Notes under the pieces: model-generated | What the model was told of the DNA's origin: nothing | Database searches by the model: none | What the model saw: the letters and a program-made list of their open reading frames with translations, nothing else | Translations under genes and position numbers: made by a program | Source of the DNA: Shinella daejeonensis | GTDB lineage: Bacteria; Pseudomonadota; Alphaproteobacteria; Rhizobiales; Rhizobiaceae | Reading direction: 5' to 3' | Assembly (NCBI RefSeq): GCF_024281235.1 | Contig: NZ_JAHWXY010000002.1 | Location: 496,001 to 560,000 of the forward strand | Length of the DNA: 64,000 nt | Shown: one piece after another, positions 1 through 64,000 of the stretch | Layout: the number at the start of each line of letters is the position of its first letter | Position numbering within the stretch: the first letter of the stretch is position 1

Positions 1-865
1 TTTCGAGGAAGTAGAAATTACGCTCCCCGTCGACGATGAACTCCACCGTGCCGGCGGAATGGTAGCCGACGGCCTTGGCCAGCGCGACGGCCTGCTCGCC
101 CATGGCCTCGCGCGTCTGAGCATCGAGGAAGGGCGAGGGCGCTTCCTCCACGACCTTCTGGTTGCGCCGCTGGATGGAGCATTCGCGCTCGCCGAGATGG
201 ACGATGTTGCCGTGCCGGTCGCCGAGCACCTGGATCTCGATATGGCGCGGCTGGGTGACGAATTTCTCGATGAAGATGCGATCGTCACCGAAGGCATTCT
301 TCGCCTCGTTCCTGGACGACTGGAAGCCCTCGCGCGCTTCCGCGTCATTCCAGGCGACGCGCATGCCCTTGCCGCCGCCGCCGGCCGACGCCTTGATCAT
401 GACGGGATAGCCGATGCCAGAGGCGATCTTCACCGCCTCACCGGCATCCCCGATCAGCCCCATATGGCCGGGCACGGTGGAAACACCGGCTTGCGCCGCC
501 AGCGTCTTGGAGACGATCTTGTCGCCCATCGCCTGGATGGCATCGGCCGGTGGGCCGATGAAGGCGACGCCTTCCTTTTCGAGCGCCTCGGCGAAGGCGG
601 CGTTCTCCGACAGGAAACCGTAACCGGGATGCACGGCGTCCGCCCCCGTCGCGCGGATCGCCTCGATGATCTTCTCGATGACGATATAGGACTGCGCGGA
701 GGGTGCGGGGCCGATATGCACCGCCTCGTCGGCCTCGCGCACATGCAGCGCATTGCGGTCGGCGTCGGAATAGACGGCAACGGTAGCGATACCGAGCCTG
801 CGGGCGGTCTTGATGACCCGGCAGGCGATCTCGCCACGGTTCGCGATCAGCATCTTCTTGAACAT
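1..865 (-). CDS. pccA: propionyl/acetyl-CoA carboxylase biotin carboxylase subunit (partial, runs off left edge)
   Basis: ATP-dependent biotin carboxylase subunit that carboxylates the biotin of a propionyl-CoA carboxylase in the cytoplasm, feeding propionyl-CoA to methylmalonyl-CoA. Only the first 288 codons lie in the window and no stop is reached. Visible on the minus strand are the N-terminal [10 protein letters not shown] motif (residues 5-14), [10 protein letters not shown] (79-88), and the glycine-rich ATP-grasp loop [10 protein letters not shown] (158-167). The start at 865 begins MFKKMLIAN and has GGAAA upstream; the Met at 853 is a less likely alternative. It lies downstream of pccB on the same strand, which favours propionyl-CoA over other acyl-CoA substrates. 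The biotin carrier domain, if present, is outside the window. Confidence 0.9.
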
Positions 866-890
866 CAGGCGGTTTCCAGTCCGGGCGCTT

Positions 891-1181
891 TCAATCTCTG
901 TATTTCTTTTCATAGGGCAGCAGGAGAATGGCCGAGGCCGCCGCCGCGCCGCCGAAGAGCCCGGCAAAGGACACGACCAGCAGCAGCACCGGCAGGACGG
1001 GATTGGCGGCACGCGCCACGCGCGTACCGACGCCGCCGACATCGAGCCAGATGAGCGCAATGGCGACCAACGTCCCGATCAGCATGCCGATCGCCGCATT
1101 CAACGCCATGAAGCGCAGCATGCGCCAATGATCCTTTCGCGCCTCTTCGGGCGTCAATTCCGGCTTGTTCGTTCTTCTCAT
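891..1181 (-). CDS. small two-helix inner-membrane protein between pccB and pccA
   Basis: A 96-residue protein of unknown function. It has a charged N-terminus ([19 protein letters not shown]) followed by two hydrophobic segments at about residues 24-46 and 59-87, and ends with a positively charged tail (YEKKYRD). This predicts a hairpin membrane protein. It sits 12 bp after pccB and 25 bp before pccA on the same strand, so it is very likely co-transcribed with both carboxylase subunits. From memory, similar small proteins occupy this position in other Rhizobiales, which argues for a real gene. No catalytic motif is visible. Confidence 0.75.
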
Positions 1182-1193
1182 GGCGGTTCGCCC

Positions 1194-2726
1194 CTAAAGC
1201 GGCATAGTGTCGTGCTTCCTCCAGCGCACATCCACCTGCTTGTTGCGCAACGAGGCGAAAGCGCGGGCGATGCGGCGGCGCGAGGAATGCGGCATGATCA
1301 CCTCGTCGATGAAGCCGCGCTCGGCCGCCACGAAGGGATTGGCGAAGCGCTCCTCGTATTCCTTCGTGCGCGCCGCGATCTTCTCCGGATCGTCGAGTTC
1401 GGAGCGATAGAGGATTTCCGCTGCGCCCTTCGCGCCCATCACGGCGATCTCGGCGGTCGGCCAGGCATAGTTGATGTCCGCGCCGATATGCTTGGAGGCC
1501 ATGACGTCGTATGCGCCGCCATAGGCCTTGCGGGTGATCAGCGTCACCATCGGCACGGTGGCCTGGCTGTAGGCGAAAAGCAGCTTCGCGCCATGCTTGA
1601 TGACACCGCCATATTCCTGGCCGGTGCCGGGCAGAAAGCCGGGCACATCGACGAGGGTCAGCAGCGGGATGGAAAAAGCATCGCAGAAACGCACGAAACG
1701 CGCGGCCTTCCGCGAGGAATCGATGTCGAGGCAGCCGGCCAGCACCATCGGCTGATTGGCGACGACACCGATGGTCTCACCCTCAACGCGGATGAAACCG
1801 GTGACGATGTTGCGCGCAAAACTCTCCTGAAGCTCAAAGAAATCGCCCTCGTCGGCAATCGCCGCGATCAGCTCCTTCATGTCGTAGGGCTTGGTGGAAC
1901 TGTCGGGGATCAGCGTGTCCAGCCGCTCCTCGATGCGCGCCGGATCGTCATGGAAGGGACGGGAGGGTGGCTTCTGGCGGTTGTTGAGCGGCAGGAAATC
2001 GAACAGCAGGCGAATATTCTCCAGCGCCTCGACATCGTTTTCAAAGGCGCCGTCGGCGACGGAGGAGCGGGTGGTATGCGTGCGCGCGCCGCCCAGTTCT
2101 TCCGCCGTGACGATTTCATTGGTCACGGTCTTTACCACGTCCGGCCCGGTGACGAACATGTAGGAACTGTCGCGCACCATGAAGATGAAATCGGTCATGG
2201 CCGGCGAATAGACCGCCCCGCCGGCGCAGGGGCCCATGATGACGGAAATCTGCGGCACGACGCCGGAGGCCTCGGCATTGCGCCGGAACACCTCCGCATA
2301 GCCCGCAAGCGAATCCACGCCCTCCTGGATGCGCGCGCCGCCCGAATCGTTGAGCCCGATCACCGGCGCGCCGTTGCGCACGGCCATATCCATGATCTTG
2401 CAGATCTTCTTTGCATGGGTTTCCGACAGGGAACCGCCCAGCACAGTGAAATCCTGGCTGAAGACATAGACCTGACGACCGTTGATGGTGCCCCATCCGG
2501 TGACGACGCCGTCGCCCGCCACCTTCTGCCCGGCCATGCCGAACTCGGTGCAGCGATGGGTGACATACATGTCGTATTCCTCGAAGGACCCTTCGTCGAG
2601 CAGCACGTCGAGACGCTCGCGCGCCGTCAGCTTGCCCTTGCCGTGCTGGATGGAGATGCGCCGCTCTCCGCCGCCAAGCCGCGCCTCGGCGCGCCGGGAT
2701 TCCAGTTCGTCCAAAATCGTCTGCAT
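1194..2726 (-). CDS. pccB: propionyl-CoA carboxylase carboxyltransferase (beta) subunit
   Basis: Carboxyltransferase subunit (510 residues, the usual family length) that moves CO2 from carboxybiotin to propionyl-CoA, forming methylmalonyl-CoA. Crotonase-fold carboxyltransferase motifs are clear: [16 protein letters not shown] near residue 29, the oxyanion-forming GGARIQEG in the N-domain, [12 protein letters not shown] (CoA site), and in the C-domain [15 protein letters not shown] and the [10 protein letters not shown] loop. The gene starts at 2726 and is followed at 12 bp by the small membrane protein and then pccA. The 180 bp between 2727 and 2907 separates it from the XRE-like gene and probably holds its promoter. 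Confidence 0.96.
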
Positions 2727-2907
2727 GAGACCCCCTGCTCGCCGCCTTCCCTTCCTAGCGCCTGAGGAACGCGGTGAAAATCATTGAACGGCAAAATTGC
2801 GAAAAGCCGGGCCGCCACCCGGCCATCCCGACCCGGCTCCGGTGACCGCCCGCCATTTACGGATGTTTGCCGGACCCCTGCCCGAAGACCGACGGGGGTC
2901 GCCGGGA

Positions 2908-3207
2908 TCAGGGCACCCGGTCGCTGGCGACGATGCCGCCTTCCGCCTCCAGACGGGCGATCCGCCGTGCCTCGGATTCGGTGAATTTCAGCCGAACGCC
3001 GATGCCGCCGCCGTTCTCCGGCAGGAACACCGCCCCGAGCGCTTCAAGCGCCGCCTCCAGCGCCGCGATGGCATCGGCTTCGGGCAGTTGCAGCTTGCGC
3101 TCGAACTGTTCGATCACCGTTTCATCGACGCCCGATCGGGTGGCGAGCTTGGCGCGGGTGACTTCCACCAGCGCACGTCCTGCGCGGCATTGGGAACCGG
3201 TTATCAT
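2908..3207 (-). CDS. short XRE-like helix-turn-helix protein
   Basis: A 99-residue protein with a Cro/CI-type HTH arrangement in its N-terminal half: ITGSQCRAGRALVEVTRAKLA followed by SGVDETVIEQFER and an ADAIAALEAALEALG helix. The C-terminal part (FLPENGGGIGVRLKFTESEARRI) matches a short rhizobial XRE-like family that I recall as common but functionally uncharacterised. It is too small for an effector domain. It lies upstream of pccB on the same strand and downstream of a LysR gene; a regulatory role for the carboxylase genes is possible but not shown. Confidence 0.7.
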   Translation of the reverse strand: MITGSQCRAGRALVEVTRAKLATRSGVDETVIEQFERKLQLPEADAIAALEAALEALGAVFLPENGGGIGVRLKFTESEARRIARLEAEGGIVASDRVP

Positions 3208-3248
3208 ATCGCTTTCCTTTCGCGGGATGGACGACGCCTCGGCAATCT

Positions 3249-4250
3249 TCAGGAATCAAACCGTGACGTCAATATGCCGGCAGCCTGTAGGAGCGGGTCC
3301 GCAGGCGATGCATCGATCTTGGATATCAGGCCGATCCGGCTCACATCCTCCACCAGCGCCTGTTTCAGCACTTCGAAGGGCGCCGACGATTCAATGGCCC
3401 GATGATAGAGGATGCCGGCATCGAAGCTCCATATTTCACGGGAGATCGGAACCGGGCGGATCCCTATGTCGTGGAAGGTGCCGAACAGCGGAGCGGCGAG
3501 ACAGGCGAGGAAGTCCCCCGTCCTGACCAGTTCGACCACCGACATCAGGGCGCTGGATTCGACGGCGATACGCGGCGGCCCGACGCCCAGCGCCTTCATG
3601 GTCGCCGTCAGCCGCTCGATATTGTCAGTATCCTGCTGGTAGAGCACCCAGGGGAACCGGGACAGATCGTCATTGTCGACCGTCGGGCGGTCGAAGATCG
3701 GATGCCCCTGCCGCGCGAAGATCCGGCTTTCGATCGTGGTGATCGGTGTGAAGGAGATGTGATCCGGCAAGGCCTCGATATCGCGCGGACTTGCGGAGAC
3801 CACCAGGTCGAGGTCACCGGAAAACAGCCTGGGATGAACGATCTTGTTCACCCCGATCTCCAGGTTGATCCGTACCTGCGGGAAGCGCTCGTGCAGGCGA
3901 ACGATCGCCCGCGGCAGCAGCGTCGCGCCCCAGAAAGGTCCGCCGCCGATGCGCAACTGGCCGCGGTGCCCATGGCGCAACGCTTCCAGCTCCGAGGTCG
4001 CGAAGCGGCATTCGGTGTCGATCATCTGCGCATAGCGCAGCAATGTCTGCCCGTAGACGGTCAGCGAAACGCCGCGGGTATGGCGATCGAAAAGCTGGAT
4101 GCCGCACGCTTCCTCCAGACGGTGGATATTACGCGTCAGCGCCGGCTGGCTGATGCCGAGCCGCTCGGCCGCAGCCGTCACATTGCCGGCCCGCGCCACC
4201 GCCAGAAACGAGCGCAACAGGCCAATGTTTCGCAGCAGATCCATAACCAA
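3249..4250 (-). CDS. LysR-family transcriptional regulator (divergent from FGE/sulfatase operon)
   Basis: A 333-residue LysR-type regulator. The N-terminal winged HTH is plain (LLRSFLAVARAGNVTAAAERLGISQPALTRNIHRLEE, residues 11-47) and is followed by a periplasmic-binding-like effector domain (RGQLRIGGGPFWGATLLP onward). It is divergent from the FGE gene with only 47 bp between starts; that gap contains a short inverted repeat ATAA-N5-TTAT at 4269-4281 that could be part of its operator. It most likely controls the sulfatase and transporter genes at 4298-11594. ATG at 4250 or 4244 are both possible starts. Confidence 0.88.
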   Translation of the reverse strand: MVMDLLRNIGLLRSFLAVARAGNVTAAAERLGISQPALTRNIHRLEEACGIQLFDRHTRGVSLTVYGQTLLRYAQMIDTECRFATSELEALRHGHRGQLRIGGGPFWGATLLPRAIVRLHERFPQVRINLEIGVNKIVHPRLFSGDLDLVVSASPRDIEALPDHISFTPITTIESRIFARQGHPIFDRPTVDNDDLSRFPWVLYQQDTDNIERLTATMKALGVGPPRIAVESSALMSVVELVRTGDFLACLAAPLFGTFHDIGIRPVPISREIWSFDAGILYHRAIESSAPFEVLKQALVEDVSRIGLISKIDASPADPLLQAAGILTSRFDS

Positions 4251-4297
4251 TCCGTATCGATATCTTCAATAACGGAATTATACGACATCGCTATCCC

Positions 4298-5311
4298 ATG
4301 GTAAACACGTACCTCATGAAAACAGAATCCGCCCCGTCCCTTTCCTCTCCTGCGATGGTCGAAAGTTGCTGTCGCCTGCCCGAGCGCCAGGAGACCGGTT
4401 TCATTCCATCGGAGGATGCCGGCCGGCCGCCGGCAGTATCGCAGGAACCTGTTGACGGCCGCCGCGGCGATATCGCCTGGTTTTCCGGCGGCGTGTCCAG
4501 CATCGGCACCGATTCCCCCGTCATTGCCGGCGACGGCGAGGGGCCGCGGCGCCAGATCAGACTCGCGTCCTTCGGGCTGGAAAAGCATGCCGTCAGCAAT
4601 CGTCGCTTCGCCGCTTTCGTCGCCGAAACGGGCTATCGCACGGAGGCCGAACGCTTCGGCTGGAGCTTTGTCTTTCATCTCTTCGTGCGCGACGGAACGA
4701 TGACGGCGCAACCCGTCGGCTTGCCGTGGTGGCATCAGGTCGCAGGCGCATGCTGGAATGCACCGGAAGGCCCCGGGACCGGCCTCGACGGACGCCTCGA
4801 CCATCCCGTCGTGCATGTTTCCGCAAACGACGCCCGCGCCTTCGCCGATTGGGCCGGCGGCCGCCTGCCGAGCGAGGCGGAATGGGAACATGCGGCCCGG
4901 GCCGGCCGCCCGGATGTCCGCTACCCATGGGGCGACGCCGAGCCCGACGACCGGACGATCTGCTGCAATATCTGGCAGGGCCGCTTTCCCCATGAGAACT
5001 CCGCCCTCGACGGTTACGTCGGCACGGCGCCGGTGGAAGCGTTCCAGCCCAACCCCGCCGGCCTCTACAACATGAGCGGCAACGTATGGGAATGGACCGC
5101 CGACCGCTTCCATATCCCTTCGCCGACGCAGGGCGCGCGGCAGCGCAACGCCGAGGCGCGCGCGTCCGGCGACCGGGTGTTGAAAGGCGGCTCCTATCTC
5201 TGCCACATCAGCTATTGCTATCGCTATCGCATCGCCGCCCGCATCGGTCACAGCGCCGACACATCCACGGGCCATATCGGCTTTCGGGTCGCCTATACCG
5301 CACTTGGCTGA
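4298..5311 (+). CDS. formylglycine-generating enzyme (sulfatase-modifying factor)
   Basis: FGE/SUMF1-type copper-dependent oxidase that converts the active-site cysteine of type I sulfatases to formylglycine. The family signature is unmistakable near the C-terminus: LKGGSYLCHISYCYRYR, with the redox/copper cysteines at Cys302 and Cys307, followed by the IGFR end motif. Also present are HPVVHVSANDARAFADWAGGRLPSEAEWE and NMSGNVWEW. The protein is 337 residues; the first ~60 residues are poorly conserved, and a start at 4316 (MKTES) is an alternative. It opens a cluster whose sulfatase (8896-10500) carries the matching C-x-P-S-R site, so this is probably its dedicated activator. Confidence 0.93.
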   Translation: MVNTYLMKTESAPSLSSPAMVESCCRLPERQETGFIPSEDAGRPPAVSQEPVDGRRGDIAWFSGGVSSIGTDSPVIAGDGEGPRRQIRLASFGLEKHAVSNRRFAAFVAETGYRTEAERFGWSFVFHLFVRDGTMTAQPVGLPWWHQVAGACWNAPEGPGTGLDGRLDHPVVHVSANDARAFADWAGGRLPSEAEWEHAARAGRPDVRYPWGDAEPDDRTICCNIWQGRFPHENSALDGYVGTAPVEAFQPNPAGLYNMSGNVWEWTADRFHIPSPTQGARQRNAEARASGDRVLKGGSYLCHISYCYRYRIAARIGHSADTSTGHIGFRVAYTALG

Positions 5312-5344
5312 CGCAAGCGCCCACGTCCGGCTTCGCCGACCTAA

Positions 5345-5365
5345 GCCATACCTTAAATTTATGGC
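5345..5365. promoter_or_regulatory. candidate operator (GCCATA inverted repeat) upstream of transporter genes
   Basis: In the 160 bp after the FGE gene, GCCATA and TATGGC face each other with a 9-base AT-rich spacer, and another TATGGC half-site occurs at 5391-5396. This AT-rich island stands out from the GC-rich surroundings and lies about 100 bp before the transporter operon. It could be a LysR-type or other operator for the permease/sulfatase genes. The factor that binds is inferred only from proximity. Confidence 0.35.
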
Positions 5366-5471
5366 ATTCTACAAACTTAGTATTTCTCACTATGGCTGCC
5401 GGCGCTAGTATTGACAGAGGTAAAGAACAGCCGCCGGCAAATCTGCCAGATCCAATCACCCAGGAGGAAAC

Positions 5472-5597
5472 ATGCTGTCTTCTCGGACAGGCCGGCGACC
5501 CGAATTCGCGCCCCGGAAAGGCCGGAAAACGCTAACACGGGACGTCCGCACGACGGCGATCGGGCGCTCGCCTGTCGGCCAAGAGCGTGCCCGATGA
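5472..5597 (+). CDS. 41-residue basic leader ORF translationally coupled to the permease
   Basis: A short ORF preceded by a near-perfect Shine-Dalgarno (AGGAGG at 5462-5467, five bases before the ATG). Its stop TGA overlaps the permease ATG (ATGA at 5594-5597), the usual arrangement for translational coupling. The peptide is very rich in Arg/Lys (starts MLSSRTGRRPEF) with no hydrophobic segment. By contrast, the permease start at 5594 has no good Shine-Dalgarno of its own. It may be a leader whose translation delivers ribosomes to the permease, rather than a functional protein. No homologue is recognised. Confidence 0.45.
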   Translation: MLSSRTGRRPEFAPRKGRKTLTRDVRTTAIGRSPVGQERAR

Positions 5598-6508
5598 CCG
5601 CCTATCGCCGCCTGTTCGCATTCTCCAATCTCAGCACTTTGCCATTCCTCGTCCTGGTGATCGGTATTGCGGGCTATTCCTGGGTGCAGGTCGTCGTCAT
5701 GGCCTTTTCCCACCTGCGGATCGAGGCCGGACAGTTCGTCTGGTCGGCCGCCGGCTGGGACAATTTCATCGCCATCATGAACAATCCGCTGGCGCGCTAT
5801 TCCATTGCCGTCACAGCGGTCTTCGTGGCGGCCACCGTGATCCTCTCGGTCGCTATCGGCATCGGCCTTGCGCTTCTGGTCGAACGCAGCCGGCGGCTGG
5901 CCCGGGTCTCGCAGATCATCCTGCTCTGGCCCGCCATCGTCGCCCCGGTCGTGGTGAGCCTCATCTGGCTCCTCATCCTCAGCCCGAACATCGGCGTACT
6001 CAACAAGCTGCTTGAAACCCTGTTCCTGCCGTCACAGGACTGGCTGGGCACCGAAATCGGCGCCCTGTTCGCCATCATCCTCGTCGACGTCTGGCACTGG
6101 ACGCCGGTCACGTTCCTCATGATCTACACCGCGCTTTGCGGGCTGGACGGCGAGGCGATCGAGGCCGCACGCTGCGACGGCGCAAGCGAATGGCAGGTCA
6201 TCCGCCACATCAAGCTGCCCATGCTGATGCCGGCCATCCTGGGAACGGTGTTCATCCGCGCGGTGATGGGCGTGAAGGCCTTCGATGAAATGTACCTTCT
6301 GACAACCGGCGGCCCGAACAATGCGACCACGCTGGTTTCCCTGCATATCCGCGATGTGTTCTTCGATCAGCTGAACTACGGCTACGGCTCCGCCTTCAGC
6401 GTGCTGACCGTCGTTCTGCTCTCGCTTGCCATCGCGCTCGTGCTGGCGATCAGAGCGCTTCGCCGCAGCCGTTTCCTCAACCCCATGCGTGAAGCGAATT
6501 CGCAATGA
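5594..6508 (+). CDS. ABC sugar-type permease (MalF/UgpA-like)
   Basis: Inner-membrane permease of a CUT1-type ABC importer, 304 residues from the ATG at 5594. Several transmembrane segments are evident (for example LPFLVLVIGIAGYSWVQVVV near the N-terminus, and a long one around IILLWPAIVAPVVVSLIWLL). The ATPase-contacting EAA loop reads EAARCDGASEWQVIRHIKLP. The reading frame is open upstream to 5411, but that part is not membrane-like, so I take the ATG overlapping the leader ORF's stop. Its stop overlaps the next permease's ATG (ATGA at 6505-6508). The substrate is probably the sulfate ester handled by the neighbouring sulfatase. Confidence 0.9.
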   Translation: MTAYRRLFAFSNLSTLPFLVLVIGIAGYSWVQVVVMAFSHLRIEAGQFVWSAAGWDNFIAIMNNPLARYSIAVTAVFVAATVILSVAIGIGLALLVERSRRLARVSQIILLWPAIVAPVVVSLIWLLILSPNIGVLNKLLETLFLPSQDWLGTEIGALFAIILVDVWHWTPVTFLMIYTALCGLDGEAIEAARCDGASEWQVIRHIKLPMLMPAILGTVFIRAVMGVKAFDEMYLLTTGGPNNATTLVSLHIRDVFFDQLNYGYGSAFSVLTVVLLSLAIALVLAIRALRRSRFLNPMREANSQ

Positions 6509-7389
6509 CCGGTCCGACACCCAATACCGTCCTGCCTGCGGCCCCGCCGGGCCGCGTCCGGCGACGCCGGCTGACAGGGTCGCAGTCGCTGTGCGAGATC
6601 GCGCTTGCCGGCGCGCTGGTGATCTTCACCGCGCCGATCCTCTGGATGATCCTGCTGACCTTCCAGACCGACCGCGCCATCATCTCCATGTCGTGGGAGT
6701 TCCAGTTCACGGTCCAGAACATCCTGGCGATCCTCTCGCCGGACGAGCCGTTCCGCACGCAGACGCTCAACAGCATCGCCATCGTGGCGGGCACGGTGAT
6801 CCTCTGCGGCATCGCCTCCACGCTTGCCGGCTACAGCCTGTCGAGGCTGCGCATGAACCGCTGGCTCAAATATCTCGTGGCCGGCTCCTGCGCGATCCTG
6901 CCGCTTCTGCCGCCGATGGCGCTCGTGCCGGGCTTTTATGTCACGCTGATCCAGACCGGCCTGCTCGGCAGCCTCACCGGCCTCATCCTGCTCAACACGA
7001 TCCTGAACCTGCCCTTCGCGACCTTGCTGATGAAAATCGGTTTCGACGAGATCCCGCCGGCGTTGCAGGAAGCCGCCTCCATCGACGGGGCAAGCGACCT
7101 GCGCACCTTCACCACGATCATGCTGCCGCTCGTCGCACCGAGCCTGATCACCACATCGCTTATCACCGCGATCATGACCTGGAACGAGTTCCTCATGGGG
7201 CTGACGATGACCTCCGGCGGGACGACGTCGCCGCTCTCCGTCGGCATCGCCTCGCTGGTCCAGCCCTATGAGGTGCGCTGGGGACAGCTTGCCGCCATCG
7301 GCAGCCTCGCCGTCGTGCCCATCATGATCATCAGCCTCGTGGCCAGCAAACGGATCATCGCCGGCATGACGCGCGGCGCCGTCAAGTAA
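6505..7389 (+). CDS. ABC sugar-type permease (MalG/UgpE-like)
   Basis: Second inner-membrane permease of the same CUT1-type importer, 294 residues. It begins with a cytoplasmic basic segment, then a transmembrane helix (IALAGALVIFTAPILWMILL), and carries the EAA motif QEAASIDGASDLRTFTTIMLP characteristic of MalG-type subunits. It overlaps the preceding permease by four bases and is followed 31 bp later by the binding protein gene, so the three are one operon. Confidence 0.9.
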   Translation: MTGPTPNTVLPAAPPGRVRRRRLTGSQSLCEIALAGALVIFTAPILWMILLTFQTDRAIISMSWEFQFTVQNILAILSPDEPFRTQTLNSIAIVAGTVILCGIASTLAGYSLSRLRMNRWLKYLVAGSCAILPLLPPMALVPGFYVTLIQTGLLGSLTGLILLNTILNLPFATLLMKIGFDEIPPALQEAASIDGASDLRTFTTIMLPLVAPSLITTSLITAIMTWNEFLMGLTMTSGGTTSPLSVGIASLVQPYEVRWGQLAAIGSLAVVPIMIISLVASKRIIAGMTRGAVK

Positions 7390-7420
7390 GTCACATCATC
7401 CGATCACAGGGAGGTAAACC

Positions 7421-8773
7421 ATGACCAGACATCCGGACAAACCGCATTTTACCCTGCCGCTCAGCCGGCGCCGGGTTTTGCAAAGCCTCGCCGCAACGGC
7501 GGCCGTCGGCCTGACCGGCCTCTCGCGCACGGCAAGCGCGGCGCAGACCGTCGATGAACTGATCGTCCTCACCGGGACGACGCCATGGTTGCCGGCCTAT
7601 CAGAAAGCGGCCGCCGCCTACGAGAAGGAACGCGGCGTGAAGATCACCTTCCGCCCGTTCCCCTATGGCGGCATGCGCACGCAGATGACCAACGCGATCC
7701 AGAGCCGCAATGCGGCCTTCGACGTGTTCCAGCTCGACGAACCGTGGACCGGACAATTCTACGACAACGGCTGGGTGAAGCCGCTTGACGAGATCATCCC
7801 CGGTTACACGCCCGACCCGGCGATCATCACCTACGACGACCTGCCGCTTTGGAACAGCGCCGAACGACAGGGCGGACCGGGCGGCCGCGTCATGGGCCTG
7901 CCGATGAACGGCAACGTCGACCTTCTCGTCTATCGCAAGGATATCTACGAGAAGCTCGGACTGACGCCGCCGCGCACCTGGGACGAGGCGATCGACAACG
8001 GCCGCAAGGCGGTCGACGCCGGCGAAGTCCGCTACGGCTACGTGACCCGCGGGCAGCCGACCACCGGCGGCCAGTCGGTAAGTTTCGAATTCATGCATGT
8101 CCTCTTCAGCTACGGCGCCGACTGGTTTGCGTCCGAAAACGGTCGTCTCGTACCGACGATCAACAGCGAGTCCGCGCAAGCGGCGGCGGAAACCTTCCGC
8201 CGGCTGCTGGAACTCGGTCCATCGCGCCCGCAGACCGTCGGCCAGGCCGACTGCATCGCGCTGATGCAGAACGGCCAGGCGTTGCAGGGCCATTTCGTCG
8301 CCGCCGGAATGCCGCAGCTCGAAGACGAATCACGCTCCTCCGTCGTCGGGAAATGCGGCTACAGCGTCGTGCCGGCGGGCTCGCTCGGCAAGCCGGTGCC
8401 GACGAGCGGGGTCTGGTCGCTTTGCGTGCCGAACGATCTCGCGCCGGAGCGCCAGAGTGCTGCCGCCGACTTCATCGTCTGGATGCTGGGAAAACAGCAG
8501 CAGGCCGTCTTCGCCGAGGCCGGCGGCATTCCCACGCGCAACGACATCGACCTTTCCGGGACCGGCGCCATCGCGCCGATTCTGGAGGCGGTGCAGGAGT
8601 CCGCGCCACACGCCCATCGGGCGATCCGCTACGTCTTCGCCGCGCAGATGCTGGAGGCCGTCGAGCCGGTGATCGGCCAGATCGGCGCGGGTGAAATCCC
8701 CGTCGACCAGGGCCTGAATACACTCCAGGACAAACTCGCCGAAATCGCCAGCGCCGCCGGCTTCAGCGAGTAG
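7421..8773 (+). CDS. extracellular solute-binding protein, family 1, Tat-exported
   Basis: Periplasmic binding component of the importer, 450 residues. The N-terminus has a twin-arginine export signal (SRRRVLQSLAATAAVGLTGL, with likely cleavage after TASA), implying cytoplasmic folding before export. The mature part has family-1 sugar-binding-protein features (YGGMRTQMTNAIQSRNAAFDVFQLDEPW; PMNGNVDLLVYRKDIYEKLG). GGGAGGTAAACC precedes the ATG. It lies between the permeases and the sulfatase; the likely ligand is a sulfated sugar or a sulfate ester, but the sequence does not settle this. Confidence 0.88.
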   Translation: MTRHPDKPHFTLPLSRRRVLQSLAATAAVGLTGLSRTASAAQTVDELIVLTGTTPWLPAYQKAAAAYEKERGVKITFRPFPYGGMRTQMTNAIQSRNAAFDVFQLDEPWTGQFYDNGWVKPLDEIIPGYTPDPAIITYDDLPLWNSAERQGGPGGRVMGLPMNGNVDLLVYRKDIYEKLGLTPPRTWDEAIDNGRKAVDAGEVRYGYVTRGQPTTGGQSVSFEFMHVLFSYGADWFASENGRLVPTINSESAQAAAETFRRLLELGPSRPQTVGQADCIALMQNGQALQGHFVAAGMPQLEDESRSSVVGKCGYSVVPAGSLGKPVPTSGVWSLCVPNDLAPERQSAAADFIVWMLGKQQQAVFAEAGGIPTRNDIDLSGTGAIAPILEAVQESAPHAHRAIRYVFAAQMLEAVEPVIGQIGAGEIPVDQGLNTLQDKLAEIASAAGFSE

Positions 8774-8796
8774 CGGGCGACAACCGCCATGCCGGA

Positions 8797-8822
8797 GCCC
8801 GCCGCCCGTGCCGGTGGCGGGC
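8797..8822 (+). other. GC-rich stem-loop after binding-protein gene
   Basis: A 10-bp stem (GCCCGCCGCC pairing with GGTGGCGGGC, one G-U pair) around a 6-base loop, 24 bases after the binding protein stop and before the sulfatase gene. There is no U-tract, so it is more likely an mRNA 3'-end stabilising or processing structure than an intrinsic terminator. Confidence 0.55.
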
Positions 8823-8895
8823 CCGGTGAAGCCATGCCGTCATTCAAGCATCGGGGCTGCGGCCCCTACCCAGTGAACGAGTGAGAACATCCTTG

Positions 8896-10500
8896 ATGAA
8901 AAGTCGTCCGAACATCGTCCTCATCCTTGCCGATGACATGGGGTTTTCCGACCTGGGAGCCTACGGCGGCGAGATAGCCACGCCCAATCTCGACGCCCTC
9001 GCCCGTGCCGGCACGCGCTTTTCCCATTTCTACAACACCGCGCGTTGCAGCCCGTCACGCGCCTCGCTGCTGACCGGCCTCCACCCCCATCAGACGGGAA
9101 TCGGCATCCTCACCAACAATGACGCGCCGCGCGGCTATCCCGGTAATCTCAATCAACGCTGCGCAACCCTCGGGGAAACGTTGAAGGCGGCCGGCTATGC
9201 GACCTGCCTTTCCGGCAAATGGCATCTTGCCACCGAGATGCACGTTCCCAACGACACCTGGCCGACACGGCGCGGTTTCGAGCGCTTCTTCGGCACGCTG
9301 ACCGGCTGCGGCAGCTTCTACGCACCCGGAACGCTGACCCGCGGCGAAAGCGACGCATCGCACGAATTCGAGGACCCCACCTTCTTCTACACCGACGCGA
9401 TCGCCAGCCACGGCGAGGAGTTCGTGCGCGAGAAGGCGGCGGCGGGAGACCCCTTCTTCCTCTATGCCGCCTTCACCGCGCCGCACTGGCCGCTGCACGC
9501 CCCGGAAGAAGACGTCGCCCGTTACGAGGGCCGCTTCGACGCCGGCTGGGACCGGTTGCGCGAGGAACGCATGCAGCGGCTCATCGAGGAAGGCATTCTG
9601 CCTGCCGGCACCCGGCTCAGCGAGCGCGACCCGACCCAGCCCGCCTGGGACGAGGCCGACGAAAAGGCATGGGAGGTCAGCCGCATGCAGGCCTATGCCG
9701 CGCAGATCGAGCGGATGGACCGGGGCATCGGCAAGATCGTCGAGGCGCTGAAGGCCGGCGGCGTGTTCGAAAACACCATCATCCTGTTTCTCTCCGACAA
9801 TGGCGCTTCGCCCGAAACGCTGCCGCAATTCGAACTGGAACGTTTCATCGAGCGCACCGACATCCTGCCCCGGGCGACGCGCGATGGCCGCGCGATGCGG
9901 ATCGGCAATACGCCCGACATCGTGCCCGGCGGCGAGGACACCTATGCAAGCTACGGCCGCGCCTGGGCCAATCTCTCCAACACGCCCTTCCGCTACTACA
10001 AGCGCTGGGTGCACGAAGGCGGCATCGCCACGCCGCTGATCATCCACTGGCCGGCGGGGGAACTGCCGGCGGGCCGGATCGTCGACCATCCGGCCCAGCT
10101 TGTCGATATCGTCCCGACCCTTCTGGAGGCAACCGGCGCGCTCTATCCGCCGCCGGGGCTCGACCGCGATATCGAGCCGCTTGAGGGCCGCAGCCTGATC
10201 GCCGCACTGCGGGGCGAAACGATACCCCTCCGGCCCCTTTTCTGGGAGCACACCGGCAACGCCGCGATCCGCTCGGGTGACTGGAAGCTGGTGCGCGAGG
10301 AACCAAACGACTGGGAACTCTACGATCTGTCGACGGACCGCACGGAATTGCACGATCTCGCCGCGCAACGGCCGGACATCGTTGCGGCCCTCAAGGCGGA
10401 ATGGGAGGCATGGGCGGCACGCGTTGGCGTAATTCCGTGGGACGTCACCCTCGACATCTACCGGCAGCGCGGCCTGGAACCGGTGCAGGCGGCCGGCTGA
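8896..10500 (+). CDS. type I (formylglycine) sulfatase, arylsulfatase-like
   Basis: Sulfatase of the alkaline-phosphatase superfamily that hydrolyses a sulfate ester to alcohol and sulfate. It is 534 residues from the ATG at 8896; an in-frame GTG at 8881 is an alternative start. N-terminal metal ligands are in LADDMG (Asp13, Asp14), and the sulfatase signature is CSPSRASLLTG with Cys51 the residue converted to formylglycine. The second signature GKWHL and the LSDNGA metal motif follow. No signal peptide is visible, so it should act in the cytoplasm, after import by the linked transporter and maturation by the FGE at 4298. The whole locus is therefore self-sufficient for taking up and desulfating an ester. 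Confidence 0.94.
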   Translation: MKSRPNIVLILADDMGFSDLGAYGGEIATPNLDALARAGTRFSHFYNTARCSPSRASLLTGLHPHQTGIGILTNNDAPRGYPGNLNQRCATLGETLKAAGYATCLSGKWHLATEMHVPNDTWPTRRGFERFFGTLTGCGSFYAPGTLTRGESDASHEFEDPTFFYTDAIASHGEEFVREKAAAGDPFFLYAAFTAPHWPLHAPEEDVARYEGRFDAGWDRLREERMQRLIEEGILPAGTRLSERDPTQPAWDEADEKAWEVSRMQAYAAQIERMDRGIGKIVEALKAGGVFENTIILFLSDNGASPETLPQFELERFIERTDILPRATRDGRAMRIGNTPDIVPGGEDTYASYGRAWANLSNTPFRYYKRWVHEGGIATPLIIHWPAGELPAGRIVDHPAQLVDIVPTLLEATGALYPPPGLDRDIEPLEGRSLIAALRGETIPLRPLFWEHTGNAAIRSGDWKLVREEPNDWELYDLSTDRTELHDLAAQRPDIVAALKAEWEAWAARVGVIPWDVTLDIYRQRGLEPVQAAG

Positions 10501-10541
10501 ACGGGCGTCGTCCCATCCGTACAAACAACAGGAAAACAGCA

Positions 10542-11594
<1,053 letters not shown>

Positions 11595-11641
11595 AAGCGG
11601 GATCGGAAAGGCCCTGACGCAAGATCTGCGGCCGTCGCCAT

Positions 11642-12436
11642 CTACCTGCCTCCCCTGTCCGAGAAGAAATCGAGGCCGACGACAAGATCGATGACGACCA
11701 CGGCGATGACCGCCGCGACGATCGTCGCGGCGGAAACGGCGGCGATGGTCGGATCGATCGAATATTCGACATAGGTGAAGAGCAGCACGGGGATCGTATT
11801 GATCTCGCTGGTCGTGTTGAAGATGGACAGTTCGACGTTGATGAAGGACGTGATGAAGGCGAACAGGCTTCCCGACAACAGGCCGGGGCGGATTTGCGGC
11901 AGCGTCACATAGCGGAAGGTCGCCAAGCCGCTCGCCCCCAGATCGCAGGAGGCGTCCTCGAGCGTTTTCTGGTCGGCGGAAAGAAGCGGCAGGACCGTCC
12001 GCAACACATAGGGCGTGACGATCACCACATGGCCGACGAGCAGCGCCGTGAAATTCCGCGTCAGGCCGATCATGCTGCCGAATTGCAGCAATGCCGCCCC
12101 GAGCACGAGATGAGGTAGCACCAGCGACGACAGGAGCAGCGACGAAAGGAAAGCCCGGCCGGGGAATTCGTAACGCGCGATGGCCAGCGCGGCCGGCACC
12201 GCGAGCAGGACGGCGATCACGGTCGCCCATAAGGCCAGCCATGCGCTCGTCGCGAAGGCCGAGAGATAGGCGCTGTTCGTCAGGACCACCTCGTACCAGT
12301 CGAACGTCAGGCCGCGTGGCGGGAAGGTCAGGAAGCTGGTCGTGGTAAGCGAAGCGCCGATAATGACGATCAGCGGCAGGGCCAGATAGGAAAGTATCAG
12401 CAGCGCCAGTATGCGCAGGCTCCAGGACGCCATCAT
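11642..12436 (-). CDS. ABC permease (PotC-like)
   Basis: Inner-membrane permease of a spermidine/putrescine/opine-type (POPT) ABC importer, 264 residues. It has an N-terminal helix (ILALLILSYLALPLIVIIGASL), and the EAA loop reads EDASCDLGASGLATFRYVTLPQI. It is the last gene of a five-gene minus-strand operon; its start lies one base beyond the stop of the preceding permease. With the binding protein at 15434 it probably imports an amino-acid-like compound processed by the proline-racemase homologue. Confidence 0.9.
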   Translation of the reverse strand: MMASWSLRILALLILSYLALPLIVIIGASLTTTSFLTFPPRGLTFDWYEVVLTNSAYLSAFATSAWLALWATVIAVLLAVPAALAIARYEFPGRAFLSSLLLSSLVLPHLVLGAALLQFGSMIGLTRNFTALLVGHVVIVTPYVLRTVLPLLSADQKTLEDASCDLGASGLATFRYVTLPQIRPGLLSGSLFAFITSFINVELSIFNTTSEINTIPVLLFTYVEYSIDPTIAAVSAATIVAAVIAVVVIDLVVGLDFFSDRGGR

Positions 12437-12437
12437 T

Positions 12438-13271
12438 CTATCTCGCTCCCATTCGGCCGACGAGGGACGCCAGCCCGATCATCGCCAGCGTGAAGGCCAG
12501 CAGCGTAATCGCAAGCGCCCCGCCGTAGTGGAAATCGAAGACGCTGCTGTATTGCTGGAAGATCAGCATAGGCAGCACGGTGACCTGTCCACCGGACAGC
12601 AGCGCCGGCGTCACATAGGCGCTGACGGCCAGCGCGAAGACCAGGATCGCCCCCGATACCGCGCCGGGAATGCTGAGCGGCAGTGTCACATGCCAGAAGG
12701 TCGACATCGCCCCGGCACCCAGATCGGCGGACGCCTGCTCGTAGGATACGTCGATCTTCGCAAGAGCGTTGCCGATGGTGAGCACGACGAAGGGCAGCAG
12801 AATATAAACGAGGCCGATCAGGATGCCCGTTTCCGTTCCAATGAACCGCACGGGCCGGTCCACCAGCCCGAAATCCACCAGCCAGGAATTGACGAGACCG
12901 CGCCGGCCGAGAAGGATCATCCAGCCGAACGACCGCACGATATTGCTGGTGAACAGCGGCAGGATGATCAGAATGACGCAGACGCGGCGCCACAGACGCC
13001 ACTCCACCATGCGGACCAGATACCACGCCAGCGGATAGCCGAGCACCAGGCAGATGACCGTCGTATAGAGGCCGAGGCGGAAGGTGACTCCAAGGATCGA
13101 CCAATGATAGCTATCGAACAGCACCCGCGCGTAATGCGTGAAGGTGACATCCCCTTCGCCACTGGTCAGGCTCGCCAGCGCCACCACGGCAAGCGGCACG
13201 AGAAAGAAGGCCAGGAAGAAAGCCGTGGGAAGCGCGACAAGGCCTGCGACCACCGCGGGGGCTGATTTCAT
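12438..13271 (-). CDS. ABC permease (PotB-like)
   Basis: First permease of the POPT importer, 277 residues. The N-terminal helix is VVAGLVALPTAFFLAFFLVPLAVV, and the EAA motif is EQASADLGAGAMSTFWHVTLPLS. It starts only 4 bp after the ATPase stop and ends one base before the next permease, so expression is tightly coupled. Confidence 0.9.
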   Translation of the reverse strand: MKSAPAVVAGLVALPTAFFLAFFLVPLAVVALASLTSGEGDVTFTHYARVLFDSYHWSILGVTFRLGLYTTVICLVLGYPLAWYLVRMVEWRLWRRVCVILIILPLFTSNIVRSFGWMILLGRRGLVNSWLVDFGLVDRPVRFIGTETGILIGLVYILLPFVVLTIGNALAKIDVSYEQASADLGAGAMSTFWHVTLPLSIPGAVSGAILVFALAVSAYVTPALLSGGQVTVLPMLIFQQYSSVFDFHYGGALAITLLAFTLAMIGLASLVGRMGAR

Positions 13272-13275
13272 GTCG

Positions 13276-14310
13276 TCACCTGTTATCGATGAAGTGAACG
13301 GACTGGCGGGGCACCGACAGCCTCACCGGCTGTCCTTCCGAAACGGATGTATCCATGCCGAGGATCCGGACCGTGACCGTCCCCTCGCCGACGCCGACAT
13401 GGAGGTGCGTCATGCCGCTTATTCCTGCAACGGCCTCGACGGTCCCTTCGAAAACCAGCGCATCTTCGGGACAGGCTGCCGCATCGATCAGCGAAACATG
13501 CTCCGGGCGCACCACGGCGATCCGGGCCGCATCGCACGCTTCCACCGCCGGCACCGGCTGCATTTCCCAGTTCCCCGCCGGCCCGGCGGCAAAGAGGTTC
13601 GCATCGCCGATAAACTGCGCGACGAAGCGGGTCTGCGGCGCACGATAGATCTCGCCGCCGCATCCGACCTGTTCGATTCTCCCGGCATTCATGACGACGA
13701 TGCGATCCGACATCGCCATCGCTTCCTCCTGATCATGCGTGACGAAGATGAAGGCGATGCCGATACGTTCCTGGAGCCGCTTGAGCTCGATCTGCATGCG
13801 ACGACGCAATTGCAGATCGAGCGCGCTCAGCGGCTCGTCGAGAAGCAGCAGCTTCGGACGGTTGACGATCGCGCGCGCCAGAGCGGCCCGCTGCTGCTGG
13901 CCGCCCGAAGCTTCGCGAGGGTAATGCTGACCGTGTCCGCCAAGACCCACCATGTCCAGGGCCTCGGCCGCCCGCTCGCGGGCTTCCGTCCGTGACGCCC
14001 CCGCGCGCAACGGACCATAGGCGACATTCTGCGCGAAGGTCATGTGCGGGAACAGGGCGTAGTTCTGGAAAACGGTATTGAGGGGCCGCTTGTTGGGAGG
14101 AAGCGCCGTCATGTCCCTGCCCTCGATCAGGACCGCGCCCGTATCCGGGCGCAGGAAGCCGGCGACAAGGCGCAACAGCGTGGTCTTGCCGCAACCGCTC
14201 GGACCGAGCAGGGAGACGAACTCGCCGGCCTCCACCTCCAGAGAGACTTTCCGCAACGCCGTATAGGCGCCGAAACTCTTGGAAATCCCTCTGATCTCCA
14301 GAATACTCAT
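13276..14310 (-). CDS. ABC transporter ATP-binding protein (PotA-like)
   Basis: ATPase of the POPT importer, 344 residues. Walker A GPSGCGKTT, Walker B LLLLDEPLSALD, H-loop VTHDQ and a C-terminal TOBE region (VVRPEHVSL) are present. The signature motif reads [16 protein letters not shown], with Ala where Leu is usual before SGGQ; the rest is intact, so it should be functional. The start at 14310 (MSILEIRG) has GGAGCGGAG upstream. It lies 27 bp after the racemase-family gene. Confidence 0.9.
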   Translation of the reverse strand: MSILEIRGISKSFGAYTALRKVSLEVEAGEFVSLLGPSGCGKTTLLRLVAGFLRPDTGAVLIEGRDMTALPPNKRPLNTVFQNYALFPHMTFAQNVAYGPLRAGASRTEARERAAEALDMVGLGGHGQHYPREASGGQQQRAALARAIVNRPKLLLLDEPLSALDLQLRRRMQIELKRLQERIGIAFIFVTHDQEEAMAMSDRIVVMNAGRIEQVGCGGEIYRAPQTRFVAQFIGDANLFAAGPAGNWEMQPVPAVEACDAARIAVVRPEHVSLIDAAACPEDALVFEGTVEAVAGISGMTHLHVGVGEGTVTVRILGMDTSVSEGQPVRLSVPRQSVHFIDNR

Positions 14311-14337
14311 ATGGGCTCCGCTCCTTGACACCTGACG

Positions 14338-15354
14338 TTAAGCGACCAGAAAACCTGACCCCACGGGGTCGTTGCGGTCAATCGTCCAGCGGGCTGTCCC
14401 CAGGATGCTTGCCGTTCCCTTCACGGTCGGCCGCACGGCGCGAACGTCGCCGAGACTGGTCTCGCCGATCAGGCATCCCTCGAAGACACCCATGCCGAGG
14501 AGCCCTTCGGAAAGGATCGGCTCATGCAGCCGGAGCTCACCTCTCGCCTCATACATGGCCATCATCGCACTGGTTCCGGTCCCTCCGGCCGAACGGGAGA
14601 TCTGGCCCGCGCTCCAGACATGGACGTTCTTGTATTTTGCCTGCGAATTGTCCGGCTCATGCCAGAACGTCACGAAATTGAAGTTGTCGATATGCGGCTC
14701 GACGGGATGCTTCGGCTTGAAGCGTGCGCGCAACTGTTCACGCGCGACCACGCCGAGATGGGACAGCAGGCCGCCGTTTTCCGGCCCGATACGCAGCGAC
14801 GTGCCCCGCACATCGATCAGCCCGAAGAAATTCCCGCCCCAAACGATATCCGCCTTGAGTTCCCCGACGTCCGGCAGTTCAAGTGGAATATCCTGAGCGG
14901 CGACGAAGGCCGGAACGTTTTCGAACCGTGTCCACAACGCCGCTTCCGCATCATGCGCCACCTCCGCGACGACGAGGCCGGCCGTCGTTTCGAAGCGGAT
15001 CAGGGTCCTGTCGCCCGGCGCGCGCCTGACCAGTCCAAGAGCGACCATCGCCATGGCGATCGCTATCGTCCCGTGTCCGCACATATGCGAATATTGCGTG
15101 CCGTCGACATAGATCAGGCCCGCATCGAACTGCGGCCCGGAAGGCGGCGTGAGGAAAACGCCGAACATGTCCTTATGTCCCCGCGGCTCGCGCATGAGCG
15201 CGCAGCGCAACCAATCGTAGTTCTCCTCCAGGAACCGGCGTTTTTCCAGAATCGACGATCCCGCGGGATAGGGGATTCCCGAGTGCACGATGCACAACGG
15301 GTCCCCATCCGTATGCGTATAGATGACATCGAACACGTCCTGCTGTCGGATCAA
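14338..15354 (-). CDS. proline racemase / hydroxyproline epimerase family protein with Cys-to-Gly change at second catalytic site
   Basis: A 338-residue member of the proline racemase/4-hydroxyproline epimerase/trans-3-hydroxyproline dehydratase superfamily. The first catalytic motif is intact (MCGHGT, Cys92). The second, normally DRSPCGTGTSA, here reads SRSAGGTGTSA: Gly257 replaces the catalytic cysteine and Ser253 replaces the conserved Asp. A two-base racemase mechanism is therefore unlikely; dehydratase members carry Thr there, and Gly is something I do not recall. Start: no ATG fits; a TTG at 15354 follows AGGAG at a 6-base spacing, and the family-conserved sequence begins right after it. 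The gene lies between the binding protein and ATPase of a POPT importer, so the imported compound is probably its substrate. Confidence 0.85.
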   Translation of the reverse strand: MIRQQDVFDVIYTHTDGDPLCIVHSGIPYPAGSSILEKRRFLEENYDWLRCALMREPRGHKDMFGVFLTPPSGPQFDAGLIYVDGTQYSHMCGHGTIAIAMAMVALGLVRRAPGDRTLIRFETTAGLVVAEVAHDAEAALWTRFENVPAFVAAQDIPLELPDVGELKADIVWGGNFFGLIDVRGTSLRIGPENGGLLSHLGVVAREQLRARFKPKHPVEPHIDNFNFVTFWHEPDNSQAKYKNVHVWSAGQISRSAGGTGTSAMMAMYEARGELRLHEPILSEGLLGMGVFEGCLIGETSLGDVRAVRPTVKGTASILGTARWTIDRNDPVGSGFLVA

Positions 15355-15387
15355 GATTCGCTCCTGTGTATGAACAATAATGATGGT

Positions 15388-15409
15388 GACCGGACGCTGA
15401 CGCCCGGTC
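15388..15409 (-). other. stem-loop after binding-protein gene
   Basis: GACCGG and CCGGTC pair, extended inward by a G-U, C-G and G-C pair (9-bp stem) around a 4-base loop. It lies 24 bases downstream of the binding protein stop and before the racemase-family gene. No U-run follows, suggesting mRNA stabilisation or processing. Confidence 0.5.
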
Positions 15410-15433
15410 TGGCAACCCGCGGGGCGAACCCGG

Positions 15434-16471
15434 CTAACGGGCGATTTCGCGGTTCCACAAATCGGTGATCGTCGCGCGCTGGGCATTGATTTCATCCCAG
15501 TCGATCTGGACAAGGCTGTCGATGCTGCCCGTCGCGCCCCATGGCATCTTCGCGGCGGTCTCCTCCGAGACCTCGACATCCTTGACCGCCGGGCCAAGGT
15601 AGAGCTTGTCGGCCAGGCAGGCGGAAGCTTCCGGCGTCAGGGCGGCATTGACGAGTTTTTCGCCAAGCTCCCGATGCTTCGATCCCTTGACGAGATGAAT
15701 ACGGCCGTCATTCGCCCAGAAACCTTCCCTGGGCGCGAGGAAGGCGATCGGCAGCCCCTTGTCGGCGAGGTCCCAGGCGGAAACGTTGAAATTCGCACCG
15801 ATCACCGCTTCGCCGCTCTGGAAGGCGTTGCTCGCCGTGCCGGACGTATCGAAATACATCGACGCCTTCAGGTCCTTGAGCCTGGCGAAGGTCGCATCGA
15901 GATCGCTCTTGCCGTTCCAGATGCGGTCGAGAAACAGGATGAACGGGATACCGGCCGCATTTGCCGGCGCGGGAATGATGATCTCGTTTGCATAACGCTC
16001 GTCCCAGAGGTCGTTCCAGGATTGCGGCGGTTCGTCGACAAGTTCGGTATTATAGACGATGCCGAGCGAGTAGAAGCCGACGCTGGCGGCGAAATGCTTG
16101 CCGTCCTTTTCGGCGACCGCCTGCGGCAGGAGATTCGCAAGATTGGGGACCCGCGCGGGATCCAGCGTCTCGACGACGCCTTCCTCATAGGCCATCTCGC
16201 TGATGCCCCCGTCCATCCACGCGACATCGATGACCGGGGCGGCCCGCTGCTGCTGAAGCTTGGCGAAGGACGTGGTGGAATTTCCAAGCTCCAGACGATA
16301 GGCTACGCCGTTTTCCTCGGCAAAGGGCTTGATCACGCATTCGTCGAACGCCTCGCCCCAGTTGGCGCCCGGCACCGCGATGGTCATCGTCTCCTCTGCA
16401 CGGGATGTTCCCACGACGATCATGCTTGCGCAGCTTGCCGCAAGCAGAAGAACACTCAGCCTGTATCGCAT
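15434..16471 (-). CDS. periplasmic binding protein (PotD-like) of POPT importer
   Basis: Family-1 extracellular binding protein of the PotD/opine type, 345 residues. A Sec signal peptide is clear (MRYRLSVLLLAASCASMIVVGTSRA), and the start at 16471 has GGAGGATAAAA just upstream. The mature region has PotD-like features (WNDLWDERYANEIIIPAP; GEAVIGANFNVSAW). It is the first gene of the operon, divergent from the LysR at 16594, with a LysR-type box between them. Confidence 0.88.
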   Translation of the reverse strand: MRYRLSVLLLAASCASMIVVGTSRAEETMTIAVPGANWGEAFDECVIKPFAEENGVAYRLELGNSTTSFAKLQQQRAAPVIDVAWMDGGISEMAYEEGVVETLDPARVPNLANLLPQAVAEKDGKHFAASVGFYSLGIVYNTELVDEPPQSWNDLWDERYANEIIIPAPANAAGIPFILFLDRIWNGKSDLDATFARLKDLKASMYFDTSGTASNAFQSGEAVIGANFNVSAWDLADKGLPIAFLAPREGFWANDGRIHLVKGSKHRELGEKLVNAALTPEASACLADKLYLGPAVKDVEVSEETAAKMPWGATGSIDSLVQIDWDEINAQRATITDLWNREIAR

Positions 16472-16545
16472 TTTTATCCTCCATTGCTCCCGAACCGAAA
16501 ATGCGTTTTCACGCCCCGGCTGCCAAGCGCCAATATTTCCCCCTT

Positions 16546-16564
16546 GCATGAATTTGATTCATGC
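16546..16564. promoter_or_regulatory. LysR-type operator (T-N11-A) between divergent genes
   Basis: GCATGAA and TTCATGC form a perfect 7-bp inverted repeat with a 5-base AT-rich spacer, containing T-N11-A, the LysR-box pattern. It lies 29 bp before the LysR start (16594) and 74 bp before the binding protein start (16471), well placed for autoregulation and activation of the PotABCD-like operon. Confidence 0.65.
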
Positions 16565-16593
16565 CTGATCTTCTACTCGAAAGAGAGGGATCC

Positions 16594-17529
16594 ATGGCGC
16601 GCCCGTTCGGCAACACCATCACGCGTTCCATGCTGTCGAGCTTCGTGATCTTCGAAGCGGCGGCGCGGCTCGGCAATTTCTCGCGGGCCGCCGAAGAGCT
16701 GAACCTGACGCAATCGGCCGTCAGCCATGCGATCCGCAAGATGGAAGACCAGCTGGGAGCAAAACTCTTCTATCGCGGACACCACAATCTGAGCCTCACG
16801 CCGGAAGGTGACCAGCTCATGCGCTGCGCCGAACAGTGCATCCTGCTCACCGAGGGGGCCGTCACGGCGATTTCCGGCCGGCGGAAATCGCAGAAGGATG
16901 CGCTGCTGGTCGCCGTCTCGACCTCCATGGCGCGCTACTGGCTGCTGCCGCGCCTTCCCGAGATCATCGCGGCCATTCCGCAGTTGCGGCTCTGGATCCA
17001 CACCGTCGACCGGGACGTGGATCTCCATGCGGAGGGGATCGACCTCAACATCGTCTTCGGCGCGCACAAATATCCCGATTACGACCAGTTCATCCTCTGG
17101 CCGGAAAAGGTTCTGCCGGTTTGCAGCCCCGAATTCCTGCGCGAGCACGGCCCCTTCGCCACCCTTGAGGACCTCCTCAAGGTCACCCTCATTCACTACG
17201 AGGAGCGCGTCCGCCCGCGGATGAACTGGCAGGGATGGTTTACGGCCAACGGCATCGACCATGTGGTCACCCATGACGAGGTGCGCTTCGCCGACTATGC
17301 CCTCGTCCTGGAGGCCGCGATGGCCGGCAAGGGCATCGCCCTCGGCTGGCGCCCGATCGTCGACGATCTCCTTGCGACGCGGCGGCTCGCCATCGCACGC
17401 CCGGAGACGGCGTCCGGTCACCAGCAATTTACCCTGATCGCCCCCAGGGGGTCCTTCGCTCGCGAACCGTTCCTGAGCTTCCTGCAATGGATCAGGAATG
17501 CCGATACGACGCCGCCGGATCATTTCTGA
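16594..17529 (+). CDS. LysR-family regulator (GcvA-like) of the POPT operon
   Basis: LysR regulator of 311 residues. The HTH is SFVIFEAAARLGNFSRAAEELNLTQSAVSHAIRKMEDQLG, of the GcvA/AmpR branch, followed by an effector-binding domain. The start at 16594 follows AGAGAGGGA; the frame extends to 16561, but that extension lies over the operator. It is divergent from the binding protein gene, which it probably controls. Its 3' end overlaps the convergent LysR gene by 38 bp. Confidence 0.9.
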   Translation: MARPFGNTITRSMLSSFVIFEAAARLGNFSRAAEELNLTQSAVSHAIRKMEDQLGAKLFYRGHHNLSLTPEGDQLMRCAEQCILLTEGAVTAISGRRKSQKDALLVAVSTSMARYWLLPRLPEIIAAIPQLRLWIHTVDRDVDLHAEGIDLNIVFGAHKYPDYDQFILWPEKVLPVCSPEFLREHGPFATLEDLLKVTLIHYEERVRPRMNWQGWFTANGIDHVVTHDEVRFADYALVLEAAMAGKGIALGWRPIVDDLLATRRLAIARPETASGHQQFTLIAPRGSFAREPFLSFLQWIRNADTTPPDHF

Positions 17530-18409
17530 AGGTCTCTTCCAGAAATTCCCGCAGCCCGCGCTCGAAGGTTTCCTGAAGCAGCGAGGGGACATGCGTTCTG
17601 CTGCGTGTGAGATAAACGTGGCAGGGGACGTAGGGCTTGAACGGCCGTATCGCCAGTTTTCCGCGCCATCGCTCGGCGGCGAACGGATCGACCACCGAGA
17701 GCCCCAGTCCTTCTGCCACCAGAGCACAGGCGGAATCGCTGAAGTGCGCCTCGAAACGAGGCTCCACGTGCACGCCGGCATCTTCGAAGCTGCGCTCGAC
17801 GGCCTGGCGGGAACCATCCTCCCGCCCGAGGGCGATGAAGGTCTCGTCACGAAGATCCGCCGCATCGATCACGTCGGCTGACGCCAGCGGATGATCGAGC
17901 GGCAGGACGCATATCGACGCCGTTTCGAAGATCAGGTCGCAGGTCGTTGCCGGATCGATCGCCGGCATCGTCATGAGGCCGATATCCAGCTGCTTGCTCG
18001 CCACCAGCTCCGCAATGCGCATCGACGCCTCCGGCAGGAAGGTGAGGTGCAACTTCGGATGCCGCCTGGCGAAGCCGCCGATGAACCGCGGCAGGACGAT
18101 GCTCGACAACGCCGGATAGGCGCCGATGACGAGACGCCCGGCCTCCAGTTGCTGGATATCCGCCGCAAGCCGCCGCAGCCGGGCCATTCCCTTCACGACA
18201 TGGCCGGCTTCCTCGTGCAGGAGATGGGCTTCGGCCGTCGGAATGATCCGCCCGCCCTGGCGAATGAAGAGCTGGATCTTCAGCGAATGTTCGAGATTGG
18301 CGATATGGGCGCTGACGGAGGGTTGCGAGATGTTCAGGAGATGGGCGGCTCCGACGACCGTACCGGCCTCCATGACGGCGCGAAACGCCTGCAACTGCCT
18401 GTAGTTCAC
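17492..18409 (-). CDS. LysR-family regulator (OccR/NocR-like) of the opine-like operon
   Basis: LysR regulator of 305 residues beginning MNYRQLQAFRAVMEAGTVVGAAHLLNISQPSVSAHIANLE, closest in style to the octopine/nopaline regulators OccR and NocR (MNLRQVEAFRAVM type). The effector domain follows (GRLVIGAYPALSS). It is divergent from the operon starting at 18676, with a LysR box ATAG-N7-CTAT 24 bp before its own start. Its C-terminal coding end overlaps that of the convergent LysR gene. Confidence 0.88.
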   Translation of the reverse strand: MNYRQLQAFRAVMEAGTVVGAAHLLNISQPSVSAHIANLEHSLKIQLFIRQGGRIIPTAEAHLLHEEAGHVVKGMARLRRLAADIQQLEAGRLVIGAYPALSSIVLPRFIGGFARRHPKLHLTFLPEASMRIAELVASKQLDIGLMTMPAIDPATTCDLIFETASICVLPLDHPLASADVIDAADLRDETFIALGREDGSRQAVERSFEDAGVHVEPRFEAHFSDSACALVAEGLGLSVVDPFAAERWRGKLAIRPFKPYVPCHVYLTRSRTHVPSLLQETFERGLREFLEETFRNDPAASYRHS

Positions 18410-18432
18410 CGCCTTATCCCATACGTTTGACT

Positions 18433-18447
18433 ATAGGGAAAAACTAT
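18433..18447. promoter_or_regulatory. LysR box ATAG-N7-CTAT
   Basis: A 4-bp inverted repeat with 7-base spacer fitting T-N11-A, in the 266-bp region between the divergent LysR gene and the opine-like operon. OccR-type regulators bind ATAA-N7-TTAT sites of the same geometry, which fits the OccR-like regulator here. An AT-rich stretch just downstream (about 18455-18475) is the likely promoter zone. Confidence 0.55.
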
Positions 18448-18675
18448 CAGCTACGAATTTTTTCATATTTGTCAATACGAGGGAATTCGGCTTCTATGCC
18501 GGGGCAGGCGAGGGATTTTTCCCGAACCAGGCTCGCGGCCGGCCACCGCAATACAAAAAGCGCAACCCGCATACGGGCGCAGGAACCACGACAATCGCTC
18601 CGATACGATCGGGCGAAGGCTGGGAGGCCTCCGCCGCTCCTGCGGGGCATTCAAGAACAAGCCAGAGGGAACGTC

Positions 18676-19536
18676 ATGAAGATCGCACGCTGGGCAGGTG
18701 TCGCTGCCTGCATACTGACCCTGTTTTCCGGCCCCGCGCAGGCGGACGATGCCGCACAATGGTCGAAAATCCGCATCGCCACCGAGGGCGCCTACGCTCC
18801 CTGGAACTTCACCTCCGCCGACGGCCAGCTGGTGGGTTACGAACTCGACCTCGTCGCGGAGCTTTGTCGCCGGATGGAGTCCGAATGCGAGATCGTCGCG
18901 CAGGACTGGGACGGCATGCTGCCCGCGCTCAACGCCGGCAAGTTCGACGCCATCATCGCCTCGATGGGGGTCACCGCGGAACGCGAGAAGGTCGCGGCCT
19001 TTTCCGAAGCCTATGCGAAAGCGCCCAATACATTCATGGCGATGAAGGACAATCCGCTCGCCGCGGAACTCGGCGAGCGCATCGACTACAATCTGCGCAA
19101 GGATCCGGACGGCGCCGCACGGGCGATCGAGACGATGGCGCCGGTGCTCAAGGGCAAGGTTCTGGGCGTGCAGGGCTCGTCGACGGCGGCGATCTTCGCC
19201 AATGCGATGCTCAAGGATCTCGTCGAGATCCGCGAATACAAGACGACGGATCAGCACAATCTCGATCTCGTCGCCGGCCGCGTCGATCTCGTGCTGGGCA
19301 ATATCACCATGCTGCGCGCCTCCATGGAGCAGCCGGAACTTGCCGGGGCCACGATCGCCGGTCCAACCTTCGTCGAGGGCGTTCTGGGCAGCGGCACGGC
19401 CAATGTCGCCATGCGCAAGGATGACGCAGCACTCAAGGAACGCTTCGACAAGGCCATCCAGTCGGTCAATGCCGACGGCTTCAACCGTCAGCTGATGGAA
19501 AAATGGTTCGGCGTCGATATCACGCCCCGGGACTGA
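18676..19536 (+). CDS. polar amino acid/opine periplasmic binding protein (HisJ/OccT-like)
   Basis: Family-3 substrate-binding protein, 286 residues, with a signal peptide (MKIARWAGVAACILTLFSGPAQA). The mature start KIRIATEGAYAPWNF and GYELDLVAELCRRM are typical of lysine/arginine/ornithine/octopine/nopaline-binding proteins. The frame is open to 18427, but the signal peptide fixes the start at 18676. It is the first gene of an operon that continues to 26938. Confidence 0.9.
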   Translation: MKIARWAGVAACILTLFSGPAQADDAAQWSKIRIATEGAYAPWNFTSADGQLVGYELDLVAELCRRMESECEIVAQDWDGMLPALNAGKFDAIIASMGVTAEREKVAAFSEAYAKAPNTFMAMKDNPLAAELGERIDYNLRKDPDGAARAIETMAPVLKGKVLGVQGSSTAAIFANAMLKDLVEIREYKTTDQHNLDLVAGRVDLVLGNITMLRASMEQPELAGATIAGPTFVEGVLGSGTANVAMRKDDAALKERFDKAIQSVNADGFNRQLMEKWFGVDITPRD

Positions 19537-19546
19537 GCATCCGAAG

Positions 19547-19569
19547 AGCGGCGGCCTGGCGCCGCCGCT
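19547..19569 (+). other. stem-loop after binding-protein gene
   Basis: AGCGGCGGC pairs perfectly with GCCGCCGCT (9 bp) around a 5-base loop, and flanking GAAG/CTTC add four more pairs with one bulge. It lies 10 bp after the binding protein stop inside the operon and has no U-tract. Confidence 0.6.
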
Positions 19570-19599
19570 GCTTCCGGAACCATCGGAAAAGTTTATAGC

Positions 19600-20700
19600 A
19601 TGACCCAATTCATCGTTCTGGGTGCCGGCATCATCGGCACGTCAATCGCCTATCGGCTGGCCGAGGCCGGCCATGCGGTAACCCTCATCGAGCGCCGGCA
19701 TCCCGGGGCCGGCACGAGCGGCGCCAGCTTCGCCTGGACCAACTCCAACGAGAAAACGCCGCATCATTATCATCACATCAACGTGCTCGGCATGCGCGCC
19801 CATCGCTCGCTCGAAAACGAATTCGGCGCACGGCCATGGTATCACGGCGGCGGCGCGCTCGAATGGAAGAGCGATCCGGCGGAGGCGGCCGAACTGGCCG
19901 GCCGGGTCGAACGTCTTCAAGGCTGGAACTATCCGGCGGAATGGATTTCACCCGCCGATCTCCACAAGCTGGAACCCGCGCTGGCGGAAAACGCCTCGGG
20001 CGGCGCGCAAATCGCCTATTTTCCCGACGAGGGCTGGGTCGACCCGACGGTCTATATCGAGTTCTTCCTCCGGAAGGCGCGCGCATTGGGCGTCGTGCTG
20101 CGGCGGGAGACCGTCAACGGGATCGTGCTGCGCGGCGCTTCCGTCACCGGTGTGCGGACCGCCTCCGGCGGGACGATCGAGGGCGACGTGGTGGTCAACT
20201 GCACGGGACGCTGGGCAAACGATCTCGGTCAGGAAGCACGCCTGTCATTTCCGCTCGCCCCGACGCTGGGCCTTCTCGTGACGACGATGCCCGCCGCATC
20301 GGGCATCCGGCGCGTCATCCGCACCTCCGGGGTCAACTTCCGGCCGGATGGCGCGGGGCGCATCATGCTCCAGAGCGAGCACGACGAGGCGAGATTCACG
20401 CTGGAAAGCACGCGCGAGGACACTCTGCCGGCGGCTGAGGCGATGATCGCACGCGCCGCGCGCCTCTATCCCGATCTCGCCGATACGGCTCCCGAAGCCA
20501 TGCGCCTGTCCTTGCGCGCCATTCCGGGCGACGGCGTGTCGGCCGTGGGCCCGCTGCCCGGTATCGACGGTTATTATGCCGCGGTCACGCATAGCGGCGT
20601 TACCCTGGCCCCGTGGCTCGGGCGGGTGGTGGCCGCGGAGCTTACCGGCGGAAGGACCGAAGAGACCCTCAAGGCGTTCCGGCCGGCCCGGTTTTTCTGA
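19600..20700 (+). CDS. FAD-dependent amino acid oxidoreductase (DadA/DAO family)
   Basis: Flavoprotein of the D-amino-acid oxidase fold, 366 residues. The N-terminal dinucleotide-binding motif is GAGIIGTSIAYRLAEAGHAVTLIE (GxGxxG), and a C-terminal DAO-type segment (GYYAAVTHSGVTLAPWLG) closes the FAD site. It should oxidise the C-N bond of a secondary amine or D-amino acid. It is the second gene of the opine-like operon and is distinct from the HcnC-like flavoprotein at 22517, so the operon encodes two DAO-family enzymes. Confidence 0.88.
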   Translation: MTQFIVLGAGIIGTSIAYRLAEAGHAVTLIERRHPGAGTSGASFAWTNSNEKTPHHYHHINVLGMRAHRSLENEFGARPWYHGGGALEWKSDPAEAAELAGRVERLQGWNYPAEWISPADLHKLEPALAENASGGAQIAYFPDEGWVDPTVYIEFFLRKARALGVVLRRETVNGIVLRGASVTGVRTASGGTIEGDVVVNCTGRWANDLGQEARLSFPLAPTLGLLVTTMPAASGIRRVIRTSGVNFRPDGAGRIMLQSEHDEARFTLESTREDTLPAAEAMIARAARLYPDLADTAPEAMRLSLRAIPGDGVSAVGPLPGIDGYYAAVTHSGVTLAPWLGRVVAAELTGGRTEETLKAFRPARFF

Positions 20701-20750
20701 CCCGTCATTCCGTTTCGATGGTCCACGATCATCCACCAGAAGAGACCGCC

Positions 20751-21047
20751 ATGTTTCGCAGGCTTCAGCCGGACGACCTGTCCGCAACAATCTATTTCGA
20801 TGGCCGTGCGATCCGCTGCCGATCGGGCGAAAGCGTCGCCGCCGCCCTTCTTTCAGCGGGGATCGCACGTTTCCGCAGCACCCCGGTTCTCGGTGCCGGC
20901 CGCATGCCCCATTGCATGATCGGCGTCTGCTTCGACTGTCTGCTGGAAATCGACGGGCAGGCCGATCGGCAGGCCTGTCTCGTTCCCGTCGTCGACGGCA
21001 TGGACGTGCGCTCCCAGGAGGGCGCGGGAAGGTACGATATCCAATGA
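20751..21047 (+). CDS. small [2Fe-2S] subunit of opine/hydroxyproline dehydrogenase-like complex (HcnA-like)
   Basis: A 98-residue ferredoxin-like subunit. The cluster ligands are Cys55, Cys60 and Cys63 (CMIGVCFDC) plus Cys76 (QACLV), matching the small subunits of HcnABC-type and octopine/D-hydroxyproline dehydrogenases. The start at 20751 has AGAAGAGA upstream; an in-frame ATG at 20718 is possible. Its stop overlaps the next ATG (ATGA at 21044-21047), which couples it to the large subunit. Confidence 0.9.
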   Translation: MFRRLQPDDLSATIYFDGRAIRCRSGESVAAALLSAGIARFRSTPVLGAGRMPHCMIGVCFDCLLEIDGQADRQACLVPVVDGMDVRSQEGAGRYDIQ

Positions 21048-22501
21048 CCGGGACGGAACGCGAGAACTGCGAGCTGGCGATTATCGGCGGCGGCCCGGCC
21101 GGCCTTGCAGCCGCCACGCTCGCCGCAAGGCTCGGGGTGGAAACGGTGCTCTTCGACGAGCAGCCCGCCCCCGGCGGTCAGGTCTATCGCAATATCGAGG
21201 CCAATAGCCGGGAGACCGGCCTTCTCACCCCCATTCTCGGCGCTGATTATGCCCGGGGACTGGACCTCGTACGGGCGTTTCGGGCCAGCGGCGCGGGCTT
21301 CGAGCCGATGAGCGCCGTATGGCAGGTCGCCGCCAACGGCAAGGTCGGCATTTCCCGTGACGAGCGGGCCTGTCTGGTGCGCGCCCGGCGGGTCATCCTG
21401 GCGACGGGCGCGATGGAGCGGCCGGTGCCCGTTCCCGGCTGGACGCTCCCCGGCGTAATAGGAGTCGGCGCGATACAGACCCTGATGAAGGCCTCCGGGA
21501 TCATTCCGGATCGGCCGGTCGTGCTCGCGGGGTCCGGCCCCTTGCTCTATCTCGTCGCCTTCCAGCTGGCGAAGGCGGGCGCGCCGTTGCAGGCGGTGGT
21601 GGACACCTCCGGAGGAAGCCTCGCGTCGGCCGCACGGCAGGCCCTGCCGATACTGGCGGGTTTTGCCGGCGACCTCCTCAAGGGACTGTCCTGGATCGCC
21701 GCGCTCAAGGCGCGGGGCATTGCGCTTTATCGCGGCGGCTATCTGTCCATCGAAGGCGTCTCGCGTGTGGAAGCCGTTTCATTCCGAAGCGGCGGTCGGC
21801 GGATCCGGATCGCGACGGCGCTCCTCGCGCTGCACGAGGGCGTTATCCCCAACAACCAGATCACCACAAGTCTGCGCTGCCAGCATGCCTGGGACCGGAC
21901 ACAGCTGGCCTGGCGGCCGGAAACCGATGCCTTCGGCGCCACAACCTCGCCGCTGGTGGCCGTCGCCGGCGATGGCGCCGGCATCGCCGGCGCACGCGCC
22001 GCCGTTCACCGCGGACGGCTTGCGGCGCTCGATGCGGCCTTCCGCCTTGGCAGGATCAGCCGGAACGAGCGCGATGATCGCGCGCGCGCAGACCGGCAGG
22101 CGCTGTTACGGGAAGCGCGGTTCAGGTCTTTCCTCGACCGGATTTACCGGCCGTCCGAAGCGATGCGCCGCCTTGACGACGAGACGATCGTCTGCCGGTG
22201 CGAGGAAGTGACCGCAGGCGAACTGCGGCAGCTGATCGGCGAAGGCTTCAGCGACGTCAACCAGCTGAAATCATTCAGCCGTTGCGGCATGGGCCAATGT
22301 CAGGGGCGCATGTGCGCCGGCACGATCGGACGCCTTCTTGCCGACGAGACGAAGGCCGACATCGCGGACATGGGGCAATATCGGCTGCGCATCCCGGTCA
22401 AACCGCTGCCCTTGGCCGAACTTGCCGCGCTCGGAAACGCCGATCGCAATTCCGGGCCGGTCCTGGAGGTCGCCGACGGCGACCCCAGCCAGCGCATCTG
22501 A
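21044..22501 (+). CDS. FAD/NAD(P)-binding subunit with BFD-like iron-sulfur domain (HcnB/OoxA-like)
   Basis: A 485-residue flavoprotein of the HcnB/OoxA/NoxA type. Rossmann motif GGGPAGLAAATLAARLG is at the N-terminus, a second one (GSGPLLYLVAFQLAKAG) about mid-protein, and a C-terminal iron-sulfur domain has cysteines at 384, 386, 414 and 419 (CRCEEVT and RCGMGQC). In octopine, nopaline and D-hydroxyproline dehydrogenases this subunit passes electrons between flavins and the iron-sulfur subunit. It overlaps the small subunit gene by four bases and precedes the beta-like subunit by 15 bp. Confidence 0.9.
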   Translation: MTGTERENCELAIIGGGPAGLAAATLAARLGVETVLFDEQPAPGGQVYRNIEANSRETGLLTPILGADYARGLDLVRAFRASGAGFEPMSAVWQVAANGKVGISRDERACLVRARRVILATGAMERPVPVPGWTLPGVIGVGAIQTLMKASGIIPDRPVVLAGSGPLLYLVAFQLAKAGAPLQAVVDTSGGSLASAARQALPILAGFAGDLLKGLSWIAALKARGIALYRGGYLSIEGVSRVEAVSFRSGGRRIRIATALLALHEGVIPNNQITTSLRCQHAWDRTQLAWRPETDAFGATTSPLVAVAGDGAGIAGARAAVHRGRLAALDAAFRLGRISRNERDDRARADRQALLREARFRSFLDRIYRPSEAMRRLDDETIVCRCEEVTAGELRQLIGEGFSDVNQLKSFSRCGMGQCQGRMCAGTIGRLLADETKADIADMGQYRLRIPVKPLPLAELAALGNADRNSGPVLEVADGDPSQRI

Positions 22502-22516
22502 CGGCGGGAAGACATT

Positions 22517-23668
22517 ATGACCAGAACGGATGTCATCGTGATTGGAGGCGGCCTTCATGGCTGTTGTACGGCCCTCCATCTGGCACGGCGCGGCTTGAGG
22601 CCGATCGTCCTGGAGAAGAATACGGTCGGCCGCCATGCCTCCGGCGTCAATGCCGGCGGGGTCCGGCAACTGATGCGGCATACGGCGGAAATCCCCCTGT
22701 CGATGGCGGCCATGGCCGCCTGGGAGACGCTTGCCGAAACGCTCGGTCCGGAGCTTGCCGCCAACTGCGGTTTCGTCGGCGGCGTCGGCCAGATCGGCAT
22801 TGCCCAGAGCGCCCAGGAAATGGACTGGTGCCATGAGCGCGTCGCCGAGATGCATGCTCTGGGCTATGACTTCGAGGAGGTGATCGACCAGGAGGAATTG
22901 CGCCGTCTCGTCCCCTCCGTCGCCGATATCTGCAGGGGCGGCCTTGTTTCGCGACGCGACGGACACGCCAATCCTTTCCGCACCACGCAATCCTTCCGCC
23001 GGCGCGCCGAGCAACTTGGCGCCCGCATCCTGGAACGCACGCGCGTCATCGGACTGGAACAGGGCGACGGCGGGTGGACGGTGACAACGGACAACGGCGT
23101 CTTCCGCGCCGATATCGTCGTCAACTGCGGTGGCGCCTGGGCCTGGCAGGCCGGCGCGATGGTGGGCGAGGGTTTTCCGAAAAGCCATTTCGCCTCCACC
23201 TTGATGGTGACGTCCCGCATGCCGCACTTCATCGACCCCGTGGTGATCGGCATCGACCGTGTCCTGTCGTTCAAGCAGACGGAAGCCGGCACCGTCGTCA
23301 TCGGCGGGGGCATTCTCGGCGATCCCGACCTTGACGAGGAGACCGCCGAAACGGTCGCCGACCGGATGATGGAAAGCGCCGAGACGGTCTATGAATTCTT
23401 CCCCATCCTGCGAAAGGCGACCATCGTCAGAACGTGGGCCGGTCTGGAAGCCTTGATGCCGGACATCATTCCGGTCATCGGGCCAAGCCGCGTCGCCAGG
23501 GGACTATGGCATGCATTCGGGTTTTCCGGCCACGGCTTCCAACTCGGCCCCATCGTCGGTTCCGTGCTCGCCGATCTGATCCTCGACGGCGAGAGCCCGA
23601 TCCCTCTCGACGCCTTCAGCCCGTCCCGCTTCACGGCGGAGGGAAAGCTCAAACCGCAGGCGCATTGA
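22517..23668 (+). CDS. FAD-dependent catalytic subunit (HcnC/OoxB-like, DAO family)
   Basis: Flavoprotein of 383 residues with the DAO fold: N-terminal GGGLHGCCTALHLARRG (GxGxxG-type) and C-terminal GLWHAFGFSGHGFQLGP, the flavin-closing segment of sarcosine-oxidase-like enzymes. In heterotrimeric octopine, nopaline and hydroxyproline dehydrogenases this is the amine-oxidising subunit. With 20751 and 21044 it completes a three-subunit dehydrogenase. The exact substrate cannot be read from the sequence. Confidence 0.9.
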   Translation: MTRTDVIVIGGGLHGCCTALHLARRGLRPIVLEKNTVGRHASGVNAGGVRQLMRHTAEIPLSMAAMAAWETLAETLGPELAANCGFVGGVGQIGIAQSAQEMDWCHERVAEMHALGYDFEEVIDQEELRRLVPSVADICRGGLVSRRDGHANPFRTTQSFRRRAEQLGARILERTRVIGLEQGDGGWTVTTDNGVFRADIVVNCGGAWAWQAGAMVGEGFPKSHFASTLMVTSRMPHFIDPVVIGIDRVLSFKQTEAGTVVIGGGILGDPDLDEETAETVADRMMESAETVYEFFPILRKATIVRTWAGLEALMPDIIPVIGPSRVARGLWHAFGFSGHGFQLGPIVGSVLADLILDGESPIPLDAFSPSRFTAEGKLKPQAH

Positions 23669-23696
23669 CCGCACGCAAGCCGGAGTGTCCTCATCC

Positions 23697-24653
23697 ATGA
23701 CCATAGATTTCGAGAAAGCCGGGAAATCGGTTCAGGAAATCACGATCGAAACGGAAGCCGGTCCGGTCTCCGCCGGCCACGCCTGCGTCGTCAACAACGG
23801 CCCGGGTCCACGCGTTCTCGTCGTTGCGGGGATTCATGGAGATGAATACGAAGCGCAGCTTGCGTTGCACCGGCTCGTCGCACGGCTTGATACGGATATC
23901 GTGCGCGGCAGGCTGATCGTCATCCCGGAAGCGAATTTCCCCGCTTCGGGCAAGGGCCTCCGCTGCGCTCCATCGGATGGAGCCAACATGAACCGGACCT
24001 TTCCCGGAAACCGGACGGGCAGCCCGACCGAGCGTCTCGCCGCCTTCCTGTTCCATGACGCACTTCCCCACGCCGACTTGCTGATCGACGTGCATTCGGG
24101 CGGGCCGACCTACAAGGGCGAGATGATCGCCTTCGCGTTCCACAGCCCGGCCTGCAAGGTCTCCGAAGCGCAGCTCCTGTCCATGATGGAGGCCTGCGGC
24201 CTGCCCTATATCACCCATCAAGAGAGCATCGGCACCACATTCGTCGGCGCGGCGGCCGCAGCCGGAACGGCCGCAATCGAGCTTGAAGGCGGCGGCACGA
24301 CGCTTGTCGAAGGCGGCAATGTCGACCTCTTCCTCGAGGCCCTGCTGCGCGGGCTTGCGCAATTCGGCGTTCTTGCTATCGATCCTGCCGAAAAAGAAAC
24401 CGTCCCCCGCCATCTCGATGTAGGGCCGCAGAATATGTTCGAGGCGCCGGTGGAAGGCCTGCTGGAGCATCGGGTCCGGATGGGACAGATGGTGGAGGCG
24501 GGAGAACTCGTGGCGCTGATCCACCCCTTCGGCGATTTTGCGCGGGAACCGCGACGGATCGAGGCGCGGGCTGCGGGCATCGTCATCAGCCAGCGCTCGC
24601 TGTTACGGGTCGTTCCGGGCGACTGCCTCGGCAACACGGGCACGCCACGATGA
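23697..24653 (+). CDS. M14-family succinylglutamate desuccinylase/aspartoacylase-like deacylase
   Basis: Zinc carboxypeptidase-fold deacylase, 318 residues. Zinc ligands are His47 and Glu50 (GIHGDEYE) and His133 (DVHSGG), with the substrate-binding NMNRTFPG loop and a catalytic-type Glu in IELEGGG; a beta-barrel C-terminal domain follows (APVEGLLEHRVRMGQMVEAGE). It should hydrolyse an N-acyl amino acid or related amide. An in-frame GTG at 23685 is an alternative start. Being inside the opine-like operon, it suggests the imported compound is N-acylated or yields an N-acyl intermediate. Confidence 0.88.
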   Translation: MTIDFEKAGKSVQEITIETEAGPVSAGHACVVNNGPGPRVLVVAGIHGDEYEAQLALHRLVARLDTDIVRGRLIVIPEANFPASGKGLRCAPSDGANMNRTFPGNRTGSPTERLAAFLFHDALPHADLLIDVHSGGPTYKGEMIAFAFHSPACKVSEAQLLSMMEACGLPYITHQESIGTTFVGAAAAAGTAAIELEGGGTTLVEGGNVDLFLEALLRGLAQFGVLAIDPAEKETVPRHLDVGPQNMFEAPVEGLLEHRVRMGQMVEAGELVALIHPFGDFAREPRRIEARAAGIVISQRSLLRVVPGDCLGNTGTPR

Positions 24654-24717
24654 TCCGGCCGCCGCACCATCGCGCGGAAGCGCTGCCCCTCGTGAAAAGT
24701 GCCGGCGGGAGCGGATG

Positions 24718-25437
24718 ATGAGCGATTTCGGGCTCTGGGACGTTTTCAGCTTCGGCCCCGGCGGCTGGGGACCGGCCATGGCCCGGGCGACCCTCATGAC
24801 GCTGGCGGTTGCGCTCACGGGCTTTTTCGTCGGAGCCGTCATCGGCGCTCTGGGGGCATGGGCCAAGATTTCGGGAGGCCGCCCGCTACGCGTGCTTGCG
24901 GATGGCTATACCACGGTGTTGCGCGGCATTCCCGATCTCCTCGTCATCTATCTCTTCTACTTCGGCTCCAGCGCGGTGCTGACGCCGATAGGCCGCTTTT
25001 TCGGCGCGAGCGGCTTCTTCAGCCTGCCGGCCTTCCTGGCCGGAGCGCTCGCCATCGGCATCGTTTCCGGCGCCTATCACACGGAGGTGTTGCGAAGCGC
25101 CTACTGGTCGGTCGCGCGCGGGGAGATCGAGGCGGCGATCGCCGTCGGCATGCCGCGCTCCCTTGCCTTTCGCCGCATCATCGTTCCCCTCACCCTGCGT
25201 TACGCGCTGCCGGGGCTCGGCAACATCTGGCAGCTCGTGCTCAAGGAGTCCTCGCTGATATCGGTGACGGGTCTCGTCGAAATCCTGCGGCAGGCACAGG
25301 TGGGCGCCGGCTCCACGCGCCAGCCCTTCACCTTCTTCGTCGCGGCGGCGATCCTTTATCTCGCCATCTCCTCCGTCACCGGCTGGACGATGCAAAGGGC
25401 GGAGAACCGCTTCACGCGCGGGCTCAGGAGAGAGTGA
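24718..25437 (+). CDS. polar amino acid ABC permease (HisQ/OccQ-like)
   Basis: Inner-membrane permease of 239 residues. It has an N-terminal hydrophobic segment (MARATLMTLAVALTGFFVGAVIGAL) and a conserved EAA-type loop (EIEAAIAVGMPRSLAFRRIIVP). GGGAG precedes the second of two adjacent ATGs (24715/24718). Its stop overlaps the next gene's ATG by one base (TGATG). Confidence 0.9.
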   Translation: MSDFGLWDVFSFGPGGWGPAMARATLMTLAVALTGFFVGAVIGALGAWAKISGGRPLRVLADGYTTVLRGIPDLLVIYLFYFGSSAVLTPIGRFFGASGFFSLPAFLAGALAIGIVSGAYHTEVLRSAYWSVARGEIEAAIAVGMPRSLAFRRIIVPLTLRYALPGLGNIWQLVLKESSLISVTGLVEILRQAQVGAGSTRQPFTFFVAAAILYLAISSVTGWTMQRAENRFTRGLRRE

Positions 25438-26159
25438 TGGATTTCGCCTTCCTTCTCGAAACATTCGTTCGGCTTGCGCCGGGGGTCCCGCTGACCCTGC
25501 GGCTTGCGCTCACATCCGTAGTGTTCGGCATGGTGCTGGCGCTGCTGTTCGCCGTCATGCGCCTTTCCCGCGTCTGGCCGCTCGTCCTCATGGCGCGCGC
25601 CTATGTCTTCATCTTTCGCTCGACGCCGCTGCTGGTGCAGATCTTTCTCATCTATTACGGCCTCAGCCAGTTTCCCGAGCTGCGCTACAGCGCGCTCTGG
25701 CCGATCCTGCGTGAACCCTACTGGTGCGCGATCCTCGCGCTGACGCTGAACACCGCCGCCTATGGCAGCGAGATCATCCGCGGCGGCGTGCAATCCGTCC
25801 CGCATGGCCAGATCGAGGCCGCACGCGCCTGCGGCATGGGGGGCCTGCTGCTTTTCCGGCGCATCGTGCTGCCGCTCGCCGTGCGCCAGGCGCTGCCCGG
25901 TTACGGCAACGAGATCATCCTGATGGTGAAAGCCACCGCCCTCGCCTCGGTGATTACGTTGATGGAAATCACCGGACTTGCCGCGAAACTGATTTCCGAA
26001 ACCTATCGCGCCATCGAGGTCTTCATCGTGGCGGGCGCAATCTATCTCGCCATCAACTATGTGATCACGCGGATTATCCAGATGCTCGAATATCGGCTCA
26101 CCCCCTATCTCAGGCCCGCAGCCACGCCGACGGCGGCCCGCACCGGAGAACCGACATGA
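25437..26159 (+). CDS. polar amino acid ABC permease (HisM/OccM-like)
   Basis: Second permease of the opine-like importer, 240 residues, starting [23 protein letters not shown]. The EAA loop is [22 protein letters not shown]. It overlaps the previous permease by one base and the ATPase by four (ATGA at 26156-26159). Confidence 0.9.
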
Positions 26160-26938
26160 ACGCGATCGAGGACGCCGGCGCCGCGCCGGCCGTGCGCATC
26201 AGCGGCCTTCACAAGAGCTATGGCGCCTATGAGGTGCTGAAAGGGGTTTCGCTGTCGGCCAGCGACGGCGAAGTCGTGTCGATCCTCGGATCATCGGGCT
26301 CCGGCAAATCGACGATGCTGCGCTGCGTGAACATGCTCGAGATCCCGACTGCGGGGGAAGTGGCGATCGGCGGGGAAGTCATCCGCATGAAGCAGGGCCG
26401 CGGCGGCATGCAGAAGCCGGCCGACCGCGCCCAGATCGACCGGCTACGCTCCAACATCGGCATGGTGTTCCAGAGCTTCAATCTCTGGTCTCACAAGACG
26501 ATCCTCGAAAACGTGATCGAAGCCCCCATCCATGTGCAGAAACGGCCGCGGGCGGAATGCGTCGAGGAGGCAAAGGAATTGCTGGCCAAGGTCGGCATCG
26601 CCGACAAGGCCCGACACTATCCGGCCCATCTTTCCGGCGGCCAGCAGCAACGCGCCGCCATCGCCCGCGCCCTTGCCCAGCGACCGCGCGTCATGCTGTT
26701 CGACGAGCCCACCTCCGCGCTCGACCCCGAACTGGTGGGGGAAGTGCTGAAAGTGATGCGCACGCTGGCGGAGGAAGGGCGCACGATGCTTGTGGTGACC
26801 CACGAGATGGATTTTGCGCGCGACGTATCCAGCAAGGTGATCTTCCTTCACCAGGGCGTCGTGGAGGAAGAGGGCGCTCCCGAAGCGGTCTTCGGAGCGA
26901 GCCGGTCCGAACGGTTCCGGCAATTTCTCAAGCGTTAG
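26156..26938 (+). CDS. polar amino acid ABC ATP-binding protein (HisP/OccP-like)
   Basis: ATPase of 260 residues with Walker [10 protein letters not shown], signature [14 protein letters not shown], Walker [13 protein letters not shown] and H-loop VTHEMDFA, typical of the HisP/GlnQ/OccP family. It closes the operon. A 7-bp hairpin (26955-26971) follows its stop without a clear U-run. Confidence 0.92.
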
Positions 26939-27183
26939 GACCGGAAAGGCGCTAGGCCGGCTTTGCCGGTCGGGTGGCTACGGCATCGGCACCGGCTGTC
27001 GGCGGGGCTATGCTTTGGCTCGGCAGCAAGGCCGATATGCAAGATATCCACCGCCTGGACCCTGTCGGATTTACAAATGACAGCCATGTGACGGCGTTTG
27101 TCACTTACCCGTATTGACAAATGTCGCCGTGATGGTGTTATTTGTAAATCAAGAGGGTTGTCCGGTATCCCACGGAGGAAAGC
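26939..27183. promoter_or_regulatory. regulatory region of the polyol operon with nested inverted repeats
   Basis: This 245-bp gap starts with a GC hairpin after the ATPase gene, then becomes AT-rich. GATTTACAAAT (27068-27078) and ATTTGTAAATC (27140-27150) form a perfect 11-bp inverted repeat; inside it TTTGTCA (27097-27103) and TGACAAA (27115-27121) form another, and GTGAC/GTCAC (27088-27104) a third. A TTGACA -35 (27114-27119) and TTATTT -10 (27138-27143, 18-bp spacer) lie within the repeats. The half-site pattern TTTGTnA suggests several operators for one regulator, most likely the SorC-type protein encoded at 33470. Confidence 0.7.
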
Positions 27184-28662
27184 ATGCAGCCGCTTTTGAA
27201 GGTGGAAGGACTGAAGAAATCGTTCGGCGGCGTCGCGGCGCTCCGGGATGGTCGCTTCGAGCTGGAAGCCGGCTCGGTCCATGCGCTTTGCGGCGGCAAC
27301 GGCGCGGGAAAATCCACCTTTCTCTCCATCCTCATGGGCATACACAAGCGCGACGGCGGCACGATCCTGCATCATGGCAAGCCGGTCGAATTCAGCAGCC
27401 CCGCCGAAGCGCTCCACTCCGGCATCGCCATCATCGAACAGGAACTGAGCACGGTTCCGCACATGTCGGTGGCGGAGAACATCTATCTGGGCCGCGAACC
27501 CTCAACACGCTTCGGCGGCATCGACTTCAAGACGATGAACCGCAATGCGCAGGCGCTGCTGGATCGTCTCGGGTTCGACATTTCCGCAACCCAATACATG
27601 ATGAACCTCTCGGTTGCGCAGATGCAGCTCGTGGAGATCGCCAAGGCGCTGAGCCACGAGGCCGACGTCATCTTCATGGACGAGCCGACCTCGGCGATCG
27701 GCGAAAAGGAGGCCCAGCACCTCTTTGCCGCCATCGAGCGCCTGAAGGCCGAAGGCAAGGGCATCGTCTATGTCTCGCACCGGCTGTCGGAAATCTTCCA
27801 GATCGCCGACAGCTACACGGTCTTTCGCGACGGCGCCTTCGTCGGCGACGGAAAGCTCGCGGATATCGACCGTCCCGGTCTCATCCGCATGATCGTCGGC
27901 CGGGAGCTTGGCGAGGAATACATCAAGACGAACACGCCGACGGAGATCCCTGGCCTCGAAGTCCAAAGCCTTTCCGCGTCCGGCAAGATCGAGGATATTT
28001 CCTTCACCGCCCATAAGGGCGAGATCTTCGGAATCTACGGCCTCATGGGGTCGGGCCGCACCGAAATCTTCGACTGCCTTTTCGGTCTGGACCGCCCGTC
28101 AGCCGGCAAAATCCACCTCGAGGGGCAGCCGGTCTCCATCCGCAAGCCCGCCGACGCCATGGCGGAAGGCATCGCCTTCGTGACCGAGGACCGGAAACTG
28201 ACGGGTCTCAACCTGACGGACAGCGTACGCAACAATATCTGCCTGGCGAGCCTGCCCGAAATGAGCCCGGCCTTCGTCATGCAGCGCAAGAGCGAACAGG
28301 CCGCCAGCGCCGATATGATGGCTCGCTTCGGCATCAAGGCGGCGCGCGACAAGATGCCGGTTTCCGGCCTTTCCGGCGGCAACCAGCAAAAGGTGGTGCT
28401 CGGGAAATGGTTCCTGCGCGAGCCGCGCGTGTTGCTGCTCGACGAACCGACCCGCGGCGTCGACGTCGGCGCCAAGCGCGAAATCTACCGGATCATCTGC
28501 GACTTCGCCGCCGCCGGCGGCACGGTCGTGATGATCTCTTCCGAAATCGACGAAATCCTGGGAATGTCCGACCGCATCCTCGTCATGCGGCAGGGACGAT
28601 CCGCCGGAATCTATGACCGGCAGGAGACGGATGCCCAGTCGCTCGTGCACCTGTCGACCTGA
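27184..28662 (+). CDS. sugar/polyol ABC transporter ATP-binding protein (RbsA/XylG type, two ATPase domains)
   Basis: Tandem ATPase of a CUT2 importer, 492 residues. The first domain has Walker A GGNGAGKST, degenerate signature LSVAQMQLVEIAKAL and Walker B VIFMDEPTSAI. The second has the usual degenerate P-loop (GLMGSGRTE), signature LSGGNQQKVVLGKW and Walker B VLLLDEPTRGVD. GGAGGAAAGC precedes the ATG. It is the first gene of an operon continuing with permease, binding protein, SDR and dihydroxyacetone-kinase-like genes. Confidence 0.93.
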   Translation: MQPLLKVEGLKKSFGGVAALRDGRFELEAGSVHALCGGNGAGKSTFLSILMGIHKRDGGTILHHGKPVEFSSPAEALHSGIAIIEQELSTVPHMSVAENIYLGREPSTRFGGIDFKTMNRNAQALLDRLGFDISATQYMMNLSVAQMQLVEIAKALSHEADVIFMDEPTSAIGEKEAQHLFAAIERLKAEGKGIVYVSHRLSEIFQIADSYTVFRDGAFVGDGKLADIDRPGLIRMIVGRELGEEYIKTNTPTEIPGLEVQSLSASGKIEDISFTAHKGEIFGIYGLMGSGRTEIFDCLFGLDRPSAGKIHLEGQPVSIRKPADAMAEGIAFVTEDRKLTGLNLTDSVRNNICLASLPEMSPAFVMQRKSEQAASADMMARFGIKAARDKMPVSGLSGGNQQKVVLGKWFLREPRVLLLDEPTRGVDVGAKREIYRIICDFAAAGGTVVMISSEIDEILGMSDRILVMRQGRSAGIYDRQETDAQSLVHLST

Positions 28663-28716
28663 CGGAGCCACGACGACAAGGCGCAGCATCCAACCCGCAT
28701 GGCAAGAGGTGACCAC

Positions 28717-29721
28717 GTGTCCAGCGTAGAGAACAAGACATCCAATACCTGGCTGAATTCCGATCGCCGCCGGCTGATCGTGCAGGAATACGGCATCTTC
28801 TTCGCCTTCCTGCTGCTCGTCGGCATTCTTGCCGTTTCGAACGAATTCTTCCTGACGCCCGGCAATATCTCCAACGTCCTGTTGCAGACGTCGATCAACG
28901 GCATTCTGGCGATCGGCATGACCTTCGTGATCCTGACGAGAGGCATCGACCTGTCGGTCGGGTCGGTCGTGGCTCTTGCCGGCATCGTCAGCGCCAGCTT
29001 CGTCACCAGTTCGGCCACCGCCGGCGTCTTCGGAGCGCCCTATCCGATGGCTCTGGCGCTGGTGATCGGCATCCTCGTCGGTGTCGGCTGCGGCGCGCTG
29101 GTCGGCCTGATCGTCGCGCGCTTTTCGGTTCCGGCCTTCGTGGCGACGCTCGGGATGCTGTCTGCTGCCCGCGGCGCGACGCTGATCTACGGTGGAGGCC
29201 GGCCGGTCCCGGGGCTGACGCCTGAATTCCGCTGGATCGGAACCGGCAATATTCTCGGCGTTCCGATGCCGGTTATCCTGCTCGCCCTGGTCTTTCTCGT
29301 CTCCTGGTGGGTGCTGGCCCGCACGCGCTTCGGCCGCTACATCTATGCGGTCGGCGGCAATCCGCGCGCGGCGAAGACCTCCGGCCTCAATGTCAGCCGT
29401 ATCCGCTTCCTCGTCTATGTGATCTCGGGCGCGCTCTCGGGGCTGGCCGGCATGATTCTCTCGGCCCGCACCGGCTCCGCCCTGCCGCAGGCCGGTATCG
29501 CCTACGAACTCGACGCCATCGCGGCGGTCGTCATCGGCGGCACCAGCCTTTCCGGTGGTGTCGGCCGGGTGACCGGAACGCTTATCGGCGCGCTCATCAT
29601 CGGCGTGATGAACAACGGTCTCGATCTGATGGGCATCCAGTCCTACTACCAGCAGGTCCTCAAGGGCGCGCTCATCGTCGGCGCCGTCATGCTCGACCAG
29701 AAACGCAATCAGGGCGACTAG
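28717..29721 (+). CDS. sugar/polyol ABC permease (RbsC type)
   Basis: CUT2 permease of 334 residues with about ten hydrophobic segments and the RbsC hallmarks TRGIDLSVGSVVALAG and GGTSLSGGVGRVTGT. The start is probably the GTG at 28717, which follows AGAGGTGA closely; an in-frame ATG at 28699 would add six residues but has a poorer ribosome site. Confidence 0.9.
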   Translation: MSSVENKTSNTWLNSDRRRLIVQEYGIFFAFLLLVGILAVSNEFFLTPGNISNVLLQTSINGILAIGMTFVILTRGIDLSVGSVVALAGIVSASFVTSSATAGVFGAPYPMALALVIGILVGVGCGALVGLIVARFSVPAFVATLGMLSAARGATLIYGGGRPVPGLTPEFRWIGTGNILGVPMPVILLALVFLVSWWVLARTRFGRYIYAVGGNPRAAKTSGLNVSRIRFLVYVISGALSGLAGMILSARTGSALPQAGIAYELDAIAAVVIGGTSLSGGVGRVTGTLIGALIIGVMNNGLDLMGIQSYYQQVLKGALIVGAVMLDQKRNQGD

Positions 29722-29806
29722 CCCGACGAAAGCCGGGCGTCTCCCGCGCCCGTCGACAAAGCGGCATGCCAGATGGCAGCCGGAGTTCTCAAAGGAGGAG
29801 AATGCC

Positions 29807-30796
29807 ATGAAAAAACTGATGATCGCCCTTGCTTCCGCAACGGCCCTGCTCGCCTCGTCCGCAATGGCCCAGGAGAAGCTGAAGGTCGGCGCGGCGCCCT
29901 ATGGTCTCAACGCCGAATTCATGCAGATCTGGTCTGCCGCACTTGAGGAACATCCCGCCGTCAAGAGCGGTGAAATCGAACTCACCGTCTTCGACGGCCG
30001 CTACGATGCGCTGGTCCAGCAGGAACAGTTCAACACGATGATCACGCAGAAGTTCAACGCGATCGTCTTCGTACCGATCGACATCGACGCCGGCGCCACC
30101 GCGGTGGAAGCGGCCCATGACGCCGGCATTCCGGTCGTTGGCTCCAACACCCGGGTGAACTCCGACCTGCTCGCCGCCTATGTCGGCTCCGACGACACGG
30201 TTTCCGGCTACATGGAAGCCAAGACCGTGCTGGACAAGATCGGCTGCAAGGGCAACGTCGTGATCATCGAGGGTCCGATCGGCCAGTCGGCGCAGATCTC
30301 CCGCCTGGAAGGCAACATGAAGGCGCTTGCCGAGTGCCCGGACGTCAAGGTCCTCGAACAGCAGACCGCCAACTGGTCGCGCGCCGAAGCCCAGACGCTG
30401 ATGGAAAACTGGCTGACATCCCATTCCGGCCAGATCAACGGCGTCATCGGCCAGAACGACGAGATGGCGCTCGGCGCGATCGAGGCCATCAAGGCCGCCG
30501 GGCTCGATGTCGGCGACTTCGCGATCGCCGGTATCGACGGCGTCACCGATGCGCTTCATGCCGTCAAGGAAGGCACGATGACGTCCATCCTCCAGGATGC
30601 CCGCGCACAGGCCCAGGGCGCGCTCGATCTCGCCATCTTCCATGCGACGAAGGACGGCAGCTACACGCCGCAGTCCGACATCTGGGCGCAGTATCCGGAC
30701 ATGCCCTTCAACGACGGCAAGGACAAGGAATACAATGTTCCGTGGACGCCCGTTACCAGCGAGAACGTCGATAAGCTGCTGGAAATGCGCCAGTAA
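29807..30796 (+). CDS. sugar/polyol periplasmic binding protein (RbsB type)
   Basis: Periplasmic binding protein of 329 residues with a signal peptide (MKKLMIALASATALLASSAMAQ). The mature part has RbsB-family features: FNAIVFVPIDIDAGA, GIPVVGSNTRVNS and the hinge NGVIGQNDEMALGAIEAIKAAG. AAGGAGGAG precedes the ATG. A strong GC stem-loop follows its stop. Confidence 0.9.
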   Translation: MKKLMIALASATALLASSAMAQEKLKVGAAPYGLNAEFMQIWSAALEEHPAVKSGEIELTVFDGRYDALVQQEQFNTMITQKFNAIVFVPIDIDAGATAVEAAHDAGIPVVGSNTRVNSDLLAAYVGSDDTVSGYMEAKTVLDKIGCKGNVVIIEGPIGQSAQISRLEGNMKALAECPDVKVLEQQTANWSRAEAQTLMENWLTSHSGQINGVIGQNDEMALGAIEAIKAAGLDVGDFAIAGIDGVTDALHAVKEGTMTSILQDARAQAQGALDLAIFHATKDGSYTPQSDIWAQYPDMPFNDGKDKEYNVPWTPVTSENVDKLLEMRQ

Positions 30797-30809
30797 CCCA
30801 TCAAGCCTT

Positions 30810-30834
30810 GCGAGGCGGCGCAAGGCCGCCTCGC
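30810..30834 (+). other. perfect 10-bp stem-loop after binding-protein gene
   Basis: GCGAGGCGGC and GCCGCCTCGC pair perfectly around a 5-base loop, 13 bp after the binding protein stop and 28 bp before the SDR gene. The bases that follow are C-rich rather than a U-run, so a 3'-end protecting or processing role is more likely than full termination. Confidence 0.65.
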
Positions 30835-30862
30835 CCTTCCCCGAACGCATGAGGCCAGACCG

Positions 30863-31636
30863 ATGACCGATACATCCCCCCATATCGACCTCAATTTCCC
30901 GCTCGACGGAAAGGTCGCGCTCGTCACGGGCGGCGCGTCCGGCATCGGCGCGGCTGTCGCAAGCGCCTTCATCGCAAAGGGCGCGAAGGTCGCCGTGCTC
31001 GACATCGACGCGACCATCGCCCGGGCGAAGGCCGATGAACTCGGGAGCGCGGCAAAGCCCTTCGTCTGTGACGTATCGGATGCCGCATCGGTCGAAAAGG
31101 CGGTCAACGATGTGATCGAGGCGTTCGGCGGGATCGATATCGCGGTCAACAGCGCCGGCGTCGCGGTTCTGGCCCCCGCCGAGGACCTGACGGCCGCCCA
31201 GTGGAAGAAGACGATCGACATCAACCTGACCGGCACATTTCTCGTCACCCAGGCGGTCGGCCGCCATATGATCGCGGCCGGCAAAGGCGGCAAGATCGTC
31301 AATCTTGCGTCCCAGGCGGGTTCCGTGGCGATCGAGGAACATGTGGCCTATTGCGCCTCCAAGTTCGGCGTCATCGGCATGTCCAAGACCTTCGCCGCCG
31401 AATGGGGCAGGCACGGCATTACGGTCAACACCATTTCGCCGACCATCGTTCTGACCGAACTGGGCAAGAAGGCCTGGGCCGGCGAGAAGGGCGAGGCCGC
31501 CAGGAAGCGCATTCCCAACGGGCGCTTCGCCTTTCCGGAAGAGATCGCGGCCGCCGCCGTGTTCCTCGCATCCTCGGGTGCGGACATGATCAACGGCGCC
31601 GATCTGCTCGTCGACGGCGGTTATACCATTCTTTGA
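30863..31636 (+). CDS. SDR-family polyol dehydrogenase (D-threitol dehydrogenase/GolD-like)
   Basis: NAD(P)-dependent short-chain dehydrogenase, 257 residues: cofactor motif TGGASGIG, NSAG, and catalytic Tyr/Lys in YCASK with Ser upstream (NLASQAGS). It lies between an Rbs-type importer and dihydroxyacetone-kinase-like genes, so it most likely oxidises the imported polyol to a ketose. From established work, D-threitol dehydrogenase with a DhaK/DhaL-type D-erythrulose kinase is a precedent for this combination. The exact polyol is inference. Confidence 0.85.
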   Translation: MTDTSPHIDLNFPLDGKVALVTGGASGIGAAVASAFIAKGAKVAVLDIDATIARAKADELGSAAKPFVCDVSDAASVEKAVNDVIEAFGGIDIAVNSAGVAVLAPAEDLTAAQWKKTIDINLTGTFLVTQAVGRHMIAAGKGGKIVNLASQAGSVAIEEHVAYCASKFGVIGMSKTFAAEWGRHGITVNTISPTIVLTELGKKAWAGEKGEAARKRIPNGRFAFPEEIAAAAVFLASSGADMINGADLLVDGGYTIL

Positions 31637-31672
31637 GCCCGCACCGGCTCTCGCAACTCGCAAGGAGTTATC

Positions 31673-32665
31673 ATGCAGCGTTTCATCAACGACCCGGATC
31701 TGGTTGTCGAAGATACCGTCAAGGGTTTCGTGAAGGCGCATTCGGACATCGTGCGGCTGGCTGAAAACCCGCGCGTCGTGGTCGCCAGGGATGCGCCCGT
31801 GGCCGGCAAGGTCGGCGTGGTGACCGGCGGCGGCTCGGGCCACGAGCCCGCCTTCATCGGCTATACCGGCAAGAACATGCTGGACGCCGTCGCCGTGGGA
31901 GAACTCTTCTCCTCGCCCACCGCTAAAAGCTTCCATGACGCCGTCCGCGAAGCGGATGGCGGCAAGGGCGTCGTCATTCTCTACGGCAATTATGCCGGCG
32001 ACAACATGAACGTGAAGATGGCGACCAAGCTCGCCGCCAAGAGCGGTATCGAGGTTGCGACCGTCGTCGCCAACGACGATGTCTGCTCCGCTCCGCCGGA
32101 AGAGCGCGAGAAGCGCCGGGGCGTGGCCGGGGAAATCTTCATGTGGAAGATCGGCGGCGCGAAGGCGGCCGAAGGCGCAAGCCTCGAGGACGTCCGCGCC
32201 ACCGCGCAGAAGGCGATCGACAACTGCCGCTCCATCGGCGTCGGCCTCGGCCCCTGCACGCTGCCGGCCGTCGGCCACCCCAATTTCCAGATCGAGCCGG
32301 GCACGATGGAGGTCGGGATCGGCCACCACGGCGAGCCGGGCGTGCGGATCGAGAAACTGAAGACCGCCGCGGAAACCGCCCGCGACATGGTGAAGATCGT
32401 CCTCGACGATCATGACCTGCCGGCAGGAACCGAGGTCGCCGTTCTCGTTTCCGGCCTGGGAGCCACGCCGCTCAACGAACTCTACATTCTCAACGACACG
32501 ATCGAGAGCGAGATTTCGGCCCGTGGCCTGAAGGTCTACAAGACCTGGATCGGAAACTACTTCACCTCGCTGGAGATGGTCGGCGCGACGCTGACCGTCA
32601 TGGCGCTCGACGATGAATTGAAGACGCTGCTCGATGTCGAGACGCGTTGCACCATCATCCTGTAA
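31673..32665 (+). CDS. dhaK: dihydroxyacetone kinase-like subunit DhaK (possibly tetrulose kinase)
   Basis: Substrate-binding subunit of a Dha-type kinase, 330 residues. Key residues are present: His57 (GGGSGHEP), Asp110 (NYAGDNMN) and the histidine that covalently holds the ketose (His219 in IGHHGEPG; the residue before it is His rather than the usual Ile). It works with the DhaL subunit encoded next. No DhaM/PTS component is in the window, so phosphate should come from ATP. Context with an SDR and polyol importer suggests erythrulose rather than dihydroxyacetone as substrate. Confidence 0.9.
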   Translation: MQRFINDPDLVVEDTVKGFVKAHSDIVRLAENPRVVVARDAPVAGKVGVVTGGGSGHEPAFIGYTGKNMLDAVAVGELFSSPTAKSFHDAVREADGGKGVVILYGNYAGDNMNVKMATKLAAKSGIEVATVVANDDVCSAPPEEREKRRGVAGEIFMWKIGGAKAAEGASLEDVRATAQKAIDNCRSIGVGLGPCTLPAVGHPNFQIEPGTMEVGIGHHGEPGVRIEKLKTAAETARDMVKIVLDDHDLPAGTEVAVLVSGLGATPLNELYILNDTIESEISARGLKVYKTWIGNYFTSLEMVGATLTVMALDDELKTLLDVETRCTIIL

Positions 32666-32679
32666 CGGGAGGACGCCCC

Positions 32680-33321
32680 ATGCAGACTTTCGACAATGCC
32701 TCCTCGGGCGCCATCGTTCTGGCGATGGCGGACCGGATCGTGGAGAACCGCGCCTACCTCAGCGAGATCGACGGCAAGATCGGCGACGGCGATCACGGCG
32801 TGAACATGGCCAAGGGTTTCGGCATGGCAGCCGACCGGCTGAAGGGCAAGGATGCCTCGCTTGCCGAATCCCTCGATACGCTCGGCACCGTGCTGATGAC
32901 GGAGATCGGCGGCTCGATGGGCCCGCTCTACGGCGTCATGTTCACCGAATTCGCCGAGACCATCGAGACTGTCGATAAGATCGACGCGCCGACCTTCAGC
33001 AAGATGCTGCATGCCGGCCTTTCGGGCATCCAGTCGATCGGCTCGGCCAAGGTCGGCGACAAGACGCTGCTCGATACATTCGTCCCGGCGACCGAAGCCT
33101 TCGATAAGGCGACGGAAGAAGGAAAATCCTTCGCGGAAGCGCTGGTTGCGCTTGTTTCCGCCGCCGAGGCCGGCCGCGATTCGACGATCGACCTCGTCGC
33201 GAAGATCGGCCGCGCCAGCCGTCTCGGCGAACGTTCGCTCGGCGTGCTCGATGCGGGAGCGACGTCCTGCGCGATCATTCTCAAGGAATTGGCGGACGGC
33301 GCCCGGGCGAACATCGCCTGA
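32680..33321 (+). CDS. dhaL: dihydroxyacetone kinase-like subunit DhaL
   Basis: Nucleotide-binding DhaL subunit of 213 residues; the Mg-ATP aspartate motif is KIGDGDHGVNMAKG, and the GGSMGPLYG loop follows. GGGAGGA precedes the ATG at 32680, 14 bp after dhaK. It should supply ATP-dependent phosphoryl transfer to the ketose bound by DhaK. Confidence 0.9.
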   Translation: MQTFDNASSGAIVLAMADRIVENRAYLSEIDGKIGDGDHGVNMAKGFGMAADRLKGKDASLAESLDTLGTVLMTEIGGSMGPLYGVMFTEFAETIETVDKIDAPTFSKMLHAGLSGIQSIGSAKVGDKTLLDTFVPATEAFDKATEEGKSFAEALVALVSAAEAGRDSTIDLVAKIGRASRLGERSLGVLDAGATSCAIILKELADGARANIA

Positions 33322-33358
33322 AACCCGGCATCCGCATATCGGAAGTTCCTCCCAGGAT

Positions 33359-33399
33359 GCGCGGCCCACTCCATCGTGAGGGGCCGCGCGCCGCTTTTT
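33359..33399 (+). terminator. probable intrinsic terminator between the two kinase modules
   Basis: GCGCGGCCC (33359-33367) pairs perfectly with GGGCCGCGC (33381-33389), with a CTC/GAG extension inside, and is followed by GCCG then five T's (33395-33399). It separates the first dhaKL pair from the regulator-DhaK fusion. The U-run begins five bases after the stem, so termination may be partial, giving lower expression downstream. A CCGGTT-GCA-AACCGG palindrome at 33408-33422 just after it may be part of a promoter or operator for the fusion gene. Confidence 0.6.
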
Positions 33400-33469
33400 C
33401 TCTGAATCCGGTTGCAAACCGGCGGCATTGCTTTCATCTTCGCCGCCTGAAGGGGGACCGGCGAAACCG

Positions 33470-35587
33470 ATGGCACTGAAGACTTCCTCGCCGCGCAAGG
33501 GCGGCATCGGCCGGGCAAGCGGAGCGGAGGGCATCGATTCGATACCTCTGCGCTATGGCGACGACCCCTATGTCTGGGCCTGCTGGCTTTATTATGAAGA
33601 CGGCATGACGCAGGGCGAGATCGCCGCGGCGATGGGCGTTTCCCGCGCCACCGTCAACAGCTATCTCGCCGACGCCCGCGAAAAGGGCATCGTCAATATC
33701 TCCATCGAGCCCGCCCGCCTCGCCTCGCTCACCATCGCCCAGGAACTGAAGCGCCATTTCGGCCTTGCCGACTGCCTGGTGGTGCCGAACGACGACGACA
33801 CGCGCCCGCTGATCGGCCGGCTCGGCGCCGCCGGCGCGCAGGCGCTTTCCAAGATCGTCAAGTCGGGAGATACGCTCGCCGTCGCCTGGGGGCGCACCAT
33901 CCTGTCGGTCGGCGAACATCTCGAAACGGGGCCGTTGCAGGATGTCACCGTCGTGCAGGCGACCGGCGGCACCACGGCCAGCTTCGCCTATACGCCGGAA
34001 CTGACGACGGCCGCCGTTGCAAGGGCGATCTCCGCGCGCTGCGTCAACATCACCGCGCCCGCCATCGTCGCTTCGGCGCAAACGCACCGCATGCTGCTCG
34101 AAGAGCCCTTGATCCACGAGCAGTTCGATACGCTCTCCCGCGCCAATCGCATCGTTTTCGGCATCTCGTCGCTGCGCCCCAACTCAACGATCCACACCAG
34201 CGGTTTCTTCGAATCCGTGCCTTTGCAGCATTATCTCGCCAAGGGGGCCGCCGGCGTGCTGGCGGGCCGCTTCATCGATGAGCGCGGCCGCCCGGTCGCC
34301 GGTCCGCTCGATGACCGCACCATCGGGATTTCCCTGGAGATGTTGCGGGGGATCGGGACGCGCGTCGCCGTCGCCGGCGGCTTCGACAAGGTGCCGGCGC
34401 TGCTTGCCGCCCTGCGCGGCGGCTATGTGAGCGTCCTCGTCACGGATGCGGCGACCGGCGCGGGCATCCTGAGAGCCGACGGGGTGACAAGCCTCGACGG
34501 CCGGCTTTCCCAGCGCCAGAAGGGGCCGGCGGCCGCCAATACCTATCGCACCCAGGTGAAGAAGTTCCTCAACAACCCGAACGACGTGGTCGAGGAGATG
34601 CTCGACGGCCTGATCGCCGCCCACAGTGCCTATCTCAAGCCGGTCGGGACCGCGCAACGCGCGCTTGTCGCCCGCAACGGTCCCCGTGCCGGCAAGGTCG
34701 GCCTGGTGATCGGCGGCGGCACGGGACATGAGCCCTGTTTCGTGGGCTATGTCGGCAAGGGGCTCGCCGACGCGGTGGCGATCGGCAATATCTTTTCCTC
34801 GCCGCCGCCCGACCCGATCGTCAAATGCGCCGTCGCCGCCTCGGGTGGGGCCGGCGTGCTCTTCGTCTACGGCAATTACGCCGGCGACGTGATGAATTTC
34901 GAGATGGCCGCCGAAGTCGCCGAGGAACAGGGCATTCCGATCCGCACGATCCTGACGACCGACGACATCGCGTCCTCACCGGTCGAGGACAAGGAGGGAC
35001 GGCGCGGCGTCGCCGGCAATTTCTTCGTCTTCAAGGTGGCCGGCGCGGCCTGCGACCGCGGCATGACGCTCGATCAATGCGAGGCGGTCACGCGCAAGGC
35101 CAATGACCGCACCTATACGGTGGGCGTGGCCCTCGAATCCTGTTCCATGCCCCAGACACGGCGGCACAATTTCGAGATCGGGCCGGACGACATGGAAATC
35201 GGCATGGGAATCCATGGCGAACCGGGCGTCTCGCGCGAGCGGATCCGCACCGCCGACGAGATCGTCGACACGATCATGGACAATATCTTCAAGGAGATGA
35301 AGGCCGAGGCAGGCGACCGCGTGGCCGTGCTGGTCAATTCCTTCGGCGCCACGCCGCTGATGGAACTCTACATCCTCTATCGCCGCGTGGAGCAGCGTCT
35401 TTCCGCCAAGAACATCGCCATCGAGGCGAACTGGGTCGGCCATTACTGCACTTCGCTCGACATGGCGGGGGCTTCCATTTCCATCCTGCATCTTGACTCG
35501 CAACTGGCCGAACTGCTGCATCACCCATGCCAGTCGGCGATCCTGACCATCAACACGCCCGGAACGGACGGCTCGGCGCCGGGCTGA
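33470..35587 (+). CDS. SorC-family transcriptional regulator fused to DhaK
   Basis: A 705-residue two-part protein. Residues about 35-75 form an HTH (YEDGMTQGEIAAAMGVSRATVNSYLADAREKGIV), residues about 85-345 a SorC/DeoR-type sugar-binding domain (GDTLAVAWGRTILSVGEHL; VAVAGGFDKVPALLAALRGGYVSVLVTD), and from about 360 a full DhaK domain (GGGTGHEP, NYAGDVMNF, MGIHGEPG with the covalent His). So the DNA-binding effector sensor and a ketose-binding kinase subunit are one chain. I recall this architecture being annotated in rhizobia but not its mechanism. An upstream TTG frame (33428) is an alternative start. It is followed 29 bp later by a second DhaL. Confidence 0.92.
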   Translation: MALKTSSPRKGGIGRASGAEGIDSIPLRYGDDPYVWACWLYYEDGMTQGEIAAAMGVSRATVNSYLADAREKGIVNISIEPARLASLTIAQELKRHFGLADCLVVPNDDDTRPLIGRLGAAGAQALSKIVKSGDTLAVAWGRTILSVGEHLETGPLQDVTVVQATGGTTASFAYTPELTTAAVARAISARCVNITAPAIVASAQTHRMLLEEPLIHEQFDTLSRANRIVFGISSLRPNSTIHTSGFFESVPLQHYLAKGAAGVLAGRFIDERGRPVAGPLDDRTIGISLEMLRGIGTRVAVAGGFDKVPALLAALRGGYVSVLVTDAATGAGILRADGVTSLDGRLSQRQKGPAAANTYRTQVKKFLNNPNDVVEEMLDGLIAAHSAYLKPVGTAQRALVARNGPRAGKVGLVIGGGTGHEPCFVGYVGKGLADAVAIGNIFSSPPPDPIVKCAVAASGGAGVLFVYGNYAGDVMNFEMAAEVAEEQGIPIRTILTTDDIASSPVEDKEGRRGVAGNFFVFKVAGAACDRGMTLDQCEAVTRKANDRTYTVGVALESCSMPQTRRHNFEIGPDDMEIGMGIHGEPGVSRERIRTADEIVDTIMDNIFKEMKAEAGDRVAVLVNSFGATPLMELYILYRRVEQRLSAKNIAIEANWVGHYCTSLDMAGASISILHLDSQLAELLHHPCQSAILTINTPGTDGSAPG

Positions 35588-35616
35588 CGGCGGCCGGCGG
35601 TAAAGGGGAGGAAAAC

Positions 35617-36252
35617 ATGTCCGAAAATGCGGCACGGGCTCTCGCCAGAATGTTCGGGCGGATGTCCGAGATGATCGAGGCGAGAAAGGACACCCTGTCC
35701 GAACTGGACGGCGCGATCGGCGACGGTGACCATGGCATCACCATGTCCATCGGATTCAAGGCGGTGATCGCCGCCCTCGGCGGTCTCGATCTCGACAAGG
35801 CGAGCCCGGCCGACGTGATGTCCACAGCCGCCGCAGGCTTTCTCGATGCCGTCGGCGCGTCGACCGGGCCGCTCTACGCCACGGGATTCCGCCGCGCCGC
35901 CCAGGCGCTGGCCGGCCGCGACAGCCTCGACCTGGCCGCCTGCACAGACATGCTCGTCGCCATTTCCGACGGCATCCGCGACCGCGGCAAGGCGCAACGC
36001 GGCGACAAGACCATGCTCGACGTCTGGTTGCCGGCAGCCGAGGCCGCGGCGACCGCACTCGCAGATGGCCGGTCAAGACAGGATTTCTGGAAAGCCATAA
36101 CGGTCGCTGCGGACAACGGCGCCGCCGCCACCGCGACGATGGTCGCCACCAAGGGCCGTGCGGCACGTCTTCGCGAACGCTCCCTCGGCCACCCCGATCC
36201 CGGCGCCGCCTCGGCGGCGGCCCTTGTCAAGGCAATCGCGGAAGCGCTTTAA
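35617..36252 (+). CDS. dhaL: second dihydroxyacetone kinase-like subunit DhaL
   Basis: DhaL paralogue of 211 residues with the metal-ATP motif AIGDGDHGITMSIG and STGPLYATG. GGGGAGGAAAAC precedes the ATG. It should pair with the DhaK domain of the fusion protein just upstream; it is clearly distinct in sequence from the first DhaL at 32680. The gene ends 15 bp before the convergent kinase gene. Confidence 0.9.
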   Translation: MSENAARALARMFGRMSEMIEARKDTLSELDGAIGDGDHGITMSIGFKAVIAALGGLDLDKASPADVMSTAAAGFLDAVGASTGPLYATGFRRAAQALAGRDSLDLAACTDMLVAISDGIRDRGKAQRGDKTMLDVWLPAAEAAATALADGRSRQDFWKAITVAADNGAAATATMVATKGRAARLRERSLGHPDPGAASAAALVKAIAEAL

Positions 36253-36266
36253 ACCGCAATCCCGCC

Positions 36267-37604
36267 CTAGCGGTCTGTCCCGTTGCGCACCCGCAGAAAG
36301 TAATCCTCCTCCCCCACCTGGCCGCCTTTCAGTAACACTTCGACACCATTCAGATGCGGGTCTTCGCTGATCAATTCGCATAAATGGCCCTGCTGCACCT
36401 CGTCGAACACCTTGATGGTCAACGCATCGGCGCCGCTATGGCGTATGGAATAGCTTGAGCTGTCCCCTCCGGCAAACACGACACGGGGGATCGCGGTCTG
36501 GCGTCTCACGGCGCCCATGAGGGCTGCATAAACCCGTCCGATATGCTGCGGCGGAATATCCTCGAACGCCTCGCGATCCACGACGTTGCCGCGCGCGGTA
36601 TAGACAATGGTCGGCCGTCCCGCCTCCAGGTTCTCCAGGACTTTCGGCTCAATGGCATCCACCGCGTCCGAGGCGGTGCGTTCATCGCATAGTCCCGCAG
36701 GATCGAGTGCGATCCCCGCCCATCCTGCCGCGAGCGCCGCGTCGATCTGGCGACCCGTCTGGATCGCACAACTTCCCGAGAGCACCAGAAGATTATCCAC
36801 CGGCGGGATGGTGGTCCGGACCGTCTCCAGCTCGTTTTCCGCCCTCATGCCGGCCAGGGTCCGGCCGAGATGCTGCGCAAAACCCTGCGCGGCGATCACA
36901 AACAGCGGGTGTATGGCGCTGCGTTCCCACAACGCCCGTACAACGGCGGCGACATCGTCGTTCGTGACACCGTCGAAGACGATCCCCTTCCCCTCGCTGA
37001 AGAGGGTCGCGATCCGGGCCGTCAACGTCCCGGGCGATCCGATTTCCGGCAGGCAGATATTGGCAAAGGGCAATGCGCACAGCGTATCCAGATGCAGGCG
37101 AAGATCGGCCTCGCGCATCGGGGTTCTTGGATGGCTGCTCATGCCCGGATGGCGATCGAGCCGGAGCACATCCTTGCCGAAGCGGGCGTAATGGTTGCCG
37201 AAGGCGGTATAGCGACCGAAATCCGGGGTCGCGGCCAGAACCGCCGTGTCGAAGTCCCGCCCGCCACGGGTGATCATTTCCGCCGCAAATCCGAAATTGC
37301 CCGTCTCCGGGGCGGAATCGAAAGTCGAGCAGATCTTGTACTGCAATATCCGGCAACCGAGGGCCTTCAGCGCATCGAAGGCGGGCTGGATTTCCACCGC
37401 CATCTGCTCGCAGTTCATGGCGCGCGCGGTTCCGGCAAAACCGATGACATCCAGTTGTCCGGCCGCCTCGCGAAGCTCCGCGATCGGCGGGACCTTGAGA
37501 TAGAGCCGTGTCCGCAATCCGCTTCGGTGAAACTGCGCCAGGTTCTCGGACGAGCCCGTGAAATCGTCACCGTAAAAGCCGACCAGGGGGCGCGCAGCCG
37601 TCAT
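36267..37604 (-). CDS. four-carbon acid sugar kinase family protein (DUF1537; OtnK/DtnK/OiaK-like)
   Basis: Kinase of the DUF1537 family, 445 residues. N-terminal substrate domain signature GFYGDDFTGSSENL (residues 9-22) and C-terminal nucleotide-binding motifs VFAGGDSSS and LKGGQVGEEDYF are visible. Characterised members phosphorylate threonate, erythronate or 3-oxo-isoapionate-type acid sugars. GGGAGAG precedes the start at 37604. It is divergent from an SDR, and the same cluster has a RuBisCO-like protein; kinase plus RuBisCO-like decarboxylase is the OiaK/OiaX pairing of D-apiose/apionate catabolism. Exact substrate is inference. Confidence 0.88.
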   Translation of the reverse strand: MTAARPLVGFYGDDFTGSSENLAQFHRSGLRTRLYLKVPPIAELREAAGQLDVIGFAGTARAMNCEQMAVEIQPAFDALKALGCRILQYKICSTFDSAPETGNFGFAAEMITRGGRDFDTAVLAATPDFGRYTAFGNHYARFGKDVLRLDRHPGMSSHPRTPMREADLRLHLDTLCALPFANICLPEIGSPGTLTARIATLFSEGKGIVFDGVTNDDVAAVVRALWERSAIHPLFVIAAQGFAQHLGRTLAGMRAENELETVRTTIPPVDNLLVLSGSCAIQTGRQIDAALAAGWAGIALDPAGLCDERTASDAVDAIEPKVLENLEAGRPTIVYTARGNVVDREAFEDIPPQHIGRVYAALMGAVRRQTAIPRVVFAGGDSSSYSIRHSGADALTIKVFDEVQQGHLCELISEDPHLNGVEVLLKGGQVGEEDYFLRVRNGTDR

Positions 37605-37646
37605 TCCATCTCTCCCGACGCTTCGGATAAACCGCAATGTATTTGC

Positions 37647-37705
37647 TTGACATCAATCTAGCGCTAAGCTCATAACTGCACAAGATCATACCTCATACCT
37701 TATAC
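37647..37705. promoter_or_regulatory. promoter and repeated ATACCT half-sites between divergent kinase and SDR
   Basis: TTGACA (37647-37652) and CATAAC (37671-37676, 18-bp spacer) form a plausible promoter for the SDR gene. Just downstream ATACCT occurs twice (37688-37693, 37695-37700) followed by TATAC, matching the half-site of the inverted repeats before the GntR gene and before the transporter/RuBisCO-like operon. This suggests control by the GntR regulator at 38677. Confidence 0.5.
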
Positions 37706-37733
37706 ATATAATCCAGTTTCGGGAGGATGGACA

Positions 37734-38525
37734 ATGCGACTCTCAGGTAAGACGGCGATCGTCACCGGCGCGGCCCGCGGGATCGGCAAAGCGATTGCCC
37801 TTGCGTTTGCCGGCCAGGGCGCACAGGTCGTCGTCAGCGACCGGGACGAAGATGCGGCGAAGACCACGGCTGCCGAAATCGGGCCGGCCGCCATCGCCGT
37901 GCGCGCCGACATCTCGGTTGACGAGGATGTCGACGGGCTTGTGAAGCAGGCCGTTGCGCAGTTCGGCAGGATCGACATTCTCGTCAACAATGCCGGCATC
38001 GGCGCAACGACCCTTTTCCTCGAAAGTTCGCGCGAGGAATTCGAGCGGGTCGTACGCATCAATCTTACGGGAACGTTCCTCGTATCCCAGGCTGTCGCAC
38101 GAACGATGGCGAAGCGGAAAAGCGGCAGCATCATCAATATTGCCTCGCTTTCCGGCCAGAAGGGCGGGGTCGGCCGCTCCGCCTATGGCGCGTCCAAGGC
38201 AGGCGTCGAACTTCTCAACAAGGTCATGGCGGTCGAACTCGCCGACTTCGGAATCAACGTGAACGCAATTGCGCCGGGACCCATTCTGACCGAAGTCTCC
38301 AGAACGATGCACACGCTGGAGACACGCGAGGCCTATCATCGTCTCGTGCCGCAACGTCGCTATGGCGAGCCCGAGGAAATCGCCGACGCCGCCGTTTTTC
38401 TCGCCAGCGATGAAGCCCGCTACATCACCGGGCACACGCTGAATGTGGATGGCGGCTTCCTCGCAGCGGGCCTTTTGTTTCCCTTCGATCCCAAGACGTC
38501 GACCAAGCTGGCCGACGAAAAATAG
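37734..38525 (+). CDS. SDR-family oxidoreductase, probable acid-sugar dehydrogenase
   Basis: Short-chain dehydrogenase of 263 residues: TGAARGIG cofactor motif, NNAG, catalytic Ser/Tyr/Lys (ASLSGQ, YGASK). GGGAGGATGGACA precedes the ATG. It is divergent from the DUF1537 kinase and just upstream of the GntR gene, so it probably oxidises the sugar acid to the 3-oxo compound that the kinase phosphorylates. The final ~20 residues (LLFPFDPKTSTKLADEK) are a charged tail beyond the usual SDR end. Confidence 0.85.
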   Translation: MRLSGKTAIVTGAARGIGKAIALAFAGQGAQVVVSDRDEDAAKTTAAEIGPAAIAVRADISVDEDVDGLVKQAVAQFGRIDILVNNAGIGATTLFLESSREEFERVVRINLTGTFLVSQAVARTMAKRKSGSIINIASLSGQKGGVGRSAYGASKAGVELLNKVMAVELADFGINVNAIAPGPILTEVSRTMHTLETREAYHRLVPQRRYGEPEEIADAAVFLASDEARYITGHTLNVDGGFLAAGLLFPFDPKTSTKLADEK

Positions 38526-38600
38526 GGGCGGCAAGCCGCCTTGAGGGCGCGGGTGATTTGTTCAGCCGCTCGCGCCACTTGCCCTTCCGATATCCCATTG

Positions 38601-38622
38601 AATGGTATAATGTATTACCATT
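38601..38622. promoter_or_regulatory. GntR autoregulatory operator overlapping a TATAAT -10
   Basis: AATGGTA and TACCATT form a perfect 7-bp inverted repeat with an 8-base spacer in the short gap before the GntR gene. A perfect TATAAT (38606-38611) lies within it, so a bound repressor would block the promoter. The half-site GGTAT/ATACC is shared with 43947-43964 and 37688-37700. Confidence 0.6.
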
Positions 38623-38676
38623 ATTTCCTCTCTCCAGAATTGGTGTCGCCGGGGAGCCGTTGGAAGGGAGACCGTA

Positions 38677-39378
38677 TTGGCCGAACCTAAGAAGAACCAG
38701 ACCCGCCTCGAGTTCGCGCTGGACTACATCACGGGGGAAATCGCGCGCGGCAATCTGAAAGCCGGCGACAAGCTCCCCAATGAGAAGGACCTCGCCGAGC
38801 AGCTGGGGATCAGTCGCACCCCTATTCGCGAGGCGATGAAGACCCTCGCGATCGCAGGCCTCATCGACATCCGGCACGGTCATGGCAGTTACGTGCGCGA
38901 CGGGCCCGGCGTGCCCGCGATGCCGCTAACCCTCTTCCAGCTCTACTTGCAGGATTCGACGCCCGAAATGCTCATGGAGCTTCGGGACATCTTCGACCGC
39001 AACTGTACGGAACTTGCCGCACAGCGGCGAACCGAAGATGATCTGGCGAAGATGCGTGATTGCATTCAGAGACTGCGCCAGCTTTCCCGGCAGGCCGATC
39101 CCGATCTGGACGAGATGCTGAAGGCCGACCTCGATTTCCACCGCGCGGTCTATGTCGCCACGGGCAACAAGCTGATCGTGACGATCGCCGAGTTCGTCTT
39201 GAGCATGGTTGCGCCCTGGGTGAAGAAATCACTCGACCGGAGCGGCCGTATCCGCGCGGTCGATCTGCATGAGCAGATGTATGAATCCATTCGCAACCGC
39301 ACGGTCGGCCAGGAAAACCGCTCCAGCGTCGAGGCGAACATGCAGCACTTCATGCAATCCCTCGATACGCAAAACTGA
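38677..39378 (+). CDS. GntR-family transcriptional regulator (FadR/FCD subfamily)
   Basis: Regulator of 233 residues. N-terminal winged HTH: LKAGDKLPNEKDLAEQLGISRTPIREAMKTLAIAGLIDI; the C-terminal all-helical FCD ligand domain has the usual Asp/His metal ligands region (LDFHRAVYVATGN). Translation seems to begin at a TTG (38677) preceded by AGGGAGA; no in-frame ATG precedes the HTH. It sits between the SDR and the transporter/RuBisCO-like operon and probably represses both through the shared inverted repeat. Confidence 0.88.
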   Translation: MAEPKKNQTRLEFALDYITGEIARGNLKAGDKLPNEKDLAEQLGISRTPIREAMKTLAIAGLIDIRHGHGSYVRDGPGVPAMPLTLFQLYLQDSTPEMLMELRDIFDRNCTELAAQRRTEDDLAKMRDCIQRLRQLSRQADPDLDEMLKADLDFHRAVYVATGNKLIVTIAEFVLSMVAPWVKKSLDRSGRIRAVDLHEQMYESIRNRTVGQENRSSVEANMQHFMQSLDTQN

Positions 39379-39405
39379 CGCGTTCTTCCGCATCCGACAG
39401 AAACA

Positions 39406-39430
39406 GACGGCCGCCTCCGGGGCGGCCGTC
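39406..39430. terminator. bidirectional intrinsic terminator between convergent genes
   Basis: GACGGCCGCC (39406-39415) pairs perfectly with GGCGGCCGTC (39421-39430) around a 5-base loop, then CTGATTTT follows on the plus strand; on the minus strand TGTTTCTGT follows. It lies between the GntR stop and the binding protein stop, so it can end both transcripts. Confidence 0.8.
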
Positions 39431-39449
39431 CTGATTTTCGCCGTCTGGA

Positions 39450-40247
39450 TTAATTCAGGATCTCTGCCGGAATATCCAGATCGTGATAGGCCTTGTAGGC
39501 TTCATTGAGCTTGCCGTTCGCGGCGTTTTCGGCAATCCACTCATTCAGCTTTTCGGCAAGACGCGTCTCCCCTTGCTTCACCGCCATGGCGATGGGGAAC
39601 TGGTTGATCACGATCTTGGCCTCGAACTGCTTGGCCGTGGAGCGCTCGTTGATGGCGCGCATCTGCGGATCAGCCAGACCGAGGTAAATCGCCTGGCCGG
39701 ATATCGCCGCCGTGATCGCGGTCGCGTCGTCGTCATAGCGAACGACGTTGAAGCCGAATTCCGGCGCCATTTCCGTAAGCGCGATATCCTGCGTCGTGCT
39801 GCGCACCACGGCGATCGCCTTGCCCGAAAGATCCGTCCACTCCTTGGCGGTATCCTCCGTCGGGGCGATGACCGTCGTGCGGATGAACGAATAGGGCCGG
39901 GTGAAATCCACCGCCTTCTTGCGCTCCTCCGTGACCGAAAGCGACGAGATGACCACATCCGCCTTGTCGGTGTTGATGTTCGGAATACGGGTCGGACCGG
40001 TGGTGTTCACGAACTCCAGTTCGACGCCCCAATCGGCGGCAAGCAGCTTGGCGACCGCGACGTCCGACCCGGTCGGCTGCATCGATCCGTCGAGCATGCC
40101 GTAGGGCGGGATACCCATATCCGTGGCGACGCGGATTTTCTTGGTGCTCATGATCGTGTCCAGCACATCCGCCATCGCCGGCGCGGCGATGACAAGCCCC
40201 ACCAGTGCGGCTGCGACAAAATTGAACTCACGACGTCCCAGTTTCAT
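39450..40247 (-). CDS. family-3 periplasmic binding protein of acid-sugar cluster importer
   Basis: Amino-acid-type (family 3) binding protein of 265 residues with a signal peptide (MKLGRREFNFVAAALVGLVIAAPAMA). The mature region starts KKIRVATDMGIPPYGMLDG and has DVVISSLSVTEERKKAVDFTRPY. GGGAGAAGGAA precedes the start. It is the last gene of a five-gene operon with two HisQM-like permeases, an ATPase and a RuBisCO-like protein, so although the family is amino-acid-typed, the ligand is probably the acid sugar. Confidence 0.88.
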   Translation of the reverse strand: MKLGRREFNFVAAALVGLVIAAPAMADVLDTIMSTKKIRVATDMGIPPYGMLDGSMQPTGSDVAVAKLLAADWGVELEFVNTTGPTRIPNINTDKADVVISSLSVTEERKKAVDFTRPYSFIRTTVIAPTEDTAKEWTDLSGKAIAVVRSTTQDIALTEMAPEFGFNVVRYDDDATAITAAISGQAIYLGLADPQMRAINERSTAKQFEAKIVINQFPIAMAVKQGETRLAEKLNEWIAENAANGKLNEAYKAYHDLDIPAEILN

Positions 40248-40350
40248 TTCCTTCTCCCATGGTTGCCGGGCCCTTAAGGGCATTTCGGCGTTGCAATATC
40301 GGTTCTCTGTTCCGCGGCGGCGTCTTGCGCCGCAGATCCCGTCCACCCGT

Positions 40351-41613
40351 TCAGTTCCTGTATTCGCCCTGTGGATCGAACTTGCCGAGCGAGGCTTTCA
40401 ATTCGGGGTGGGACCGGGCGAATTCATACAGCGGGATGCCGGCCACGGCCGCTTCCCACGCCTGCCGCACCGCCAGCACGCCGGCGGCGGGCCCTTGCGG
40501 ATGACTGACGATCCCGCCGCCGCAGAGATACATGTGATCGATGGTTTCGCCCGTGCGCCGATAGGTTTCCGGCGCCTGACCGCCCCACTGGCCGGAACAG
40601 ACGACCGGCAAGGGACGGTCCTTGCCGTCGAAGATCGGCGTGCTGATCGCCTTGAACGACTCGACGAAGCTCTCGTCGGGCTCCCAATATTTGACCCGGA
40701 TGCCGTTGATCTGGAACTGGTCGACGCCGAGCAGGCGCCAGAACTGCTGCCAAACCTTGAAATCGAAGCCGATGGCCGGATGGCGGGTGAGCATGTCCCA
40801 GCCGTTGCGATGGGCATGAAGAACGATGTTCGAGCGCTTTCGCAGGAAATGGAATGCCGCCATGCCGACGGAATTGATATTGACGACCGCGCAGTTTCCG
40901 CCGGCCTTCACGACCATGTCGTGATTGCGAACCATTTCGTCCGGATCGGTAGCGGAGATGCCGAAGGCGTACATCACCTTCTTGCCGGTGGCCTGTTCGT
41001 GATCCCTGATCTTCGGCATCACATGCGCAATGCGTTCCTTCAGGGGCGAATAGACGGGGCTCATCAACTTCTCATCGTCCTTGATGAAGTCGACACCGGA
41101 TTTCAATAACGCCCCGACAAGGCCTGCGGTCTCGTCAGGGCGCAATCCGAGAGCGGGTTTCAGGATCGTTCCGATGATCGGCCGTCCGTAGACATTGGTA
41201 AGCTGCCGGCTGCCGTCGATCCCGAATTGCGGCCCCGCATAGGCTGCCTTGTAGTCCTCCGGCAGCTTCATATCCACGACCCGCAGTCCCGTGAGGCCGC
41301 GGATGGAGAAGGCTCCGCCGATGGCGATCGTCATCAACGCCGCGAGATCCGTTCCGACCGCATCCAGGGGAAAGGCGATATCCGCAACGCCGCGGTTGAC
41401 GGGAGCCTCCGGAGCTTCGGGCCAACTGGGGCGCTCCCCCGACGAATGGTCGCGGACGGAAAGGACACGGGCGGCGACCCGCGTCTTCAGTTCCTCGGTT
41501 TCCCCCGGCACGGCGACAAAGGTTCCCGTCGACTGATCGCTGGCGATTTTCTCCGCCATACGCTCGACGCTGCCCGGCGTTTCGATGGCGTAGGTCACGA
41601 CGATCTGCGACAC
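40351..41613 (-). CDS. RuBisCO-like protein (form IV; OiaX/OiaT-like)
   Basis: RuBisCO large-subunit superfamily protein of 420 residues. Equivalents of catalytic residues are present: Lys152 in GTILKPALGL (RuBisCO Lys175), Lys178/Asp180/Glu181 in DFIKDDE (carbamylated Lys201, Asp203, Glu204), His266 or His268 and Arg269 in LHAHRNG, Lys308 in VKYW (Lys334) and Ser340 in CSGQ (Ser379). RuBisCO Lys177 is Ala and the His327 region is changed (QFQINGI), so it is not a carbon-fixing RuBisCO. In apiose/apionate catabolism such proteins decarboxylate or cleave 3-oxo-isoapionate 4-phosphate after a DUF1537 kinase, and both partners are here. A GTG start at 41613 follows AGGAGC, one base after the ATPase stop. 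Confidence 0.9.
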   Translation of the reverse strand: MSQIVVTYAIETPGSVERMAEKIASDQSTGTFVAVPGETEELKTRVAARVLSVRDHSSGERPSWPEAPEAPVNRGVADIAFPLDAVGTDLAALMTIAIGGAFSIRGLTGLRVVDMKLPEDYKAAYAGPQFGIDGSRQLTNVYGRPIIGTILKPALGLRPDETAGLVGALLKSGVDFIKDDEKLMSPVYSPLKERIAHVMPKIRDHEQATGKKVMYAFGISATDPDEMVRNHDMVVKAGGNCAVVNINSVGMAAFHFLRKRSNIVLHAHRNGWDMLTRHPAIGFDFKVWQQFWRLLGVDQFQINGIRVKYWEPDESFVESFKAISTPIFDGKDRPLPVVCSGQWGGQAPETYRRTGETIDHMYLCGGGIVSHPQGPAAGVLAVRQAWEAAVAGIPLYEFARSHPELKASLGKFDPQGEYRN

Positions 41614-41614
41614 C

Positions 41615-42361
41615 TCACAGCTCCTGCGCTGCAAAACGCTGCAATTCCGGCGTGCGGGGCGCATCGAGAATGCTACCGTGGCCCTTTTCCCAGATCTTGC
41701 CCTGGTGCATGAACACGAGCTGATCGGCGATACGCCGCGCAAATCCCATTTCGTGGGTCACCATGACCATGGTCATGCCATCGGCGGCCAGCCGCTCGAT
41801 GACACGCAGCACCTCCCCCGTCAGTTCCGGATCGAGCGCGGATGTCACTTCGTCGAACAGCATGACCTTGGGCTGCATGGCCAGCGACCGCGCGATCGCC
41901 GCACGCTGCTGCTGTCCGCCCGACATCTGCTCGGGATAGGCGTCGAACTTGTCGCCGAGCCCCACCTGCGCGAGCGTCGCCCGGGCCAGATCGGCGGCCT
42001 CCTTCTTCGGCAGCTTCTTGACCGAGCGGGGAGCCAGCATGATGTTCTCCCCGATCGTCAGATGCGGAAAGAGATTATAGCTCTGGAAAACGATGCCGAC
42101 ATCCAGGCGGAGCTTGCGCAATTCCAGGGCCGGATCGGTCACGACGTGGCCGCAGACCTCGATATAGCCGGCATCGACCTTTTCGAGGCGATCCATGCAG
42201 CGCAGGGCCGTGCTCTTGCCGGAGCCCGACCGGCCGATGAGAACGGTGACCTGCCCGCGCGCCACTTCGAAGCTGACGCCATGCAGGACCTTCACCTGGC
42301 CGAAGCTCTTTTCGACGTCACGCAGAACGATGACCGCCTTGTTGTCCGGAGAAATATTCAT
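41615..42361 (-). CDS. polar amino acid-type ABC ATP-binding protein of acid-sugar cluster
   Basis: ATPase of 248 residues with Walker [10 protein letters not shown], signature [14 protein letters not shown], Walker [13 protein letters not shown] and H-loop VTHEMGFA. It is placed between the permeases and the RuBisCO-like gene, whose GTG start is one base beyond this stop, implying coupled translation of importer and enzyme. Confidence 0.92.
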
Positions 42362-42372
42362 GTTGTCCTCGC

Positions 42373-43032
42373 TCAAGCCTTCGCCATGCCCCGGGCCATG
42401 CGGCGCTCCAGGCGCCTGCTGAGAACCGACAGGGGAAAGCAAAGAAGGAAGTAGATGATCGCCACCGCCACAAAGGTGACGAAGGGCTGGAACGTCGAAT
42501 TGTTGATGAGCTGGCCGGCCCGCGTCAGGTCCACGAAACTGACGGCCGAGGCGAGCGAGGTGTTCTTGATGATCTGGACCATGAAGCCCACGGTGCCGGG
42601 CGTCGCATTCCTGACGGCTTGCGGAACGATCACCTTGAACATGCGCTGCCAGCGCGTGAGCGCGAGGCATTCGGCCGCCTCCCACTGCGCCTTCGGCACG
42701 GCTTCGAGGCTGCCGCGCCAGAACTCGCCCAGATAGGCGCCGACCCAGACCGTCATGGAGATCGTGGCGGCCAGCAGCGGCGAGACCGGAACGCCGATGG
42801 CCGGCAGGCCGAAATATCCCGTGAACAGCAGAACGAGCAGCGGAATGCCCTGCACCAGCTCGATGTACCAGGCCGCGAGCCTGCGCACGAAAGGGATGGG
42901 CGAGATGCGCAGAAGGGCGATCAGAAGCCCCATCAGCCCGCCGCCGAGGAATGCGCAGACGGACAGAATGACGGTCCAGATCGCACCTTCGAGCAGGAAC
43001 TGAATATGGATGAAACCAAAAGTCGGAACCAT
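42373..43032 (-). CDS. polar amino acid-type ABC permease of acid-sugar cluster
   Basis: Permease of 219 residues, starting [25 protein letters not shown], with the conserved loop [23 protein letters not shown]. It lies 8 bp after the first permease and 11 bp before the ATPase on the same strand. Confidence 0.9.
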
Positions 43033-43040
43033 GGCGAACC

Positions 43041-43724
43041 TCAGAGCGGTGTGCCGAGCCGGCGGCGGCGGGGGAAGGCGACCATGCCGATCAGGTTGAA
43101 GATCTGGCGCATGATGACCGACAGGATGAAATACATGACCCCGATCACGAGGTAGGTTTCCAGCGGCCGAAACGACACGCCCTGGATATAGTTCGCGTTT
43201 CCGGTGAGTTCGGGAACCGAGATCTGCGATGTAATGGACGATGCCAGCATCAGCAGGATGAACTGACTGCTGAGAGACGGGAAAACCCGCTCCGCCGCAG
43301 GGAAAAGAACGACGTGCCAATAGGTCTGAAGCCGCGAGAGGCCGAGGCATTCGGCCGCCTCCCACTGCCCTGCATGCACCGAATCGAAGCCAGCCCGCAT
43401 GATTTCGCCCGTATAGGCTCCGACGTTGATCGTAAGCGCCAGAAGCGCCACCGTGATCGCGCTCAGGGTAAAGCCCAGCGTCGACAGGCCGAAGAAGATC
43501 AGGAAGATCTGCACGAGGAACGGCGTGTTGCGGATCGCTTCGACATAGATGGCGCAAATCGCCGAAACGATCCGGAAGCGGGAATTCCTGCCGGCGGCGC
43601 AAAGCGTTCCGATCAGGAAACCCGACACGGTCGCGGCGACAGAAAGCAGCAGCGTGACGATCGCGCCGTCAAGCAGCATCGGCCAGCGTTCAAAAATCGG
43701 GCTGAAATCTAGCGACACTTCCAT
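43041..43724 (-). CDS. polar amino acid-type ABC permease, first gene of acid-sugar operon
   Basis: Permease of 227 residues, [29 protein letters not shown], with loop [33 protein letters not shown] precedes the ATG at 43724. As first gene of the operon it faces the 690-bp upstream region that holds the predicted GntR operator. Confidence 0.9.
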
Positions 43725-44414
43725 GTCCTTTCCATGCACATGTGCCGGGGGTTGAAGGGGGAGCCGTCTCGGTCCGGCCCCGTCCTGCATCACAGGTTAT
43801 CTCGAAGCCGCATCCCGCCAGGCAACCCGATGCGGATCGGTCAGCGAATGCGCCATGCCAACCGGCAGCAAAGTCGCCGTTCGTTCCTGACACCGATCTT
43901 GCATGAGTCCCCCCGACCGACCGATCCTCCCGTCGATGAGGATGCAAGGTATAAGGTCATACCTATTTTGACAAGAGATTTCTTTTCAGTTCTTCCTCAT
44001 CTTCAGGCAGAACCCGTGAAGGTCCGCCGTCGGGAGAGTGATCCGAAACGCAAGACGAGACCTGGAGTAGCTGTCAAAGTCTCCGGGCGAGGGTTTTATC
44101 AGGTGCTCTTATACGCAAACCATTCGTTCAGGGAACGGGCATCACCATGCCATCGCGACGGTCTGCGGCCTTGCCATCGATCCGACACCACGGCCGCGAA
44201 ACTGGGGATGGAAAGAAACTGCCGCCGGCTTTTACCTGAGCAATTAACGGTCGCCTGTAAGGGGCAAAACCGTAAGCCGCGCTCGAACCGTTTCAGCCGG
44301 TATCGGCGCGGCTTTCCTTGCATGAAGCGCCTTCGACCACCCGGCAGCCCGGCCCCGGCGGCGATGGTTTCACCGTCGCGCGCCTGAAGCTCACGCCTGT
44401 CGGCCAGGCCCCTG
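43725..44414. promoter_or_regulatory. 690-bp gene-free region with GntR-type operator and a stem-loop
   Basis: No convincing gene is seen. At 43947-43964 AGGTAT and ATACCT form a perfect 6-bp inverted repeat with a 6-base spacer, in an AT-rich patch that also has TTGTCA and TATACC on the minus strand, so it is the likely promoter-operator for the transporter/RuBisCO-like operon. At 44274-44314 AAGCCGCGC pairs with GCGCGGCTT around a long, itself structured loop; it lies downstream of the carnitine operon end and could terminate it. The rest is unremarkable. Confidence 0.55.
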
Positions 44415-45650
44415 TTATCGCAGAAGCGCCTTCAGGTCGGTGGCGGGATCGCGGACGATCTCCGCGCCGGGGGATTTTCCCGCTTCGATCAGCCGTTTTG
44501 CGACCATATAGACGCGGGGATCGTTCATCGCATCGACGGCGAGCAGTTCGTCGGCGCGATAATACCAGTGGGACACGCTGCCCTCCGCGCCGATGCGGGT
44601 CACCACGCTATCGTAGCCCGTCGAAAGACCCGCGATCTGTAGCTTGACGTCATATTGATCCGACCAGAACCATGGCTTGGCCTCATATCGGACCGGTTGC
44701 CCGGTCAGCATCCTGGCGATCGCCTCGGCCTGCTCGATGGCGTTGCCGACGCTTTCCAGACGGATGCGCCGGGACCGCCACGGAAAGGAGGCGCAATCGC
44801 CTGCCGCATAGATCTCGGGATCGGAGGTCCGGCAGTTCTCGTCGACGGCGATGCCGTCTTCGATCACAAGGCCCGCGGCTTCGGCAAGCCCGGCGTTCGG
44901 GATGACGCCGATGCCGGCGATGACGAAATCGACCGGGATGAGAGAACCGTCGACCAGTTGCGCGGCACGGACATGGCCCTCTTCGCCGACAAGCGCCTTC
45001 AGCGCCGCTCCTTCCCGTAGCGTGACGCCCTTGCCGCCATGCAGATCGCGGAAGTAGGCGGAGGTTTCGGCGCAGGCGACGCGCTGGAGAATGCGCGGCG
45101 CGGCTTCGATGATCGTCACCGTCAACCCCAGCTTGGCCGACACCGCCGCCGCCTCAAGGCCGATATAGCCGCCGCCGACGATGAGGACATGCTGGCCGGG
45201 GCGGAACCGCTCGGCCATGGCGTTGATGTCGGCGAGATTGCGGACCGCGAAGACGCCATCGAGCCGCCCGCCGATCTCGTCTGGCAGGGTTCTCGGCCGC
45301 GCGCCGGTCGTCAGGATCAGGCGATCATAGGGAACGCTCGATCCGTCCGCGAAGCCGACCGCTTTCTTCCCGCGATCGATGAACGCCGCCGGCCGGGAGA
45401 GCCGCAGATCGATCCCGCGCTCCCGATAGAAGTCCATCGGGCGGAAATAGAGGCGGTCTTCCGTGATCTCGCCGAGCAGATAGCCCTTCGACAAGGGGGG
45501 CCGCTGGTAGGGCGGATGCGCTTCGTCACCGATCAGCGTCACGGGGCCGCGATGCCCCAGGTCGCGCAGACGCGCGCAGGCGGTGAAACCCGCCTGCCCT
45601 GCGCCGATCACCACGATACGGGCATCGGGATCGATTGGGTCGTCGCTCAT
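44415..45650 (-). CDS. FAD-dependent ferredoxin/rubredoxin-type reductase
   Basis: Flavoprotein of 411 residues resembling reductases of Rieske oxygenase and P450 systems: FAD motif VIGAGQAGFTACARL near the N-terminus, NADH motif VGGGYIGLEAAA mid-protein, and YAAGDCASFPW for FAD binding. It has no iron-sulfur domain, so a ferredoxin from elsewhere is probably needed. It is the last gene of the carnitine-type operon and likely supplies electrons to the Rieske oxygenase at 50590. Confidence 0.87.
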   Translation of the reverse strand: MSDDPIDPDARIVVIGAGQAGFTACARLRDLGHRGPVTLIGDEAHPPYQRPPLSKGYLLGEITEDRLYFRPMDFYRERGIDLRLSRPAAFIDRGKKAVGFADGSSVPYDRLILTTGARPRTLPDEIGGRLDGVFAVRNLADINAMAERFRPGQHVLIVGGGYIGLEAAAVSAKLGLTVTIIEAAPRILQRVACAETSAYFRDLHGGKGVTLREGAALKALVGEEGHVRAAQLVDGSLIPVDFVIAGIGVIPNAGLAEAAGLVIEDGIAVDENCRTSDPEIYAAGDCASFPWRSRRIRLESVGNAIEQAEAIARMLTGQPVRYEAKPWFWSDQYDVKLQIAGLSTGYDSVVTRIGAEGSVSHWYYRADELLAVDAMNDPRVYMVAKRLIEAGKSPGAEIVRDPATDLKALLR

Positions 45651-45667
45651 GGAACCCCCTTGTCGTT

Positions 45668-46603
45668 TCAGTTCGCGCGAAGCGGTGCCATCGCCTTCTG
45701 GATGCTGGCGATCAGCGCATCGCGCTGCGCTGAAAGATCCGCCGGCGACTGGCCGTTGGCCTCCTGTGTCACGCCGACGACAAGCGTCTCGGCGATGGAG
45801 GGGTCGAGATGCAGGACGCCGAGATCGTCCCACCAGCGATTGAAGCTGTCCGTATAGCGTTCGCAGAAAGCGGCAAGACCGCCCTCGCCGGCGCCCAGAT
45901 GGAAGAGCATGGTCGGCCCCATCGCCGCCCAGCGTAGCCCGGGGCCGGCCCACATCGCCTTGTCCACATCCTCGACGCTGGCGACGCCGGACTTGACGAG
46001 GTGAATGGCCTCGCGCCAGACCGCCGCCTGAAGCCGGTTCGCCACATGGCCGGGCACCTCGCGGTTGACGCGGATCGTGACCTTGCCCACGGCTTCATAG
46101 AAGCGTTCCGCCGCCTCGACGACGCCGGCGGCGGTATGCTCGTTGCCCATGACCTCGACCAGCGGGATCAGGTGCGGCGGGTTGAAGGGATGTCCGAGCA
46201 CGAGGCGGCCGGGATCCTTCCATCCCTCCTGCATCTCGCTGAGCGTGAGGCCCGAGGCCGAGGTCGCGACAACGGCGTCAGCGCTGAGCGAGGGCTCGAT
46301 TTCCGCATAGAGCGCGTGCTTGATCGCGATGCGCTCGGGAACATTCTCCTGAACGAAGGACACACCCTCGACGGCCTCGGCGGCCGAGCCGCAGAAGCGG
46401 ACGCGATCGGGGCTTCCGCCTTTCACCAGGCCGAGGCTTTCGAGGGTCGGCCAGGCGCGGTCGATGTAATCGCGGACATTTTTCTCCGTTGCCGGCGCGA
46501 TGTCATGCACCGCAACATCCCGCCCCGAGGCGAGGAAAAGCGCCGTCCAGCTCGCACCGATCACGCCTGCGCCCAATACTGCAGTCTGCTTGAATTCGAT
46601 CAT
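45668..46603 (-). CDS. L-carnitine dehydrogenase (3-hydroxyacyl-CoA dehydrogenase family)
   Basis: NAD-dependent enzyme of 311 residues oxidising L-carnitine to 3-dehydrocarnitine. The N-terminal motif is VLGAGVIGASWTALFLASG, followed by TSASGL and GHPFNPPHLIPLVE, and a helical C-terminal domain with GPGLRWAAMGP, the pattern of carnitine dehydrogenases. Some rhizobial versions carry a C-terminal thioesterase; this one does not. Its start overlaps the preceding SDR's stop by one base. Confidence 0.88.
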   Translation of the reverse strand: MIEFKQTAVLGAGVIGASWTALFLASGRDVAVHDIAPATEKNVRDYIDRAWPTLESLGLVKGGSPDRVRFCGSAAEAVEGVSFVQENVPERIAIKHALYAEIEPSLSADAVVATSASGLTLSEMQEGWKDPGRLVLGHPFNPPHLIPLVEVMGNEHTAAGVVEAAERFYEAVGKVTIRVNREVPGHVANRLQAAVWREAIHLVKSGVASVEDVDKAMWAGPGLRWAAMGPTMLFHLGAGEGGLAAFCERYTDSFNRWWDDLGVLHLDPSIAETLVVGVTQEANGQSPADLSAQRDALIASIQKAMAPLRAN

Positions 46604-47358
46604 CAGAATAATCCAGGTTGAAGGGGAGAGGCGGCGGTCAATCCGCCGTCGATGGTAATGCATTGACCGGTTACAAAGGCGCTTTCGGCTGAAATCAGCC
46701 AGGCGACGGCATTGGCGATATCCTCCGGCTTTCCGAAGCGGCGGGCCGGATGGCGGGCAAGCGAATCGTCTTGCGCCTTCTGCGGATCGCGCGCCAGCGC
46801 AAAACCGTTTTCAGCCATTTCCGTCATGATCCAGCCGGGACTGACCGCATTGCAGCGCACGTTCGGGCCGTGATCGACGGCAATCGACCGCGTGAGGCTG
46901 TGAACGAAGCCTTTCGAGGCGTTGTAGATGGCCATCGAAGGATCCGCCACCATGGCCGAGATCGAACCGAGGTTCACGATATCGCCACCGCGCTCGGCCA
47001 TCAGCGGCAGGACCTCGCGGCACATGTTGAAGACACCCCGGCAATTGGCGCCGATGAGCCGGTCCCAGTCGTCGTCGGTCGTCTCCGCCACCGTCTTTTC
47101 GATCTGGATGCCGGCGTTGTTCACGAGCACGGCGACATCGCCGTGCCGGGCCGCGCCGGCGACGATGTGCCTTGCGTCTTGCGGACGGGAAACATCGCCG
47201 GTGATCCAGACGATATCCCGGGGCAAGTCCGCCGGGCGCTCGCCCCGCCCGCAGGTGACGACAGTCGCCCCGTCGCGATGCAGCCGCTCGACGATGGCGC
47301 GCCCGATGCCCCGTCCGCCGCCGGTGACGATGGCGACCCTTCCTCTTGCGTCCGTCAT
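46603..47358 (-). CDS. SDR-family oxidoreductase in carnitine operon
   Basis: Short-chain dehydrogenase of 251 residues: TGGGRGIG, NNAGIQIEKT, and catalytic Ser/Tyr/Lys (LGSISA, YNASK). The start at 47358 is nine bases after GGAG; an ATG at 47367 is an alternative. It lies between the aldehyde dehydrogenase and carnitine dehydrogenase genes. It may oxidise a stereoisomer or derivative of carnitine, but no substrate motif is visible. Confidence 0.8.
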   Translation of the reverse strand: MTDARGRVAIVTGGGRGIGRAIVERLHRDGATVVTCGRGERPADLPRDIVWITGDVSRPQDARHIVAGAARHGDVAVLVNNAGIQIEKTVAETTDDDWDRLIGANCRGVFNMCREVLPLMAERGGDIVNLGSISAMVADPSMAIYNASKGFVHSLTRSIAVDHGPNVRCNAVSPGWIMTEMAENGFALARDPQKAQDDSLARHPARRFGKPEDIANAVAWLISAESAFVTGQCITIDGGLTAASPLQPGLF

Positions 47359-47373
47359 GGTTTCCATCTCCGG

Positions 47374-48795
47374 CTATCCGTGCGCGATCATGACGTGTCG
47401 CACCGACGTATAGGCGTCAAGCGCATGAATGGACATGTCGCAGCCCGTTCCCGAGCCCTTCATGGCCGACCAGGGCATTTCCGGCGTGGCGACGCCATGG
47501 GTATTGACCCAGGTGAAGCCGTAGCGCAGGCGGCTGGTCACCGCCATCGCCCGGCCCAGGTCCCGCGTCCAGACCGATGACGCAAGCCCGTAACGTCCGG
47601 CGTTGGCGATGGAAAGCGCCTCTTCGGCATCCGAGAAACGCGAGATCGTCACCACCGGCCCGAAGACCTCGCTGGTGGCGATTTCGGCGTCGTGGTCCAC
47701 ATTGGCGATCACGGTGGGTTTGTAGAAGAAACCCCGGCCCTCGCCCCGCTCGCCACCGACGACGACGTCGCAGGTCCGGCGGGCGCGATCGACGAAGCCG
47801 GCCACACGGTCGGCCTGGATCGCCGACACCACCGGTCCCATCTCGGTGCCCTCGGCCTTCTGGGCGCCGATACGGATCTCGCCGACCTGACGCGCGACCG
47901 CGGCGACGAGGGCATCGTAAATGCCGTCCTGCGCGATGATCCTGCATGGCTGGGCGCAGTCCTGACCCGCATTGAAGAAGCTGCCGTAACGGATGGTCTG
48001 CGCAACCGCCTCCACATCCGCATCGTTAAAGACGATGACCGGGGCCTTGCCGCCCAGCTCCAGATGGACGTGCCGGATCTGCTGCGAGGCGGCCCGCATC
48101 GCCGCCATGCCGGTGGCCGGCGAACCCGTCACGGCGATCCCCTCGATCTGCGGCGCGTTCATCAGCCGGTCGCCGATCGTGGGTCCCCGGCCATGGATCA
48201 CGTTGAAGACACCCTTCGGGAGGAGACCGGCAAAGAGTTCGGCCACCTTCAGCGTGGAAAGCGGCGTGATCTCCGAAGGCTTCAGGACGATCGTGCAGCC
48301 GGCGGCAATCGCCGCGGCGATCTTCCAGGCCGCCATCATCAGCGGGTAGTTCCAGGGCGTGATCGCCGCCACCGGGCCGACCGCCTCGCGGCGGATCATG
48401 CTGGTATGACCGGAAACATATTCCCCGGCGACGGGGCCGGTCATCGTGCGGGCGGCGCCCGCGAAGAAGCGGAACGTATCGATGATCAGCGGCATCTCGT
48501 CGTCATGCGCGGACGGCCACGGCTTGCCGACATCCAGGCTTTCAAGCTCGGCAAGCGCGCGGCCGTTCGCTTCGAGCACGTCGGCCATCTTCAGCAGGGT
48601 TGCCGCCCGTTCGGACGGAGTCGTGCGGGAGAAGCTCTCGAAGGCCGCCGATGCCGCCTCGACGGCGGCGTCGACCTGCTCGAAGGTCGCTTCGTTGACG
48701 GCGGCGATCTCGCTTCCCGTCGCAGGATCGACGACCGAAAGCGGTTCCCCGCCGCCGGCGACGAATGCGCCATCGATGAAAAGGCTGGTCTTCAT
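47374..48795 (-). CDS. aldehyde dehydrogenase (betaine-aldehyde/aminoaldehyde type)
   Basis: NAD(P)-dependent aldehyde dehydrogenase of 473 residues. Catalytic Glu is in LELGGKAP and catalytic Cys in GQDCAQPCR; PWNYP and TGSPATG cofactor motifs are present. It could act on trimethylaminobutyraldehyde, betaine aldehyde or malic semialdehyde, all linked to carnitine metabolism. Its ATG overlaps the BKACE stop by one base. Confidence 0.88.
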   Translation of the reverse strand: MKTSLFIDGAFVAGGGEPLSVVDPATGSEIAAVNEATFEQVDAAVEAASAAFESFSRTTPSERAATLLKMADVLEANGRALAELESLDVGKPWPSAHDDEMPLIIDTFRFFAGAARTMTGPVAGEYVSGHTSMIRREAVGPVAAITPWNYPLMMAAWKIAAAIAAGCTIVLKPSEITPLSTLKVAELFAGLLPKGVFNVIHGRGPTIGDRLMNAPQIEGIAVTGSPATGMAAMRAASQQIRHVHLELGGKAPVIVFNDADVEAVAQTIRYGSFFNAGQDCAQPCRIIAQDGIYDALVAAVARQVGEIRIGAQKAEGTEMGPVVSAIQADRVAGFVDRARRTCDVVVGGERGEGRGFFYKPTVIANVDHDAEIATSEVFGPVVTISRFSDAEEALSIANAGRYGLASSVWTRDLGRAMAVTSRLRYGFTWVNTHGVATPEMPWSAMKGSGTGCDMSIHALDAYTSVRHVMIAHG

Positions 48796-49727
48796 CAGAA
48801 GCCCACCTTGTCGCCGCCCTTGAGGCCGAGGCGTTCGCGCGCTTCGGCGGGGGTCGCGACGCTCAGCCCCAGCCTTTCGACGATCTCGCGGATGCGGCGC
48901 ACCTGCTGGGCGTTCGACGTGGCAAGCTCGCCCTTGCCGATGAACAGGCTATCTTCGAGGCCGACGCGCAGATTGCCGCCGAGCAGCGCGCTCTGGGTTG
49001 CGAACGGCATCTGGTGCCGGCCGGCCGCCAGCACCGACCATTCGTAGTTTTCCGGGCCGAAGAGCCTGTCGGCGACCTTGTGCATATGGACCAGGTTCTC
49101 GAGATCCGCTCCAACGCCGCCGAGGATGCCGAACACCATCTGCACGAAGAAGGGCGGCTTGATCAGCCCCTGATCGATGAACCATTTGATGTTGTAGAGG
49201 TGGCTGAGGTCATAGCATTCGAATTCGAACTTCGTGCCGTGGGCCTCGCCGAGGTTCGTCAGCGCATACTCGATGGTCGCAAAGGTGTTCGGGAAGATGA
49301 AGTCCCGCGTCATCTCCAGGAATTTCGGCTCCCAATCGTGCTTCCATTCCTTGTATTTGCCGAGCAGGGGGAAAATGCCGAAATTCATCGACCCCATGTT
49401 GAGGCTCGCCATTTCCGGACTGGCCGAGGTTGCCGCGAGCAGACGCTGGTCCATCGTCATGCCCAGCCCGCCGCCGGTCGAGATATTGATCACCGCGTCC
49501 GTGGATTGCTTGATGACGGGCAGGAACTGCTGGAAGATTTCGGGGCGCGGATCGGGCTTGCCCGTCTCGGGATCGCGCGCATGAAGATGAATGATCGAGG
49601 CACCGGCTTCCGCCGCCTCGATGCTGGCCGTTGCGATTTCGGCCGGCGTGATCGGCAGATATTCCGACATGGTCGGCGTGTGGATGCCGCCGGTCGGGGC
49701 GCAGGTGATGATAACGGATTTCGCCAT
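48795..49727 (-). CDS. beta-keto acid cleavage enzyme (BKACE/DUF849), probable 3-dehydrocarnitine cleavage
   Basis: TIM-barrel zinc enzyme of 310 residues. The zinc His pair is in IIHLHARDPETGKPD, with an early GG motif (APTGGIHTP) and VFGILGG further on. BKACE enzymes transfer acetyl-CoA onto a beta-keto acid; with a carnitine dehydrogenase in the operon, the expected reaction is 3-dehydrocarnitine plus acetyl-CoA to betainyl-CoA plus acetoacetate. A betainyl-CoA thioesterase gene is not seen in the window. Confidence 0.88.
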   Translation of the reverse strand: MAKSVIITCAPTGGIHTPTMSEYLPITPAEIATASIEAAEAGASIIHLHARDPETGKPDPRPEIFQQFLPVIKQSTDAVINISTGGGLGMTMDQRLLAATSASPEMASLNMGSMNFGIFPLLGKYKEWKHDWEPKFLEMTRDFIFPNTFATIEYALTNLGEAHGTKFEFECYDLSHLYNIKWFIDQGLIKPPFFVQMVFGILGGVGADLENLVHMHKVADRLFGPENYEWSVLAAGRHQMPFATQSALLGGNLRVGLEDSLFIGKGELATSNAQQVRRIREIVERLGLSVATPAEARERLGLKGGDKVGF

Positions 49728-49728
49728 G

Positions 49729-50529
49729 TCAAAGCCTCATTTGCTGGACCTGCGCCGAAAGGCCGCCATCCAGCACCCATAATTGTCCGGTCGCGTATCT
49801 GGCTTCGTCACTTGCCAGCCAGTTCACGAGATTTGCGATATCGTCGGGCGTTCCGTAGTTGCGGATGGGATGGACGTTGCGGACGGCCTCCTTGAGGCTG
49901 TCGATCGTCCCGCCCCCGCCCCCCGATCCGGCGCCGGAAAAGAAACCCTGAAGCATCGGCGTGTCGACATAACCGGGGCAGACCGCGTTGACGCGGATAC
50001 CCTCGGGACCATGATCGACCGCCATGGCGCGCGTCAGGGCGTGCACCGCGCCCTTGGTCGCGCAATAGGCGGCAAGACCCGGATCGGCGATGAAGCCGTC
50101 ATAGCTGCCGAAGTTGATGATCGATGCGGTCGTGCCTCCCGATGCAGCCTTCCGCAACAACGGCAGGGCGTGCTTCGACGCGAGGAACGTTCCCGTCACA
50201 TTGACGGCAAAGCTGCGGTTCCACTCATCGAGCGTGGTATGTTCGACCGTCTTCTCCAGTTCGATGCCGGCGGCATTGACGAGAATATCCAGCTTGCCGG
50301 ATTGCGCGCCGACCGTCGCCATCGCGGCGACGGCCTCCTCCTCCGACGTCACGTCGAGGCGAACGAAACGCACGTCGTCCTCGACGGCGGAAGCCATGCT
50401 TCCGGCGTCCGAGAGATCGGCCGCATAGACTGCGGCCCCCTCCCGGACGAACCGTGCGCAGATCGCCCGGCCGATGCCTCCGCGCCCTCCGGTGACGAAG
50501 GCGACTTTCCCCTCAAGGCGTCCGGCCAT
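49729..50529 (-). CDS. SDR-family oxidoreductase in carnitine operon
   Basis: Short-chain dehydrogenase of 266 residues with TGGRGGIG, NAAGIELEKT and catalytic Ser/Tyr/Lys (FGSYDG, YCATK); a glycine-rich loop GSGGGGGT occurs near residue 200. The ATG at 50529 has GGAGG six bases upstream. It is related to the SDR at 46603 (similar AGIxxEKTV segment), suggesting a duplicated pair with different specificities, perhaps for D-carnitine or another hydroxy-betaine. Confidence 0.8.
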   Translation of the reverse strand: MAGRLEGKVAFVTGGRGGIGRAICARFVREGAAVYAADLSDAGSMASAVEDDVRFVRLDVTSEEEAVAAMATVGAQSGKLDILVNAAGIELEKTVEHTTLDEWNRSFAVNVTGTFLASKHALPLLRKAASGGTTASIINFGSYDGFIADPGLAAYCATKGAVHALTRAMAVDHGPEGIRVNAVCPGYVDTPMLQGFFSGAGSGGGGGTIDSLKEAVRNVHPIRNYGTPDDIANLVNWLASDEARYATGQLWVLDGGLSAQVQQMRL

Positions 50530-50589
50530 CACATGCCTCCTTTTCCCAGACTTTTCCTGTTCGGTTTTCCGATATGCAACCGGCGCGCC

Positions 50590-51729
50590 TTAGACTGCCG
50601 TTCTGGCATAGGCGTCCAGGACGAGACCGTGGAAATGGTGCACCGCGTGTTCCGACTGCCCGGAGCCTTCGGGATCGTTGACGATCCGGCCCTGGGTGAA
50701 GGCGGATGTGTTCATCCCCTTCTGGACGCTCTCGACGATCTTGATGTCTTCGACCTGCAAGACCTCGTCGAGATACTTGATGGTCTGAAGCTCCATCTCG
50801 TTCGGCTCGGTATCCTCAAGGAAGAAATCATAGGTTTCGAGCGTACGGTCGGGGCCTGCCGGAATGACGTTCAGGATGATCATCGACGAACGGCCGGGGT
50901 AGCGCATGATGCAGGTGTTCGGCCACAGCCACCAGACCGCATGGGTCGTGACGGTGGCGTTCGACACGTCGTAAGCGCTGTTGGCGTCCTTGCCGGCATC
51001 GGCCATATGGCTGGAATAGATGCCATGCGTCGTGACCTTGTAGGTATCCATGTCGACGAGCGTGCAGAAATCCTTGTGCGCGGTCGGGCAGTGGTAGCAT
51101 TCGAGGAAGTTGTCGACGACGTTCTTCCAGTTCGACTTGATGTCGTAGGTCAGCCGGCGTGCGAAGGTGAGCTTGTCGATATCCGGCGCCCAGTGGCGGA
51201 TTTCCGTTTCCAGATCGCCGGACTGGGAGCGCAGCGAAGCGGCGTTCGGATCGAGGTTCACATAGATGAAGCCGCAGAATTCCTCGACCTGCACCTGATC
51301 GAGACAGATTTCGCCGGTGTCGAATTCCTCAAGCGTCTCGGTGTGCGGCGCCCGCACGAGCTGGCCGTCGAGACGGTAGACCCAGGCATGATAGGGACAC
51401 ATGATCCGCGTCGACGTGCCCTCGCCTTCCAGAAGGGCGTGGGCGCGATGCTTGCAGACATTGTAGAACGCCCGCAGCACCCCTTCGCGGTCGCGCACGA
51501 CGGCGATCGGCTGACCTGCGATTTCAACCGCGATATAGGAACCCGGCTGGCGCACCTTTTCGACATGACAGACCCATTGCCAAGTCTTGGCGATGATTTC
51601 CTGGAGATCGACGGAATACCAGCGCGGATCCGTATAGGCGGCGGCGTTCAGCGAGAACGAGCGAGAGGGATTCGGCGAATAGCCTTTCTGGATGGCTGCG
51701 AATTCGTCCTTCGATGGAAGCAGGGTCAT
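50590..51729 (-). CDS. Rieske oxygenase alpha subunit (CntA/GbcA/choline monooxygenase-like)
   Basis: Rieske non-heme iron oxygenase of 379 residues. The [2Fe-2S] ligands are CKHRAH and CPYHAW, and the mononuclear iron site is NFLECYHCPTAH. Glu stands three residues before the first His, where most Rieske oxygenases have a bridging Asp; carnitine monooxygenase CntA is reported to carry Glu there. This and the operon context point to a trimethylammonium substrate (carnitine, gamma-butyrobetaine or glycine betaine). Start at 51729 (MTLLPSKDEF) follows GGGAGACGCC; an upstream GTG at 51774 is less likely. Confidence 0.88.
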   Translation of the reverse strand: MTLLPSKDEFAAIQKGYSPNPSRSFSLNAAAYTDPRWYSVDLQEIIAKTWQWVCHVEKVRQPGSYIAVEIAGQPIAVVRDREGVLRAFYNVCKHRAHALLEGEGTSTRIMCPYHAWVYRLDGQLVRAPHTETLEEFDTGEICLDQVQVEEFCGFIYVNLDPNAASLRSQSGDLETEIRHWAPDIDKLTFARRLTYDIKSNWKNVVDNFLECYHCPTAHKDFCTLVDMDTYKVTTHGIYSSHMADAGKDANSAYDVSNATVTTHAVWWLWPNTCIMRYPGRSSMIILNVIPAGPDRTLETYDFFLEDTEPNEMELQTIKYLDEVLQVEDIKIVESVQKGMNTSAFTQGRIVNDPEGSGQSEHAVHHFHGLVLDAYARTAV

Positions 51730-51861
51730 GGTGGCGTCTCCCAAGCCAGAGGCGACGTCTTTGTCGCCGTTCACGATGACCTAGCTTCACGCCAACCGGG
51801 GGGCCTTTCTATGCTTTGTACGCCATCGGTTTAGCTTTTTTCGCCATCCTCTTTGCCATCA

Positions 51862-52872
51862 TCAGCCGCTTCCCGGCTTTCGATGCATGGGCCAGGCGCG
51901 GAACTCGAAGGGGATCCGGCCGTCGACCCGGTCCGTGCGGGGCGACAATCCAAACCGTTCCCGATAGGCGCGGCTGAAATGCACCTGGCTCGCAAATCCC
52001 GACGCGATGGCGATTTCGGACATCGGCATATCCGTCTGGGTGACAAGGCCCCGCGCACGGTCCAGCCGGATATCGCGATAATAGACGGCCGGCGACTTTC
52101 CGACATAGCGCAGGAAAAGCCGGTTCAACTGCCGGTGCGATATCTTGACCTGATCCGCAATTTCCGGAATCGACAGGGCGTTTTCAAGATGCTGCTCCAT
52201 CACGATGATCGCCTGCCGGATCGTGGTCGGGACATGCGTGCCGAGCGGTTCCGAATTGGCCGGGTTCTGCGATGTGCCGGCGGGCCGCAACGACGGATGG
52301 AAAATGTAGCGCGCCGATGCATTCGCGAGGGCGTCGCCGGAGATCGCCCGGATGATGTGCAACGCGATATCGGAGGAGGCGATGCCGCCCGCGCAGGTGA
52401 ACCGTTTCTCGTCGCGGACGAAAATATCCTCGGAAACATCGACGTCGCCATGCAGTTCCTTGAAGGCGTCGATATGTTCGTAATGCACCGTCGCGCGGTG
52501 GCCGCGCAGGAGCCCGGCGGCCGCCACGATGAACGCGCCCGTATCGAGGGCGCCGATGATACTGCCCGCACGCGCCCATTTCCTGAGCGCCGCGAGAAGC
52601 TGGGGCGTCCTGCCCGTCTCGGGCGTCCAGCTGGCCGACATGACGACGATGTCGAAAGGCTCGTTCTGGATGTTTGCAAGCTTCAGCGTCTCGATGACGA
52701 GACCGTTGCTCGTCTGGCACGGGCCGCCGGAAGCGGACGCCAGGACCCAGCGGAAGCGGGTATCGCCTTCCAGATAGTTTGCCGCCCGGAAGGGATCGAT
52801 GAAAGCCGTCGTCGCCGCCAGATTGAAATTCGGCGTGACGAGGATGAGGATCTGGATTTCGTTCTGGTCCAT
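51862..52872 (-). CDS. AraC-family regulator with GATase1-like domain (CdhR/GbdR type)
   Basis: Regulator of 336 residues. The N-terminal half is a DJ-1/PfpI-like domain (ILILVTPNFNLAATTAFIDPFRAANYL), with no obvious catalytic Cys at the nucleophile elbow (GALDTGAFIVAAAG). The C-terminal half is a double HTH (ENALSIPEIADQVKISHRQLNRLF; SEIAIASGFASQVHFSRAYRERFG). Such proteins (CdhR, GbdR) activate carnitine and betaine catabolism. It lies upstream of the Rieske gene on the same strand and divergent from the betaine-type importer. Confidence 0.9.
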   Translation of the reverse strand: MDQNEIQILILVTPNFNLAATTAFIDPFRAANYLEGDTRFRWVLASASGGPCQTSNGLVIETLKLANIQNEPFDIVVMSASWTPETGRTPQLLAALRKWARAGSIIGALDTGAFIVAAAGLLRGHRATVHYEHIDAFKELHGDVDVSEDIFVRDEKRFTCAGGIASSDIALHIIRAISGDALANASARYIFHPSLRPAGTSQNPANSEPLGTHVPTTIRQAIIVMEQHLENALSIPEIADQVKISHRQLNRLFLRYVGKSPAVYYRDIRLDRARGLVTQTDMPMSEIAIASGFASQVHFSRAYRERFGLSPRTDRVDGRIPFEFRAWPMHRKPGSG

Positions 52873-52977
52873 CGGTGGCGCCGTCCAAATATGTAAAATT
52901 GATGGCGCGATTAGTTAAATCACCCGTTCGCTTTGTGCAACACTTTCATCGGGAACCAAAAAAACGGGAGAGTGACA

Positions 52978-53940
52978 ATGCGAAATTTCTGCAAGCTCGG
53001 CATTTCGACCTGCCTCGCGGCCCTGTCGGCAGCTTCACTCCATGCGGCCGAACTGGGCGCCACGAACGAACCGATCAAACTCGCCATCAACGAATGGACC
53101 GGACAGCAGATCACCACCCGCATCGCGGGCCAGATGCTGGAGGCGGCAGGCTACAAGGTCGAATATATCACCGCCGGCTACCAGAACATGTGGCAGGCGG
53201 TGGCGGAAGGTCAGCTCGACGCGGCGCTTGAAGTCTGGGGCTCGAACGTCACCGACCAGTACCGGCAGCTGAATGCGGAGGGCAAGGTCGAAGACCTCGG
53301 CGAACTCGGTCTCGTCGCCCGGGAAGGGATCGCCTATCCGCCCCATGTCGCCGAGCTTTGTCCCGGCCTTCCCGACTGGGAAGCTCTCCGGGAATGTGCG
53401 ATGACCTTCGCCACCGCCGACACCATTCCGGCCGGAAGGCTGGTGGATTACCCCGGCGACTGGGGGACGCCCGGAGCGGACCGCATCAAGGCGCTCGACC
53501 TTCCCTACAAGCCGATTCCTGCCGGCTCCGAAGGGGCGCTCGTCGCCGAGTTCCGCGCCTCCGCCGAACGCAAGACGCCGCTGATCGCCGTCTTCTGGCA
53601 GCCGCATTGGGCAATCGCGGCCTACGATCTGAAGTTCGTCGATCTGCCCGAAGGCACCCAGGAATGCTACGACGATCCTGCCTACGGGCCGAACAAGGAT
53701 GTCACCGGCGATTGCGATTTCATTCCCACGCGCGTTTTCAAGGCTGTCTGGCCGGGTCTCAAGGACAAGTGGCCGGCCGCCTACGAAATTCTCAAGAACC
53801 TTAGCCTTTCGACCGAGCAGCAGCAGCCGCTGATGGGAGCCGTCGATGTGGACGGCAAGCCCACCGAGGCCGTGACGACCGAATGGGTCCGCGCAAACAC
53901 GGATATCTGGCAGCCCATCGTCGACGCGGCGACGAAGTGA
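52978..53940 (+). CDS. quaternary-amine periplasmic binding protein (OpuAC/ChoX-like)
   Basis: Glycine-betaine-type binding protein of 320 residues with a signal peptide (MRNFCKLGISTCLAALSAASLHAAE). ACGGGAGAG precedes the ATG. Mature motifs include AINEWTGQQITTRIAGQMLE, ALEVWGSN and aromatic-rich patches (VFWQPHWAIAAYDL) suitable for cation-pi binding of a trimethylammonium group. It leads a three-gene importer operon divergent from the AraC regulator. Confidence 0.9.
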   Translation: MRNFCKLGISTCLAALSAASLHAAELGATNEPIKLAINEWTGQQITTRIAGQMLEAAGYKVEYITAGYQNMWQAVAEGQLDAALEVWGSNVTDQYRQLNAEGKVEDLGELGLVAREGIAYPPHVAELCPGLPDWEALRECAMTFATADTIPAGRLVDYPGDWGTPGADRIKALDLPYKPIPAGSEGALVAEFRASAERKTPLIAVFWQPHWAIAAYDLKFVDLPEGTQECYDDPAYGPNKDVTGDCDFIPTRVFKAVWPGLKDKWPAAYEILKNLSLSTEQQQPLMGAVDVDGKPTEAVTTEWVRANTDIWQPIVDAATK

Positions 53941-53950
53941 GGAGAGGATC

Positions 53951-55003
53951 ATGTCCCATCCTCATGCGGCCATCTCCTGCCGGGGCATCTGGCAGGTCTA
54001 TGGCGCCGACGCGCCGCAACAGCTGAAACGGGCGCTTGCCGAAACCGGCAACGATTCCCGCGCCGCTGCGGCGCTCCTGCGCGAGCGCGGCCTCGTCCCG
54101 GCGGTCCAGGACGTCTCCTTCGACGTCCTGGAAGGAGAGGTCTTCGTGATCATGGGCCTGTCCGGCTCGGGCAAGTCGACGCTGATCCGCACGATTTCCA
54201 GACTTGCCGAAGGAACCGCCGGTTCAATCCTCATTCATGGCGAGGATATCCTGACGGCCAGCAAGCAGCGGCTGATCGAGCTCAGGCGGAACAAGCTCGG
54301 CATGGTCTTCCAGCACTTCGGCCTCTTCCCGCATATGACCGTGGCAGAAAACGTGGGTTTCCCGCTGAAGATGCAGGGCATGAGCCGGACCGACCGCCGC
54401 GCCCGCGCGCTCGAAATGCTCGATCTCGTCGGGCTTTCCGGTCGGGAAGACGCCTTCCCCCGCGAGCTTTCCGGCGGTCAGCGCCAGCGCGTCGGCATCG
54501 CCCGGGCGCTGGCGGTCAATCCGGACCTGCTCTTCCTGGACGAACCCTATTCTGCTCTCGATCCGCTCATCCGGCGTCAGTTGCAGGACGAGTTCCTGAA
54601 GATCCAGGCCGGCCTCCAGAAGACCTCCGTCTTCATCACCCACGACATCACGGAGGCCCTGAAGCTTGCCGACCGGATCGCCATCATGCGCGACGGCGTC
54701 GTCGTCCAGATCGGAACGCCGGACGAAATCATCGTGAACCCCGCCAACGACTACGTCCGCGAATTCACGCGCGACGTGCCGAAGGGCCGCTATTCCCATG
54801 TCAGCTCCATGATGAACATGCCCGAGACGCTGCCTGCGATGCCGGACGATCCGAAGATCGGCGAGGACATGACGGTCGACGACGCGCTCGCCTCCTGCAT
54901 GGCGCTCTACCAGCCCGTGCCGGTCTGGGGACGTGACGGCCGGATGGCCGGCATCGTCCATCCGAGCCAGCTGGCGGACGCCCTTCAGGTGGAGCGGACA
55001 TGA
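53951..55003 (+). CDS. quaternary-amine ABC ATP-binding protein (ProV/OpuAA-like)
   Basis: ATPase of 350 residues. Walker A GLSGSGKST, signature LSGGQRQRVGIARA, Walker B LLFLDEPYSALD and H-loop ITHDITEAL are typical of glycine betaine transporters. An N-terminal insertion (about residues 15-50, including AADETGNDSR-like helix ALAETGNDSRAA) precedes the P-loop, as in several betaine ATPases, and a short C-terminal region may be a degenerate CBS part. It overlaps the permease by four bases. Confidence 0.9.
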   Translation: MSHPHAAISCRGIWQVYGADAPQQLKRALAETGNDSRAAAALLRERGLVPAVQDVSFDVLEGEVFVIMGLSGSGKSTLIRTISRLAEGTAGSILIHGEDILTASKQRLIELRRNKLGMVFQHFGLFPHMTVAENVGFPLKMQGMSRTDRRARALEMLDLVGLSGREDAFPRELSGGQRQRVGIARALAVNPDLLFLDEPYSALDPLIRRQLQDEFLKIQAGLQKTSVFITHDITEALKLADRIAIMRDGVVVQIGTPDEIIVNPANDYVREFTRDVPKGRYSHVSSMMNMPETLPAMPDDPKIGEDMTVDDALASCMALYQPVPVWGRDGRMAGIVHPSQLADALQVERT

Positions 55004-57102
55004 CCGACATCAGCGCGAGCGGAAGCGTCGCCGCCACCGGCGGCAAGGATGGAACTGGAAGGACGGGTATGAACGGCATGACACCCGGCGTCCGGATCGC
55101 CTTTCTGTGTGTTCTCGTCGGCGCAATCTGCCTCGCGCTTTCGCCCTATCAGGCATGGATCAGGACCTGGCCCGCGGCCCTGACGCTTCCCGCAACGGAA
55201 TGGATCGGAGCCGGCCTCACGACCCTTTTCGAATTCCTGAAGCCTGCCGCACGCTCTCTCGCCCGGCTGCTCGAATATCCGATGGCCGGGGCGAACCGTC
55301 TTCTGGTGGGGTCGCCCTATGCCCTGACGATCGGCGTCTTCACCGCTCTCGGATGGCACATCGGCGGCATCCGCATGGCCGCCCTCGCGCTTGCGGGCCT
55401 TGGGTTCGTTCTTGCCAGCGGCTACTGGATCGCCAGCATGAACACGCTGGGGCTGGTTTTCGTTTCCGTGCCGCTCGCCCTCATCGTCGGCGGCCTGATC
55501 GGCGTCCTCGCCCATGAGATCTGCTCCCTCCGGCGCGCCATCGAAACCGTTCTCGACATCATGCAGACGGTGCCGACCTTCGCCTATCTCACGCCGCTGC
55601 TGCTTTTGTTCGGTTTCGGCCCGGTGGTCGGCCTGATCGCCTCTGTCATCTATGCCGCTCCGCCGATGGCGCGCAACGTCCTTCTCGGCCTGAAGCGGGT
55701 CGAGCCCGACATCCGGGAAGCCGCCATCATGAACGGCGCGACGCGCAGCCAGCAACTCCTTCTCGTCGAGATCCCGTCGGCCGGCCGGCAGATCATGGTG
55801 GGCGTGAACCAGACGATCATGGCGGCCCTTTCCATGGTCATCATCGCCGCGGTCATCGGCGGTTTCAACGACATCGGCTGGGAAGTGCTGCTGACGATGC
55901 GCAAGGCCGCCTTCGGCCAGAGCCTCATTGCCGGCGTCGTCATCGTGATCTTCGCTATCCTGGCCGACCGGATGAGCAGTGCGCTGGCGCGCGACGGCAA
56001 ACGCCATTCGTGGAAGGTGACGGCCAGCATCCTGCTTGCGGCCGTCGTCATCGCCCTGTTCCAGAATTCCGCCCTTCCGGCCGCCCAGGACTTTGCGGCA
56101 TTCAAGAGCGCCGCCGCCGTCATAGACAGGTCCCTCGGCGCTTTCATAGCCGCCAATGGCGTGATCCTGGATGGCGTGAAGAACGGGACCATGTTCTTCG
56201 TTCTCCTGCCGCTGCGCATCGGGCTTGAAAAGGCCGTGCTGCCCTTCACCTGGGGCTTCCAGTGGACGACCGGCATCAGCATCGCCGTCTTCTCCATCGC
56301 CACCGTCGCCGCGATCGTCCTGGCGCTGCGCAACCACGCCGTCGCCGGCCTTTCCCTGCTGATCGCAACCGGCATCCTGGTCACCGGCATCACCAACCTG
56401 CCCTGGCCGTTCGTGCTCGTCGCCCTCGGGGGCCTCGGGTGGCTGGCCGGCGGAACGAAACTCTCCGTCTTCGCCGTATCGATGACGGGTGCGATCCTCT
56501 CGATCGGCCTGTGGGAGCCTGCTCTTCTCTCGATCTATCTCTGCACCGCTTCGGTGCTGATCTGCGTGGCCGTCGGCGGCGCCATCGGCGCCGGCTGCGC
56601 CGTCAGCGAGAACGCCTGGCGCGTCATGCGTCCGGTGTGCGATTTCCTGCAAACCATTCCGTTGTTCGTTTTTCTCATCCCCGTGCTGATGTTCTTCCAG
56701 ATCGGCGAATTTTCGGCGTTTCTCGCCATCTGCGCCTATGCGATCGTGCCGATGATCCGCTATACGCACCATGGCCTCACCTCCACGCCGGACGAACTGA
56801 TCGAGGCCGCCGTCGCTTCCGGAGCGAGCGAGTGGCAGGTCATGCGCGAGGTCAGGATTCCCTATTCCGCCCCGACGATCCTCCTCGGCCTCAACCAGAC
56901 GATCCTTTACGCCTTCTCGATGCTGGTGATCGCGGCGCTGATCGGCACCACCGATCTCGGCCAGCAGATCTATCTGGCGCTTGGTCAGGGCGATGTCGGC
57001 CTCGGCGTCGCGGCCGGCGCGTCAATGGCGATCCTGGCGCTGGTGGCGGATCGCCTGATCCAGGGCTTTGCCGCACGGCAGCGGCACGCCCTCGGACTTT
57101 GA
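55000..57102 (+). CDS. quaternary-amine ABC permease with two fused permease domains (ProW-like)
   Basis: A 700-residue permease, about twice the usual length, with two homologous transmembrane halves. EAA-type loops occur in both: REAAIMNGATRSQQLLLVEIP (first half) and EAAVASGASEWQVMREVRIP (second half). The duplicated architecture lets one gene supply the whole membrane channel. The ATG lies within ATGA overlapping the ATPase stop. Confidence 0.9.
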   Translation: MTDISASGSVAATGGKDGTGRTGMNGMTPGVRIAFLCVLVGAICLALSPYQAWIRTWPAALTLPATEWIGAGLTTLFEFLKPAARSLARLLEYPMAGANRLLVGSPYALTIGVFTALGWHIGGIRMAALALAGLGFVLASGYWIASMNTLGLVFVSVPLALIVGGLIGVLAHEICSLRRAIETVLDIMQTVPTFAYLTPLLLLFGFGPVVGLIASVIYAAPPMARNVLLGLKRVEPDIREAAIMNGATRSQQLLLVEIPSAGRQIMVGVNQTIMAALSMVIIAAVIGGFNDIGWEVLLTMRKAAFGQSLIAGVVIVIFAILADRMSSALARDGKRHSWKVTASILLAAVVIALFQNSALPAAQDFAAFKSAAAVIDRSLGAFIAANGVILDGVKNGTMFFVLLPLRIGLEKAVLPFTWGFQWTTGISIAVFSIATVAAIVLALRNHAVAGLSLLIATGILVTGITNLPWPFVLVALGGLGWLAGGTKLSVFAVSMTGAILSIGLWEPALLSIYLCTASVLICVAVGGAIGAGCAVSENAWRVMRPVCDFLQTIPLFVFLIPVLMFFQIGEFSAFLAICAYAIVPMIRYTHHGLTSTPDELIEAAVASGASEWQVMREVRIPYSAPTILLGLNQTILYAFSMLVIAALIGTTDLGQQIYLALGQGDVGLGVAAGASMAILALVADRLIQGFAARQRHALGL

Positions 57103-57278
57103 GCGACAAGGCCGCGCGACGGATGGCGCAAATACTCAAATTCCCGTCTAAAATAGTCATGTCGCGCCCGGCAAACATGCGAGCCTCCGATAATCGGCTT
57201 GGTAGGAAATTACCACGGTCCCCGGTTGAGGAATACGGGGATCGCTGACGTCCAGAGCCTGTTTGGGAGGAGGTTCCA

Positions 57279-58865
57279 ATGTCCGATGAGTTGAAATATC
57301 TGGCCACCATGGTCGCCCGCGGAAAAATGGATCGCCGGTCCTTTCTCGGCCGCGCCGCCATGCTCGGCGCAGCTGCGCTCGCGCCCGGCCTGCTGGCGAG
57401 CGCCGCCCGCGCCGAAGGACCGGTCAAGGGCGGCACGATGCGCGTCGGTCTCGGCGGCGGCCAGACGACGGATACGCTCGATCCGGCGCTGGCGGCAAGC
57501 GAGGGACCGAATACCCTCATGGCGCAATTCGGCGAGAAGCTGCTCGAAGTCGACGCGAAAGGCGACATCGTTCCACGTCTGGCAACGGAATTCGGTTCCT
57601 CCAAGGACGCCAAGACCTGGACGTTCAAGATCCGCGAAGGCGTGACCTTCCACAATGGCAAGTCCGTGACCGCCGAGGATGTGGTCGAAACGATGAAGCG
57701 CCATGCCGACAGCGAGAGCAATTCGGCCGCTCTCGGCCTGATGGCAGGCATTACCAGAATGAGCGCCTCCGGCAACGAGTTCATCGCCGAACTGGAAGAT
57801 CCGAACGCCGACTTCCCCTATATCATGGCGGACTATCACCTGCTCATCCAGCCGGAGGGCGGCCGCGCAAACCCGGCCGACGGCATCGCCGCCGGCCCTT
57901 ACAAGGTCGTCAGCCAGCAGCCCGGCGTGCGCTACGTCTTCGAAAAATACGCCGGCTACTGGGATGACACGCGGGGTCACTGCGACACGCTCGACGTGAC
58001 GATCATCAACGACGATACCGCCCGCGTCGCCGCCGTGCAGTCCGGCCAGGTGGACATGATCAACCGCGTCGCGCCGAGGGTCGCCGGGCTTCTGGAGCGC
58101 GTTCAGTCGGTCGCCGTCAAATCGGTGCCGAGCCGCGGCCACTACGTTCTGGTGATGCGGACCAATGCCCAGCCCTTCGACAACAACGATCTGCGGCTCG
58201 CCCTGAAATATGCGATCGACCGGCAGTCGCTGCTCGACAAAGTGCTGCTGGGACACGGCACGGTGGGCAACGACATTCCGATCAACAAATTCTACCCGTT
58301 CTTCGGCGACGATCTGGAACAGCGCGAATACGACCCGGACAAGGCGCGCTTCCATTTCCAGAAGTCCGGGCATCAGGGCCCCGTCGTGATCGAAACCTCC
58401 GAAGTGGCGTTTCCCGGCGCCGTCGACGCCTGCCAGCTCTTCCAGCAGAGCGCGGCGGCCGCCGACATCCCGCTTGAGATCAAGCGCATTCCGGGTGACG
58501 GCTACTGGTCGGACGTCTGGAACAAGCGTCCGTTCTGCGCTTCCTACTGGAACGGCCGGCCGACCCAGGACATGATCTATTCCACGATCTACACGAGCGG
58601 CGCCGCCTGGAACGAATCCGCCTATTCGAACCCCGAGTTCGACGAGACGGTCGTTCTCGCCCGCGGCGAGCTTGACGCCGGCAAGCGTGTCGACCTCTAC
58701 CGCAAGCTCGCCACCACGATCCGCGACGATGGCGGCACCATCGTGCCGATGTTCAGCAACTTCATCGACGCCGTCGGCCAGAACGTCGGCGGCTGGACCG
58801 ACGACCCGAACGCGCCGCTGATGAATGCGCTGGCGCCGGTCAAATGCTGGCTGTCGAACACCTGA
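57279..58865 (+). CDS. orphan family-5 (peptide/nickel-type) periplasmic binding protein, Tat-exported
   Basis: Binding protein of 528 residues of the DppA/OppA family: EKLLEVDAKGDIVPRLATEF, TWTFKIREGVTFHNGKSVTAEDV. The N-terminus has a twin-arginine signal (DRRSFLGRAAMLGAAALAPGLLAS). GGGAGGAGG precedes the ATG. No matching DppBCDF permease or ATPase genes are in the window; the neighbours are a betaine importer and an SDR, so it may work with a remote transporter. Confidence 0.88.
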   Translation: MSDELKYLATMVARGKMDRRSFLGRAAMLGAAALAPGLLASAARAEGPVKGGTMRVGLGGGQTTDTLDPALAASEGPNTLMAQFGEKLLEVDAKGDIVPRLATEFGSSKDAKTWTFKIREGVTFHNGKSVTAEDVVETMKRHADSESNSAALGLMAGITRMSASGNEFIAELEDPNADFPYIMADYHLLIQPEGGRANPADGIAAGPYKVVSQQPGVRYVFEKYAGYWDDTRGHCDTLDVTIINDDTARVAAVQSGQVDMINRVAPRVAGLLERVQSVAVKSVPSRGHYVLVMRTNAQPFDNNDLRLALKYAIDRQSLLDKVLLGHGTVGNDIPINKFYPFFGDDLEQREYDPDKARFHFQKSGHQGPVVIETSEVAFPGAVDACQLFQQSAAAADIPLEIKRIPGDGYWSDVWNKRPFCASYWNGRPTQDMIYSTIYTSGAAWNESAYSNPEFDETVVLARGELDAGKRVDLYRKLATTIRDDGGTIVPMFSNFIDAVGQNVGGWTDDPNAPLMNALAPVKCWLSNT

Positions 58866-58876
58866 CGGCCGCCTTC

Positions 58877-58908
58877 CGGTGCGAGCGGCAACCCAGCCGC
58901 TCGCACCG
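58877..58908 (+). other. perfect 13-bp stem-loop after binding-protein gene
   Basis: CGGTGCGAGCGGC pairs perfectly with GCCGCTCGCACCG around a 6-base loop, 11 bp after the family-5 binding protein stop. No U-run follows. It lies before the SDR gene, in the same position as the stem-loops after four other binding protein genes here. Confidence 0.7.
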
Positions 58909-58956
58909 ATACCTCCCGGCAAAAACCACTGACCTCATTCCGGAGATAGCAACAGG

Positions 58957-59727
58957 ATGTCCGCTCCCCTGATCGTCATGATAACCGCGGCCGCCTCGGG
59001 GATTGGCCGTACGGTCGCCGAAGCTTTCGCAACCGCCGGCCATCGCGTCTTTGCCTGCGATGCCGATGCCCGCGCGGTCGAGGAAATGTCGGCAAGCAAC
59101 CCCACCATTGCCGCAAGCCGCGTCGATGTGACGTCGCCGGCGGAAATCGAGGCGTGGTTTGCCTCGGTCAAGGCCGAGGCGGGCGGCCTCGATGTCCTGA
59201 TCAACAACGCCGGGATCGCCGGGCCGACCGACCGGCTGGAGAATATCGCCGTGGAGCGCTGGCAGCAGTGCATCGACGTGTGCCTGAACAGCCAGTTCCT
59301 GACGGGCCGTTGCGCAATTCCGCTCATGAAGGAAAGAGGATCGGGCTCCATCATCAACCTGTCCTCCACGGCCGGGCTTTTCGGCTACGGATTGCGCACA
59401 CCCTATGCCGCGGCGAAATGGGCCGTCATCGGTCTTACCAAGTCGATGGCCATCGAACTCGGGGACTGGAATATTCGCGTCAACGCGATCTGCCCCGGAT
59501 CCGTCTCCGGCGATCGAATGGATCGCGTCATTGCCGCCGAGGCCTCCATGCGCGCCACATCGGCGGAAGAAATCAGGCGGGGATATACCAGCGGCCAATC
59601 CATCAAGCGCTTCGTCGAGCCCAGGGAAATCGCCGACCTCTGCCTGTTCCTGTCCTCGCCGGCCGCCAGCATGATCAGCGGGCAGGCCATAGCGATCGAC
59701 GGGCACACCGAGACCTATCACCTGTGA
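58957..59727 (+). CDS. SDR-family oxidoreductase
   Basis: Short-chain dehydrogenase of 256 residues. The cofactor motif is TAAASGIG (Ala-rich variant of TGxxxGIG), followed by NNAG and catalytic Ser/Tyr/Lys (LSSTAG, YAAAK). It follows the family-5 binding protein by 91 bp with a stem-loop between, so the two may be co-transcribed. Substrate unknown. It converges on the ABC exporter gene with only 4 bp between stops. Confidence 0.82.
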   Translation: MSAPLIVMITAAASGIGRTVAEAFATAGHRVFACDADARAVEEMSASNPTIAASRVDVTSPAEIEAWFASVKAEAGGLDVLINNAGIAGPTDRLENIAVERWQQCIDVCLNSQFLTGRCAIPLMKERGSGSIINLSSTAGLFGYGLRTPYAAAKWAVIGLTKSMAIELGDWNIRVNAICPGSVSGDRMDRVIAAEASMRATSAEEIRRGYTSGQSIKRFVEPREIADLCLFLSSPAASMISGQAIAIDGHTETYHL

Positions 59728-59731
59728 GCCG

Positions 59732-61489
59732 CTATCCCTTGCTCTGCAATCGATGAACGGTGTCGCCGGACGATTGAACGTTCTGTAGATCGCGATACCG
59801 ACCGTTCTTTCTCGCGATAAGTTCGGCATGGCTTCCGCTTTCGACGATACGGCCATCGTCGACGACGAGAATGCGATCGGCATTCGCGATGGTGGCGAGA
59901 CGATGGGCGATGACCAGCGTCGTGCGACCTTCGGAAAGCTCGGCAAGTGACTGCTGGATGGCCCGTTCGGTCTCCGTGTCGAGCGCCGAGGTCGCCTCGT
60001 CGAGGATGAGGATCGGCGGGTTCTTCAGGAAGATGCGGGCGATGGCGAGACGCTGCTTCTGGCCGCCGGAAAGCTTGACCCCGCGCTCGCCGATGATCGT
60101 ATCGAGGCCGTCGGCCAGATTGGCGATCACCTCGTCGAGCCGGGCACGCCGCGCCGCCTCGACGATCTCGGCCTCGCTGGCGTCAAGCCGGCCGTAGGCG
60201 ATGTTCTCGCGCACCGTACCGGCGAAGAGGAACACGTCCTGCTGCACGATGCCGATGTTGGAGCGCAACGATTTCAGCGTCATGTCGCGAATGTCGATGC
60301 CGTCGACGGTGATCGCGCCCGACGTAATCTCGTAAAAGCGCGGCAGGAGCGAACAGATCGTCGTCTTGCCCGCACCGGAGGGGCCGACGAAAGCGATCGT
60401 CTCCCCGGCCCTGATCGCAAGATCTAGGCCCTCGAAGATCGGTTTCACGGCGCTATAGCCGAAACGAACGTCGCGGTACGCGATATCGCCCGCAAGCCTC
60501 ACCACCTCGCGCGCATCGACGCGATCCCGGATATCAGGCAGGGTGTCGAGGAACTGCGTATAGCGCGTGAAGCCGGCAATGCCCTTCGGATAGGTCTCGA
60601 TGATCGAGTTGATCTTGTCGATCGGCCGGAAGAACACGCCGACCAGAAGCAGGAAGCCGACGAAACCGCCGGCCGAAAGCTCGCCGCGCGTCACGAACCA
60701 TGCACCCGCCAGCATCACCACGACCTGCACGAAACGCATCGAAAGATAGGAGAGCGACAGGGAGGCCGCCATGACCTTGTAGGCTTCGAGCTTGGTGACG
60801 AGATAGTTGCGGTTGTTCTCCGCGAACAATTTCCGCTCGTGATCCTCGTTGGCGAAGGCCTGCACGACGCGGATGCCGCCGACATTCTCCTCGATGCGGG
60901 CGTTGAAATCGGCAACGCGCCCGTAAAGCGCATGCCAGGTCGAGGTCATGCGAGCGCCGTAATGGGTCGTGACGAAAGCCGTCAGCGGCACGATGACGGC
61001 CGTGATCAGCGCCAGCGGCACATGCACCCAGAGCATGAGGAGGAAGGCGCCGATCAGCGTCATGATGGCGATGAACAGATCCTCCGGGCCATGATGGGCG
61101 ACCTCGCCGATTTCTTCGAGATCCTTGGTCAACCGCGCCACGAGATGGCCGGTCTTCTGGTTGTCGAAGAAACCGAAGGACAGTTTCTGGAGATGGTCGA
61201 AGGCCTTGCGGCGCATCTCCGCCTCGATGCGCACGCCGAGCATATGGCCCCAATAGGTGACGATGACCTGAAGGCCGGCATTGACGAGATAGATCAGAAA
61301 AAGGCCGAGGGCCGCCAGCGCGATGAGATCGAGCCGCCCGGTCGGCAGCAACCGGTCGATGAAGAGCGTGACGGCGACCGGGAAGGCAAGCTCCAGCAGG
61401 CCGGCGGCGACCGCACTGCCGAAATCCAGCACGAACAGCCCGCGATGCGGGCGGTAATAGGCGGCGAAGCGCTTGATGAGATCAGACAT
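59732..61489 (-). CDS. ABC exporter half-transporter (MsbA-like fused membrane and ATPase domains)
   Basis: A 585-residue exporter with an N-terminal six-helix membrane domain (from LFVLDFGSAVAAGLLELAFPVAV to about residue 310) and a C-terminal ATPase: Walker A GPSGAGKTT, signature LSGGQKQRLAIARI, Walker B ILILDEATSALD, H-loop IAHRL. It should act as a homodimer in the inner membrane, exporting a lipid, drug or peptide. Start at 61489 (MSDLIKRF); Met at 61495 is also possible. No accessory genes indicate the substrate. Confidence 0.9.
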   Translation of the reverse strand: MSDLIKRFAAYYRPHRGLFVLDFGSAVAAGLLELAFPVAVTLFIDRLLPTGRLDLIALAALGLFLIYLVNAGLQVIVTYWGHMLGVRIEAEMRRKAFDHLQKLSFGFFDNQKTGHLVARLTKDLEEIGEVAHHGPEDLFIAIMTLIGAFLLMLWVHVPLALITAVIVPLTAFVTTHYGARMTSTWHALYGRVADFNARIEENVGGIRVVQAFANEDHERKLFAENNRNYLVTKLEAYKVMAASLSLSYLSMRFVQVVVMLAGAWFVTRGELSAGGFVGFLLLVGVFFRPIDKINSIIETYPKGIAGFTRYTQFLDTLPDIRDRVDAREVVRLAGDIAYRDVRFGYSAVKPIFEGLDLAIRAGETIAFVGPSGAGKTTICSLLPRFYEITSGAITVDGIDIRDMTLKSLRSNIGIVQQDVFLFAGTVRENIAYGRLDASEAEIVEAARRARLDEVIANLADGLDTIIGERGVKLSGGQKQRLAIARIFLKNPPILILDEATSALDTETERAIQQSLAELSEGRTTLVIAHRLATIANADRILVVDDGRIVESGSHAELIARKNGRYRDLQNVQSSGDTVHRLQSKG

Positions 61490-61700
61490 GGGCATGCTTT
61501 CAATACCGCTCGGGATCAAGACGATCGACTACACCGTTTCCGCCGCCTCCGGTGGAGGATTTTCGAGCCTTGCACGGGTTTATGAGTGTCACCCCCCGCA
61601 CTACGGCCATGACGGGGCGAAGGCAAGGGCGTCGACGACTACGCATGGCACGGCGACGGCGGCTTCGGCAAGGGACCCGGCGGCGGTCACGACGTCAGCT

Positions 61701-62978
61701 TCACCGCCAGAGGGAAAAGCGGTCGAGCGAAAAGGGGGATAGGCTTACGGCCGGTTCGCGGCCGGCCACGAGACCGGCCACCAGATGCGCCGTCATCGGC
61801 GCGGCCGCCAGACCCACATGACCATGGCCGAACGCATAGATGATATCCGGCGACCGGGTAGACGCGTCTATCACCGGCAGACCGTCGGGCGTCGACGGCC
61901 GATGCCCCATCCACCGCGACACCCTGCGGCTCTTGAGATCCTCGCGCACCGAAGGATAGGTCGCCGCCGCCTGCCCCAGCAGCAGATCGGAGCGCCGCCA
62001 GTTGGGCGGCGCATCGACGGTGGCGATCTCCACCTGGCCTGCGATCCGCAAGCCTGCGCGGGTCGGCGTGTTGGCCGACTTGCTATCGCTTGTCATCACG
62101 GGAATGGATGGCCCCTCGTGCAGGGATTGCGCCACAACGTGATAGCCCCGTTCGCTGTGGAGCGGAACATCGTCGCCGCACATTCGCACCAATGCGCGGG
62201 ATCGGATGCCGGCGCAGATCACCGCCGCATCGCACGCCAGCGGACCGGCATCCGTTTCCACCGCCTTCAGCCGTCCTCCCGTGATCGAAAAGCCGGTTGC
62301 GACGGCGGGCAGCAGATGTCCGTTCATCGCGATCACATGATCCTTGATCGCAGCGACATAGGCCCCCGGATCAACGCAATGGGCGCCGCCGGCGACAAAC
62401 ACCCCGAAACCGTAATGCGTGCCGAGCGACGGCTCGCGCTCATGCAGCGCCGCCCCTTCGAGTTCCGTCCACTCTACCCCGTTCTGCTTCCTCAGACGCC
62501 AGGCAAGCCCGTCGAGCATGAACGCGCGGCGATCCGGATAGACATAGAGCAGCCCGTTCGACACGACCATTTCCGGCCGTCCTATCTCGGCGGCAAGAAA
62601 GCGGTGGCGCGCTGGCGCATCCGAAAGCAGCGACGCCAGCGCCATTGCGGTGCGCTCAACCTTGGCCTCGGTACAGCCCGCCCAGAGAAAGCGAAGCAAC
62701 CAGGGCAGCATGGCCGGAACGTCACGCCAACGGATCGTCAGCGGGCCGGTCGGATCGAGAAGATAGCCCGGCACCTTCTTCCAGGTGCCGGGCATCGACA
62801 TCGGGACCACGGAGGCAGGGCTTATCCATGCGCCGTTGCCGAAGCTCGCCGCCTGCTCGCCGCCTACCGGCCCGGGTTCGATCAGGGTGACACGATGCTT
62901 CTCGGCAACGAGCGCCGCGGCGACACAGGCGCCGACGATACCACTACCAACAACTGCAATATGCTTGGTCATCATCAT
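61701..62978 (-). CDS. FAD-dependent D-amino acid dehydrogenase (DadA-like)
   Basis: Flavoprotein of 425 residues: VVGSGIVGACVAAALVAEKHRVTLIE (GxGxxG), GNGAWISPASVVPM, and a C-terminal flavin segment IIYAFGHGHVGLAAAPMTA, the DadA pattern. It should oxidise D-amino acids to 2-oxo acids at the inner face of the membrane. Three Met codons stand in a row at the start. It is a third DAO-fold enzyme distinct from those at 19600 and 22517. It is not obviously in an operon. Confidence 0.87.
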   Translation of the reverse strand: MMMTKHIAVVGSGIVGACVAAALVAEKHRVTLIEPGPVGGEQAASFGNGAWISPASVVPMSMPGTWKKVPGYLLDPTGPLTIRWRDVPAMLPWLLRFLWAGCTEAKVERTAMALASLLSDAPARHRFLAAEIGRPEMVVSNGLLYVYPDRRAFMLDGLAWRLRKQNGVEWTELEGAALHEREPSLGTHYGFGVFVAGGAHCVDPGAYVAAIKDHVIAMNGHLLPAVATGFSITGGRLKAVETDAGPLACDAAVICAGIRSRALVRMCGDDVPLHSERGYHVVAQSLHEGPSIPVMTSDSKSANTPTRAGLRIAGQVEIATVDAPPNWRRSDLLLGQAAATYPSVREDLKSRRVSRWMGHRPSTPDGLPVIDASTRSPDIIYAFGHGHVGLAAAPMTAHLVAGLVAGREPAVSLSPFSLDRFSLWR

Positions 62979-63370
62979 TCCACGACCTGGAGCATTTCCA
63001 GCCGAAGCGACCTCGCTTCGGCATTGGATAATGCCGTAAAAACAATATATTAGAACAATCCCGATGAGACCGATTTCACCGGAACCGCTCTAGATTTCCA
63101 CAAGGACACGGACGTTTCGCCGTATCGTGTATTCATCGACCCGGATACCGAGCCGGGGCCGGTCGGCCCAGCGCCCGGCATCCTGATCGGACTTTCGATG
63201 AAGAAAAGCCTCATTCTCTCTATGCAAGCCTTCACTGGCTTCTCCGGAAAAATGGACGTCAAACTGCCGCCCACACGGCGACGCCGCGCAGGATGGTAAA
63301 ATTGCCATGCACATGTTTTCGAGCACCACGCGTCCGGGCGGACGCGCAAGGAGCGCTCCACCTCCTTGAA
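62979..63370. repeat. 392-bp gap with a MITE-like rhizobial intergenic repeat and a possible gene remnant
   Basis: At about 62986-63094 a ~109-bp element has imperfect terminal inverted repeats (TGGAGCATTTCC facing GGAACCGCTCTA, 9 of 12 pairing) and a near-terminal palindrome, GCCGAAGCGA/TCGCTTCGGC (63001-63022, 10-bp arms). I recall similar small palindromic intergenic elements in Rhizobiaceae genomes; no transposase is encoded. Beyond it, a minus-strand frame (63090-63329) ends GRWADRPRLGIRVDEYTIRRN..., which looks like the tail of a protein but has no matching body; it may be a degraded gene. Confidence 0.5.
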
Positions 63371-64000
63371 TTAAATCACTTTATCTGTTCTCTGATCATC
63401 CCACCTGCCGATACGCCTTTCGAGACCTTCGGCAATATCGAGCAACGAGGCTTCGCTTCCCCGGCGGCCCAGAAGCTGCATGCCGATCGGCAGGCCCTGT
63501 TTCGAAACACCGCACGGCAGCGTGACGGCCGGAAGATGCAGGAAGTTGGCCAGGATGTTGATGTTCGGATCTCCCATAAAATAGAAGCGGTCGACGGCGG
63601 CCAGTTTGCCCGGCGGATTCACGGAAACCGGCAGGGCGATAAACTCCACCCGGTCGAAGAGCCTGATCGTCGCGCGATAAAGCGTGTCGCGCAGCGAGAT
63701 GGCGGCCATATAGTCGTCCAGCCGGACGGCTTCGCCAGCCAGCGTCCTGCTGCGGAACACGGTGCCATAATCGTCGTAATTCGCGCGCACGGCCGGAGCG
63801 TGGTTCGCCGCAACCTCGGCCATCATCGTGACGGAAGCCGCTGCATGGACGAGTTCCAGCGACGGCAGGCGAACTTGCTCCACGAAACCGCCACCGTCTT
63901 CGACGAGAAGGCCGGCGGCGTTGTAAGCTGCGCGCACCTCGGGGTGGAGACGGTCTTCCAGTCCCCATCCGACGGCGGCCATGCCGAAGCGAAGCCCGGA
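63371..64000 (-). CDS. amidase signature family protein, C-terminal part (runs off right edge)
   Basis: The last ~209 residues of an amidase-signature enzyme. Readable features are the amidase-type WGLEDRLHPEVRAAYNAA, YRATIRLFDRVEFIALPVSV and the near-C-terminal NFLHLPAVTLPCGVSKQGLPIGMQLLG, which is conserved in this family. The Ser-Ser-Lys catalytic triad lies upstream, outside the window. The frame stays open to position 64000. It would hydrolyse an amide in the cytoplasm; the substrate cannot be judged from the tail. Confidence 0.85.
   Translation of the reverse strand, partial: SGLRFGMAAVGWGLEDRLHPEVRAAYNAAGLLVEDGGGFVEQVRLPSLELVHAAASVTMMAEVAANHAPAVRANYDDYGTVFRSRTLAGEAVRLDDYMAAISLRDTLYRATIRLFDRVEFIALPVSVNPPGKLAAVDRFYFMGDPNINILANFLHLPAVTLPCGVSKQGLPIGMQLLGRRGSEASLLDIAEGLERRIGRWDDQRTDKVI

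Follow-up and report, generated by a model that had tools for sequence, protein, structure and literature searches.

The locus lies within a window of 64,000 nucleotides from contig NZ_JAHWXY010000002.1 of Shinella daejeonensis, and all coordinates given in Table 1 are positions within this window. The kinase, SDR, GntR, RuBisCO-like and importer genes of the original prediction were all found, at or very near the places it had assigned to them. Together, they probably represent a small, jointly regulated gene set of a soil bacterium, which seems to import and degrade a branched plant sugar acid by means of a RuBisCO relative (RLP1) and an importer of the PAAT family, to which amino acids are normally assigned as cargo. 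The operon on the minus strand runs in the order permease, permease, ATPase, RLP1, and binding protein; its first four genes overlap or abut each other, and the binding-protein gene follows about 100 bases after RLP1. Profile matches to an SBP_bac_3 binding protein, HisQM-type permeases, and an ATPase revealed a complete PAAT architecture. Throughout the 64 kb, paired GGTATR sites were seen only upstream of the kinase/SDR pair and upstream of the importer-RLP operon, that is, at both of the two promoters of the unit. The same promoter motif was found in what we call R-type loci, a variant of the OiaX locus on plasmids of Rhizobium, Sinorhizobium, and Agrobacterium (L170-L173) that carries the NCBI annotation oiaX. 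The claim of a single GntR-controlled unit fits this common regulator-like motif, and the GntR protein is predicted to act on both transcription units through the GGTATR repeats.

Table 1. Features of the unit in the window; G707 is the one other genome with the importer.
Feature	Position	Strand	Basis
kin1, DUF1537 kinase of the R-type clade	36267..37604	-	Pfam SBD_N and NBD_C; kinase tree
Direct GGTATR repeats in the promoter region of the divergent kinase and SDR genes, probable GntR operator	37687..37708	-	Motif; binding predicted
SDR dehydrogenase, proposed maker of the beta-keto acid	37734..38525	+	77-90% identity to R-type SDRs where matched
GntR/FCD regulator, TTG start	38677..39378	+	66-85% identity to R-type GntR genes
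Family-3 periplasmic binding protein	39450..40244	-	SBP_bac_3; 82% in G707; +8 Asp missing, extra Arg
RLP1, RuBisCO-like protein of the OiaX family, GTG start	40351..41613	-	NF042437, trees, motifs
PAAT-type importer ATPase	41615..42385	-	89% in G707
PAAT permease B, HisQM-type	42373..43074	-	HEQRo_perm_3TM over cut-off; 87% in G707
PAAT permease A, HisQM-type	43041..43724	-	HEQRo_perm_3TM over cut-off; 84% in G707
Inverted GGTATR repeat upstream of the importer and RLP genes, probable GntR operator	43948..43964	-	Motif; binding predicted

RLP1 scored 738.5 bits against the OiaX model NF042437 and so passed its curated NCBIfam cut-off of 700 bits. In a first tree, it fell within an OiaX clade of 72 rows and was grouped with the proteins of loci L012 and L023 (100/91). 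A rebuilt tree, which included the RLP of L011 (among the three loci nearest by identity, absent from the first tree and trimmed here to its own stop), placed RLP1 again within canonical OiaX (99/99). Constraining RLP1 to the R-type RLPs was only weakly rejected (p-AU 0.042). As in the OiaX rows of the alignment, RLP1 retains HAHR, the loop-6 Lys, SGQWGG, CGGG, and KDDE, which we take to be the equivalents of Lys201/Asp203/Glu204 of RuBisCO; it also has the Gln of these rows, as opposed to the His of the three outgroup rows shown. By score, trees, and motifs, RLP1 is a member of the OiaX family, in agreement with the prediction of an OiaX- or OiaT-type protein with these three residues kept; a position outside OiaX/OiaT, which would have spoken against it, was not obtained. 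The end branch of RLP1 is long in both trees (0.58-0.62) and could indicate a shifted specificity. Compared with L012, RLP1 displayed a dN of 0.166 and a dS of 0.94, hence a dN/dS of about 0.18, and four pairs of canonical rows gave about 0.09-0.13, all of these being rough values as dS is near 1. RLP1 is under purifying selection, and its open frame, its intact motifs, and this ratio to L012 rule out a pseudogene. An exchange of segments by recombination between RLP genes of the R-type and canonical clades was unsupported, since 10 of 11 sliding windows put RLP1 nearer to the canonical rows. Five columns were convergent between RLP1 and the R-type RLPs; the counts for nine control rows ranged from 0 to 5, and convergence as a sign of a common new substrate was therefore dropped. 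The earlier suggestion of a substrate other than isoapionate found no support, since RLP1 keeps the OiaX motifs and stems from the canonical clade.

The kinase, which the original prediction had likened to OiaK, does not qualify as OiaK by the curated model. kin1 reached 244 bits against the OiaK model NF042436, below the curated NCBIfam cut-off of 700 bits, and in the kinase tree it grouped in a separate R-type clade (SH-aLRT 100), apart from the kinases next to canonical OiaX (the kinase of L069 is in no tree). All 12 DUF1537 kinases that were scanned stayed below the cut-off, the other 11 with 259-539 bits, including kin2 of the canonical locus described below and others beside OiaX. This points to a curated OiaK model that leaves out one DUF1537 kinase clade, to which kin1 would belong.

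The R-type loci share with the unit the GntR (66-90% identity), SDR (77-90%), and kinase (49-65%) orthologues as well as the promoter motif. They differ from it by a CUT2 sugar importer, aldo/keto reductases, a BKACE-like gene, and an MBL-fold protein, and by RLPs that form a clade of their own; beside the unit, no match to the R-type aldo/keto reductases, BKACE, or lactonase-like gene was found. DerI and a TPI-like gene occur in only 5 of the 11 R-type stretches read; in L068, a DerI over the cut-off stands immediately before the GntR gene. Two R-type plasmid loci also hold tkt, fbp, and fba, which would fit a C4 product. Several R-type plasmids stem from Phaseolus isolates, and the presence of these loci on plasmids of bean-nodule rhizobia suggests a plant-derived substrate. 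As kin1 lies in the R-type clade while the long-branched RLP1 lies in the canonical one, the unit is, judged from sequence comparison, a mosaic of R-type kinase, SDR, and GntR genes with a canonical-clade RLP inside an importer operon. The literature searched gave no description of the R-type loci, and that on RLP/DUF1537, apiose, isoapionate, hamamelose, apionate, and PAAT/sugar acid none of the unit itself.

Among 394 genomes of the family and 387 of the order, only G707, besides the genome of the window, has a binding protein of more than 60% identity. In G707, the importer genes (82-89% identity) have this SDR as a neighbour too, and an R-type locus follows at a distance of 10-21 kb. None of 80 OiaX loci scanned, some of them cut by contig ends, matched the binding protein or the permeases, which together with the restriction to G707 ruled out this importer as a regular component of OiaX loci. 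With PAAT amino-acid importers of the HisJQMP/GlnHPQ type, it has in common the four-gene architecture and the protein families, but the binding protein reached no amino-acid equivalog cut-off of the curated models scanned. Pocket positions assigned by alignment may differ as well: position +8 is Ala, and Asp, presumably the residue holding the alpha-amino group of the ligand as in LAO/HisJ/GlnBP, is found there in 0 of 44 rows, but a one-residue gap allows an Asp at +9 to be aligned with it. All 44 rows share an extra Arg, that of TRIPN (several rows being duplicates of one gene). In all 13 loci read, the best-scoring homologues of the binding protein adjoin sugar-type enzymes, namely RpiB and a HIBADH-like beta-hydroxyacid dehydrogenase; as these neighbours occur without OiaX, the homologues may have another sugar acid as substrate. 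Taken with G707, these features suggest sugar acids rather than amino acids as the cargo of the importer, in line with the acid-sugar cargo first proposed, and we infer that the imported acid is a branched sugar acid.

Some 295 kb from the unit, the contig of the window also carries a canonical OiaX locus, the second in this genome, which comprises an ApnO-like gene, Gfo/Idh, kin2, and rlp2. Another contig (C11:615308-616514) encodes a DerI that passes the curated threshold, with a TPI-like gene adjoining it. The claim that no isomerase of the pathway is nearby thus holds for the annotated stretch, but not for the genome, and from these two genes the reaction product is probably L-erythrulose 1-phosphate. 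The unit showed no match to Gfo/Idh, AKR, ApnO-like, or MBL-fold references and does not contain the whole oxidative D-apiose pathway. In our proposed scheme, the PAAT importer would take in the acid, the SDR would oxidise it to the beta-keto acid 3-oxo-isoapionate, and the DUF1537 kinase, to judge by its family and repeated association, would phosphorylate this at C4. RLP1 would then act as OiaX does and decarboxylate 3-oxo-isoapionate 4-phosphate to L-erythrulose 1-phosphate, from which the TPI-like isomerase (probable LerI) and DerI could lead to erythrose 4-phosphate. Whether the unit serves, as a compact module, the use of a branched C5 sugar acid, probably isoapionate- or apionate-like, with this full scheme from import to erythrose 4-phosphate, we regard as an evenly balanced proposition. 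The assignment to isoapionate is based on the OiaX model and on the pathway reported by Carter et al. in 2018.

With the OiaK/OiaX branch of oxidative D-apiose catabolism (Carter et al. 2018), as far as summarised in PMC6302742, the unit shares an RLP over the OiaX cut-off and a DUF1537 kinase, and the genome provides DerI and the TPI-like gene. It differs in its kinase clade, its PAAT importer, the lack of a sugar dehydrogenase or lactonase match, and an SDR replacing the ApnO-like enzyme; the SDR may take over the step for which an oxidoisomerase is known. Automatic annotation would yield OiaX and an amino-acid importer, and nothing further. If true, our reading would broaden the assumed cargo range of PAAT importers, a subclade of which may carry sugar acids, and would add a naturally occurring example of a protein with the RuBisCO fold that was recruited to new partners. 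A far-reaching version, with an amino-acid-type ABC importer subclade for branched sugar acids, a new DUF1537 kinase/SDR entry to RLP decarboxylation, and a fast-evolving RLP1 that may be shifting to a new acid such as 2-carboxyarabinitol, seems very doubtful to us. 2-Carboxyarabinitol, in which bean is rich, forms the carbon backbone of the RuBisCO inhibitor that plants make themselves.

Because of the canonical locus and its ApnO-like gene in the same genome, a second route would be partly redundant. The importer might simply take in D-apionate, the canonical ApnO-like enzyme make 3-oxo-isoapionate, and kin1 and RLP1 duplicate kin2 and rlp2, with the SDR as an accessory. We regard this as rather unlikely: the canonical locus with ApnO-like gene, Gfo/Idh, kin2, and rlp2, the origin of RLP1 from canonical OiaX, and an ApnO-like gene adjoining importer and SDR in G707 all argue for it, whereas the SDR is retained in 10 of the 11 R-type stretches, an ApnO-like match is found among them only in L159, an extension of the G707 stretch, and kin1 and the regulator are unlike their canonical counterparts.

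Hamamelonate (2-carboxyarabinitol) or another C6 acid was rejected as the first choice of substrate and is retained as a rival that appears distinctly unlikely, as DerI, the TPI-like gene, tkt, fbp, and fba next to R-type loci indicate a C4 product and RLP1 exceeds the OiaX cut-off. The SDR would in that case produce a 3-keto acid, and after the kinase step RLP1 would yield a pentulose phosphate by decarboxylation or 3-phosphoglycerate and glycolate by oxygenation. It would be chemically direct for an SDR to oxidise C3 of a 2-C-hydroxymethyl aldonate, and the fast evolution of RLP1 and the Phaseolus source of several R-type plasmids are consistent with such a substrate. An RLP oxygenase is reported for the D-hamamelose pathway of Ochrobactrum (Kim et al. 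2018, as summarised in PMC8914248), which resembles the unit in its branched sugar-acid logic, and Brucella/Ochrobactrum RLPs are found in the OiaX region of our tree. However, the RLPs of Brucella (former Ochrobactrum group) sit in canonical-type loci, so the reported hamamelose activity would not be specific to the unit, in which no sign of a C6 substrate was seen. Equally improbable is the case in which the importer merely carries amino acids or opines, as usual for its family, and came to share an operon with RLP1 by a transposition accident. Amino-acid-binding proteins are among the closest solved relatives of the binding protein by sequence, which retains both STTQ and the Arg that is conserved within TEER and whose Asp at +9 HMMER can align, via a one-residue gap, to the Asp of the solved relative AncQR. 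Against such an accident speak the place of RLP1 within the importer operon, the motif common to both promoters, the +8 and Arg positions of the pocket, the RpiB and HIBADH-like neighbours of the homologues, and the recurrence of the importer beside the SDR in G707.

The unit is real and coherent: OiaX-type catabolism in a variant form, equipped with an unusual importer. Within C22:496001-560000 of the 4.66-Mb genome (37 contigs), every gene named in the original prediction was present, and the features are collected in the table. The G+C content is 0.615 within the unit versus 0.64 on both flanks.

Features of the unit, its surroundings and the isomerase pair on contig C11
Feature	Location	Strand	Remarks
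CUT2 importer, GolD/DthD-family dehydrogenase, two DhaK/DhaL pairs	27184-36252	+	dehydrogenase 404.6 bits (cut-off 286)
Sugar-binding regulator domain and DhaK kinase domain	33428-35587	+	single ORF
DUF1537 kinase (kin1)	36267-37604	-	further along; divergent from SDR
GGTATR pair	37687/37694
SDR	37734-38525	+
GntR/FCD gene	38677-39378	+	after SDR
Family-3 binding protein	39450-40244	-	last in the row permease A, permease B, ATPase, RLP1, binding protein
RLP1 (RuBisCO-like protein)	40351-41613	-	overlapping or abutting the following
Permease A, permease B, ATPase		-	overlapping or abutting
GGTATR pair	43948/43958		upstream of importer-RLP operon
Rieske oxygenase cluster	44415-51774	-	Pfam for three genes
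DerI	C11:615308-615736		250.3 bits (cut-off 240)
TPI-like gene	C11:615786-616514		adjoins DerI

RLP1 scored 738.5 bits against the curated OiaX model (cut-off 700), and its top-scoring solved structure was 3nwr, titled merely "a rubisco-like protein". In a tree of 83 rows, the split between the OiaX clade (72 rows) and the outgroup (11 rows) had full support, and RLP1 fell within canonical OiaX together with L012 and L023 (support 100/91), its end branch being 0.58 long versus a median of 0.078; its position was unchanged in a 46-row tree including L011 (with L011, L012 and L023, support 99/99, end branch 0.62), a long-branch warning being attached to both trees. A topology uniting RLP1 with seven RLPs of R-type loci, the variant OiaX loci found for example on rhizobial plasmids, was weakly rejected (p-AU 0.042). 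The identities agree with this placement, reaching 77% with canonical rows and 66-69% with R-type rows; the top value among the best 40 of 255 plasmid matches was also 77%. The motifs compared equal those of OiaX rows, with Gln at a site where the three outgroup rows shown carry His, and of the seven positions at which RLP1 deviates from residues shared by 95% or more of 71 OiaX rows, none is a catalytic residue of these motifs. The values of dN 0.166 and dS 0.94 to L012 point to purifying selection on RLP1. Membership of the OiaX family, judged from sequence, thus bears out the pathway type originally predicted.

A second, canonical OiaX locus lies on the same contig and comprises rlp2 (OiaX, 771.9 bits), kin2 (OiaK, 437.1 bits), genes for a Gfo/Idh-type protein and a CUT2 importer, and a putative ApnO-like gene, whose homologue in genome G707 shows 82% identity and PGDH_C by Pfam. 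RLP1 shares 70.6% identity with rlp2, and kin1 35% with kin2. RLP matches occurred in 17 of the 21 genomes of the genus sample, own genome counted; the best in another genome reached 73%, so RLP1 itself was not found in any other genome sampled.

The kinase does not track the RLP, the two having discordant affinities in the sequence comparisons. Kin1 is 49-65% identical to R-type kinases, 52% to the kinase of genome G294, which adjoins an RLP and an ApnO-like gene, and 33-39% to the other kinases compared. In a quick tree of 66 rows, computed without bootstrap, kin1 was nested with R-type kinases, which together with that of G294 split from the other 54 rows (SH-aLRT 100). A DUF1537 kinase had rightly been predicted, but the reading of it as OiaK was partly wrong, kin1 belonging to the R-type clade and scoring 244 bits versus a cut-off of 700. 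For a difference, its position in a clade of its own counts more than the score: 11 other DUF1537 kinases scanned also fell below the cut-off, including kin2 (437) and that of L104 (468), and since both adjoin canonical OiaX genes, failing it is uninformative by itself. Kin1-type kinases are rare: besides the own genome, a relative of at least 50% identity occurred in just one genome (G294) among the 397 sampled from the order, matches past E 1e-95 in 3 of 394 genomes of the family sample, and matches past E 1e-90 in none of 376 of the class sample. Among the best 80 OiaX loci listed in named genomes, 74 had a canonical-type kinase match, four an R-type one (L068, L069, L071, L072) and two (L053, L090) no kinase match. 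The G294 locus (L124), with an RLP scoring 488 bits against OiaX (cut-off 700), the R-like kinase, ApnO-like and Gfo/Idh genes and a TRAP importer, is a further combination of the same pathway parts.

The R-type loci were examined in eleven stretches (L068, L069, L071, L072, L126-L128, L170-L173; to judge from length and coordinates, L126 and S. fredii plasmid NZ_CP024310.1 are one record). All 11 matched the kinase, BKACE-like, CUT2 and RLP queries; the SDR was matched in 10, missing in L128 yet present in L159 of the same contig, and the GntR of the window type in 10, the exception L170 having a different annotated GntR gene. All five stretches searched for it (L128, L170-L173) contained an MBL-fold protein, which is Lactamase_B by Pfam and is annotated as "N-acyl homoserine lactonase family". 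TPI-like and RpiB-like genes precede the GntR gene in 5/11 (L068, L071, L072, L172, L173), themselves preceded by tkt, fbp and fba in L172 and L173; the RpiB-like protein of L068 scored 255.8 bits, over the curated DerI cut-off of 240. This gene content suggests a route from sugar via lactone, acid, keto acid, phosphate and erythrulose phosphate to erythrose 4-phosphate. On plasmids of bean rhizobia and agrobacteria, L170-L173 also share a gene for a conserved protein of ~150-170 aa, which had no Pfam or NCBIfam family match in the single copy scanned. Isomerase genes had been noted as missing near the unit, in part wrongly, as the genome does carry DerI and a TPI-like gene, on C11, a pair compatible with LerI/DerI.

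GGTATR repeats in the kinase/SDR promoter resemble those preceding the kinase gene in the R-type loci used for comparison (L068, L072, L126-L128, L170, L171, L173). The motif is shared with the promoter of the importer-RLP operon, so that the two transcription units may form a single regulon. Two pairs at most 25 bp apart occur in the window, one at each of these promoters, versus a mean of 0.125 (maximum 2) in 40 first-order simulations; as the patterns were designed after the sites had been seen, scans of the window show just the absence of other close matches. The top NCBIfam match of the GntR protein, below its cut-off, was NanR, which binds GGTATA repeats.

In G707, four importer proteins 82-89% identical to those of the window adjoin the SDR (90%) and an ApnO-like gene, with an R-type locus 10-21 kb beyond on the same contig. 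There the ATPase and binding-protein genes have no RLP between them, which suggests that RLP1 was inserted in the window. The unit is a mosaic and looks acquired, to judge from its sequence. The left operon, with the CUT2 importer, the DthD-family dehydrogenase and DhaK/DhaL but no GGTATR pair, is 81-95% identical to an operon on three Shinella plasmids, none of whose stretches had kinase, RLP, family-3 binding-protein or PAAT-permease matches.

That a PAAT importer feeds a sugar acid is probably right. RpiB and a HIBADH-like gene neighbour all 13 further high-score importer homologues (E 1e-75 or better; L160, source of both queries, L161-L169, L196, L198, L199) versus no RpiB and one weak HIBADH-like match at 12 lower-score loci (E 1.6e-71 to 4.2e-49); the two sets overlap in identity near 48-50%. 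In G285, genes for an RLP, a DUF1537 kinase and an ApnO-like protein are found ~4 kb away from such a cluster. None of 44 aligned binding proteins has Asp eight residues past the SGQ-motif glycine, and the Arg of TRIPN is invariant in them; counted without gaps, the solved relatives AncCDT-1, AncQR and 6svf all show the reverse, with Asp at +8 and no TRIPN-type Arg. Two observations point the other way: with one gap, HMMER aligned the window protein's +9 Asp to that of AncQR, and one domain of 6h30 has Asp at +7. The 13 high-score loci, all combining a GntR-type regulator, RpiB, the HIBADH-like dehydrogenase and the importer, probably encode an uncharacterised sugar-acid pathway.

A branched C5 acid would be imported, oxidised by the SDR to a beta-keto acid, phosphorylated by kin1 and decarboxylated by RLP1. 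No aldose dehydrogenase or lactonase was matched and the importer is of another type, which agrees with the acid itself being taken up. The uninformative OiaK cut-off and the overlapping identities of the importer sets make this reading slightly less certain, and the sequence does not discriminate between isoapionate, apionate or a homologue as substrate. Our literature searches turned up no account of either the R-type locus or a PAAT importer for sugar acids. In the excerpts of PMC8914248, which summarise Kim 2018 (cited in the excerpt of PMC10176493), rlp mutants are reported for R. etli and R. phaseoli that showed wild-type growth in minimal-medium subcultures but failed to return to full growth when given an aspartate analogue or additional air.

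The left operon is one for tetritol or erythrulose, and its product may meet the RLP pathway at erythrulose phosphate. The regulator-DhaK fusion within it is already known, its relatives carrying such bifunctional annotation. On the other side of the unit, the cluster of Rieske oxygenase, flavin reductase, 3HCDH-type dehydrogenase, ALDH, two SDRs and a BKACE-like gene presumably resembles carnitine or betaine-type catabolism.
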